Shown here: positions 1-64,000 of the stretch, piece by piece
How positions within the stretch are numbered: position 1 is the first letter of the stretch
How the letters are laid out: each line of letters begins with the position of its first letter
Assembly: GCF_021155765.1 (NCBI RefSeq)
Contig: NC_060110.1
Coordinates: forward strand, 5,890,001 to 5,954,000
From: Diprion similis
Lineage: Eukaryota > Arthropoda > Insecta > Hymenoptera > Diprionidae
Direction of reading: 5' to 3'
Length of the DNA: 64,000 bases
Notes under the pieces: model-generated
Seen by the model: only the letters and a program-made list of their open reading frames with translations
The model's database searches: none
Told to the model about the DNA's origin: nothing
Position numbers and translations under genes: made by a program

Positions 1-2211
1 CGCATAATTGTACCTCATGCAACCTAATCCAACACCAATATACTTTTTTGTTTTTTCCCTTCTTCTCTTTTAAATTATTTACTTATTGCATTGTCAGTGA
101 AACATTTTTTGCACCAATTCTTTTCCCATTCAATTCTTCGAACGGATATTTTGCAATAAACTTATCCAGCAACTTATGCAGACATTTTTTTTTAGTATAT
201 TGAGATCACCAAAATATAATGAAAATAATAATAATAATAAAATTCGAAAGATCGCAGTTTCATGGTGTTTTTGGTTATTGATCAAATTTGATTTGGCTTT
301 TCTTAATCAGATATAATTTATTATAAGGTATTAAGGTATGCATTATATGTTTTATATCAGAAAACAGACGTCTAGACCATAAGTTGTAAGCTAATTATGG
401 TAAGCCCCACGGCTTGATATGCTGGAAGCTACATAGTTTTGTATTGTTAAATCTAATCCTAATATCCTAATGCATGTTTCGTATAACATGCGTGTAAACT
501 GTCACTACCCCATCACTGCAGTATACACACACAGGCACTCATCAGTGCAGTGCATGTAACTGACAATAATTTACAGGCTTTAGAATTTAAACATTGAGTC
601 ACAGAGAGCCTAGATTGGCACGCAAATGAACAAATTACATATCATCAACGTATACAATTGAGAATTGAGCTTATCATTCACGCATCATTCTTAAATATCG
701 CGATAATTTATCCTTGATTTTGCTTATTGATCAGTTTATTTGAAAGAAAAATTCTACTGTGCTCTCTCAATGCATCTAACACTAACAATCTGAACCTATA
801 ATCGAGTGGCTGATGATTCGATGATCTTTTTCTGTGAAATTAATCGCGACACATATATTGTTATAAATATAAGTCGAAAACTACCAATACATCATACAAT
901 AAAATTAAGGGTAATAAAATTCGTGCTAGATCACGGTTGTCTGACGCGAATAAAGGATGTAAATCAGGAACTCGGATAAATGTGTACAGTTAATTAATTA
1001 TAGTAAAATGAATCGACAAAGTTAAGTCGATTTTTTCATATCACATATGTTCGATTGAGTGCCAATGAGAAATAGATCTTATCTCCTAAAGTACTATACG
1101 TATGTATGATTATCGCACAATCACAAAGTACACGTGTATTTCTACTGTATCTATAATGTATGTATGTATGTATGTATACAGTCAAGTTTACAGAGTCCTA
1201 CATTGCTTTTTGCACCTGATATTATCATCATTATTATTACTGTTATTGATATTATTATTCATCAACGAAATCTATTACTCATCATATTTATTTATTTTAT
1301 TATTATCGGAGTCATGTAATCGAACGCGTCTCCCTTGGGAGAATCCATAGATTTTAATGAATTATTATTGGCCAATCTCCAGTGCAATTCTATACGTTAT
1401 ATCCTAAAGCCGTGTAAGTATAAAAAAGCTATGGAAAACATAGGCATCTAAAGAGGACCATGTTATCTGTGAAGATTGCTATACATATTTACTAGTAGAA
1501 ATTGCAATGCGCATATTTCGGTAAAATGTACAATATTTATATGCCTATAGTATATCCGTCTAGTATACATATATGGGTTTTCACTGGATTTCAAGATTGC
1601 ATTTACAGACGTATCGAATTGGCTGGAATCTGATCGCAATCGACGGATTCTAGTTGCCAGTATTTTCATAATATGCTGACAAATTGGATTTTGATATTGA
1701 CATACAAGCATATAATTATCGTTTCATAATTGTTACATAGGTGCAAACGAAATAACTATAATAAAATTCCAGGAAGTTGAACCGGCGCGCTTAGACTTCG
1801 TTATATAATCACAAGGCATATATTCGTTCTCGAGGCATTTTTATGTCCACAAATCGAACTGCAGATATACGAGTTGCGAATAAAATATACCTATATGTAT
1901 GACACGTTTATGCGTTCAAAAATTATGGAGGCTAGTTTAAAGGCGTGTAACACGAAACCCGTTGAACTCTCGTTATAACGAGACCTCACGACCTTAACTA
2001 TGATCGCACCTCACTTCGAGTCATACATATAACGTTATGAATATAATATAATGTAGTATAGTATAATATGATATAATATTGAATTACACGACTCGCCGGC
2101 GAGACCGAGTACACAGCGCGGTTTCTCTTGCAGAGACCTTACATGGGATATTAGAGACGCGAGATAATTAGTTCAGACGATGTAACGGGACAATGATGAT
2201 CATGATCCATC
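1..2211. other. Intergenic, no gene seen
   Basis: AT-rich sequence with short TATG/TATA microsatellites (about 1157-1180 and 2035-2085) and an ATT-rich run near 1220-1310. Open frames here are short, hydrophobic and without domain features or matching splice sites. The segment next to 2211 would carry the 3' UTR of the minus-strand gene that ends at 2212; TTTATT (AATAAA on the minus strand) occurs near 1287-1297. Confidence 0.6.
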
Positions 2212-3458
2212 TTATGAGCTTGAAACTTTGGGATCCTGAGTAACTTTTCGGGCGGCCTCGTAATAATCGTCCGAGGAACAGTCAGAGCCCCCATCATTGT
2301 CCATACTCGGTACCGACAGGGTGGAATATCCGGTTGAAGAGTCCGGAGTGGGCGGAGGTGTAGGCCTCGATAAAGAGACTTCGAAGGATGAGGAGACCGC
2401 GGTATCGAGGCACTGGGAAACTTCTGGTTTTTCTGGTTTGCTGCTGCTGTTCTCAGGGTTGCTCATCACCGAACGGATGAACTCCCGGGTTTCGGAACGC
2501 AGTGCATCCACCCGTTTCTGCAGCATGTGGTTGCGCCGAACGAGAATCATGGTCCGGGCGACGATGTCGAGCAGACCTAAGGGATAGATTATATAAGTTA
2601 CTGCGAAGAGCACTCGAATTCAAAGAGTATGCAATAACCAGTCTTTACAGGGCTGTGCGAATCAGCGCACACATTGATAAATCGTTTTTTCGAATAATCG
2701 ATTAATCAAAAACACTATCGATAGAGGCAATATTCGATTATTTCAACAAAATGACTAATTGAAAATTTCGATTAATCGAAAAAACGATCAATTTGCATAA
2801 TCGATTATTGGGAGTACGATTAATCGCATAATCGTAACTTTACATGTAATGCCAAACAAAAACAACCAAAAACTTGTTTTCGCGCAAGAATAAGGAGATA
2901 AAATGTATATTCCTGTAATTTGGAAATCAATGACAAGAAAACATTTTATATTGTTATTGTTGCGTAAAAAAACAATTTATTAAGAGACTCGTGTTTAGCT
3001 TTGCGTGTAAAACTATATTCTGCAGCTATAGTAGCCAAACTAAGTGACATTTTCAGTAATGACTGACCACAGCAGACAATGATCTTGAAATGCATAGAGC
3101 TGAATCCTTAACACGAGAATCGTTATTATATTGATAACCAACCTTCTTGCTGGGCAAAAAATGATCGCCAATGTTCGGTCTGGTGATCTGTAGAGGATGT
3201 CCTGGCGTTCGGTGCGAGACAACTTCTCGTTGGATAACACGAACTTGTCGGGCACGTTGGTTCCCAGATTGGACTCGGGGGTGGAGACAACGAACCGAGT
3301 CGATTGTTTTCGGGGTTATTAAAAATCCGCTTTATTTCCAACCGTTGTTGCTCCTTTACGATCCCATTGTTCAAAGTGCGTTGACGACGCCGTTTGTAAG
3401 AGCCAGCACCGTTCTGATCCTGCATTGATAATTCCGGTAGACAAATCGTTGGCGCCAT
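2212..3458 (-). CDS. CIPC-like protein (CLOCK-interacting pacemaker family), 2 coding exons
   Basis: Coding exons 3458..3143 (105 codons plus 1 base) and 2576..2212 (stop) join in phase 1 to give 226 aa. The donor after 3143 is GTTGGT; the acceptor before 2576 is a pyrimidine-rich CTTAG. A TTTTTTTCACCGCAG acceptor lies just upstream of the ATG (exon begins 3477), so at least one 5' non-coding exon is expected further right. Residues about 100-145 start GLLDIVARTMILVRRNHML and continue to ETREFI. I align this with the conserved C-terminal block of human CIPC (GLLEITLKTKELIRQN ... EQTQLFIEA): spacing of GLL-D/E-I, RT/KT, RRN/RQN and FI is kept. The N-terminus is basic and carries SPPPSP; the tail is Ser/Asp-rich. 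In mammals CIPC binds CLOCK and represses CLOCK-BMAL1. Function here is inferred only; the rest of the protein is not recognisable. Confidence 0.6.
2648..2840. repeat. Transposon-derived repeat in CIPC-like intron
   Basis: Begins with CAGGGCTGTGCGA at 2648-2660, followed by many copies of CGATTAATCG and its variants on both strands. The same 12-bp end appears inverted at 6879-6890, beside a related block (CGATTAATTGAAAAAAC at about 6829 against CGATTAATCGAAAAAAC at about 2771). This looks like two copies of one non-autonomous DNA transposon; no matching 8-bp target duplication links them as a single element. Confidence 0.45.
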
Positions 3459-6400
3459 TCTCAATGTACGGGTATATCTGCGGTGAAAAAAACAGTAATA
3501 AATAAATACATATATTGTGACGAAAATTGTAGCATAATTTCTGAGAAACATCGTCGAATAATGAAATACAAATTTTATCGTTGAAACGTTTCTGTGCGAC
3601 GATACGCGGGAGTTTAAAAGCATTTACACATTACGTTAATTGAAGTGTGATCAACGCCAGGAAAATCGTTCAATTTTTTTTCTCTTCCATCTTTGTACAA
3701 CGAAGAAACCATGAATGAAGTTCTGAACCAAATATCCAATTATTTTATATCGGTAACTAAAATTGAGATAATTATTGTGTATATTTTGTATATGCCGTTC
3801 ATTTTGTATCAAATAAAAAAAATTAAAAAAAAAAAAAAATCCCGTAGCGAACTTTCTTCTACACCGTTAGACAGATGAATTTTTTTAATCGTTAGCAGTA
3901 GTAACGGTCGCGGTTGCAGCTCAGGTTGAAGACAAAAAAGGCGTGCGGTTGAGCACAGGCTTCGCGGATGACTCGATCGTTATTGATTTCGCCTTGTATT
4001 TTATCTAGTGCAACTCCACGCCGTTCCATACGACCGATTATTCGTACTATAGTAGATATACAGTATAAGAGTGTAATTTGTGCACTTTAAGAACATGGGT
4101 ATTACGGTTAACGTGATTGGCAAAAAGAAATGTTGATGCAAAAAATTGCAAAACGAAAGTTGAAAGGTGCAATTTAAGTTTATTATAAGTGAAATTTTAT
4201 CGAACAAATGTAGCATTTACTAACAGTACAGAATTATTAACAACTTTTGCAGATATCATGGTGCTTGTAAATTTTTTCAACGCCAAATGTTCAATCGTGT
4301 GGTTTTTTATCCAATTATGATGAACTGTTTATTTTCCACGTAGCTGAATTTTCTACGAATCGTATAACACAGGTTCAACGGCTCGATTAAATTCTATATA
4401 TTAAATCGTCACAAGTATTTCGTCCGACAAAAGTATTTTGTTGAATTACATAAGTATTGCGTTCGCCGCACGTGACTACAGTACTTAGTTGAATCAAACG
4501 AATATAACTTGTCTGAAATAATTATTTCCCTCCGTGACTCCGTGATTCCATTGGCGCGAATATCATTGCTAAAGATTTATGAAACGGTGTTTCCTCATTC
4601 CTAACTTCCGTTTGAGACAGACGGGTCGATCAATCCTCAATACTTTACATTGTATGACGTCAAATATCTCTTTCGAATATCTCGTCGAAGAGAAAATAAA
4701 CGCGGAATGCAATGTTGGAAATGGTGAGGAGAGGGTGAGGAGAGGGTGAGTGTCGCGCGCGTGGATACGAGGGGCTGGTGAACTCATAAACGATTACCTC
4801 GAGGGTAGTTTCCAGGTTGAGTTTCGGGGAAGGGGGTTAAATGCGAGGGGATTTCGAGGGTCGACAGGGGGAAAGAGAGAGACGGAGCGAGGAAACTCTG
4901 GAGGGGATGAAACCCGGTAACGGCCTTGAACCCTGCGGGGGCACACGTGCAGAACATCGCACCGCGAAGGGGACGGCCGGCCGACCTCCTTGTATCTTCC
5001 GGATCCCGAGTTTCGTGGCTTAGTCTCGGGAAAAGTTACTTCCGTTCTTTAATCGCGTCAAGGTATGAATTCTGTATCGTAAAATCTTGGATGCTGCTAA
5101 CGGACAGTACGCAAGAATTAGGTACATCATTATTCATTTATCGCAGCACTTAAAATGGACATTTTAAAATTCTATGTTATAATAATAGTAAATACTAGTT
5201 ATTTTCGTCGCATCATTTTTATAATTCTTAATCACAGAAGATGCATAATATATTTATCATATTCTGTACAATCGACTTTTTTGCTATCAAAAAGACTGAT
5301 CGTTTTCTCATCCAACGATAAAATGTTTAACCCCAGAGGAGGCATCTCGTTATTTTTTCTTTTTTTTTTATTTTCTTTTTTTATTCACCCACTACGGAGC
5401 ATGCGTCTCCTTCATGTAAAATACTGTCTATAAACGAAAATCGGGTTCATATACGTATAGATGAATATCATGAAAGTCACTTTTCAAAGACGGACAGTCA
5501 TGAAAAAGTGCTTCCGTGCATCGACTTACAGCTACAAAAAAAGTAATGTAAAAGAGCACGTGGGGCCCGCTTGGACCCCAAATGATTTTCCACTGAGCAG
5601 TGATAATGACAATATCGACTAGGCTGACTTCTTATTGTTAGATACTTAACGGCAATTTCAGGAGCGTACTTTGGAATGGGAATGGGGTCCGTATGGACCC
5701 CACATGCTCCTTCTGGGGATATTATTACATATACATATCTGAGAACAAGTGTAATACTTGTAGAGCATCATATGCACGTGTATATATGTTATCATAGATA
5801 GTTTGTTGTGACTGGCACAAGCCGTTTGAAAATAATGTAAGTATATACACGATATATACCTACACGATGCATATTATGTATACACAGTTAGGATGAGATT
5901 CTCCGACAATGGTGAGTCAGCTGTTTTAGTCACGCAGAGTTCGCGTATTGTAAGACATTCAAATTCCGGGTGTATAAGTATATATATTACGGTATACGTG
6001 AGATTCTATCAAAATAAATACTATGTAGGATACGTATATTCTAGATTCGTACGCGTGGATAGTAAAGGTATTCCCTATATCAGAGCTCTTCGCTGCTCGT
6101 CGTAACCGTGGTAGATTCTCCAATCTATCCATATGTGATGACTGTGTGTATATAAGGAAATAAACTCGTCAAGAATCAAAGCGAAGCAGTGAAAAACGCG
6201 ATACGCTCGTGGTTTTGAATTATTCAAATCGCATGTGTCTAGACGCGAAGAAACCAAATAGATAAAGAGGCAGGAGAATATATATAAGGATATATACAAT
6301 ATCCTTCTGGGTTCTGGTGCAATTGTTCTTTTGTAAAATCTTATCCGCAATATTACTTACTGTGTGTAATCTAATCTTTGCCAAATTCTCCGTGAATTAT

Positions 6401-6737
6401 AAAATCGGAAGAATATTCCTTATAGACGTTTTATTTTTTTTTTTAATTCCTCGGGTATTGTGTACTTCAGGGTTGTAGCTAGCCTTGAATTTTTATCAAC
6501 ACTGCATTGCTACTTCCTACTATTTCTCAAAATTACTCTGCCTCCATTTTCTCTCCAGAATTTCTAGACTACATTAATTAATTTAGAATTTGTTTGATGT
6601 CCAATAATGATTCGAGAATTTCGATAAACACTCTACTATATCTATGTAGAGTTATTTCGATAAAAAAAAAAAAAAAAAATATCGAAATGGATAGATTTGA
6701 CGATTGAAACAAATCTGCATATCCGTATGACTTATGC

Positions 6738-6890
6738 CCGTGCAATTAATCGATCAACCTAAGACTGATATCAACCAATCGGCTCCCTCAAAAATATCCC
6801 TTTGCGATCAATCGAACATTAATTTTTCCGATTAATTGAAAAAACAGGTTAACAAACTCCACAGTTAACCGATTCCAATCGCACAGCCCT
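6738..6890. repeat. Second copy of AGGGCTGTGCGA element
   Basis: AT-rich, CGATTAAT-containing block ending in TCGCACAGCCCT at 6879-6890, the reverse complement of 2649-2660. The internal CGATTAAT(C/T)GAAAAAAC stretch is shared with the 2.65-2.84 kb copy. Confidence 0.4.
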
Positions 6891-6934
6891 ATAAATATAA
6901 ACATGGGCAAAAAGTGCAACGGCCGCCAACCGGT

Positions 6935-7415
6935 TTTGACACGTGTCTTTACGACAGGCGGCTCTCGGCCTGCAAACAGTCAAAGCGACGAGCCGCTAAG
7001 CACACGGAGTGGGAAAGCGCAACGCGAGAAAAACGAGTCCATGTCGACACGTGGCCTCCCCCCCTCCTCCCTGCCCCTCACTACGGCATCACCTCTGTCG
7101 CTTTCCCCTCGGCTGCTAGAAGCCGAAAACTCTTATTATATGCGAGGATGACTGAGGATGACCCGCGCTTGGTGAACGTTAAGCAAGTGAGGCTGGTGGT
7201 GATCCGCTGACACGTGCGAGTGACGTGTGAGTGAATTCGCGTATATCGAACGGAGTTATATTACGTACCCTTGAGCAAATGGGAACGTCGCCGCGACGGG
7301 GGTCGGCGTTCTAATTGCTTCTACCTCGGCGAGACGATTTTTTCACTTCTTCGCCACGCGACTTGTTGGCGATTTATATAGGTATACGTATAATTAACCC
7401 AATCACGTGGCGTGT
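6935..7415. promoter_or_regulatory. Candidate regulatory island with four CACGTG E-boxes
   Basis: GC-rich segment carrying CACGTG at about 6941, 7049, 7211 and 7404, three of them flanked as ACACGTG. Perfect E-boxes of this kind are bound by bHLH factors such as CLOCK-CYCLE. It sits about 3.5-4 kb upstream of the start codon of the minus-strand CIPC-like gene. Promoter activity is inferred from composition and motif density only; no TATA box or initiator was fixed. Confidence 0.3.
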
Positions 7416-9349
7416 TGGGCGTTTTCAACCGATGAAGCCTTTCGCTTTGACTAGGGCTGCTAGACGATCTTTGATTTTCTATAACGATTTCCGTGAAGCA
7501 GAGCGTTACTTGCCGCGTGACGGTGGTTATTACTACCGCGATATCGTAGTTATGAAATTTCTTTGAAAACACTCTGAGTATACGCGTGTGTAGGTACAGG
7601 AAAGGGTGGGGCAAAGTAGGCACCTTAAAATTTTTGATATCTCAAAAAATTTCGGGGCAAAGTTTGGCTTCCTGAAATTTTTTTAAACATATTTCAAATA
7701 AAATTACACGTTATTCGTACAACTTTATTATGCATTTTTGATAAGGGAAATTCTTCAATTCCCCATTCGTCTCCAACAATAATATACTCGGACGTGTGTA
7801 TTTATCATACATTATACTACACGTGAATGTATTTTCGAGGTCGATTTTACGTTCGCAAACGTAAAGTCGAAGCATGTTTAAGATGCCAACGTGCCAGAAT
7901 ATATATACCTATGTATACATAGAATTTTGTGAGGATATACAAGAAAGATGCATGTATCGATCGATCGCGAATGAGAATTATCGGTTGAAGTAAGCAGTTG
8001 TCTTTTCTCGTGTGTTTCGCGTGTGTGTAAAAAATTGTATACATAGGTATACACATTATACATGGTATGTATAATTAAATGTATACATTCATTGGAGTCA
8101 CGTTAGAGACGCGTGTTTGCCGTTAACGATTTTCAGCTTCTCTCATATATTATAAATATACTTTTATTAGCTAGAAAAGTAGGAGAAAAAAAAAAATTGT
8201 TGATAAAATTTAACCGAGACGCGAAACACTGACCCTCGGTGAAATGACATAAATACATTAGTCAGATTTACTTCCTCAGATATAAATACACGCGTTTATT
8301 GGTTTTATTTCTTAGTCGATATTATATTATATTATTTTATTTCATCCTTTTTTTCTTTAGGTAACAAGCCAAATTGTAATATCGAAAATAACAATGACAT
8401 GGACGTTATAGGCAACAGGTATACGTGGATTCGCTACTCAAAATAAGATGATCTTTCTCATTTTTTTATATATATATATATATATCTTGCAGTATAGGTA
8501 CGGTATAGGCAATACACACAGTGTCAGGGAAGCGGCTGATTTCACAGAGAATTCCTTGACCTCCTTATATATGCATTGCGATTATTCTTCGTGTAATGCA
8601 GGGACTAACGTGACGGGCAGAAAATAAGTTGTATACTATAATTATTACAGGTCTTGAATCCACAGATCACAAAGCTGCTTTCATATCAAGCTTATTACTA
8701 TTATATACCAATAACGTGGAATTGAGATTAATGATACATGGAAAAAAGAAAGACAGGAAGCATAAATAATAAAGAAAATGAAACCGAAAAAGAAAGAAAG
8801 TAAAACAAGGAATCGCTGTATTTGTTTAAAAAAAGAAAAGAAAAAGTCAAATCTCGTTTGAAACTGCGTATACTTTCGTAAATAAAACATACACGTATTA
8901 TATGTATTACGATACAACATAGAATGCGCTATTCACTCGCGCGCCACTTTTATAAGTAGAATTACCGTTGCTAATTCAAGCGGATGTTCAATTGTGTAAA
9001 AATAATTAGCGAAACGGTCCATTTCCCCCGTTGTGCTTTCCCATATGTATACATATTTACAGGGACACGCACTCACGATCTTTGCACGGTGAAAGCGACA
9101 CGAGCGCTGCAGAATGCGTGCATAATCGTATGTATTATACTATGCACGTAAACTGTATATATATATATAGTTTCGAAACAATTGAGTAATTTCGCTGCTC
9201 GCTGAAAGAATTAGCACACAATTTTTAGTCGTAGATTAGTTGAGGAATATGTATAGAGATAGGATGTATTAAAAGAAAGTAAATCGGTTGTAAATCGATT
9301 TTTCCGATGAAATTTATCGAATCTGTGAAGAAGTCATTCCAACCTAAGA

Positions 9350-9760
9350 GCCGTTCACTTTGAAATCAAATGAATCATTGATTTCGACGTTATCATGCCA
9401 TGTGATTTTCATTGATTTTCAGTTTATATCAAGAGAGTTTCGGGCGTTCTAGGTAACTTTCAATGATTTTCAAATTGGATAGAATTACAGGAAATCACAA
9501 AAGATGACTGAAATCATAAGAAGTGAATGGAAATCAACGAAAGTACATTCTACCTATTAAAATAGAAATCAATAGAAATGTCAATGAATTGAAACCATTT
9601 GGCTCGTCAGTGCAACTTTTACAATGACTATCATGGATTCGACCGCCAGCCACACGATTTTTTCTTTGAAACTATCGCGTGATTTCAAGTGATTCCAAAG
9701 GATTTCCAACGTCTTAAATTATCTTGACTCAATCCTCGTTATTTGAAAGTATATTCCAGT
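9350..9760. repeat. Degenerate GATTTC-rich repeat, copy 1
   Basis: Dense in TGATTTC/TGATTTT and its complement, with phrases such as GATTCCAAAGGATTTCC. A clearly related block lies at 36220-36700 (GATTCCAAAGAACATTC and many TGATTTT words). No coding potential was seen. Confidence 0.4.
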
Positions 9761-10039
9761 TATCTGTAAGTTTTTTCAATTCTTATACAACTCGATTTCC
9801 AACTTTTATAAACGTATCCAGGCTTCCTTGAGTACCTACGTAAATCGCCTCTCGATTCCGACGGTGAAATTTAGATTCACGCGAGGATCCACGACACGGA
9901 CGCAGAACAATCGTCCGAATATTGCAATCGTGGAACGAAAATCAATTCGAATCGTTCATCACCCCGGCCGCAAGGTCGTCTTTCATAGGTGTTAGTCGAG
10001 TTTCTGCAAGCGGATCTCGCGGGTTATACCACGTGAACT

Positions 10040-10056
10040 CCCCCCCCCCCCCCCCC
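10040..10056. repeat. Poly-C tract (17 C)
   Basis: Uninterrupted run of 17 cytosines in a GC-rich island. Similar runs occur at 11821-11844 (24 C), 16989-17006 (18 C), 35186-35197 (12 G), 55463-55479 (17 G) and 59750-59760 (11 C). Confidence 0.9.
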
Positions 10057-10210
10057 GCCGACGCAACTCTCCGTCTCATTCCCAGTACGCCGACGCTTTA
10101 ACGCCGGCGTCCCGTTTCACCGCGTTGCGTCGCTTTCCTTGCCCTGACTATCGCGCGCACGTGGCTCCAAGTTCGATGCCCCTTAAAACGTCGCCCAAAG
10201 CGCGAGATTG

Positions 10211-10242
10211 GTAGGTGGGTAGGTGGGTGGGTGGGTGGGTGG
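10211..10242. repeat. GGGT-rich array
   Basis: Imperfect repeats of GTAGGTGGGT and GGGT on the plus strand supply more than four GGG runs within about 30 bp, enough for a G-quadruplex. It lies 150 bp from a 17-C tract. Confidence 0.7.
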
Positions 10243-11820
10243 ATTGGTTGGATGCCTCTGAGCACAGGACCAAGGATATAAGGGTAACCACTTATCCTGC
10301 TATCCGTACTTGGATCTTTAAAGCAAAAATTCTACCAACGACTGTGTTACTACGGTTTGAATATTAGAGTAAAAATTACTTGATTGAAATTGTATAAGAT
10401 ACTTACTATAAGTGTTTTTTTTTTTAATCGTCGATTGTAAATTTATATTATATGTAACGGTGTTATAATTCTCCATTTAAGGTTCTTTGTGTCTAATTTT
10501 TCTTACACTTACCCAATGGGCTGTATAATTATTTGGAATTGGACAAATTCGGATTAACCGCATATTTGGTCTTTGAAAACTTGATTCAATCTAAATTCTT
10601 TGGAAATAATTTAACCTCAGACTTTTTCAATTAAAATTGCAGTCTTCAAACGTTTGCGTTGTGGTAATAAGGAGGCCGTTGAAGGAAACACGCTGAACGG
10701 ATTCTTCTTGGATCGTTGCAGATTCCAATTACTTTCAGGTTACGTGGACGAACTTTTTAATTTCTACTTTTTCATATTTGGTAATACGAATAATCATGGA
10801 ATGATAGTATCACCCTCTGCAATAAAGGAGCAGATATAAGACTGCAAGGAACATTACCTTTTCAATAATAATTGTTAATTCGCAACTTCACAATCGTCAG
10901 TAAAACAGTGAGGTGTACACTGATGAAAAAAAAAAAAAATTGTTGAATCCAAGAAAATCTTTAATCCAATATTCCTTAGTAGACATTAAATTATTTTAAA
11001 TGGTTATTTACTTGTGGCAAGGAAAGTTTATTTGAACTAGAATTATTTTTATTGAAGTAAGGGACTGCTGAGAAGTACGGGAACCGGAATAAATATTATT
11101 TTGAATCAAATAAACTTTTTTTTTCAGTGTCTGAATATAGCCAAATATATTCAAACTTCGAAAATTCAGTTTTTGAAAAATTCATTCGAAAGTTGAATAA
11201 TAGCTGTCCGTAAATTTTTGTTATACATGCAGTGTTCCGTTATAATAATGTACATAACAACCTCAACCTCGAGTGAAATAATAAACTGTAATTGGATTCG
11301 ACTCACACAATGTATAATATAATTAGTCATTACATATCAACATACTCTATTATACTACTAATTGTCAGCTAAATCGCATATACATACAAGTGCACATTAT
11401 GCTGTTTGAGATGGGGAAGCCATCGCGCGGCAATGTAAATATTGGTTAAACTCGGAGCCTTTGAAACGTGGTGAATTTATCATCGCGATTAATCCGAAAA
11501 AGTCTGCATGTGTGAGTAAGTATGTGCGACACGTGCGTTCCGGGTAACCAAGTCGTGTGTATTCGCGAAACGTATACGTACCTACGTGCGCGATAATACG
11601 CGGGATAAGACGACAGACCTGCGGCTGCATGTGAGCGGTGCTGGGGAGGGAGGGTATCAGGAAATGTGGGCCACACGTGGCGATAGCGCGCGATTCCAAT
11701 GACTAAAGTATGTATGTATCCACGTATGTGCAATACATTGTGTACCCACTGGTCTCAAACATCCGATTACATGTGCGCATGTAGCCAGTGGATTAGGAAC
11801 GACCTCACTTTTTTTCTTAA

Positions 11821-11844
11821 CCCCCCCCCCCCCCCCCCCCCCCC
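11821..11844. repeat. Poly-C tract (24 C)
   Basis: Longest homopolymer of its kind in the window, immediately after a short T-rich run. Length should be treated as uncertain because such runs assemble poorly. Confidence 0.9.
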
Positions 11845-14800
11845 TCAAATGCCGCCACGCGCATTGCCATCGCGGTTTTATCATCCCGTTTGAATTTTGA
11901 TACAAAATATAACTAGTTTTAGCGTTTGCTGAGGATAGATAAAGACTGCAGCTAGTAAGGGGCGTTAAGGCCCCAGGGAAATTGCAGTGTTCTGCTATAC
12001 CGACGCAATTCAACAGAGGATCTATGAGACGGGTCGGTAAGTACAGAGGAATAGGATTCCCCCGATCGCGCTCAGATCCACCCAACCGGATGAAATATTA
12101 GCCCAGGGGCTGAACGTCTTTACGTATCTTCAGTCACGCCTACAGGGTGAATTTCTGACGCGGTGACAAATTGTAACATGCAGTATTTGTATAGGTACGG
12201 CCGATTTTGATTCGACTCTGCCAATATTCACTCGAAAGGTTTGAAAAATCAAACTCTTTAATAGCCGCGATGCCTGGTCTTACACGGTATGATTATGTTC
12301 GTATAATTATATGGATCAATGACAATTAATACGCACTTTTACCTGACATAATATCGAAGTACATTTTACACCACGCTTTACACCGAAAAGTATACTACTT
12401 CCATATTATGGCACAGTGAAGTCAGCTACACGTGTTTATTATCATTGGTCGACATAATCATACCGACATTATCATAGAGTGTAGACCAGGCGCGATGATT
12501 TTTATTATTTCAATTTTACGTGAACCGATATTTCTTCACGTTTAGTAATTTGCGACTTGCGATTGTGCAGTATATTGATTCTCTTTACGCATATTGAAAA
12601 TAATTATAGTTAAGATATTATACGTGTAGAAATCGTCTTGCATTGTGTAAGAGAAATACTGTATTCGATATGGATTCGTGTAGTATTTTTATATATCATT
12701 TTATGCAAATTACAAAGCATCAATATTTCAATAATACTTTTACCTTTTAACGTAAAATTATAGAAAATCGCCAGAATAACGCTTCTTTTACTTTTTAAAA
12801 AGACCTTGAAAAATACATTGTAAAATCCGGTGTGAAGTTCTAGAGATTATATATAATTTTAGAAAGACCCGACTAAAACAGTGAATAATGTTTGATGTTA
12901 GATCGTATGTTTCTTTTTTTCAGATCGATTCATGTGCTAAACCATTTCGTGCCGAATTGATTCTTTGAAGTTGATTTCTGAGTCACCAAATTTTTAGGAA
13001 TGTACAAATTTTCTGTAGCACGCAACGAAAGGATTCCTTGAAATTACCAGATATGGCAATTAGAGAAAAGAAATGTTTTTTTGAATGAAATAAATGTTAT
13101 TATTTATAAATATGTTTATACATATCCTTACGCCATATTTGATTACCGTATTTATTAGACAATTTTTTTTCCTTTCCTTTTTTGTGAGTTTAATTTATTT
13201 TTTGCTACGGTTTTTGTACAACACTATGAGAACCACTGCAATAACTGCACGACACCGTATGAAAATCGCGATGTATCTAACTTCGAAGGTGCAAGAGATG
13301 CAGTGCTTCTCATATTCACTAAAAACTGTGTCGATAAAAAATAACTGAAAATACAAAATTCGCACATGCCTACGGGTTCTTGGTTAGATAAACTGGTTAA
13401 ATATATGTATAACTGGTAAAAATGTGGCACGGTTTCTATATACTCCATCGAATACTATTGGTCTCTCGCTTAACTACGCCATTTGTATAAATTTTAATTT
13501 TAATGCCGCGTGAAACGTTTTCAATTTTCGTATACAACTGAAAGTTATCGGTATTATAATTAGGGAGCATGTTACTGTTATTTCGCGTGTTTGATCCGTC
13601 ATATTTTCGATTAGATACTAAGAACGCCGCTTGTAAGGCGGTGTGAAATGCTAAGGATAATATGCCGTTGGCACCAAACCTTTCGACGCAGGCCACCATG
13701 GTTTTCTGCTAATTGTTGTACTTGAAATTTTTGCAAAAATTGTCTGAACCGAGCGATTCATTGTTTTCAATACATATTGCAAAATCACGTACGTGATTTT
13801 TTGTTATACGGAAATGCTGGGCTCGTTTTACTGCCGAGAAGCTCTGAATTTTTCTTAGATCTTTATGGTACTATTTGATCAGCATCGTTACGATAAAATA
13901 ATCGTTACCATGAAGATTCTCAACTTTTTTGTAAGCTCACAATCACGTTGTATATGAATAGATTTTACACTGCAACTGTGTCAGAACCCTATAATAATAA
14001 CTTTGCATGTTTAACACAGAATCGAGAAGAAAAATGACTAAAATAATACAGTCCCATCTTATTAAATTCAAAAAAGGTTTCGTCGAATCTATAAAACAAT
14101 TTACCTACATCAGTGAATACTTTAACCTCGTTATCCTGGCAACTAACCCGAATCCTTTAATCATATTTGAGAAACGAATTGATCTTGAACTGTCTAGATA
14201 GAGAAAATCGTGCAGAATTTTTATAATTATTTGGAAAAAAAAATAAACATCGTTACATTATGCCTGAGGAAAATCTTATTTTACGGATTTCCGCAAAGAC
14301 ATTTAGATTACACATTACAGGTATTTAAACATTTTCTTACAGGTAATTTCCGTATCTTATTGTCTGTATTGTACATACATGATATACTCTGCGCGATTTC
14401 AATACTGTGCACAATTGTCTACGTAATTATGGTATTAGGTATAATGGAGCAATTGCTTGCAGTTAATTACAGTTCAATCGATCGTTGGCCTGGGTGGTAT
14501 AATGTCTTCGTTATTAATTAGTACAACGAAGAATGCCTTAAAAAATAATTGCTCGAAAAGAAATTACGTTGTAAAAAAAAAAATCATACCTATAGTTGTT
14601 TTCAAAAACTCTTCAAAAATTCACAGCCTACACCCTCTGCAATCTCCGAACTGTAGCAAGTCGTCCCGTCGATCGATGTAGATCACCTGTGGCGCCCACG
14701 TTTCAGTTTTATATCGTTTATAATATCTTTGTTAGCGTATTATTCTCGCTGTATTTGTTGTGTGTAATTTTTAATCGTTATTTAGATACTTTGCTGGATC

Positions 14801-16988
14801 CGTAAGCGGTGGAAAGTAAATAATGCTGAGTGACACTATCTTGGGAATACTGTGCGGGTGAAGAGAATAGTTTCAACTATCTATGCCTCGATCTATGCAC
14901 ATATGATAGATATAGATATTCTTTAAATATATTCTACAATAACGTATGTATAGTATGTAAGATATGTGGTACACGGGGGATTAAACGCTGGCCTATTCCT
15001 AACCTGAAAATATTGCTTATGAATGTTTAATATTATACCAGACTTTTTTACGTATATAATAATATACCGGGACAGACTGTCCTGTCCTTTTTCTCTCTCT
15101 TTTTTTCCTTTCTGTTTTGTTTATCTCAGAAAACTATAGGTCAAGCTTTAACTTGTCAGAACAGTGTAAAAAAATATGTATGTACATGTGTCGGAACGTT
15201 TTATTATACAATTAATTTTATCTCCGTATATCGTACAGCGTGTTTATAATTGCCCGTTTAAACAACCGTTTTTACAACGTACTTTGAAATCTGTTCGCGG
15301 CAAAGTACGAGTATATTTGAATACAGACGAACAGACGCGCACTTATACGCAATACGATCTCTTAATATTGCAGCGTTCTGGGGTTTGTGAAGTGAAGTAG
15401 CGCACTGCACCGTTCGAAGGTTTGCGGGCGACTGAGAAATACGCGCCATGTTCGAACGCTCGTGGAAATACTAACGCCACAGCGGTTGTAGGAAGGCATG
15501 TACCGTACATACATACATAGAAACCATGGATTCGTAGGCTCCCGCTTACACGCATATAGATATACTGCTAATAATCATGATAACGAATGTGCGGCACGTG
15601 TATCCCCTCCAATGAGGACAGGAAGGATTTCGCAAAAGGTGCGCGCGCCCGCTTCGCCCAACCGCGACGCCCCGACGGTACGTTATACGTACGTAAACCC
15701 ATATACGTATACGTGCCTACGGATTCAATCACCTATATATACGATGCGTACATGCATGCAGACGCGCGCACGTGTACATACATCCATCCGCGTAGCTCGA
15801 CACGCGCATTACCCGCCAATATCGCATATTATATATACGATAGACGTCGGGGACTCCCGTACTGCTAGCCGCGAATCCGTTCTCCTCTCTATCTCTACAC
15901 TCGTTCATCTGTCAAGTCGCACCGACGACCGGACGAGATGGGACGAGCCCGAACGTCTCGCTCTATTCACTTGTAGATTCGAAAAAAGGAAGCTTAAGCG
16001 ATCAACGGCCTCGGCGGCTCCCACGTCAATATTGTACAATATTGTCGCAATCGGTAGGAGCGAAATCGGAACACCTTGATTGCCGTTGATAATAGCTTGC
16101 ATGATGTAGCGACCACATCGCACATGTAGTTTCGCCGCTGTGCATTCGCACGGCATCAACCGCTAATTGCCCGTGTGATCACGCACCGTTTTTTCACTTT
16201 TCCTCCGACGTTGCAGCTTTGTTCTGCAAAACAGACCAGAAACAACGTCGGCGCTGACCCGTAACGATAGACCAAGCGTTAGTTCTACATAGCGGAATAT
16301 GGTGGGTACCAAAGGATACCAATTACATGTATACACCGAGAGTTTTATACGAAGCTGAACGCCAGTGGATAGGTAACCGAAGCTACTTTCTTTATGGCTA
16401 CATATTCGTAGTTTTACAAAGAAAAACGCCTGGTTAAAATTTGGTGGTTTAAATCGAATCCATGAAAAAGTTAAAATTATATCGAGTACGCTGCATACTT
16501 GGGATCATTTTAAAGCATATATATTAATACAAACGTATAATATACAATAAATATTTTAAGATTATAGACATATTGGTGAGAAGTCGAGAATTATCTATGC
16601 AGAACGTTACAACCGTGTTTTTTGCTACCGACCTTATATATCTTGAGAGAAAATCTACAGAAGACAACAAAGAAAGTTCAGGGGCTGAACGAGAACGAAT
16701 ATTTCAGAAAAGGAAGTCGCCTCGAGAAAGAGAGAGCGAGACGGTGACCGGGGTGGCGAGAAAAAAATAAAGATCGAACAGAAGAGTGAGGAAAAAAGGG
16801 GCGAGAGAAAGAGAAAGAGCGAGAGAGAACAGAATTCGAAATGATTTGGTTCGCTTCCTGGCCGAAGTCGTCGCGGAGAGTGCGGAGATGCGAGGGGCAG
16901 CGCACGTGTAACCGGCTCCCCCACTCCGCGACTCGAGGCTTCGTTGAAAAGAGCGTCCTTCACCGTTTCTCCCACCCCTAGGGGAGTG

Positions 16989-17006
16989 CCCCCCCCCCCC
17001 CCCCCC
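16989..17006. repeat. Poly-C tract (18 C)
   Basis: Run of 18 cytosines inside the GC-rich 16.65-17.3 kb island that also carries five CACGTG hexamers. Confidence 0.9.
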
Positions 17007-19600
17007 ACCCCGCGGCAATCCAGCCACACGCCCTTTCCCTACCCCGTGCCATGACCCCGGCGCGGCGATTGCAGCTCCACGTGGCCTGAGCAGCGCAATC
17101 GATGCACGTGTACGTCCTATATATTCTGCCTTACGTAGGTACTTACGACGTACATACGTATGGACTTGTCACTGTGTATCTGCCATCTACCACGTGCGCG
17201 TCTGACTATTTCTATGCACGAGTCGACGCGCTTGTGTGCAACGACACGTGGAAAACCTTTGCCCCTTCCACTTACTATATGTATGTTACTCCCGGAGTCT
17301 CGAGCTTTTTTATTTGAAGCCTGCACGCGTAACTTGCCATGTGTAACTACGTTACTCGCTTGTATCATGGATGTAATCATCTGTAATCACCTTTTGAGCT
17401 CACATGCGTCTGGCAATCATTACATATATTCGCCGCTTAGACGCGCCTCCGATGAGTGTTCGTCAGTGACGATTTTGCAAGAAAATGGATTGCATGGGCA
17501 TACCGAAATCAATACGAATATCGTTTTAGTGAGTTGAATACGGGTTTACGGATTTGCAGATTTTTTCTGATTTTTTTTTTTTTTTTTGTCGTACCTTCGA
17601 ATACTGTTAATGCAACTTCCTTTCGTTCTAATCTGGAATGTACAATTCCGTCTTGGTCCATTCCTATGCGTAGAATAATCTAGAATGATCTAGGTGAATT
17701 GAAATTTTTACTAACGAATCGGATATTAGAAAGGCACAGAGAATATTCTGGGTGTATTCACCACAATCCCAACATAAAAGAGGAGAAAGAAATCAAATCC
17801 GTAGACACATGCTGGAACACAATAAAACTGTTAATTCTGATTTGGGGATCATGAGAACGAAACTATATAAATTAATACGCTTGAATCCTCTTTCCCTTGC
17901 GCGGAATATTAATTGCTTCCCACTTTGACAGTCACCGTCTTTGTTCGGCTCGCTCGGTTCTATACTAAAGCTGACGATTAAAATCGATTTTTACTTTTAC
18001 ATTCAATGATGATTCTTATTTTATATCTGTATGTATAGATATTGAATAGATTTGCGGTTGCATAGGACGTCTATTCGCTTGAAGTACCGTGTGACAATGT
18101 ATTGACATGTGATACTTAAACATGAGTCTCTGCGGGATCTATCCTGATTTTTGATATAATCGAGAAACTGCATTTGTTTACGCGAGATTTGCTCGTCAGT
18201 CCCCATTCCAAGTAAATTGGATATTCAAATTTATTTATCATTTGCGGTATCGGATCAGATCATTCATGAATTAAATCGGGTTCTGTAACCGCAGTCATTG
18301 ATAAGGTGGTCATTGACCAACTTTTCAGTGATCACATATTCATACGTTACGTGTGCGATGGCCACTATGTTGAATTTTGGTCCTGAAATGTGAGGATTTC
18401 TATAAATGCTTAAACCGGTCACACAACTTTGATATCGCTTCAGAATTCCTCATGCTTATGAGCGAAAGCTTTCTTGATTTATGAAGAATCTGGTTTGATT
18501 TTGGTCAAGATAAACCAACGTGCAGCCACTGTAAAACATCTTCGCCAGAATACGAATTATTATTCAGTTTCTGGCTGCCAATTTTCTAGGAATTTGTTTC
18601 GTCCAACCCGAAATTAGAAAACGAGCCGGATGCGTTGAGTTTTGATCTATATATATGTTACTGAGAAAAAATACCGACTCGAAGTATGACGTAATTACGG
18701 AAGAAACCAATTCCGGAAACACTCGTACATTTAATAGTAAACTCAAATTTAGTCATATCTTATATTGGGGTGAAAAGATTGATTGTGAGTACTAATTGGG
18801 AGTCCCAATGAACAGGGTGCATCATCACGTAATTCGATAGATCTTTCACCAAGTTGGACAGAGATTCTAAAGTATCAATGGTTTACCGTGATTGGTGAAA
18901 CAAACCTGCGAAAACAATAGATCTTTTGAATTAAACTTGAAGAAACAAGTCGAAGTTTAGCAGCTGCTGGTGTTGGAATCCCCCAGTTTGAATCACGTAG
19001 TTTGGATTCTTTAGGACGAGACTCTTTCTAAAGCAAATTATTATAAAGCTAAAATCGAAACAAATAAAGTAATTATATAATGATCAAAACAAAAGACAAT
19101 TATAAAATATAACAAGAGGTATAACAAAAAAAAAAGTACACTGGCTCTTAGCCTAACAACGTATAATCCGTGATATAGTCATTAAGGAAAGAAAAAGAAG
19201 GGTGAAAAATTTATACAAGCATTTTGTGCGCTCAATCATGTTCATCAAGTTACACGAGGTCTATCAAGATTTTATGAAAATGAGGTAACTCGCGCTGCAA
19301 GGCTGTTTCGAAATATATAAAAAGTACCTTTTGCGTGTTTTCTGCAGAAAACTTGCAAATGTGGCGGCCTCAAGTGAAATGGATTACAAACACCACATCG
19401 ACCTAATATCGGTAACGAAGCGTTCTCCACAAGCAAAGAAATTAGCTGTTCAATCGTGCTACCAGAGGGTGCCAGTTTCCTACTAAGAACGTGTAACGGC
19501 ACAGGAGTGACTCGCTAGTTTCAAGATTATCAAGAATATAAAACAGGTTATAGTTCACTGGCATAATTTTGACCAAGAACAAGGAGTCAGGGCTTGAAGC

Positions 19601-19964
19601 ATGAGTATTGATGGAGATCAAAGTTCGCAAGACGCGGTAGATCCACAGCTACAGCATTTCATCGAAGTAGAAACGCAAAAGCAACGATTTCAGGTTAGCC
19701 CGTTCACCATGTTTGAGATCTTCCTCCAGGTACCCCTAAAACCCGTCGATAATACAAGTAATTTTGATTTTGCAGGGCCTGGTCCACGAACTGACTGACA
19801 TCTGCTGGGAGACCTGCATTGACAAGCCGACTGTCCGTCTAGAATCGAGAACTGAGAACTGTCTTCGTAATTGCGTTGAGCGATTCATAGATACAACTAA
19901 TTTCATTATGAATAGATTACAGCGCACTGCTCTCAACGCGCACCCTGAGTTGGCCATGGAATAA
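19601..19964 (+). CDS. Tim8: Mitochondrial import inner membrane translocase subunit Tim8
   Basis: Exons 19601..19693 (31 codons, phase 0) and 19776..19964 (62 codons plus stop) give 93 aa, the usual length of this family. Donor CAG|GTTAGC; acceptor TTTTGCAG|GG. The second exon has the twin CX3C signature, C41-WET-C45 and C60-LRN-C64, with 14 residues between the pairs as in human TIMM8A, and RFIDT in the following helix. Small Tims form 3+3 hexamers (Tim8 with Tim13) in the intermembrane space that chaperone hydrophobic precursors to TIM22 or SAM. The ATG at 19601 is the first in frame and gives the acidic N-terminal helix typical of Tim8. Pex3 follows 117 bp downstream on the same strand with no AATAAA between them, so the two may share a transcript. 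Confidence 0.95.
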
Positions 19965-20046
19965 TTCTGACGGCTCACCATAAGATAGACTCGAGAACAC
20001 TTGCATAGATTAAAATAAGCTTACGTGTAACTTGGTTTGCGAGAAA

Positions 20047-20076
20047 ATGACAAATGAGCCTATGAACTTACCTTAA
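20047..20076 (+). promoter_or_regulatory. Nine-codon upstream ORF before Pex3
   Basis: ATG at 20047 opens a nine-codon frame that stops at 20074-20076, five bases before the Pex3 ATG. A second in-frame ATG lies at 20062. If this segment is in the Pex3 leader, the short frame could lower initiation or force re-initiation at Pex3. Confidence 0.35.
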
Positions 20077-20081
20077 TCAAC

Positions 20082-21221
20082 ATGTTTTCACGTTTGAGAG
20101 GATTTCTGTATCGTCATAGACGCAAATTCGTCGTCAGTGGCATCCTGGTCGGTGGCGTTATCCTCGCGACGAGGTATACCCAGAGAAAACTGAGGGAGTG
20201 GCAGGAGAGTGAAACAAGGATATTCATAGAGAGAACAAAAAGACAGCAGCATTTTGAGAGCACGGAAAGAACATGTAACCAAACAATATTGTCTCTTGCC
20301 AACGGCTTGCGGGACACCGTCACAAGTACCCTGAACACCGAAGCCATAGTGAATAAGCTTAGGCATGGCTCAAACGACAAAATAGCACTTTGGAATGAGC
20401 TGAAAGTTTTAGCCCTTGCTCGATCAGCGGCATTAATTTATTCCAGTACAATGCTGGTTGCGACATTGAGAATACAACTGAATCTGATGGGCGGCTACAT
20501 GTTCAGGGACTCGAAAAATCAGAATGAGCAAGCAAAAATAGATGGGGCGATGCAGGAGAGATACCTATCAATATGCGAGTATTTCATGAGTGAAGGATCT
20601 GTCAAGCTCAGTTTATTTATAAAAGAAAAAGTCGAGGAGACCGCCGCCTCCATATCACTGGCACAACGACTCACCCTAAGAGATGTGGAGCAAATATATT
20701 GGGGAATAACATCATCCATATCTGCTGATACTGAGAGAGATCCGATAAAAAATCTAAGCTCCTACGTTCTGCCTCAAAATTGTGAGGCCACTGGGGATAA
20801 AATTCTGTCAAAAATAATATCCGAGACTTTGGATTTGCTTGAAAGCGAGGAAGTGCAATCCCTCGTTAGGTCAAGTGTTAGAACCGGTTTTGTCATGATG
20901 GTCGATCATATCTCTGAATATTTTTTCGACTCTTCTTTCTCCGGTCAAGCCAAACCTGGTTTAGATCCTTTCGTCGCTGTTCCAGGCCCGTCGTCTCAAA
21001 GCGATTCGACTGAGAAGCCTATGGACGTTTGTAACACAAACGGCTTTCTCAATCTTGATAAAATGTCCATGCCTATGGCCAAGCTGATTCCCATAGTCAA
21101 TGGACAAGTTCCGGCCATTCCAAGAGTGGGTGATAGCCCCTCGCTTTGGGTTAAACAGTTAATTTTAAACGATAAACTCAAGACTCTTGGAGCCAATGTC
21201 TACGAAGCATTCAGCTTTTGA
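20082..21221 (+). CDS. Pex3: Peroxisomal biogenesis factor 3 (peroxin-3), single exon
   Basis: Uninterrupted 379-codon frame, against 373 aa in human PEX3. Residues 1-14 are basic (RLRGFLYRHRRKF), followed by one membrane segment (about 16-31), then YTQRKLREWQE and FESTERTCNQTILSL, all matching the PEX3 start. The PEX19-binding region is recognisable near residues 103-135 (W-x-ELKVLALARS, then STMLVATLRIQLNLMGGYMF). PEX3 anchors in the peroxisomal or ER membrane and docks PEX19 loaded with membrane-protein cargo, so it is needed for peroxisome formation. The gene appears intronless here although neighbours have introns. Codon use and family match argue for an active gene rather than a retrocopy, and I saw no second copy. 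AATAAA lies 124 bp after the stop. Confidence 0.96.
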   Translation: MFSRLRGFLYRHRRKFVVSGILVGGVILATRYTQRKLREWQESETRIFIERTKRQQHFESTERTCNQTILSLANGLRDTVTSTLNTEAIVNKLRHGSNDKIALWNELKVLALARSAALIYSSTMLVATLRIQLNLMGGYMFRDSKNQNEQAKIDGAMQERYLSICEYFMSEGSVKLSLFIKEKVEETAASISLAQRLTLRDVEQIYWGITSSISADTERDPIKNLSSYVLPQNCEATGDKILSKIISETLDLLESEEVQSLVRSSVRTGFVMMVDHISEYFFDSSFSGQAKPGLDPFVAVPGPSSQSDSTEKPMDVCNTNGFLNLDKMSMPMAKLIPIVNGQVPAIPRVGDSPSLWVKQLILNDKLKTLGANVYEAFSF

Positions 21222-21344
21222 ATGTATTACTCTTTAATTTACATTTGGATACAGGAACTATACATTTACAGCCAATCCTACAGACAGTGAAATAGTGGTG
21301 AGGGAGTCATAATAGACGATGTAAACTCGATAGAATGTTTATGG

Positions 21345-21350
21345 AATAAA
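21345..21350 (+). terminator. Poly(A) signal for Pex3
   Basis: AATAAA in ATGGAATAAATTTTG, 124 bp after the Pex3 stop codon. Another AATAAA occurs near 21434. Confidence 0.55.
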
Positions 21351-22502
21351 TTTTGTTACTCAAGTCTTCAGGAATTTTATTTAAAATTTTAGGGCTCCAT
21401 ATGTATTTGTGAATTCACAATACAATACCAGAAATAAAGTGTTCAAATCGTCATTTTAGATGAATAATCAAGTATTAAGGTACAGAGAAATCTGTGAAGG
21501 CTCTTATTTTATTATACCAAATCAATGCAAAGCAATAAATGCAGCGCATTACGACTTATATTTAAGTGGGAATTGCTTAGAATGGTGCATTTTTACATGG
21601 TTAAAGTTTATGACTTTAATGTAATGATGTATTTAAAAAAAAAAAAAAACCAATTCGTAACTTTAGAATTGTCTGAAATTTAGTAAATCGTAATAAATGA
21701 AACTAAGTTTATATTTCAGAAATTCAATTGCTTCAGAGTCACGCATTAGAATGGAAAAAATTGATTTTTGTTTAAATTTTTCATTACTTCTACGCTGCTA
21801 ACTTCAATATCGTGTATTGAAACACCTGACACAATATTTTATAATTGTTATTGAAAGAGGATTTCATTTTAACTTACATATCTTCGAAAACGCATCCACA
21901 GTTCAGAGATAATCGAGACTAAAGTTGTGCAGCAACCATGTTCCAAATTGAATTTGATTAGCATCACGAAACGAATATAAGTGAATGTAAAATTATCATT
22001 ATATGCCTGACTAAGCGAGATTTTATATCTTATTCATCACCAAACAGGTTCTAGATATCATATATGTAGAGTTTTTGTCAGGTGTCAAAAAACTGCGTTT
22101 TAAAAGTTGCCAGAAAAAATTCAATCCCGATAAGCCTGCATGCAAAAGGTGGAAGAGATTTGCTATTTCACGTTGGCGCGTACCTAATACCCCGAATTGA
22201 TGTACATACATACCTCCTAGCTCTATACATGCGTAATACGTTCACCGTACGTGTTGGATCTGTAGCAGCTAAATAAATTACGTCACACATACGACTTGCG
22301 CGATCGACGATGCGTTTGCTTTGTATGTATGTGTAAGCTGCTAGAGGAGACTGCAGAAGTGCAGAAGCAGAAGGATTCGGACCTTGGTGGGGTTTGGTAG
22401 TTGGGATAGGATAGGGTGTGTAAGTTTTAGAGTTTGATCGGTGTCCAGCTCCACAGAATCAGGTAAAGCCCGCGTCACTTTGTTTCTTGAATCAATCGTA
22501 AA

Positions 22503-23841
22503 ATGTGGAAATTTGTATCACGTGGAATTCGCGAGTCGTTGGAGCGACGGGCCAACTGTTGGACAAACTTATACCCACACACGTCGCAAGATGGTAGTGG
22601 TGGTGGTAAAAGTGAGGTTATCAAAACTTCTAACGTACATAAACAAGTTTCCATCGATCATTCTATCTCGCGATACTTCAACATCTGTCGCCGATTCGGA
22701 GCGGCTGGACCTGACGGCGATAAGAGCCGCGGGTACCGTTGGAATCCAAAATATTCTTGGGTCGAGGCCGTCGAATGGGTAAGAGGGTAACTTTCCACTT
22801 ACCATTTTAATTCAGGACTATTGCACGACTCACCAAATAAATTTTAATCACTTTCACTCAGTCTGGACTCCTGGCATTGGGCTTGGTGGTGTGCCAGTCG
22901 CTCTGTATTCATCGAAGACTTTTCGGTCTTGACCCCGAATCTGTGTGGCGTAGGAGAATATCTCAGGCACACGACGTCGGTATTTCCAAGTTGCTAAATG
23001 GACTTCTGTGCTTTGAACCTCGCCACATCTTGCCGATAACTAATTGCGTAGGAAATCATAGCAAGAGTACAGACAGTCAACAAAGCTCAGATGACTCTAG
23101 TTGGACTTCACAAAAACCTTATGGGCCAATCACTATTGAAGAGGTAAAGATGCCAAGATCTGTGCTTTGATGGCACTGCTTAGTCGCACACTTTCGTCTT
23201 GTTGAGTTATTAACGATGACTGTCTTCTTTGCTCAGGCTCTTCGGGATGCAGGGGATGACTTCACAAGGATCCATCGAATAGTGATGGGGGAGTTTGAAT
23301 TCCAGATGGGAATGAAGGCGCTGGAAGAAAAGCGCCACAAAGAGGCTGTGAAACATTTTTCTGCTGGTGCTAGCTTGGCGTCTTCAGCTAGCATGTTTAA
23401 TCTGGCTGTATGCCATGAGATGGGACTGGGTACTTCGGTCAACCATAAAGAGGTACTGAAAGCAAACCTACTAATTCAAGAGTAAACGATTCCATCTATC
23501 TCGTCTCAATCTAATAATCTCTCAACTTTCAGGCTGCTAAACGATATCGAGCCGCTGCAGAAAATGGGCACGCTGATGCGATGTACAACTTAGGAGTTTT
23601 CCACGCTCAGGGTAGAGGTGGGTTGAAAGTGAACATGAAAATGGCACGAGAGCTATTTACAGAGGCTGCAAAACTGGGTCAACCTCAGGCTGAGCATGCG
23701 TTGAGCTTGGAAAAAGCAAGTCAACAGAAAATCCGTGAACAGGAATTGACAAATGATTCTACAAGGTGTTTGCCGATGGACAAAACTCAAATGCACATTA
23801 ACAAGTCTAGCTATTTGCCGGCGCAGCTGATTGGCTTATGA
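22503..23841 (+). CDS. DELE1-like mitochondrial stress messenger with Sel1 repeats
   Basis: Four phase-0 exons, 22503..22778, 22862..23143, 23237..23452 and 23533..23841, give 360 aa. The N-terminus is Arg-rich and amphipathic (a mitochondrial presequence). NPKYSWVEAVEW followed by a hydrophobic stretch (LLALGLVVCQSLCIHRR) lines up with human DELE1 SPNTLWDAISW plus its following segment. The last two exons encode about three Sel1/TPR-type repeats (AVKHFSAGASLASSASMFNL, CHEMGLG, AAENGHADAMYNLGVFHAQG, ELFTEAAKLGQPQAE). In mammals DELE1 is cleaved by OMA1 or stalled during import; its repeat domain then oligomerises and activates the eIF2alpha kinase HRI. This protein is shorter than human DELE1 (515 aa) with fewer repeats, so identity as a true orthologue is likely but not certain. 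It could be another SLR protein. Confidence 0.72.
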
Positions 23842-24554
23842 GAAGCAGATTTATTCCTTCGGCATACACCTCTCAATCATTTGATGAAGAACGTGGCTGC
23901 CTACGACTTGTTCAGATCGGGAATATTGAGCAGGTCAGGTCACGGTTGTTCGGAATTAGGTACGTTGCAAAATGTTTTGGTATTCTTCACATATGCATTA
24001 CCTAAGACTATCGCGAAAACGTTAAACTGCGCTCTTGCGTGTCTATACAATGTATAAAACTGGTAGGGATATGAAAATGGATAATCGAGATGAATCTTCA
24101 AGGAATCCTATCCCTCTATTCTATGATAAAGATATAGTAGATAACTATATATGACGTGCTTAATATCTATCAATCTGACGCCATAGGTATTAGGTGTACA
24201 ATAGATTTGTAAGTTTTGCTGCTAAAATCGTGATGAAAATCAGTGTAAATAACTTTTCGAACCATGTTTTTCAACGAGATAATTGTGAGAAGGAGTCTTT
24301 ACCTGACTGAATTATAATTATGGTTACGTACTAGATTTATGTAAGGAAGTATTTTCGTATTTCGTTGTACATACAAATTCTGTGGCAAAGTATATGCTGG
24401 TTAAACGAAGTGTTTCATTGCAAAGCCCGGAAAAGAAAGATATCTAATAATAAGTAGAGCGAGAGAGAGAAAAAAAACGAGTTTTGGATCTCTATACAAG
24501 TATATAAAATAATTTTATTGTATTACGTTTAATTTTTTACATTATGTGTTGAAG

Positions 24555-24560
24555 AATAAA
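24555..24560 (+). terminator. Candidate poly(A) signal, DELE1-like gene
   Basis: AATAAA 714 bp after the DELE1-like stop. A minus-strand AATAAA (TTTATT at about 24512) lies just to its left and could serve NUDT9, so the convergent 3' ends may overlap. Confidence 0.35.
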
Positions 24561-24943
24561 ACTTACATTGTAGAAATTGTAACTCTGGTCTTTAACGACA
24601 TAAGCCTCGTATGTAGTCTACTTTGTACTCAAATACATTACTGATGATTTCTTTGAGTGATTAATACTAACAGCAATACATTCTGAAATTGAATTATGAG
24701 AATTAATCAAAGTAGACGTTTGTATCCGATAGCATATATTCCGGATTTTCTGTCATTGCTTATCTCCGAGAATTGGTAGAAAAATAGATTGTAATACTTG
24801 TTAAAAAAATACGATTGTTTCTCCCGTCATAATAATAATAATAATAACAAGTCTTAGCTTAATGTATATAAAAAATAGCCTGCAACCACATCAATATATT
24901 TAGTACCAACTACAATCTTCGATCTCCTTCAAAAAATTTTTTG

Positions 24944-26024
24944 CTACCAATGTGCATTGTGCATTTGTGCGGTTCGTTTAATGAAATCTCTGTGACTAGC
25001 GTACAATTCGATTTCCTTATTAACGTCAGTCCAGCAAACATTAGCAGCGTCATCTCCAGCGCTTAACTCCAGCTTGCCAGCAATGCTTCCATTTTCGTCG
25101 TGGAAGTTTAAAGCTACCGTTTCAATCCATGCATTGTCAGTATTTCTCGGGTCGTCAACATATCCTTTATACACTTCATCTCCTTTCTTGAAGAATTCTT
25201 CCACTGATTCTTTCAGTTCCTCAACCTGTGCCTCATCCTTCTCCAACGAGTTCATAGCCTCTTCCATGAATTCCCTTTTAAGTGTAGAAGTTACAACTTC
25301 CCCAGGATCCACCATCCCCCCTGGAAGAGCCCAGTCCCCAGAGTCTCTCCTCTGCACAGCAATAAACTGAAGGATCGGATTCTCTGTTACTCTGCTTATC
25401 TCAACTGCACCTGTTCCGTTCCTTTTCCAACGTGTAACTATTGGGTCTGCTGCGTGGTTCGGTCCCCAGCGGCCCAGCAGACCTCTGCCGATGATCCCTG
25501 TGCGGCCCACCGGATTCAGTGGAAATCCTTTATCACTGATTGTATACTCACCGGTGTGGCTTTTGCGGTTGACGTTGCCTGCGGGGATTGCCAGAAAGGA
25601 AGTCGTCGGGGCATTAAAATTAAAATAAATCGTATGTGTTGAAAGTTCTAAGCGTATTATCGCAATTTTTACCGTCCATGTCATTCCACTTTGGTGTGAA
25701 TTGAGCATCGCTAATGTCTGGATCTGCCCACGGTTGTCCCTGGATTGTGGGCGCTGAGTACGACGCAGGATTGTAATCGGGAAATTCTTTGGACCAGGGC
25801 ACTTTGTCCTCCGGTACTTCAAACCTGTTTACGCTTGAGCGCGGGTAGACACCCTGACGACAATTTTGGTGGATCATTTTTAATACCTTTTCACGCATCT
25901 GATCGCACGCCTCGAACCCTATGCGTTTATTCAGCTGACACTCGTCTGCCGATGACAACTGTGACACTAAACTGAATATAAGGTGGGCAAAGCAGATAAA
26001 CAGCCTCGAATTGTATGTGTACAT
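24944..26024 (-). CDS. ADP-ribose pyrophosphatase (NUDT9 family)
   Basis: Exons 26024..25673 (117 codons plus 1) and 25578..24944 (stop) give 328 aa; donor GACG|GTAAAA, acceptor CCCCGCAG|GC. The protein matches NUDT9 throughout: YPRSSVNRFEVPEDKVPW, WADPDISDAQFTPKWN, NPVGRTGIIGRGLLGRWGPN, HAADPI, KGYVDDPRNTDNAWIET and the terminal NAHW. The Nudix box is intact (G205-MVDPG-E211, then REF at 219-221 with E223-E224). NUDT9 hydrolyses ADP-ribose to AMP and ribose-5-phosphate and is the homologue of the TRPM2 channel C-terminal domain. The chosen start gives a hydrophobic leader (LFICFAHLIFSLVS, then SSA before DECQ) that looks secretory rather than a mitochondrial presequence. An alternative is that the first 60 residues are not coding and another 5' exon exists. 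Confidence 0.92.
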
Positions 26025-27444
26025 TATTATTTCTTTTTTTCATTCTCTCTCTCTCTCTCTCCGTCCTCTGTATCCATCTCTCTCGCTTTCTATAAGCACC
26101 GTTTTTCAAGTGGCCCCAGACGAGCCGATAGAGCTGTGAAATCATACAGGCAGAAGTCGTGCAGAAATACATTAGTTAGACACTGGCGTCAATGGTTAGT
26201 CAAGACTGCCGGCCATGCGTTATTTTTCGTAACAGTTTGCCGCACACGGGGGTAATTGCAGAATCCTGTATTATCAAGGTAGTTATTGACAACGCTGGTA
26301 AAAAAAGTTATTCATAACCAACAACTGTCGTGTGCAGAACGGATAGAACACATTATCGCTATTGTGAATGGAAACGTTTAGTCAAATATACGTGTATGTA
26401 TGCTTATATTATACTAATATAAATATATTAAATTTATATAGAGATAGTAGCATCGCACCATGGACGTAGTCCATGCATCCCACCCATAATCAAATATCCG
26501 ACTCTGTATTATCTTCGTAGAAGCGTTGAGTAATGTTAGCATACAGTATCGACCCTTTTACCGACTCGAGTTGCGCCTGCAGGGTAGGATGCAGAGGGCG
26601 TCATTTAACAATGAATTTATCTCGTCCATATTAGATTACGAAAAGCCCCATGAAAGCAGTCAGTCAACGGTTAGATGATCATTGATATATGGGTTCATAG
26701 CGTAGATGAAATTGTTGATTATTTCCTTTCTCTGCTTTTTTGGTGTCAGTGATTCGCGGTTTGCATGTTTTTTTAAATATTTAATTTTTACAAGCTTGTT
26801 TCTTGATCACTGTTCGATTCATTTTTCGCGCACACAATTTCTCACGTCTTCCCACCACGTCGGACATGTTGATTTCTGGGGGTAATGGCGGCCTAACGTG
26901 ATTGCGAGCGAAATAGCTTCGGTGGATTTCACGATAGAATTGTAAGAAGTAATATGAACAAAGTTTCACCGCGCTATTAAAGTTTCGGTTAAACTGTCTT
27001 CCGATAAGGTCGCGTATGTATGTAAATACGAATTACGCTATCGTTGCGAGAGGGCACTTTTGTTTGGCCAGGCTTCGACTCTAGAATAACGCGTTCTGTA
27101 ATCCTCAACATTCGTTATTGAACGACGAGCGTGACTTGTATTTGATTTACGGAACTCTGTGCCCGCGGCAGGGACGAGCTTCAGCCTTCGTCTTGTAGTT
27201 CTCGGTTTTTCTTAAACGACTCACAACATGACAACGTGTCTCAACTTCTAAGGACCCGGTTTTTGTTCATAACTGAATTGTATTTTCGCCGCGCAAAGTC
27301 CAGACAAAGACGCTCCATATGATAGGTTAGAATTACTAGGCGGGTCGTTATCTCTGTCTTTGTCTCTATCTTTACCTGGTCTCCGTTTCTATCCGTCTCT
27401 CGTACTCAATTCGTGTCCGGTTTCCAGCCTTTGGTGCGGTCCGA
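26025..27444. promoter_or_regulatory. Divergent intergenic region between NUDT9 and USP
   Basis: The 1.4-kb gap between two divergently transcribed genes should contain both promoters. It has a CT-rich microsatellite at about 26040-26060 and a TATAAATTATA-like AT block near 26415-26440. No coding frame with support was seen. Confidence 0.4.
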
Positions 27445-30400
27445 ATGGACACCCAGGTCGGCGACGCGGGAGCTGGAGGTATTTTGGCGATTCAATCGCC
27501 CAGAGTATCCGAAATCCCGGAGGCCCCAGAGCCAACGGGACTCAGTCCTCTTGCTTCTTCTCTCGACCATAATCTTACTCTACAAGAGGATTATCTACCA
27601 TCCGCCAGCAAGAACATGGGCATAGAAAACACGTGGTGAGTCACCCTCGGCTGCAACCGTATTACTTTTATCTTCTCAACTTCGTTTTAATATTTTCACA
27701 ATGGGTTTTTTTTAGGACGGAAGCTAATGGCATCACTAGTGATTGTGTCATTCCGATGCCACCGCCACCGGGACTGGAGGATTTTGTCGACGTTGGCGCT
27801 GACCCCATCGGGGATTCCATGATTGGCGTCGAGCATGGCCCTTTTCTTCCACCTGGTGGGCCAACGCTCAACAATCTCTTTACTGAGGCTGACGATGATC
27901 AGAATGACTCTGCAATTGGTAAGTGCCTTGGCGTAGAAGGATAAAAGCCTGATAATTTTTCTTTTGTATCGCATGAAAATATTGTTTAATTGCAAATCTC
28001 TGCCAATTCGAGTTTCTGGTTCACAAATTGTTTTGTTTTTTGGGATTCACAAGATTTCCTGGGCTCATTTTTAACAGTTTCACTCGCATAGCGTACAAAT
28101 TTCACCTTATTCACTTTTCACATTGACGGTATCAGGTTTTCCATTCCATTCTAGTGACTTTATTACTTGCTGACCTTTATACTCACTTTCATTTGCTTAT
28201 CAGAATTCTTTTTAACAATTTATTTCCTTTTTTTACACTTTCACTACTGTAAGACGTGGATTTTTAATTTAAGTTTTCAACTTTTTGAATTCTTGAATTA
28301 TTTAAAATGTTTTGTAAATGTAACTGTAAAATGATTTAGTAATGTAATGTATGAAAGATTTAATTAGACACCATTTTGTGTAAGTCAGTACTAACAAACT
28401 CATATAAAACCTTTTAATTTTGTTATGCAGAAGTAACAACGCCACCAGGCGTGTGTGGCCTTCGGAATCTGGGTAACACCTGTTTTATGGCTGCCGGACT
28501 GCAGTGTTTAACAGCTACTCCCCCAGTGCTGCGTCATTTCCTTGACTCAGAGTTGAGCTGTGATAAGTCTATGGTGCATCCACGATCGTTGATGGCTCAC
28601 TTTGGAGCGCTTTTGGGAAAGATGTGGTCCGGCAGGTACAGTGTCATCAGGCCAGCAGAATTTAAACAGACTCTTGGTACTTATCACCCGCAATTTAAGG
28701 ACTACAGACAGGTTAGTGATTATATTAGATTAGCTCAACCTTTCCAAAGTTTTTCTGGCTCGATTGAATAGTAAAAATTGAACTCATTGCAGCATGACTG
28801 TCAGGAGTTTCTAGCTCTCCTATTAGACTCTTTGCACGAGCAAATGAACACTGCGAAGTTGACAAAAAATCATCAAATATCTGCTACTGCTACTACTCCT
28901 GAATTAAATGGCTCAGATGAGCCTCTGCGAAATTTGGCTCCTCCCGACACGACTCTCACTACCTCTGTCAGTGATGCTAACTCCGTTGCTGCCGAACCTC
29001 GTGAAATATATGACAACCTCCCTTCTCCTGAGTGTCCAAACAGCCCGAATGTCACGATGGCTGGCTCACCAAGAGGTAAGGTATATCTACAAGTTGCATT
29101 ATATATACTTGTACAAATTGATTGGGCTTCTGATATGTTTCGTGATGCATGAAAAAATTGTCCATTTGAAAAACATCAACAAACATCCTTATACTGTGTT
29201 AATAATAACAATAACAATAATAGTTAATATTGTTTGAAGATTCAGATTCACCGATGGCTGAGACCGACAGTGCAGCAAATTCGCCCAGAGGATCATTATT
29301 AAATGATGATGAGGAGACATTGGATTCAGATGAAATACTAGAAACGAAGTCTAGTTTTATTCATAATAAAATGCAAGAGGATCCGGATACGGATACGGCA
29401 ATGACCGGAAATGATTTCCGACTAGACAAATTAGACAATGTATTGACGAGCAACAATGTCAGCTGCTATCATGGTTTATACGATATTTTGAAGGACGCTA
29501 AGACTAGCAATGCGAACTTCTTGGTCACAACACAAGAGAGCAACAACGAGATTCATTATGACTCGCAGAAGTTTCCTAAAGAAAACATCCGTAGAAATGC
29601 TTTGGAGAATTCAAATTTAACCGAGAATCATGACTTTGACAATAAAAGTGTCAGTATCAAACGAATAAAAGAAGTAAACGTCCAAGCTGGTAATCGCAGT
29701 ATTGACTGTCTATCTAGTGGATCTGATGCCGAGTGTGATAGTGGTCTTGAAAAGTGTAATGTCAAGAGAATGAGGCTAGATGATCAGGAGAAGAATCATC
29801 GGAAAGATGGACTAGGGGGTAGCGAGTCACAGTGTTCTAGAGTGCTACTTAACTGTGAGAATGGAGCGATTGCTACTCAAGGAGAGACAGAGGCTGAGGC
29901 CGATAGACACTGGGCAAAACATCTAAGAGAGAATAGAAGTGTGATTGTAGATACGTTCCAAGGGCAATTTAAGAGCACGGTAAGTTTTATAAAAAAAGTA
30001 GGGACTCGTAAGATATTGAACGTTTCTAAATTTCACTCATTTTCTCAGCCAATATTCGGTATTGAATCGTAACAGTACATTTGCAACTTATACAAATAGG
30101 AAGTGTGATTTGCGAACGTTTATTCATATCTAAAATAGAATCATATTCTTATTCCTATTATGAATTTTTTTAAATCAAATTCAATGATACAGGTCGTTTG
30201 TGCAGTCTGCAAACACATCTCTGTCACCTATGAGCCCTTCATGTACCTTTCGGTGCCTCTTCCTCGAGCCATGGAGAGGCAGCTGGCTGTGACGTACATC
30301 CCAGCTATCGGAGGTGCGCCCACACGATGTGTTGTTTCACTGAACAAGCAGTCGAGAATCGGCAAACTGAAAGAAGAATTGCTGCGGACCCTGGGAAAGA

Positions 30401-33400
30401 CGGATGTTGCCACTACTAATGTTGCATTAGCAGAGGTCTTAGAAAATCACATAGCTAGGATATTGGTAAAAGCCTATTTTGTTAATTGCTTTAATTTGTG
30501 TAATCTGTAAATCATATTTTGTATTTGTCTTGTGTTTTTTTCTCAACACTTGGTCGTACACGCTTTTATTCAATGTGCAAAACATGCAATGTTCATTTCC
30601 AACTACTGTCCTTTTTTTTTTTTTTTTTTTTTTTTTTAACCTACATTTAGGTTCGAATTATTTTTTTCAAAGCCTATTTGAGGAGGGTCAAGAAGGTGAT
30701 TCATTATGTAGCTTTAGTATTCGCCGATACTGCCCTCCAAAAGAAACTTGAACCGCAGTAGAACACCTCTGCTGCTTAAAGTATCAGTAGCAGAGCTACA
30801 TACCGCTGTACAAATTTTTTAATTGCAATTTGTAGTTAACTTGACCTTCATAATATCAACAATGTAATCCCAAAAATTATATATTATTTTCAGGATGACA
30901 ACTCTCTATTAAAATACGTAAATGACACTAACCGGTCGATATATGCGTTCGAATTATCTGATCCTCCGAGCGCATATACATCAGTGTCTGATGGTGGTGG
31001 AGATTGCGTGACCGAAACCGAACCGTGTCACGCAGGAAATGGTGTAAGTGAAGAAATCGGGCCGTGTACAATATGCTTGGAAGAACTTGATGGGGATCTA
31101 AAGAAGCATGGTGGAAGTGGCTGTAATTTTATCATGTGTGATCTCTGCATCGAGGTGAGCCTACTTGAAAAATTTTTGATTACCCATATTTCCTTGTGCC
31201 TTGCCGAATACCTAACCCGTTTACACACATGACAGTCGTTTTTTGTTACCATGAATATGTTTTTATCTTGAGCTGTTCCTGTAGATACTTTGATGAGTCA
31301 ATCAATTTTATTTGCACCGTTTTTTTTTTTTTTTTTTTTTTTGTCATTTCTCCATAACTTGTGGAAAAAAAATACATTGAAATGTCACGATGCCCAATGA
31401 TGAGACGAGGCAGCGTCAATCTAGCAGCAGAGGCTCACAAGCAAGGTACATTTTTATTACCACACACTAGCCTCGGGAAGGTCTGAGATAAGGTCGCTAT
31501 ATGCTCTAGCAGGGTAACGCTATAATAGCGTGCGCGGGAACCAGAAATAGCTTGATTTTGTCATTGCCAGGGATGCAGGAACATGAGGTATGCAGCCTGT
31601 GGAGGCGACTTCAATCAAGTTGGAATCCCGTGTGACCAGCTGTTTTAGTACAATCTGCAAGCTGCGATGTTTTTCTCGCAGAACTCAATTCAGACTAGTC
31701 TGATGTTGTCTTATTACTGAGGGCTTTCAGTTAATTATTCGTCCTAATTCTGAATCAATTCTGGTTAGCCGAGGAACTATATACATATTATGATTCTTTT
31801 CTTTTCGGTTTTACAAGGTTAAAAAGTTTTTATTCACTCTTAAAATCGGCAGTTTTACTGCTGTTTTCACTGTTCCAAAATAGACTATCAACATAATGCG
31901 ATTAGATTACTAAAAATTTGAGTCAGTATTCCCTAGATTTTTCTGGCCTTTCCTTTCCTCTCCTCGATTTCAACCACTCCGTTTATTAATAGTAGCGTTG
32001 TTTGGCGAATAGCTTTACCAATTTGTTTTCGTCCCGGTACGTATGATTTGTAATGGAAAATTTCCAGTTGCTTGTTGCAACAAGAGAGTTAGAGTTTATT
32101 TGCGGCGTCACGCCTCCGTACTTGGATCCCCCGCATCATCCATGGTCCGACATATGTGGGATAAAGCTAAAGTGAGAGAGTTGAGAGACGAGTGCGTATT
32201 GCCCAACAGAACTACTTCAAGAACCAAACGGATCCTCAAATCTGCCCAGTTTGTGCAACGTTCGTGACGGCCTCCTCTTTTACTAAGATTGATCAAACTG
32301 GTCGCCCGAGGCCGGCTATTCGTAACCTTAACGTTCCACTGGTCCTAAGGCGCGACAGTAACAAGGGAACCAACAATCGGAAAGGCACCAAGCTCTACGG
32401 TTATCCACACTTAGTTAAATTACCTTCCAGGGTTAATGCTAAGGATTTGTACGACGTTGTCAAGAAGATTGTGCCGCAAGAGGCACCCTACAGCGTACAT
32501 TTTGTTGACGGACAGGTGAGTCCATCTTCTGAAAGCACGTTAGCGCAATAACAACTAAATCTCTTTTAATAATTATCAGATGTTCCTGAAGAATGTAAAT
32601 TAAATTCCAGTCATATGTTTTCAGGGTCACCATTGTTCCCGTTGCATGTACAATGCGCATTGTACGGGCTGTCGAGTGCCGGATTCGGGAATGGTAGCGT
32701 TGCAAAATGGGGATACACTTGCGGTACGATACACAGATACAGTGCCCAACATCATACAACCTGTCGATCACATCAGTGTCAGTAAACAGAGACCTCATCG
32801 TCCTCTGTCCTTGTACGACTGCCTGCAAGCTTTTAGTCAAAGGTATTATTCAGTGAATCCGTTTAAATTTCTTCTGTATGTCAATGATTACTGTATAATA
32901 GCTTATAGCATGTTTCCTATTATTTTTTATTTCCAGTGAGACATTGGATGAGCACAATCCTTGGTTCTGTCCGAAATGTGAGCACAATCAGTGTGCCACA
33001 AAGACATTAACCGTCCACCGATACCCAAAGTTCCTGATAGTGTACCTGAAACGGTGGGTTTTAAAGCAACCTGAGGTACATAATTCTTGCATCAGATTTA
33101 TGTAATGTTTTATTTTCCCAATTTTTCATCACAGCTTCGTGTTCTATGAATGTGTCAGCATGAAGCTTGATGATAAGGTCACCTTCCCTCTAGTTGGTCT
33201 TGGCATCGGAAGGCACCTCTATGATCTCTATGCCTGCGTCTGTCACTTTGGAGGTGCGTGTTGCAAAGCAAAATTTTTTTTAACAAAAATTTATTCCTTG
33301 TTTTTTTTGACATTTTTTGTAATTATGAATAATTTTAAATTATAGATAAATTTCGTATTTTTCTTGAGAAATATCAAACTAATTACATTTACGCTCACGT

Positions 33401-33583
33401 CTTTTCACAGGCGTATCAGCTGGACATTACACGGCGTATGCTCGCAACCCTAGAACGGACACGTGGCATTATTACAACGACGAAGTAACGACGCGACAGA
33501 AGCCACAGGAGGAAGATTTCAGCAACGCCTATATATTGTTTTACAGTCGTCAAGGTACGAACGCTAAACCTTGTAACATTTAA
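27445..33583 (+). CDS. Ubiquitin carboxyl-terminal hydrolase, USP4/11/15/32 type, with RING-like insert
   Basis: Twelve exons with consistent phases: 27445..27635, 27716..27918, 28431..28711, 28793..29075, 29240..29979, 30193..30465, 30894..31154, 32210..32515, 32625..32842, 32937..33053, 33135..33253, 33411..33583; 1,054 aa. Catalytic Cys149 is in GLRNLGNTCFM; His1003 in GVSAGHYTAYA; WHYYND follows. HDCQEFLALLLDSLHEQMN, RSVIVDTFQGQFKS and CPKCEHNQCATKTLTV are typical of the USP4/11/15/32 clade, as is the zinc pattern C850-x2-C-x5-C-x2-C862. A roughly 250-residue acidic linker (exon 5) splits the catalytic domain. Residues 715-759 form a RING-like cluster (see findings). No DUSP or UBL domain precedes the catalytic core, unlike USP15. 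It removes ubiquitin from substrates; the substrate is unknown. It may correspond to Drosophila CG30421 (Usp15-31), from memory. Confidence 0.9.
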
Positions 33584-35479
33584 CCACAGAGACGATAATT
33601 CGCGGTTTTCTTCAGTCCACTTATAACGCCGCGGTGAGATGTAAGCGATTTCTTCTTCTATTCAACGGCACGGCGGTACATGTGTTTTTCAAGTAAACAT
33701 ATTTTAAGATCATCGTCGAAGTGTTGTTAGGTGTCGTACCAGCTGTAGTATTACCCAACGAATATATTATAATAGAAATATCGTTGATTTATCATGATGA
33801 CGGCATTATTTCAGTATCGCTAGGTACGTTTATATTGTAGTTCAATTGATATTTCGCCTTCAAACTTCAGCACATGAAAGACAGAGAGAAAACAAATTAT
33901 GCTATAAATTATAATGGATCACTGTTTTGTCACGAAATCGTTCTAATACCTGTTATCCTTGAAAATAATAAACGAAACCGAAATAATCAAGGGGCGAGTG
34001 ATCTTGATGGCAAAAACTACGTAACCACGGTGTAAGATGCATTTTGTTTTGTTGCTTTCGAAATTGGATCTACAATAGTGGTGGTGGATTAAGAATAGGA
34101 CGAGGAAGAAAAACGTATTCTGCGTGGAAATAAACACCAGTTTCGATACCGTGGCATAAAAGACACACGAACGTAATTCTCATGAAGTATGTGAAATTAT
34201 ATTATAAATACTATATTAAATTTGTATTATAATTGAATATATAGACGCTTTATTCGATTAAACCTCGGATTAAACTTAGATAAACGTAATTTATTAGGAA
34301 AATTTCTGTAAAGTTCGATTGCCTATTCGAGAAGCGTATATGATCGGGACTTGATAAAAACCGTCACAACCAGCTTTCACAGTAAAGTGCACTGAAATAA
34401 AGTAGGGGAGGGGTGCAATGAATAAATAAATAAATAACTCATTTTTGTTAAACCTACGGTTGAATCTTGTTATAAGAATTTAAAACTGGAATAAATCATC
34501 CAAGACAATGTAAAATAAATATTTACAGAACATCCGTAAATTGTATTATTATAATAAATGCATAGCAAGATTTCATTATACCAAAACACTGTAGAAAAAC
34601 TAAGGAAAAAAAGAGTTTTGCCTCAGCAATACCTGTATTATCGTGTATTCGGTATAACTATTCAAACATATACCGAACAAGTGGGAAAGTGAAAATGGGA
34701 GAGTTAAATAATCGAGGTGTAAGTATTGTTTCATAAATAGTTGTATTTTTTTTTTTTTTTTTTAAATTTTTTTGTTTTCTGGATTACAAACTCTTCTTTT
34801 CAGTTTATATTATTCCGATACAAAATAACATTTTTTTTTCGCAATTTTCTTTTTCTTTTTTTTTTTGTATTTATCGTCAAACTTCGAGATTAGTCTCATC
34901 TAATCACTATATATTTTTTAAATTACACGCGCCGCGAACAGGCGATTACTCCATAAAAATGCTATATTCAAACATTTCAATAATATGTGTATATATATAT
35001 AATAATAATCTATTACTTTATCACTAGTTATTGTGTACGGTGTGTATCTTACCAATTAGTATATGAAAATGATATCTAATCATATATTGAATTTTTAAAG
35101 TGCTCGCGTGTGTCGTGGTGGTACGGTGATTAAAATGTGTTGATTTTGTGGAAAAGGATGGTAAAATAGCGGGGGAGGGGGGAGAGGGGGGGGGGGGTGG
35201 TGGTTGAAACGTACAATTATCCTTCACTATATTTATCATAATTAATAATACCGTTTTAAAAGAAATTTTTTGTTTCAGGTAAGGAATCACATTCCTTACT
35301 TCTTCCACGTTACACTCTCTCATAATATTTACTAACTAAACGAAGATGCGTAACACACAAAGGTGAAATTGAGTCGGTACGGCAAGTATCATCACCTTCA
35401 CCGTTGACGATATTTTCCCTTCTAAAACTGAGTTCAGATGACAGGAGCGAGAGGGATGCGGATCAGCCTCTGTCGATCT
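33584..35479. other. Convergent 3' intergenic region
   Basis: AT-rich gap between the USP (+) and follistatin-like (-) genes. Candidate plus-strand AATAAA signals lie near 33966 and 34395. Poly-T runs occur at 34746-34763 and 34858-34866, with a 12-G tract at 35186-35197. No supported coding frame. Confidence 0.5.
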
Positions 35480-38400
35480 TTAGTGATTCGGAACCGTCAG
35501 CCAAACCACAGCACTCGGACGTACCAGCCCGCCGATCTCACAGTTTACTGTCCGCGTCTCTCCGTTTATTACGAATAAAGCTTCGCTCGAAGGGCTCACC
35601 ATGTATCGACCAAATACTCCGCTATCCACGATCGGCCTGTTCGGATTTCCCCATTTTGCAAGGTTTGTCGGCATTGCTTTACCTACGCCTGTGATCATCT
35701 CAACTTTGCCTGTGGATTTATGATCATTTTTAGTCACGCACGGCGATGGTGCCTTCGTGAAATTGAGAGTTTAACGGTGTGAGGTATAAGTTCGTTGGAA
35801 TTTTGGCACGTTGATTGAGTCGAAATAATATAAAATTAGCTATTTAAAACAACTTGTTTCTAGTGGATTTTTAATAGTTGAAACAATTTGAACACTGTAA
35901 TTGCCATTCGCGGATCGCTATAAATTGGTAGGTATAGAACTTTCCCTGCACCGTCAATTCCCTGCAATTTCGCATCATCAGCAAGAGTTGATGAAACACT
36001 GGGTTGCATACCTGTGGCTAAATTCAAAAACAGAATGTCCTCTTTATCCGTTGATGAAGCGTAGAGATCGCATCCGTGGGTCGTTTGCGATGGATAAAAA
36101 GTGATGTCGCTTATATTGAGAGATGTCTTGACGTCGAATGAAAATTTCAAACCGCTCGCTGAAATTTAAGGAGAATTATATCTGCTGTAGAATTCTCATA
36201 TCGAATGTAAAGGTAATTATTGAAGGGCCATTCGCTTGGAAGTCAAATGATTATTAACATCGGTTTCGCGTGGATTCTATTGATCTTTACCTTATTGTCA
36301 GATTTTTTTGTCGATTTCCGGTATACTAAGTGATTTTCATCGATTTGCAATATTAACCCGATTTCCGATGAGTTTTTAGCGTTTTAGGCTTTTCTGATTT
36401 CGATAAAAGCACAAAAAATCGCTGGACATCAAGGACATCGCATAATAGGATCGGAATCAACAGGAAACATCCAGCATCGAGGGCGATGAATTGAAACTTC
36501 TTGGCGTTTACGGAAAAACTTGAAACAATTTTCGTGATTTCTTCGGTGCTATCGTGTCATTTTAAATGTTTTGCAATGATTTCGAATCATTTCAGTAAAC
36601 TCGATCGATTTCCCGTGATTCCAAAGAACATTCAAGTTAATTGAGTTCCGTTGATTTTCAACTGTTAAATTTCAGACTTCCTCGAATGAATGGCTCTTCG
36701 ACAATGATAAACTAATGCAAAGATACCCACGTAATATTTCCTGCACTACGAGGATAACACCGCTCTCTTGTCTATCGAGGGTGACTAGATGACGAGAGTC
36801 CGGGGAAATCAGAGGCCTTCCAACGAGGCCAGGCTTGTGCGCGAGCACAGCGTCCGTAACATAATCGAGAAGAAGCTGCCCCGTCGCTCTCCCGGTAACT
36901 GGCTCTTCGCATTGAAGAATAACAAATCCGTCTACGAAGAAGACAAATGGTTCGTTTGGAACATATTGGACTTGTTGAGACGGGATAAAACAATAAATAT
37001 TAAACTGCCAATTTTTCAGCAGATTTTACTCACATAGAGCGGGAAATTGAATGTTCGTCGGGACGCAGCTGTACGGCGCCAAATCCACGCTCCTTGTGTA
37101 TCGCATATTCGCCAGATCCAGCTTGTACATTCCTCGTTGATTCGTGTGGGTCACATATCCATATTTGTAAGTATGACCGATTTCCTGTTATTTGGTGAAG
37201 GGAAATAATCTTTAATACATTTTAATCATTGTTTCTTGATTTCAAAATTTTCCATGCAATTTATTACTGACATCTTTACGATTCGTACCTGGTGCCCCGG
37301 TATATAGAGTCCCTTGACTAGGTCGAATTGACCGTCGATTGGTTCTGGATGAACTGTCCGGTGTTTTCGCTTCTGAGCCGCGTCCCGGATCACCTGAACG
37401 GTTTTAATCCCGGTGTCCCGCATGCTCCTCCAATTCAGTAGCCAGACCTGATCGAGCGTTGGAACGTAGTGAAGCTCGACGGGGTATTTATCTGTTGCAA
37501 CGACCTGCAGGAGATCCACATAGGTAAACGCTGATACAAGGTCCATTCTCTCGCCATGGTGATCAATGACCAAACAGGTCACGAAATCAACCCAATTCAT
37601 ATTTATTTGATACTAGCAGTCCGCCGCGGTTCTACACGCGAATATGCTCAAATGCTTATTGTGGCAAAACTATTAGACACAGCCATGTGCTCTCGCGGAC
37701 TTTTTTGTAGAGCTCATGAAGACCTTGAAAGCTCTTGAATATAACTTTCCTCTATCTGTAAGAGTTAGTCAGTGTTCCTACAAGTGTGTAATCCTGTTCG
37801 AACTCAACTCACAAAATATCAGGATGTGCAGGTATTCAGAGAAAAAACAAAAATCAAAATCAGTTCAGTAGTTTTGGAATTATAATCAAACGTACGGATA
37901 GACAGATAGAGAGAGTTGAATTTTCATATAGAGATTCCGAGTTATGGTTTGGGATTTGAAAATAGGCTGAAGACGCAAGCGCAGTCATTGAAAACTTACG
38001 TCGACCACCACCATCTGGATCTTACTGATCACCAAGATGCGGTCCTTCTCTGGCTGAGTTACGTACACGTACCGATTTGCCACGTTAATCGCTCTTCCCC
38101 AGGAACAACTTACGCTCTTTTCACCGCAAACGTACTCCTATTTCGAAAGAAGAGAAGAGGAGAAAATCGATTATTATTCATAATAAGGGTCCCAATTCTT
38201 TCTTCTCGGTACGTGAAGGGAAAAGTCTACGGTATTAGGTGTTCGTGTCTCTACCTGGGTTCCAGGAATAATGTCCGAAGACCTGATTTGATGATACAGT
38301 CGGCAGGCGGATGGCTCGTAAATCGATATACCCCATTCGTGGAAGGAGAAAAACCTCCGCTCCTCACTTGCAGCAGCTGCATCCCAAAATAAATAAAATT

Positions 38401-40942
38401 TATAGATTTTGTATGTCTCGAAACTTAATGCGACTGAAAAAACTCCGGAAGAGGCTGGCAATTTGGACTGTATGGTGTATTGCCAAAAAAAAACTAAATA
38501 GTCATGGAAGTGTAAAATCGGATCTCAGTTGAATCAAAGACTCTTCTCTGTTCTACGATTAAATATTTCTCAACTAAAATGGTGCGAAATTTTGTTACGA
38601 GGGTATATACGAGTGGAGGTATAAAATTATTCAATTCGATTGAGGTTTGTTTTATTTAAAACTATGTAGGTCGAACTGCGCTTAAATATTTTTTTATTAC
38701 AATTAAATAATTGGCACATTGTTATCGGCAATAACGTCAATCGTTTCGCTCACAATCAGTGACATGTTTTACGGTGCCTGCGACATCTCTAAAACTGCAC
38801 AATCAGTTTGATTTATTTTAAACACAGTATTCTTAGATAGTCTATCCTCTGCGTCAGGTTCTGATTAAAAAAAAAATTCCGCAAAACAGAGACCGGTTGA
38901 AGTTGGTATTCGGTTTTTTTTCCAAAATTCACAAGTTTTTCTATAATTTAAATGTCTAGAAAAGTGCTGGATCGATTCAATCCAAAATTTAATCAGTTTT
39001 AAGCTTAGAAGAGTAGCTTCGACCGAGATCAAAACCATCAAAATCCGTTGATCTATTCGCGAGATATATAGGCAAGGCAAAATATGTCACCACACGAAAT
39101 AGTTGACTTTATTAATGTTCAATAATAATGCGTTACTTTATCAATTAAATCCAATGAAAATAATATATAAATGAAGCTAAGTGTGTAATGTATACCTTTT
39201 CATAAAACAAGTCCCAATCGAATTGAATATTTGGTTGTCGAGGTATAAATTACAAAAATTCACAAACTTTTTCAGCCGTCTGCTCACATAAACCCCCATA
39301 AATAAGTAAGAAAATGCATTAAGAATCCGTTTACTGAGTTTTAAATTACTGAAAATTTCTTCCAAGAATTTTTTTCTTTTGGGTGAGATATCACTTTTCA
39401 AATTAAAAATTTTTCACCCTGGAATTACGCACTTGGTGTGGGTTGTTCCTGAATCACCAAACTGCTTATATCCCTGGTCAACCCGCCCACACTCGTAGCC
39501 TGGCACATGTATGCGCCTGTGTCGGCGTACCCAACGTTTCTAACGACAAGCCTGGTCCCATTACCAACGACATCGTACTTCCCACTATCGTCATCTTCGC
39601 CATCGTCGCCATCATCATCCCCTTCGGCGTCATCGTCGCCATCGTCGTCGCCTTCTTTGAGGCGTAGGGGTTCGTCGTTTTTGAGCCACTCCACACGAGG
39701 CAGAGGTTCGCCTACCACGTGGCACCACATCGTGGCCTCTTCACCAGGTCGTTTCGACTGGAGCCGCGGCGTAACGCGGACTTCAGGGACAGCTAGAAGG
39801 TAAGGGATATTCGGAAAATTATCAGCAATCTGATTATCCAACAATTTCAGAAAGTTTTAGGAGCGGTGGACTCACTATGAACCGTCACCACGTGCGTCTG
39901 GACTACGTCCTTGTTCCTCAAAGCGTGACAAGTGTAGTTACCAGCGTGGACGAGCTGGACTCGTTTCAAATAGAGGCTTCCGTCGTTGAAAACACGGATC
40001 TGAAAGATCATCGATTACAGGGGCAAGTTGACGACCTTAATATCGAACCTGATAGAAACTGAAGCTTGATTTCATTGTATCAAGAATTAAGTCCGATATT
40101 TTTGGCATGATACTGAGAATTTGAGATTAGCCAAAATTCGTTGCGAAGGGTGTGATTAGGACGAATAGAAAAAGTGCCATAGCCAAGGGGTTAGCCATTT
40201 GACAAAAAGTGACACAGTGATTGCAGACTACAGAGACTGCATAAAGTTTTTTTATGATTGCAAAAGATTTCTCCTTTTAAGTATGAAAATTTTACTACAT
40301 ATGACTATCAGAAAATGTCACGTCTACCGTGATTACAAAAAAATTAATCATATGTAATCATCTGTAATTTTGGTCTAAATAGTATAGAAATTTTTGGTGC
40401 TGGTTATCATTATTATTTATTTACTCTAATCTCAATGACTACGATGTTATTGAAAAATATTAAAATTAAAACAATAACTGTTAGATTGCAGTCATTTTTA
40501 TGATTGCAAAATAACTACAGTAACAGGCGACTGGTTTACTGGTTAACCCCTGGGCTATAGCGACCTCAGATGTAGCTTCGATTGTCTATCTGCTGGCGAT
40601 GAACGCTAAATTTTACAGAAAACTGTACACTGTACGTGTAATTTCAGAGAAACGTTTTCACAATGGATGCGAACATTAAATGCGTTTTATAGAATTAACA
40701 TTAGTGGACTAAAGTAACTCCACCTCCTGTTCGGCGAGCGTTTCAACGTCGGCCTCGTGCCTACGCCAGACAAGGGGCGGTGGGGGTGTTCCAGTAACGT
40801 CGCATTTGATTTCAACGTTGTCGCCAACCCTTACAGAGATATGATTCACTTCACGCGATTTGTCCAGGGAGACTACCGACACGCCTGGAAGTTGACGTGA
40901 AATTTGGAGATCCGTTACACTATGGCTTGTCACAGATTTATG

Positions 40943-40980
<38 letters not shown>

Positions 40981-43900
40981 TATTATTAGTGAATGATATT
41001 GATATTACTGAATACTGATGTATAGGTACTTTCATACTCCCGTATATTTCATACATTGATCATACTGACTGTAGAGTTTGCTGAATGCCATGTAGAACTC
41101 GTTGATGTTCAAACGTCCATCCTTGTCAGCGTCGTCGTAGCTTATCATATGACCTAGTGAACAACCTCGGCTTAACTGCTCCAGGTCTTCGCGCTGTGCA
41201 ATCTGGAATAACAAAAACAATATTGACAATAACAATAGTACAAAAGCTCGAGAAGCTTCTTTCGATTTTAGGCTTGTGTACAAGCTGTCGCCGAATTGTA
41301 ACACCATGACGAGAGTAGCTATATTCTGCTCACGGGCTGTAGCGACGCGCCCTTTTCATGAACAAAAATCATTAATCATCTCGCAGGGAAACATTCATGA
41401 CAAAATGAAACGGGTCATAAAGGTGATGGTATTAATGGTCGTTGTATGTTTTACGTGTAACGTCGCGCTTACCATTCGCCACAGAGGCCGCGTACGTTTT
41501 GATTGTGCAACAAGTGCGGTATTCAAATTGGAGAGATCTGGGAGACGCATATTCGTAAACTGAAGTGGGAAGAGGGGTAATAAAAATATGATTGATGTCC
41601 GATCCGTTGGTCAGTATTATACCGTAATATGAGTTATCGACCTTTCAAACTGTTCTGCAGGACGTCTAGCCTCATTATATTGATTTTACAATACCTTGTA
41701 AGGATTCAACAATTATTGAGGGTTTGTGTATACGGTTTGGAAAAATCATCATTTTCAAACTTATACATGAAACAACCTAATCCATTCTGTTTATTTTTCA
41801 AATCTTTCATAACGGATCCCGAACTTTTATCTGACTTCTTATCTCACAAGAATGGCATCGAATTCTGATATCGACGTAACTATATAACAGACACGATCTT
41901 CTCACCTGCTCCAACTCTTCTCTTTCCAAATTTCCGTTATTATTCTGATCGTAGTGGGAAAACATTATGCTGACCAGGTACTCCTTGCTGTGGTTATCCT
42001 GAGCCATCAGTCTAGCGTGATTGAATAACAGCAGGTTATCCTGTGGATTAAATAAGAAAAAAGCTATAAAGTTAGAAATTTAGGAAGCTCAAGAAATTCG
42101 GGGAGTCAAATCTCAGTCAGGAAATCTATACTTCTGAAAATCGGTGAAAATATCAATTTTTTAATTCTAAACGGTAACTTTTATATTTTTCTATGCACAT
42201 CTTTCTTCCTCGCAATTTCACTCTCTCCGAGTGCACCAACCCACCTTCATAATCTCGTATTCCTGCGCCGAGCAATCCTCCAGGTCATAATTATCCGTGT
42301 CTATGGTGTTCTCTTTGACGTCGTTCTGCCCCGTGTCTTTTTGGTCAGGCGGTTTTAGGGTCAGATTCGCGGCGGTTCCAACAGGCAGAACTCGCGGCGC
42401 ATCCGGAGGGCGATCGTCTGAAACGTGCAGCACCGAAAATTATGCGGCTGCAGGATAACTGCAGATAATTAATCAGCTGAAAACTCGAAGAAAATGTTTG
42501 TCTAGCTACATATTTGAACAAATTCTTATTTAATTTGAAATAATATCTTGTTTACCCCTCTTCATTCAACATAAATGAATCGGTTTTTTGCTCCGGAGAA
42601 CAAATCATTTTGCTCAACATTTTTTTTTTCTTCCTTTTTTTAACTAACAAAAGATAGTTTTTTTCCTGAAATCGAAAATAATATTGATTACCTTGAACAT
42701 ACTTTCGTTTGAGATTGAACGAAGGGTTTGAAAAAAATATTTAGTTACAATAAACGACTTTTTTCTCTGACAATGAGTGAAAGATTTCCCGATAAGATTA
42801 TACCCAATTAATTAGTTTGATGCCTATAAGTCATCAGGCATTTGTTCTGTATATACGCATAAACACTACGTGTACTACATTGTGTTAGGGACATGGAGGA
42901 TGAAATTGAAAAATGCATAAGTGTGCAGTGCATGATTTCAGTATTTTTTACAGGAGCCCATCACAGATCCTCGTACCTGCTCGATGTAGACATCGCATGA
43001 GCCTACTGGCGATTAGCGGGATACCAGAATTGCACGCTGCACGATGGAGTTCGCAGTGGTTTGCGTAGACCCTTCCGTCGCTTCCGCATACCGGATGGTG
43101 TCGACGGGAACACCGTCTCACGCAAATGCAAAGGGCGACTTCCCCGTCTGGAGATATTTCGCACTCTCTGCCAGCACCGCAATATTTGCCAAGGCAAGGG
43201 CCTGAGGAAAGTTGCCGGATATGGTTACGAGGAGGTTGGTTGGCCAAAAATCTATACTTTTTAATGTTTTCGGTATAAGATATAGCCGGATATTGAGTAT
43301 TTACTAAATTATTATACTTATGTCTATAAAATATAGTTGTAAAAATACTCAAATTAAAATACTGGATGTATAAACGAAAGGTAAAATATCGATGCTCTGT
43401 TTCAAATACGTAGTTTCAAAGTATTTGGAAATCCAGTACGTTTGATCGATTTCACTCGGATAATTTTATTCTAAAGACTGCAGTTTCTACAAATTCACTA
43501 GAAGACTTTTTTCAACATTGTGGCATCGTGAAATATCTAGTTTTACAATCCGCCTTATTGATTAAGATCAACAAAATGCGATGTTGAATTGACGATTGAA
43601 AAATAGAAAATCTGTCTCAATGACTTTTTAGAAAACAATTCTTAGAATAAAATAGGCTGTAAAATGAAATCGAACCAATTCTTCTCGACTTTAAACCATT
43701 ATTTGAAGAGATTCGAAATAAAGCATCGATTTCTAACGATAAACTTTCTTTATAATTACAGTATTTTCTGTTTCTGTATTTAACAGATCTTCATTGGGTG
43801 GGAATATGATAAGATAAGAAAATATTTGATGATTTTTAATTTTCATGCGTATGTTGCGTTATAACTCTACCGAGACAATAATATAATCAGAGATTGCCAA

Positions 43901-44233
43901 AAAGAATGCAACGTACTTAATACAGTCAACCGTGAGTTCATATAAAATAATTAAGAAAACAAATGTCTTCTGTATATGGATATCGCTGTAAAACGAGTTT
44001 CGTGCAGATGGCTGGAGGGGTTTCTCAAAGTCGTATTCGCTCAAGTTGGTGGAATTATATAATATGATATCCGGCGAGTATAATGTATATACATGGTATA
44101 TATGTACGTCCATATAATACAAACACACGTACATACATGCCTGTGCTATACCCCAGAGAAATATCAGTGAAATGTAAATGTTTTTGAATTGTATACGGTT
44201 GTATTCCTTTGTTTGACATTTTCGCCTCATCAT
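35480..44233 (-). CDS. Follistatin-related protein (FSTL4/FSTL5 type), 15 exons
   Basis: Exons (minus): 44233..44137, 43201..42977, 42417..42245, 42040..41906, 41202..41070, 40884..40724, 39999..39876, 39792..39433, 38376..38255, 38137..38000, 37504..37289, 37184..37034, 36931..36731, 36158..36012, 35709..35480. All phases agree and give 870 aa (human FSTL5 847). Order: signal peptide ending IAQA at residue 32 (least certain exon), Kazal/follistatin domain (33-107, HHPVCGSDGRVYANHCELHR), two canonical EF-hands (loops 196-207 and 234-245), two Ig domains (about 255-350 and 350-460), then the FSTL4/5-specific C-terminal repeat domain (LHYVPTLDQVWLLNW, TGQLLLDYVTDAVLAH, DSGVFGRYMVSPSSEALFVI). 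It is a predicted secreted calcium-binding glycoprotein; vertebrate members are mainly neuronal. An Asp-rich stretch (397-418) interrupts the second Ig domain. The 3' ten exons match FSTL5 residue by residue. Confidence 0.92.
36220..36700. repeat. Degenerate GATTTC-rich repeat, copy 2
   Basis: Within the follistatin-like intron between exons 36931..36731 and 36158..36012. It shares the GATTTC/GATTTT word structure and the GATTCCAAAG phrase with 9350-9760. Confidence 0.4.
37611..37938 (+). mobile_element. Remnant of a LINE/SINE-like retroelement
   Basis: Starts TACTAGCAGTCCGCCGCGGTT and ends with CAGTTCAGTAGTTTTGGAATT, then GACAGATAGAGAGAGTTGAA and TTTTCATATAGAGATTC. This start and end combination is familiar from short non-autonomous retroelements common in arthropod introns. 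About 330 bp, in the follistatin-like intron between exons 38137..38000 and 37504..37289. It overlaps no coding sequence. Confidence 0.5.
40178..40560. mobile_element. MITE with about 20-bp terminal inverted repeats
   Basis: Left end CATAGCCAAGGGGTTAGCCA (40178-40197) and right end TGGTTAACCCCTGGGCTATAG (40540-40560) are near-perfect reverse complements (about 18 of 20). The 383-bp body has several TGATTGCA/TGATTACA words and no coding frame. It sits in the follistatin-like intron between exons 40884..40724 and 39999..39876. Confidence 0.55.
40585..40624. repeat. 40-bp dispersed repeat, copy A
   Basis: CTATCTGCTGGCGATGAACG followed by CTAAATTTTACAGAAAACT. A close copy lies at 46984-47023 (ATCTAGTGGCGCTGAACG, then ATAAGTTTTACAGAAAACT). 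Confidence 0.5.
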
Positions 44234-44297
44234 CTGTTATCGAGACAAAAAAGCGTAGTGACAGAATGATGAAGGAATTCGTTCAATATGTGCGAGG

Positions 44298-44384
44298 ATG
44301 TGCGTCTGCGTGCAGATAGCAGTTATCCTCGCCGGCGTGGCGTTTATATTCTGGATTGTTCTCGTTGTGTACAAACTTGCGTGA
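44298..44384 (+). CDS. Candidate 28-aa transmembrane micropeptide 1
   Basis: ATG with A at -3 opens a 28-codon frame (MCVCVQIAVILAG then VAFIFWIVLVVYKLA). Residues about 6-24 are continuously hydrophobic, enough for one membrane helix, with a Lys near the end. Third codon positions are more GC-rich than the surrounding DNA. A second 28-codon hydrophobic frame follows 64 bp downstream. It lies 65 bp from, and on the opposite strand to, the proposed first exon of the follistatin-like gene. Tandem 28-29-aa membrane peptides on one RNA are how Drosophila sarcolamban (SERCA regulators) is encoded, but I do not see its N-terminal motif. Could be chance. Confidence 0.35.
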   Translation: MCVCVQIAVILAGVAFIFWIVLVVYKLA

Positions 44385-44448
44385 ATACGAAAATTACACG
44401 TATATAGATAAAAAAAATCTCGGCAATCGTAAGGATCATCTGCAGCAA

Positions 44449-44535
44449 ATGAAAGTTACGATCGGCTTACAGATAGTCGCCGCGATAACCTTCACTTGCG
44501 TCGTTTGCTTCGTTCTCAAGATTCAGTACTTCTAA
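44449..44535 (+). CDS. Candidate 28-aa transmembrane micropeptide 2
   Basis: ATG in GCAAATG context, 28 codons: MKVTIGLQIVAAITF then TCVVCFVLKIQYF. One predicted membrane helix (about residues 4-23) ends in a short polar/aromatic tail (KIQYF), faintly like the sarcolipin tail. GC at third positions is about two thirds, above the local average. A possible acceptor (ATCTGCAG) lies just before the ATG. Same length and layout as the frame at 44298-44384. No transcript evidence is available to me. Confidence 0.35.
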   Translation: MKVTIGLQIVAAITFTCVVCFVLKIQYF

Positions 44536-45702
44536 CGGAGACTGTCAATCATCATAAAACGGTACAGATTGTATCTATATGCATTGATATAAACCGTCCC
44601 CTGAGGTTATTCGAAATATCTTTTACTCTTTCCACTCCACAGTTTGCTTACCTTTGCCCTTGCTCGAAGCGGTTCTACGATCATCCGGTTGACTAGAAGA
44701 TGGAGAAACCGCGGGCGAAGCTCGATCGACGATTATCGGAGATTCCGTCGAAGCTGCGGTGTAATCGCGATGTCGCCGAGAATGCTGAAACGTTTAGTGT
44801 ATTCAATCGCGAAGGATAAATGGGCAAACTACACATTATAGAACTACTGAAAAAAGCACAATCGGGAAGCTTGTGATTATTCGCAAGAAATTGTGCGAAG
44901 GTGGTGCAATGCATATAGTTACAGGTATGCCGCTCGTCTTGCAGGCGATTCGTTTCACCGTTCGTTTGACCGTAATGGATTTTACGTACCCGTCTACACG
45001 GTACACAGCTCTCGGTTATTGCTTTCTTCAGTTACATGTAAGGTTCGTAAAGGCCTTCAAAGTAGCTGCGTTTTTACCTTGTAACGAGATGTGCCTGCGG
45101 TGCTCGATAGCTGGAGGCTTATCAGGAGTACAAAATACAGTCCAGCCCACTCAGATTTCATCCTTGGCTGAAACAAAATTTTCCAACCTTTAATAAGTTT
45201 GTTCTGCGGTAAAAATTTCTTTATAAAATTACCGTGTGCAAATTGTTCATCATTTTTGTCTAGCCTTATATACCGTACAAGATAACGCGCGAGAAATTCA
45301 CACAAAAAGTATATCTTTGAATAATATTCATCCAATATTTCTTCTTCGCAGACTATTTTTACAAAGGCACTTTCGCGAGTAATGCGGGATAAATTGCACA
45401 GGCTGGGTGCTCATATAAATATGAGGAGCGTACGTGAAAAATATATGAGAAAGAAAAAGCATTCGTCTTCGAATTGGGCCGCGAAGACTGATGGCCGGGG
45501 TGATCTGCATGCTTTTTTCCCCTTATGCCCTGCACATGTATATAGGTATATAGCTATATGTAACGTGCATAGATATCTGCTTTTTCTACCCTCGCCAGAG
45601 AATATCCCTTTCCGAGGTTCTAGGGTCAGAATGGGGTTGGGCAGCCCCTAGTCTAGTCTAACTTAGCTGAGAGATAAGAACTTGTAGCAGTAGAAGCTGA
45701 GC

Positions 45703-45815
45703 TCACGGATCCGGGGCAACAACGGCAGCAGCATCTGCAGGGGTAGAAGGAGCCGTGGTAACAGAAGCACTAGCCGCGAGATTACCCTCGGCACTTAGCG
45801 ACGGCTTGAGACGGT
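45703..45815 (-). CDS. Possible orphan terminal coding exon
   Basis: After a good acceptor (CTTTGATTTTAG) a 36-codon frame reads RLKPSLSAEGNLAASASV, then an Ala/Thr/Pro-rich tail ending APDP and TGA. Codon composition looks coding. No upstream minus-strand exon could be paired with it inside the window, so it would be the last exon of a gene whose other exons are unrecognised or lie beyond a long intron. Chance is a real alternative. Confidence 0.2.
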
Positions 45816-46983
45816 CTAAAATCAAAGTTTCACAACTACTTTGTGGGAGGTTCCACAGAGTAATCTGTTGTGTGTCTCTTCTAGTCTCTATAGCTCTCTA
45901 GCATACTAAATCAGATCGCGAAGTCTGCAGGCAGAAGGTAATTTTTCGTAATTGATCAGAGAATGTTGCGAAATTACTTACCACGATGCACATTACTTTC
46001 TTACCATCTCTTTTCACGGTATACAGAAAACTTGATTGCAATAATTTGTTACAGATCGCAAGAATTTCGAATCGTCAAATTTGTCTTAATCAGAGTTCTG
46101 AAAAATTGTGATTAAAAGTTTCCCTCGGAAAGAAATCTCACGAAAAATTTCCTATATACCTACTTATATATATTTTATTTGACAAATGTGCAGAGAAAGT
46201 TGTGAAAAATTACGCGGAATTATTAGAACACTTTATTATACTGCAGCACGTCTCGTACATCCGGCGCAGCGTTTGTCGGTTATACGTAGATATCACGTGT
46301 GCATATAGATATGTATATATACGTATAGGTATAGGTACCTATACGTTCGTTACACCTACACACTGAATTATTGGCGTTCTGTATTAATTACAATGAAATC
46401 AGAGTTAATTAAGCGGAAGCATTAGTCGCCAACAGAAATTCAATTATCTCCGTAAACGGCCGGCTCTGCAGCGGCTAGGGGATGGAAGAAGGCGCCGTGG
46501 GGGTCGACGAGGGATTTAACGTTGGGTATAAGACTCTTGCAGGCACCGCGCGCTGGCCCCGTTTACACGTAATTCGCGTAATAAATCTCCTCTGCAGGGG
46601 CTCATTACCATATATATGAACGTGCCAACTTAAAATAACAGTTCGTCCTCGTCGCGTCGTGTCGCTCCAACTCACAGCCGAGCGCCTGCCATCCCGCAAC
46701 CCTCCTCACCGAAAAGGATATCCGAGTATCCTCCATAGGCTAAATCAGTCTATGCGGCGTCTGCAAATCGAGTTCACTTTAAAGATTATCTGTCTGTTGT
46801 TGGGGATTATTTAAACAATTCTAGTTGTTTATATGGATACAGACTAATCGTCGGTGTCAAGGGTATTTTTTTGAGAAGAGATTGGTATTTATGGATTGCT
46901 ATTCGATTGACGGGGTCCACGTCAGCTGCCAAGTGAGATTTTTTCAGAAATGGCAGTATGGTCTTCAAATGTAAGTTTGGTTG

Positions 46984-47023
46984 CATATCTAGTGGCGCTG
47001 AACGATAAGTTTTACAGAAAACT
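46984..47023. repeat. 40-bp dispersed repeat, copy B
   Basis: CATATCTAGTGGCGCTGAAC followed by GATAAGTTTTACAGAAAACTT, matching 40585-40624 at most positions in the same orientation. The AGCGCCACTAG core (reverse strand) recurs at about 50458. Confidence 0.5.
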
Positions 47024-47262
47024 TCCGGTATGTTCATACCCAAAGACAATCTTCATGCTGCAATATTATCGATCATTCTATTGATCGAATTAAATTATCA
47101 GTCAACTGTATTCACTCTGATTCAAACATATTTCGGCATAAGTAACAATTTTTCTTTAAAAAATTAATTTCGATAATTACAAAAATACGCATGCAGTAAT
47201 AAGAAACTAATTACGAGATAACATATTCTAAATTCTTGTATTTCATAAGACTCTGAAAAATT

Positions 47263-49158
47263 ATGTCTTCTCTGATAGTGGCTTCAGACTTGGACCTCAT
47301 GATGTTGGAAATTTCTATCGAGCAGGTGAGCCTGTCTTTTGGAATCCTTCACGGTAGAGATAGATTAACAAATGTATCTCCATTTTTCTGTTAAACATTC
47401 CAATTTTGACGCACATATGAAAAGTGATATTGAAAAAGAACGGAACAAACGGTTTTAGTAATGCCGTGTAATATAATTTCGGAAAGGTTATGTTACCGTA
47501 TTGCTAGATAAAATTATGTAGGAAATTTGTAAACATTGCGCATTTGTAGTGATGTACATTTATTGCTGTTATCATCTGCGATACCCTAAAAATATTTGTT
47601 AAGAATGAGAGGTTACCTAGCTACCAGATGATTATGCGGAAACAAATCACACCACCCAACCGGGAGCAGACTACCAAGAGGCAACCTATGACACAGTTCG
47701 TTATGGGTTGTCATTTGGGTTACCTGCTAGGGGGCGAGTGGCGTGATTCGATTACAGATAATTTTGGTATAATATTATTTGTTGAAAAGCGCATTTTTCT
47801 TGACGAAGCTGGAAGTTCCGCGAGTGACGGAGTTCGACCGAGCTGTGATGAAGAAGACGGTGATGATGTTTCGTCTTCTGGACAAAGACTGGACGAGCCT
47901 GTACCCCCAGCGCGCAGACTACCAGCTTTACCGGGGTTCGAACAGTGAGGTGGAGCCGTTCAACGGTGGAGTATCGGTGGTGTTTCCGATCCCGGTATCA
48001 TCGCTAGAAAAACCTATGGAGAACGTCGAGCTGCAGGTCTACGTTCACAGGGAATTGTCAAAGTATTTCGAGCGTCAGCCGTCGGAAAGCGTGGGCATCA
48101 CTCGTGTCGATGTTTCCGACCTTTTCAACCGCGTGATCGAGGGTGTCAAGCGCCGGAACGAGGACGTCGCTCGAAAGCGGCCGGTCCATCCCCGTGAACC
48201 CGTGTCAAGGTCAACGAAAGATACTCATCCCCTTCTCAACGAGGATGGAACCGACTCGGGCGCAAAAGTGACCGCCTACCTCCGACTGACCCACCTGGGC
48301 CGTTCGGTTATCTCAGAAATCGAGGTGCCTGAAGACGCGAAACGTCTGTTCTACGCGCGCGAAGAAACCAGTGAGAAACTACCATATCAGTGCAGGGAAA
48401 TATCCCTTGAGGAACTAACCGGTGGGTGCTGGGGTAGCGGGACTCTCGTTCCGCCCAGGGATCCCAGAGACACGATATGCTGCTGCGACGCGAGCGATAA
48501 ATCTGGCCTGTCGAAAATTCAGGGTGCCGACGATAAGGGCAAGGACTCGGGGGTATCCGGCGATGGGGGAGGGGGCGGCGAGAAGTCAGGAAAAAGTGAC
48601 AAGGGCGGGAAGGGGAGTAAGCGTCGAGGTCAACGCGGATCCGGGAGCGAGGGTGGAGGGACTAACGGTTCAAACAGAGGCGGAACTGGGAGCGGATCTG
48701 GGATCAGTGATCTAAACGGGGGAGATGGCGCAAATGTATCGTGCAACGTGAAACCAGCGCTCTGCGGACGCGAGGGTACCTGCAACAAGAAGGACAAAAA
48801 GGGGAAGGTTGGAAAATGTGGGAAACCCGACGGCGAAGGCGGCAATCCGTTGGCCTGCGGGGAACGCCGGAAGTGCGCTAGGCGCAGATCGGCTGCCGGT
48901 AGCGCGACTGTTGGAATTGTTGATAAGAAGGCGTCCTGCCCCTGGCCACCCCCCGTTTGCCCCTGCCAGCCCAGGCCGCAACCTCCTCCATGCTCACCCT
49001 GCACACCTGCTGCACCCTGTACCAGATGTCAACCTGTCTACCATGGATCTGCCTACGTCGTAAGACCCAGTGCATGCCAGAATTTATACGATACTTCACC
49101 GTACAACACCTACGTCTCGAATACTCGATGCCCACCGGTCAATGTCGGATGGCGATAG
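47263..49158 (+). CDS. DUF4497/MAP10-like N-terminus with Gly-rich and Cys/Pro-rich tail
   Basis: Exon 47263..47325 (21 codons, CAG|GTGAGC donor) and exon 47809..49158 (acceptor TTTTTCTTGACGAAG) join in phase 0 to give 470 aa. The join restores DLMMLEISIEQLEVPRVTEF and KTVMMFRLLDKDWTSLYP. I compare these with the vertebrate microtubule-associated protein 10 N-terminus (LFSLELLVDWVRLE, VAFRLLDFPTLLVYP). VTAYLRLTHLGRSVISEIEV matches its IALAYRLTDLGSRLLSQLE. Residues about 260-330 are Gly/Ser/Lys-rich. The last 80 residues are Cys/Pro-rich with CPC, CSPC and CTRC. Intronless use of the second exon alone would start at an internal Met and lose the first strand. Function is unknown; a C2-like domain binding tubulin or a ciliary/centrosomal structure is a guess from family resemblance. 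Confidence 0.55.
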
Positions 49159-49719
49159 AAGTTGCAGTGTGAGAATACTTCTAGTCTTTTGCTCGTTGTG
49201 TGGATGTCTGCAGCTAGCTCTTAGATCAGTCAAGCTGATAATGCGACAAACTTTACTTTGAGAGAATAATTGTCTATCCTTGTTTTGGGATCATATCCTG
49301 GTGATGTAGAGATGATTTCCTTGAAGGTACTTGATTCTTCACCAGCAGATAGGCAATCGAACGTATATGTACAATATACATTACGTATACAATACATAAA
49401 TATTCCAACGTAGAAGCATAATGTAACCTTGGACGACTTGATTTATGGTTATTTGTTGCGGAAATGATGATCCGAGGACTATTTAATGCCTAATTCTGAA
49501 ACATTTGGCAAATACGATACCCCGAGAAGTGGCAAAAGTATGTTTTCGAAATTAAGGTTTTTCATTTTTTCCGGTGTTCCTTGTTTTTCCTTTTCTCTCG
49601 AGCGTTATACCTAGAAGCTAGCAGAGTGTACGGACTACAACCAGGTGACAACGTGGTAAGGTATCGTAGAGAATAACGGCAACGCTGCCGGCAGTTAAAA
49701 GCGAAACATAGACTTATAA

Positions 49720-49989
49720 AGATAGACTGCCTAGTCCGTGCACCGAGCTGAAGCCCAGATTAAAAAGAGAAAGCAGCAGCGGGAGTCCGACCTCTCTGTT
49801 GCACAGTCGAAAGAGTGGGGAGCAGCCGCCAGGCGGGGAAAGCAACAAGGCAAACGGGAAGGTATGATTGTATAAGTTAAGTGTTTCCCCCTCCAAGTCT
49901 CCGATTAAAGTGAGAGGTCGGACCCCCATTGCTGCTTCCTCTTTCGAATTAAGGCTTCAGCTCGGTGCACGAACCGCGCAGTCTATCTC
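49720..49989. mobile_element. Foldback/MITE element with 77-bp inverted arms
   Basis: Left arm about 49720-49796 begins AGATAGACTGC and contains GTGCACCGAGCTGAAGCC and GTCCGACCTCTC. Right arm about 49912-49989 is its reverse complement with roughly 80 percent identity (GAGAGGTCGGAC, GGCTTCAGCTCGGTGCAC, GCAGTCTATCT). The spacer is about 115 bp. No transposase frame is present. Confidence 0.7.
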
Positions 49990-52900
49990 TGGAAGTCTAC
50001 GAAGCGGGAGCTGCTCGGAACAATGGCGAACCGACCGGTGCGACCAGCCCCCTGGTGCTCCTATGTATTTCATATAGCTGTGTCCGCTTATGATCGCCCC
50101 ATTTAGTTGTTACTCCGTGGCAATGACAGTACTCCCCCCCCCTGCTCCACAACACTCCGCAGAGGTCGAATCCAGCCCCAGAAAAAAAAATGTAATCATC
50201 GTAACGTGTTGTACGGTCCGATTATTTTTCACTGGAAATATTATCTGAGAGATTTTAATAACAATTGCTTCATGTTTAAGCAATAAATTCTCTGATAAAG
50301 TTTTGGTCGCTTGCGGGAGTGGGGGTAGGGAGCAATAGCCGTAGCGGCAGCAGCGCGGAGTACTGCTAGCGCCACGTAGCGGCTGACGACGTTTAGTGGA
50401 CAAGATTTTGGGCTCAGTGCCAGGGGGCTGGCTGAGTGTGATCGTTCGGGAGTACCAGTAGCGCCACTAGTGGCCAAAATTGTCCCTATCGACGGCACTT
50501 GCACTAATGTTGACGAGTGATGTGGCGGTTGTTCGTCATAATTTTTCCGAAAAAACAAACATTTTTGCCGAAAAAATACCTCCTTCCAGTGTGAGGAAAG
50601 TGAAGGTTAATTGTTACGCTATCCGTTGTTATAATAGTCTCAGAAATACCAAGTAAATCGTTATTTACTATACCTATGCGACAGGGCGATTCAAAACGAT
50701 TGGTAAATTTCGTGCCAATTTTTATGGGGTCGGAAAAATGTAATTCTTTAATTTTCTTTTCATTATTAAATCACTCATTTCTCTTCATGATAGACAATTT
50801 ACGCATCGCTAAACTGCGGAAAATGTTAATATATTTTTATTATTGCACAAATATTGCCGTAGATGGTTGGCATAACCTTATCTTATTGCAATCTGTCGTA
50901 TGCCTCGATCCGTATATGTGTCCAATAATTATTGTTTGGAACAATTTTTTCAAATCATTTTTTGATTAACGAACTGTCCATCTGCTGTATTTACTGTCGT
51001 AAAAATTATTAGACATTTTTCGCACGAATAGATAATTTCATTTTACGCATGCAATATTCTAAAACATTGGCGCCATCTACGCCGAGTTTTACGAATATGA
51101 ACCCTTATTTCGCGCACAATCTCTAACAAGCGACATCGGCAAACACCACGTGAGGATTCATCCGTCTGGAGTCCACGCCTCGAGCACAAGTGTTGCACTC
51201 CAGGGTGAAAAGTACCCATTGCAGCCAACCAATGAGAAAATCGATTGTGAGTGATATAGTTTAAAAAATAAATGACAAAATACTTGAATAATATTATTCT
51301 TGGATGTGATTTCTGCGTCGTATTTTATCGCAATTTCTGAAAATATACAAGGGGTTTAGACATAAGGGTTTGATTTTTTACGAGGCTATAACCGCGCACA
51401 ATATCTCCACTGTTTGCCACCGTAATTTATTTTTCATTCTAATTTTAGCAAAATCGGTTGAGTGGATCGTCTAGAGTCCTAGCTACGGAGAAATCGCATA
51501 CCGACACGTGTCGTTAAAAATGTTGAAAAGACTTTCTGAAACCTTATTTTAATGATACCATTTCGTATTTCAAAGCTTAATGAATGATCTTGAGGAATAT
51601 AGATTTTTATGAGATTGTAAAAAGCACGCCTGATAGTAACAAAAAAAAAATTGGTCATATTTACCAAATATGCCGAAAAAATGTTTTGTTGGTTCAAATA
51701 ATTATCGTTTCACTCAATAACGCAAATTACTGAGTTCTGATCCCTTATTAATTTGAATTATAAGAGCGGTTTCTTTCGCCATATTTGATCACCATATTTG
51801 GTAACTTCAAAGAATCCTTATTCTGTGCGTGTTTTGGGAAATTGTAATGACCCTCACGTAATACAAGCTTGGAAGAAAATAAAAATTCCGTCCGTTGACT
51901 CTTCCCTTGTCAGAGTGAGTTATAGGTTGCGTCGAAAATAAACTAAGCTTCGATTTTCGGGAATTTCTTCAGTTTCGCGAGTCATATTTTGGAGTGTCGT
52001 AAGTGCGAGTAAATTACTCGTGTGAGAATTCTGCATATTGGTCAGCTGGCGTATAAACTAGTACTGAAATCACGACATGGCTATCGTTGCGGAATAGTCA
52101 CTCCGTGGTTATTTTCGATTGAGTTCAATTTCGTGATATTGAACATTTAATTTGTAGAATTAATTTATTGATGATGTTATTATTTAAGGTAGCGCGTAGC
52201 GATAATTGGATTACTTCAATCGATTACTGTAGTTTCAGTTCACTTTTATATTTTTCCTTTGACAATTTGAATTTGTCGAAAATCCGCAAACACATACGTC
52301 TCCTATATTAAGTTATTGCATGATTCGAAATTTAATTAACCGATTATTATCTTTTTCGAAACCCGTACGAGTTACGGTTGAAAAATGGCGCCTGTGATGC
52401 GTGCGTTCTGTAAGATGTTCTTCGTTGCTATGTATTTTATATGGGATGCGGATCAGTTTGTTTTCGCCCTCTCTTTTTCAAGGCCTGCGCTAGTGTAGAG
52501 CAGGACGAGTTTAAGCACGAACGCATTCGCGGAGTGATTCACCGCATCGCGGAAAACGTCGGATCGAAGAAAAATATCTCTTTCTATTTCTCCTTCTTTT
52601 GAACGTTTTTGCCTCCCCATGCTTTTTTTTCTTTTTCTTTCTCTGCAAGTTTGAAAGTATTTTCTGCAAGCTTCTCAGGCGTGTTGTATATTATACATAT
52701 AAGATACGTCGTGTGTATAATTTTTTATCCAGCTGACGTCCGGACAAATGGCTTGACTGATTTGGATAATATTCGCATGAAAAGTCACGAATATACGTGA
52801 AACGAGGATTTCATGCGAAACTTCTTTTCAAAATTTTATCTATTGGTAGGATACGTAATTCCCCTTCTTGAAATTGCCAACATCCGATTATTTCTTTTTT

Positions 52901-53497
52901 CATCTATAGTGTATGTGTAACAATAAGTTGCGATTATATATATCATATCCTCTACACAGTTCACCTAATAACGTTATATGACACGATGTTCTTTCAGAAA
53001 TCTTATTACACAAAAATTTCAACTATGGTCGAGCCACGTTTCCTTGTATCATAAGATTTAAAAATGGAACGACACGAAGAGATTATATGGGCACGTGTTA
53101 ATACCATATAGATTGACGATGAGTATATGTTATCCAGTGTATTGAAAGTTGTTAAATATAAACAAATCGAGCGTTGTCTTCAAAGCATTGAAAAATTTAT
53201 AATTCATAAACTCTCTGTGAGTATAATACAAACGGTATTAATGTATACAACTGATTAACATCTGTGATTTCTAGGTAGCATTAGATCAATTTTTACGACG
53301 TAAATCGGCACTTAAATTATACGTTTGAACATGAATGTACAACTTAAATATATCCGGGAAAGTAAACGACAGTAACGTGTCGAGCCTGGTTCTTTAGCGG
53401 TACCGAGAATAATTTGTTGTTTGCTGAGAAAGGTGCAAACTGCAAACTTCGGTCGGATGATGCGTCGGAGGAGGTCATTAGTGCATTTTGGTTAGGA

Positions 53498-53825
53498 CGC
53501 GAATTTTTTTTATTTCGTAATGTCAACCATGAGCGTAAAACTCAGTTTCCGGGGCCGTGAGGGTGGAGGGACAACCGCCATCTTGAAATGAAGGTTGTAA
53601 TTAGTTTTTTTTTTTATCTCCGTAACTATGAATAACGTATGAATAATTGTATCAACTACAAAAAAGGTCTGTAAAATTTTTGTCGGCATCACGGTTACGG
53701 AGATGAATAAAAAAAAACCAATTACCCCTCATTTCAAGATAGCGATCGTCCCTCCACCTTCACGGTCCCGCAAATCGAGTTCACACTTATGGCCGAGCCC
53801 TCTACGAAATGAAAAAAAAATCGCG
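53498..53825. mobile_element. Large foldback element with about 135-bp inverted arms
   Basis: Left arm (CGCGAATTTTTTTTATTTCG at 53498, through GTGAGGGTGGAGGGACAACC and CATCTTGAAATGA, to ATCTCCGTAAC near 53629) is mirrored by the right arm (GTTACGGAGAT near 53693, TCATTTCAAGATAGCGATCG, CCACCTTCACGGTCC, CGAAATGAAAAAAAAATCGCG). The loop is about 55-60 bp. Because the arms pair, similar peptides (PPPSR-x-RK) appear on both strands. No transposase is encoded. Confidence 0.75.
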
Positions 53826-54379
53826 GCCTCTCCAAAACGCACAGTCATTCACCATTCGACCGTACTAATCATAGAGCCTAGATATAAAGAGAATGATCGT
53901 AACGTACAAGAACCGGCCGGGAATTGGGGAAAAAATCTTTCTACACTAAAGGCACTAGAGCTGCACTAATGTCAGGTTCTTATTTAGGAAGGGAAATGCC
54001 CATGATACCACGTGACACGAACAATAACAAACGGACGGTATGAACCTGAGATTAACCTTAATAAAGCTAAAAAGCCGTCGTCTTTCGTTCCCTTTATATA
54101 TCTAAGCTCCGTTGTACCACTTCTCAGCATAGACTCATGGAGAATAGGTTAGGGTCAACGCACCGTGCGCTGCATTCGGGAGTGAGAGAGACGGAAGCAA
54201 CTTCTTTTTCTTTTCTTCATCCATCCCGACACTAGAAGCGCAGTTTGCGTCGTAAATCGAAATAACAAACTTGGATACTGAGGGTCCCTACCCCCGCCGT
54301 CGTCTGTACAAGACCTGTATGTAAGACCGTGACTGTCATCGTCATCATCATCATCACTAATACTATTACACCCCTACAC

Positions 54380-54870
54380 ACGTCTCCTGCATCAGAGACT
54401 CGGTCTTTATAATACGCTGATAAACGAGGGGATGATTTAGGGTTCGTCGAGCGAGTTGCTTTCGCGAGGGGCGGGCAGTCGAAAATCGAAAAACCGCGAA
54501 AGGGGGAGGGGGCTGCAGGCTCGCAGGTTGTACGAGATGAAAAATGTACCAGCCACCCGGGGGTGACCCGAGCCAATTTAAACGTGTTCGCTCGGGTATC
54601 GCGCGCTCCGTTGGTGCAGGACGATTGATGCGGGTCGTTTGTCGGGAGAAGTTGAAAGTCTGATTGATTTTGGGTCCATTATTTCCACCGGCGGTGGTCC
54701 GACAGCGTCCGCACCAGCTACATGGATTACGGCCGCGGGACAACGGGCAGAAATCGGTTCAAATACACCCCAGCAGGAAGGCTTATCTCATGTATCTATT
54801 GCGCCGCCTTCATATCCAGCTCCACCTCAGGTGCCCCCGCGAATATGTATTAGTTTTTATTTTCCCATTT
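54380..54870. promoter_or_regulatory. GC-rich island, possible promoter
   Basis: Markedly more GC-rich than its surroundings, with frames open on both strands but no ATG-initiated frame carrying recognisable features. It could be the 5' region of a gene extending out of the window. Confidence 0.2.
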
Positions 54871-55462
54871 TTTACACCGTTTTACCGTGGCCTTTTCCAT
54901 GTGATATACACGATAAATTGTATTGATATATACAGTATAATACGGTACGTTCTTAACGCGTGCAGACCGAGCGCCACACAGTGGATCGAAGTTGGATAAA
55001 AATTGAACATCATACAAATTACCAATTTACCAAAGTTTTGTCTGGTCACAGTGGTCACGCATAATTAACCAGAAATGTTTGACCGCTTTTTCGTCATCAT
55101 CTATTCAAAATTGAATCTGTGATTTCGGAATTTGAAACACTGACGTTACATATGAGTTCAAAAATCTAGATTAACATTTAAACACACATTACATCGAGAT
55201 TAGTCGAGTTCCAGACTCTTGACCCAGTGTGGTAAAGACAGTCTGCAGGGAAAAGAAGAAAATAATGCAGAGTGAAGGGAGAATAGAAAAAATTGTATTC
55301 TTATTTTAAACGATTGTTCCTTTTCCACGGCGATAATCCCTCCAATATTATACGAGTACTGCACAAACAACCCTCGCTGCAATACAGGGTGTACAAACGC
55401 GTACCGCTTTACAACGCGGCGCGAAAATTAATTATTACCTAGGAGGAAGGAAGGAAGCAAAT

Positions 55463-55479
55463 GGGGGGGGGGGGGGGGG
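55463..55479. repeat. Poly-G tract (17 G)
   Basis: Uninterrupted 17-G run preceded by GGAAGGAAGGAAGC. Same class as the poly-C tracts at 10040, 11821 and 16989. Confidence 0.9.
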
Positions 55480-58400
55480 AATTTATCAGATTTATACCTG
55501 GAGGTCCCGCCGGTAAGCCGCGGCGACACCGAGCTTATCTCTCTCAATTCTGGCAGGGTAAACCCTCTTCATCCCGTGGGATAAGGACTTTAAGGACTTG
55601 AGCTCCCGCTCCTGCTCTGCCACCACTCTTCTATCTTATATGCTGGTATTGGTGGGTGCACGTCTCTACGTACGTTATACGTATATAAGTGGGTTTTGTA
55701 TAATAGATGTATGTGTGTGTGCGCGTGCGCACACACATACTATCTCTACTCTCGGCTACGCGAGATGACGCTGATAGTAATAACAATAACAATAACGGTA
55801 TAGCGGTGATAATAACAGTAATATAATATCCAACAATGGCCGAGGACCGTTTTTCAGGCGCCTTATGTATAACGGAGTAGCTGTGTATGCAGCCCCACTG
55901 GGTTCTCCCGTTGTTGGTCGAGGGGTCTTTAAACCTCGTGTCATATTTCACCGCTTTCGACACCTACGGCTCACAATACAACTAAATATACACCCAATGT
56001 GCTTGATACCGAAGCTCAAGGATTGGAGAACTTCGTTTCAGCAATAGAATTTTGGAACCCCTTGGAGTTGGACAAATTGGTTCGAGCGTAATTTTGCTGC
56101 AGTGCAAGTATCCGGGAATTGAGATCGTTCGAAATTACAACGAGAGAAAACAGTGAAACTTTCCAGATTTAGTGACGGAGTGTAAATTAATCAAACTCCA
56201 TTAGTTGGAAAGATCCTACCGCAAAAATATTTTCGTTTGCAAGGCAGGGGTGCCAACTTACTCAAAATGGGACGTGAGATTTGAATTAAACTCTCCCGCA
56301 TCAATGAGGACGACTCGAATATATTGTTATGATCACTCGTAGTAACCGTCGGTCATCGGTCACTTGACGATGCAATTAAAGCTATATCGATTATTCGAAA
56401 CCTGATCATCCTAAAAAACTCACACGATCTACATAACCTCTGCAAGCCGTAATCGAAAGTCGAAGCTTGAGGTTACCGGCCTGTGTGAAAATCCGAGAGA
56501 GCTGAAATAGACGCAGTTGGGCACGCGATGTACTAAATTTCACTGGTTCCTCTAGACACGCAGGTAGCGTACATTAGGATTCGTCTCGCTAATTCTATCT
56601 GACGACCTCGAATCGAGAGTCGAGTCCCGTTTTCTACTTGGTATACTTAGAATCAGTTATACTCGACAGTTTTCGACGGTAACCTCGATGCTGGACCAAC
56701 TTTTTCACTTTACCACTCCAACCTAACCCGTGATATGAGAGTTGTTCAACTCGGATGAGATCGGGTTCAAGCACACCAGGTGTACATACATGCAGCGACC
56801 ATTCGGTCAGCGAACTAACGCTATTGCCCGTGACCTTGTTTTTATTTTATTTCAATACTTCACGGTTATTATTTTTTCGCTGGTTGTAACTGGTATTTAT
56901 AGATGGGTGATAATCAAAAGTTGGACGACGTTAGTAGGTCTGTTCCGAACATTTCCGCTTGGCTTAGAAAGCATCTTCTACACCTTAACTCGCTCATATG
57001 CTTTCTGACGAGCATCATCGCGCGAACCCGGAACGGATTAATTTGGTATTCAAATTTATGCCCCGCTTATATACACTGTATGTATGAGTAGCTGGTAGCG
57101 TTAGTGGATTATATTGGAAGGGTGACTAACCTCGTTTGATCATCATATTTTAAGTATATATGTCACAGATTTACGAAATTCAGATCACTTTCCGGATTCG
57201 TTTCCTTGTTGTTAATCAAGTTTCAACCTTTCTAAATATCTCTTTTATAAATCCACTTTCGGAAAAAAATCGTAACATAGATATAGGTATAAAATGAGTG
57301 AGTAAACGTTCCCCCACTAAACAATTCTTATAAGCCGTCCTGAATTACAGTTACCGTAATTAAGACTTTTACTACATGAAAAATGGTTCAATTTTTTTGC
57401 ATGGCATAAAACCTGAATATTCATGTGGTCAAGGGATTTTAAGTTTCTTCTCAGTTCCACAGAAAACTCCCGGTAATGTTTTTCAACGGGGATATAACTA
57501 TGCGCATAACGCGTGACTTCTGGGAGTTGCAGAATCCTACGTGACGAACGGCATGCGGGAACTGAAAGTACTTACCATTCGGGACTCCCACCATGAAAAT
57601 CATTCTGACAGGTAAACGGATTCGGGTTACGACCAGAGGCTCGCACTACATACTACAATATTGAGAGCTCGAGGCGTGATTGAGGAGGTAGGGTGAAAAT
57701 TGTTATTGAGAGTCGTCAAGCATGAGAGTGACGGATTGAAAAAAATGAGATGCTGTAGAGGTAACGAGCTGATTTAGCCAGGTTCAATCATCAACTTACA
57801 CGTACGTAGGTATGATAATCGGATTGAAAACCTACGCAGGTTTCTCTTTTCCGCCTCAGAAATCGCCACCCGTATAGTAATTTAATAACATCAGTCTTTT
57901 GCATGTATAAAAATGTGTGTGCGTACGTACCTATAACTTACCTTTAGCTGCCTTCACGCGACGTTGATCGATACGGAAAATGTATAAATTTACAGCTTTC
58001 GCCTAATGCGATAATGGGCTAGCGTTATCTGCACACAACTTTTATGCGGATAGCAGTTCATGCACTTGCAAATAACGCGCGTTTGCAATGCGCAAACACC
58101 ACTCGCGTTACGTGAAGGTAACCGTATTTTTTTATCGTCGATGAGTTTTTTACCAGATAATTTCGAAATTCGTTGAAGTAGGTCATGTTTAAATAATTTT
58201 TTTATAGAACGGTTTCCATCGGGAACCCGCCCACTATCTTCAGGCAGGAAACATTTTTTTTATAAATCCTTGTAATTTTTTTTTCAATGTTGAGTTGGAC
58301 ATTACAGAGAAATAAACTAAATTGATATTTGAAACATGGATATGTACGAATCGCAATTTTTTAGTTGGATTACACGTGTTCTATTATATTGGAAGGTTAT

Positions 58401-61400
58401 GTGTAGCGAAATTTTAATCGTAGACATCATGGATAATAAATATCCCATTGTTTACAAAATTGGTGGGAAATTGATAACTAATTTTGTAAACAATTATAAA
58501 TAATTCCACAATTCAAAAATATCCCTGTTAAGGTCCACCCTACACATGCACTTGAATTAAACCGGTAGATTTAAACGTTTGATAGTCTGTTTCTCATTTT
58601 TGTATAACATACAGGAATTGTTTTGTTTGTGTTTCAAGATCAATTGCAAATATTGTATAACGTCGGTATCAAATGTTATAAATAATTCGGCGAGCAAGCT
58701 TAGCCGCAAAATTTTTACCAAATTATTTTTCTTTTTTCTTCATCAAGTGAAAATAAATATGGTCAGTGGTACGACGGAATTACGATAAAGAGCGCAATAT
58801 CGAAGTAGGTAGTATTTTCTATAAAACGTGAGACTTCTACTTAGAGATTGATTAACCTCTGGTCACCAATTATTTCGTTACGGTTGAACATTACATCCAC
58901 AAATAAACTGAGACTTGATTGACTTAATAAACAAATCGTCATTGACACCGCGTCACATTAGAATTCAATGGAATTTTCTAAAGTACGAGTCGAGTGAAGC
59001 GTTAAGTAAGTGTTCGTACAATCACCAATATTGAAGAAGTGAATGTGATTGCATTGCAATTAAATCAGGAGTCAGTTCCAATATATGCGGCATAACCGTA
59101 TTAACATGTTACATCCATCAGATAGGTATATGCTTACGTGCATAAGGTGCACAAATTACTCTTTCTCATTCTTAAGGTGTTTCAGCTACATGTTTGCGGT
59201 ACATACGATACCACATATTACAGGCATTCGTGTTGTAACGTGTCATTCAGTAACATAATGCACTTATGCCATCATGCGAGTGAAAAAAAATAGTTTCACT
59301 TGGTGTAAAGATATATTTGACTTGGGCAACGATAACGTAAGTTGCTTTGGTAAATCACGCGCGGACGCAGTCAATTAATTATCGTTTCGCTTATTGTATC
59401 TTATTAGAATATCTTCGGCATTAAAATTTATGTCAGTTACCTATAAGTACATTCTGAATTATTAACATATACACTAGTATGATGTGTTATATAAGAGAGT
59501 TGGAGATGCGCTATTTCATTTATCTATTTATCTATTTATTTATTCAATTATATTTCATTTCTCGTATATCTCGCACGTCTGATTAATGTGCTCGGAAAAG
59601 AAAGCTAGTACTCTCTACTTCCGATATTTATGTTATACGTACGTCATCAAATTTTTTTGTCAAGTAGCCGATTTACGGCGATATTAACAATACCGCTTAT
59701 TATTGTGGTAGAAATTCATACAAGTGTATACACTATTTGGTCCGTACCTCCCCCCCCCCCTCCTCCTCCCTCAAAAAAGTACTTGAACTATGATTGAATC
59801 AGTTGTACGATACCAGTTAAACTTTCACGAGAAAAAAAGAACGAGACAAGAAAAAGTGACAGAATAATAGGTGCACAGTATGTATATTGTATATATCTCG
59901 TATAATCTGGCCACGCAGTTGAGAAGCGATCGTATAGTTTGCCTGTTACCGAATACATTAAACTCCAATTAAGCTTGGAGCAAGGCTAATGACTTTCTGC
60001 TATGCAAGCGAATCCTTTGTACAGGACCCATTTTGCACATCGTGCAATCTGTACAGGTGCAGATCACTCATGACATTTTGGGTCACAAAAAAAGTACATG
60101 TAGAAGAAAAAACCTTTCATCAATCGTAATTATACATACAGAGGGAGAAAAATACAGCCGCGTTTTATGATTAGTGTAACTACTTTTCTGGTAAGCTATA
60201 ATAAACTTATAGTTTCGCATACAATATGCAGAATTTGGTATATGGAAAAAATAGTTATCGTAGTTACAAAAAGGACGTTTGCTCACGAGTAATTATTCTC
60301 ATTTTTGCCTGAGTGTGTCAAATCTGAAATCGAAATATACTTTCACAGCGATGACGCGTAATAAATTCGGTAATCGGTGATTGGGAAATGTGAAAAAAAT
60401 GTATTCATTAATACAGGTTATAAAAAACTCACGGTAACAGTGTCATATGAGACAGATCGATGTTCCACGCAGTAAATGACACTGTGCTTCAGTGTAACTT
60501 GATTATGATCAATAAAACTTTTAGATTCGTGAAAAAACCAAACGAACAAAGCGAACCAGTTTTTTATGCCACTTTTTCCGTTAAATCTGTAATAAGTAGA
60601 GACTAAATTAATTATTAACCGCCCGAATAGTTAAAATTGATTATTTCACGTGAAATTGATAATATAGATTATTTTTCCCATTGCAAATAATCTGTAATTT
60701 AAATTCACTTGCTTAGTAAATATAAATAAAATTTATCTCTTTAATCGGTTGATCAAAGTAGAATTGGTGCACGTTCATATATATGAGCATAAGAAAAATC
60801 GGAGGAATACGTATTCAATAAAATCGATACGTTCTATGGTCCTGCGATGCAGTATAATAGTAAAATTGATGAAGCACGAAATAATTTGTACCGAATCCGT
60901 GCGGCTGTGTACTTGCCAATGATATTCTGAAAGCGATTGTCGTTCAGTTGACACTAACAGTGAAATGGCAGAAAGGCGCCAGAATATAACTTACAGACGA
61001 ATAGACATACCTTACGTATACATTCTGGATGTAATTACTCAGTTTCGTAATCCGTAAACAAAAAGCCCGCCACGGAATTTATTTGTTATAACTACCCTGC
61101 GGCATATGGCGGGTCAATTGAAGCGGAAAAGACTGTTTCATTTCATTGTTAGAGAATGTATTCTAAGCAGACTGTCGACTATGCGGACCTAGCAATCGTG
61201 ACGTTGCAGCTCGCGCAAGTTTTGCGAAACGCATTTAAACATGCATAAACGTCGTTCCGATGCAAAACTCCACTGTCGACGCTGTACCGCTGCAGGTTGT
61301 TCAATTGTCCAATTGTGTTTATATCCTGCATAGACTAGATTGCAACCGAAAGTCGTTGAGAAATTCTCTCACCGTCCAGAAAACTCGGTTTACAACTCCT

Positions 61401-64000
61401 AATTATAGTCATAACTTACCCTGGTGTAGTCCTAACCCAATCTCTCTATATTGAAACTCGGTTCTTTGAAGGCGATTTCTTTCTGGAAACAAGTTTTATG
61501 CAACGCAAGCATGTTTTATGTGTTTTTCTGTGCGTGTTTTTCGAATACTAAGTACACCTTTCGACGACGATCGAATGAGTTTGCAAGTGCGCATGCGCAG
61601 AGTAGGAGTCCTTACGTGGCAGTAAGTGAATTTTTATTTTTTTACTCAAATCAAAATATTTTTTTTTATAAAACGTATGCTTTTTTTTACGCAGACAATG
61701 GCTCAAAGATACAACTTAACCGTCTGCGAGCAACACCGAACGGTGCATCGTTGAATGAGTTATACGATTCCTTCTTCAATTTATTATTACTGATTATAAA
61801 CTATTTATCAAACGAAAGAACTTTGAAATATAGGAAAACCCCTTACAAACACTTTTTTTTGTTATGTTTTTATTGACTTTTTTCGTATTTCGGTATTCCG
61901 TATTTTTCCCATTTTCATATATCGAAATAAATATACTTTTGCCACAAAACATAGGGATAGTAATTTTTTAACGATAGTCTGATGTATCATCTTCAAAATC
62001 GCGTTTGAAATTTAGAAATTGGAACTTGAATCATTACATAAAAAGACATGAGATTTTCTTCGAAAAATTACGTTTGTACCCGTTTTTCAGCACTTTGTGC
62101 TGGTCAATTACCATACTGAAACGAATGATTTCATCACACCGCAGAAGCGCAATTACCGCTTAAACTTAAATTGCGCACTTCGTTTTTTGTTGCCGAAGGC
62201 ACGATTTGCAGAGAGGTTGAGTTCGGCGACCCGCAAACCCGCACATCATTCATCGTTTACTGCATACGTCGTTCCTCTCGCCTTAAGACGTGTCACATTG
62301 TGGTTGGGTGTGAAATCGACCAACCGTACAATGCGAAGAAGGTGAGAAATATTTCAGTGAAAAAATCGGGACGCAAAGATTATGCGTCGTTAAGGCATTT
62401 TCGAGTAAACGAATAACGAATTGATGTTTATGGCCAGATTCTTTCCATCAAACATTTCTGCACTGCTAATGTTCCTAAGCATTATGTAATACTGAAATTC
62501 TTCTTCTCATGTTACCGATGCAATAACGAAGCACTCTGCAATTCCCTGAAAGCGTGTTTAATCGATAGTTTCTTAGTGCAATTCCGTTATTACCTCGTAC
62601 ATAAAGTACAATCGATTTCTTACCAACTACTGGCACACTAATTGACAATAATACGTTTTTATTCACACCTTTTCTACATCAATGAGTATTACGCATGTAC
62701 ATCCACGGTGGCATACGCCTGAAGCTTGTGTTGTTGAGAAATAATCCGTTCTGCACCCTCGGGCTCCTCTCGTAATTTATTGTTAGATTGGATTTCGTAG
62801 TTGCAAGTCAAAGATCCTGGTACACGTCCCTTTTGCCGTTGATTTATTAGCGTGAATTTGGTTTGGTAGCTTGTGTTTTTTGCGAATTTGCAGTTGTACA
62901 CATATTACATGTGTAGGTATTTGTATTTGCAACCGTTGTAATTACCTACTTTTATTTTTTTAATCGTCCAACTGCATGGGTTTACGATATATCTGTATTC
63001 TATATTATACTATAACACTTCGATCAATTATAAAGGTGCGTAAATTGCTTTCACCGGATATTATGCTTTATACTTTAACTTCCTCTTTATTTACACTTAT
63101 AATTAACTTTTATTTTCACTAGGAATTGCAATACTTAATTGTTAATTTGATAGAGTATGTGCTACTTCATTAAAGTACGAATATATCTCATTTCCGTAAA
63201 AATTCTTACTATGCAGTATATTTTTCGAATTCTTTATCAATTTCTTGACACACATGCTAAGAGGGATTGTAATTCTTTCCACAGATCTGCAAACGAGTTT
63301 ACAATACGGCAATGCGTTTCGAAGCAATACATGTATATGTGTATTATGTATACGTAAGTATAATTTTTTCACACAACTCCAAGTCCTTTGTCCTGATTTC
63401 AAATACAATAAATTTCTGTAAGAAGAGTTTCACACCCATCGACGAGATAAAGGCAAAAGAATGATTCACGCAGCCATAATTTATTCGTTTGCCTGCAATA
63501 TTATACAGTCAGATGAAAGATGAAGCAACTGAAACGCTGCAATCTGGGGGCGAAGTTTATCTCATCCGCTTATGGGGCCGTATAGTCTTTGTTGTAATAT
63601 GTTCAGTGAAATAAGGCGCTGCAGGGGTTGTCGACGGAAGAATATAACGTTCCAGGAACGTTCGCCACCGACGTTTCGCAACGGTTGGTGGATATGAAAC
63701 CTCGCTCTACGAAACTCGGAACTCCCCGTCTGCGATATGTGCATAACATACTATGTTAATGTTTTCTGTGAAGGATGCACGCGAATATTGCACCAAGTTG
63801 GAAAATGAAACCCCCTCCGACACTTGATTGATCAATTAGATACTGCGCTGTGGTTCCTCTTTTCGTATATTGTGTTGGCTCAGATTGCACACGCTTTAAC
63901 GAGCGAATTATCGTTCCTTGTTTGAGCATTAATTACCCCTCTCATATGGTTTTCTCATAACATACATGTTGGAGTTGATTATTCATTTTAATTCCACATC

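Follow-up and report, generated by a model that had tools for sequence, protein, structure and literature searches.

The window analysed here, a stretch of 64,000 nucleotides from Diprion similis, contains on its minus strand a small CIPC-like gene of two coding exons, which join in frame to give a protein of 226 residues (Table 1). The sequence-only reading of this DNA had proposed this join, and the two exon intervals do give exactly 226 residues. Ten ORFs picked from the 40 longest, out of 218 in the window with a length of at least 70 aa, were compared with Pfam, and six of the ten match a Pfam family. The set of matches fits an animal genome, and the observed/expected ratio of CpG, 0.80-1.60 per 4 kb, is one that we take to fit Hymenoptera. 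The long plus-strand ORF with the MAP10_N match resembles microtubule-associated protein 10 in the N-terminal domain of the latter, behind which come a Gly-rich and a Cys/Pro-rich tail.

Table 1. Coordinates of the features discussed in the text, as positions in the window.
Feature	Position	Strand	Description
Pre-ATG exon sequence	3459..3477	-	behind acceptor-like site
Exon A	3458..3143, 316 bp	-	ATG at 3458 to donor; residues 1-105 and base 1 of codon 106
Intron	3142..2577, 566 bp	-	phase-1 GT-AG, AT-rich; 5' end GTTGGT, 3' end CTATCCCTTAG
Exon B	2576..2212, 365 bp including stop	-	CIPC-type helix, then Ser/Pro-rich tail
E-box array	4469..17250	.	21 CACGTG upstream of the coding exons
Peroxin-3 (Pex3) ORF	20058-21218	+	Pfam
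NUDIX ORF	24947-25828	-	Pfam
Ubiquitin hydrolase ORF	28418-28768	+	Pfam
Ig ORF	39428-39856	-	Pfam
Kazal ORF	42951-43415	-	Pfam
MAP10_N ORF	47773-49155	+	Pfam

Exon A starts with an ATG flanked, as judged by eye, by an A in position -3 and a G in position +4, and it encodes a basic stretch, KRRRQR, and a segment, HWRSFFAQQE, that directly precedes the helix. The conserved block, GLLDIVARTMILVRRNHML, begins at residue 106 of the joined protein, and the Ser/Pro-rich tail that follows the helix in exon B is 83 residues long and probably disordered. The GC content of the two exons is 0.49 and 0.55, versus 0.32 for the intron. Within the ranges tried, 33 GT/AG pairs (11 donors x 3 acceptors) keep the block in frame; the pair chosen combines the acceptor that is best by eye with the donor yielding the longest exon A, and this donor, GTTGGT, departs markedly from the usual GTAAGT. 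That the cell joins exons A and B at this pair is what we infer from the DNA. Just ahead of the ATG is an acceptor-like site, TTTTTTTCACCGCAG, which has a long pyrimidine tract and its first exon base at 3477; the reading frame stays open across it, and together these make it likely that an upstream exon, perhaps partly coding, precedes exon A. Within the intron, positions 2681-2834 carry recurring repeats of the TCGATTAATCGA type in direct and inverted orientation, including one pair of 21-base arms that are 95% complementary; these are perhaps the remnant of a small inverted-repeat transposon.

The earlier observation that the block resembles the conserved block of CIPC is borne out by Pfam, by the PDB sequences, by an ungapped alignment and by shuffling. 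The proposed check against the Pfam CiPC profile (PF15800) gave a significant match, CiPC ranking first among the families both with the whole 226-aa protein (E 2.8e-4, 21.3 bits) and with the 64-aa block alone (E 3.2e-5, 24.4 bits), although both scores are under the Pfam gathering score of 27 bits. The match is one stretch at profile positions 288-331 of 338; profile positions 1-287 find no match in the 226-aa protein, and the homology to CIPC spans about 44 of the 226 residues. Among the PDB sequences, four match the block at E <=10, and the best, the CLOCK-interacting pacemaker (5vji/5vjx, E 5.7e-4), is the sole significant one, the next having an E-value of 0.51. The alignment of the block with 5vji_C covers 43 columns without a gap, with 15 identical and 25 positive positions and a score of 76, which none of 5000 plain shuffles reached (mean 19.8, largest 46), nor any of 5000 shuffles that preserve the heptads (mean 28.7, largest 65). 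Chance coiled-coil similarity was rejected on these shuffles, even with the heptads kept.

One explanation of these scores is that the gene encodes an unrelated coiled-coil protein, for example one that is CCDC106-like or of the DUF7774 family, which looks like CIPC only through shared heptads. The position of the CiPC score under the gathering cut-off would agree with this, as would the weak Pfam matches to CCDC106 (0.015 for the whole protein, 0.033 for the block) and DUF7774 (0.034, whole protein), behind which come Gp-FAR-1 (0.083, block) and Mei4 (0.16, whole protein). However, no coiled-coil family matches better than CiPC, whose E-value is better by a factor of about 50 with the whole protein and of about 1000 with the block, and the result of the heptad-preserving shuffles and the significance of CIPC alone among the PDB sequences also argue against it, leaving this explanation very improbable. 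The resemblance to CIPC is above chance in three tests (Pfam, PDB sequences and shuffles), and the family membership claimed at the outset is supported by all of them; we put the probability that the gene belongs to the CIPC family at about 0.88. As expected, the search for relatives in viral contigs gave no pattern match, and that in prokaryote genomes gave 14 pattern matches with no true relative among them.

Further support for a CIPC-type element was provided by the comparison with 5vji/5vjx, which presumably represents the mouse CIPC helix complexed with CLOCK exon 19. The aligned PDB stretch has a single Asn, in LIRQN, which is retained in this protein (LVRRN), and we take it to be Asn341 of CIPC, the residue that is reportedly central to the CLOCK contact (attributed to Hou et al. 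2017). AlphaFold2, given the 121 residues that start with G106 and no alignment, predicts a single helix over exon B residues 2-38, i.e., protein residues 107-143, with a pLDDT by tens of 91, 92, 89 and 78 and values of about 50 afterwards; overall, the model has a mean pLDDT of 63 and a pTM of 0.28. The model is consistent with a binding helix that has a disordered tail behind it, but a lone helix is weak evidence for any one family. The likeness to the 5vji/5vjx helix consists of the ungapped alignment, the kept Asn and the predicted helicity, whereas the remainder of the protein has no match to CIPC outside the helix, and the helix that stands at the end of the CiPC profile is found here in the middle of the protein, with the tail behind it.

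The sequence-only reading knew CIPC only from vertebrates and regarded this gene as a clock component possibly undescribed in insects, but CIPC is neither vertebrate-only nor undescribed in insects. Homologues from Drosophila, tsetse and sea anemone are published (PMC8635995, PMC12485850, PMC4476465), and Drosophila Cipc was reported in 2021 by Rivas et al. in Curr Biol, a study that is cited in two papers for the inhibition of CLK-CYC (PMC8635995, PMC11078541). Tsetse has a Cipc orthologue (PMC12485850), the sea-anemone CIPC is discussed (PMC11078541, PMC4476465), with a transcript of the Nematostella CIPC-like gene that cycles daily (PMC4476465), and in flies Cipc is counted among the core clock components (PMC12895490) and is one of the circadian genes expressed in the corpora allata (PMC10945768). 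Of three further papers, PMC12285964 says that invertebrates are without a homologue, yet its own table includes Drosophila studies; PMC13042505 mentions CIPC in a single passage, which concerns mouse CLOCK, with nothing on insects; and PMC11093582 has it in the reference list only, while the comment on that paper, PMC11078541, discusses CIPC. Judged by title among the matches listed from the honey bee and Hymenoptera literature, there is no paper on a hymenopteran CIPC; a search of the literature for CLOCK-interacting pacemaker and insect gave, by title, only fish papers, and one for clock-interacting protein circadian and insect gave nothing.

Because Cipc was already published in Drosophila, tsetse and sea anemone, the present gene would be a further member of this family and most likely an ordinary orthologue. 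Of these relatives, the Nematostella CIPC-like gene is also an invertebrate homologue, but a cnidarian one (PMC4476465). Insects gain no new clock component from this gene, as fruit flies were already known to have Cipc, and what it adds is a gene model for a clock repressor long called vertebrate-only. As an orthologue of Cipc, the encoded protein would inhibit CLOCK-CYCLE, which in mammals is CLOCK-BMAL1. Its helix, encoded by the first part of exon B, would dock onto the pair of CLOCK helices from the exon-19 region and hold CLK-CYC in a repressed state, and the Ser/Pro-rich remainder of the protein would be regulatory. Alternatively, the gene could be a relative of CIPC whose part in the clock has been lost and whose helix serves a different partner, given that the helix alone is recognisably conserved and that function is not readable from it. 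Against this stand the E-boxes concentrated upstream of the gene and the clock role that Drosophila Cipc retains according to work citing Rivas et al. 2021 (PMC8635995, PMC11078541), and we consider a relative without a clock role quite improbable.

The window holds 34 CACGTG sites; dinucleotide shuffles average 10.6, and none of 100 reached 34. Their distribution is uneven: the 16.5 kb upstream of the gene, at 3480-20000, contain 21 of the 34 where the local dinucleotides predict 2.8 (limits that were set post hoc, with the counts known), as compared with 12 versus 7.4 predicted in 20001-64000 and 1 versus 0.5 in 1-3479. These 21 sites form an array of about 13 kb, the densest part of which, 9 sites in 4469-7825, is nearest to the Cipc-like exons. 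Among the 220 strand-merged 6-mer classes that have four G/C and one CpG, CACGTG ranks first in 3480-20000 (21 versus a mean of 2.84), while the pooled density of these classes is equal inside and outside this region (ratio 1.05). When the region was modelled as a Markov chain of order 1, 2 or 3, none of the 200 runs per order reached 21 sites; the order-4 model, which nearly contains the motif, reached 21 in 6 of 200 runs, and the 9 sites in 3480-8000 in 18 of 200. A scan statistic gave p 0.007 for the 9 sites of the densest 3.4 kb and p 0.015 for 4 kb. The densest 16.5 kb hold 22 sites, one of which, at 1131, lies on the downstream side of the gene, and this number was reached in 0 of 5000 runs. 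No CACGTG pairs spaced 4-10 bases apart were found.

This concentration fits a clock control of the Cipc-like gene from a putative promoter position, in which CLK-CYC and/or CWO would act through the upstream E-boxes. A parallel is offered by the fly, for which PMC8635995 places E-boxes at the locus of Drosophila Cipc, a gene that would be of the same family. Nevertheless, the assignment of the array to the Cipc-like gene competes with the explanation that the cluster serves another gene or factor, such as Pex3, an undetected gene or factors of the MYC, USF or Hairy type, and is uninformative on Cipc. CACGTG is bound by many bHLH factors, the sites reach to 2.8 kb from the Pex3 ORF, and the first exon of the Cipc-like gene is still to be placed; on the other hand, the densest part of the array is the one closest to the Cipc-like exons, and a six-frame Pfam scan at E <=0.01 found no domain in 3480-18478, a scan that stopped short of 18479-20057 and would miss any gene lacking a Pfam domain. 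We give this other-gene explanation only a little less than an even chance. Control of the Cipc-like gene itself could go further, making Cipc a principal E-box target in this animal, in which about 21 CACGTG in about 13 kb drive a strong, CLK-CYC/CWO-controlled cycling and the protein is a main, not a minor, negative arm, but this stronger version seems unlikely. Against the weight of the array, CACGCG (ratio 3.3) and CATGTG (3.1) are enriched in 3480-20000 as well, while CAGCTG (0.44) and CAGGTG (0.18) are depleted, and close CACGTG pairs are absent. The unusually E-box-rich upstream region is what is new here; it is directly testable, and is the part worth following up.
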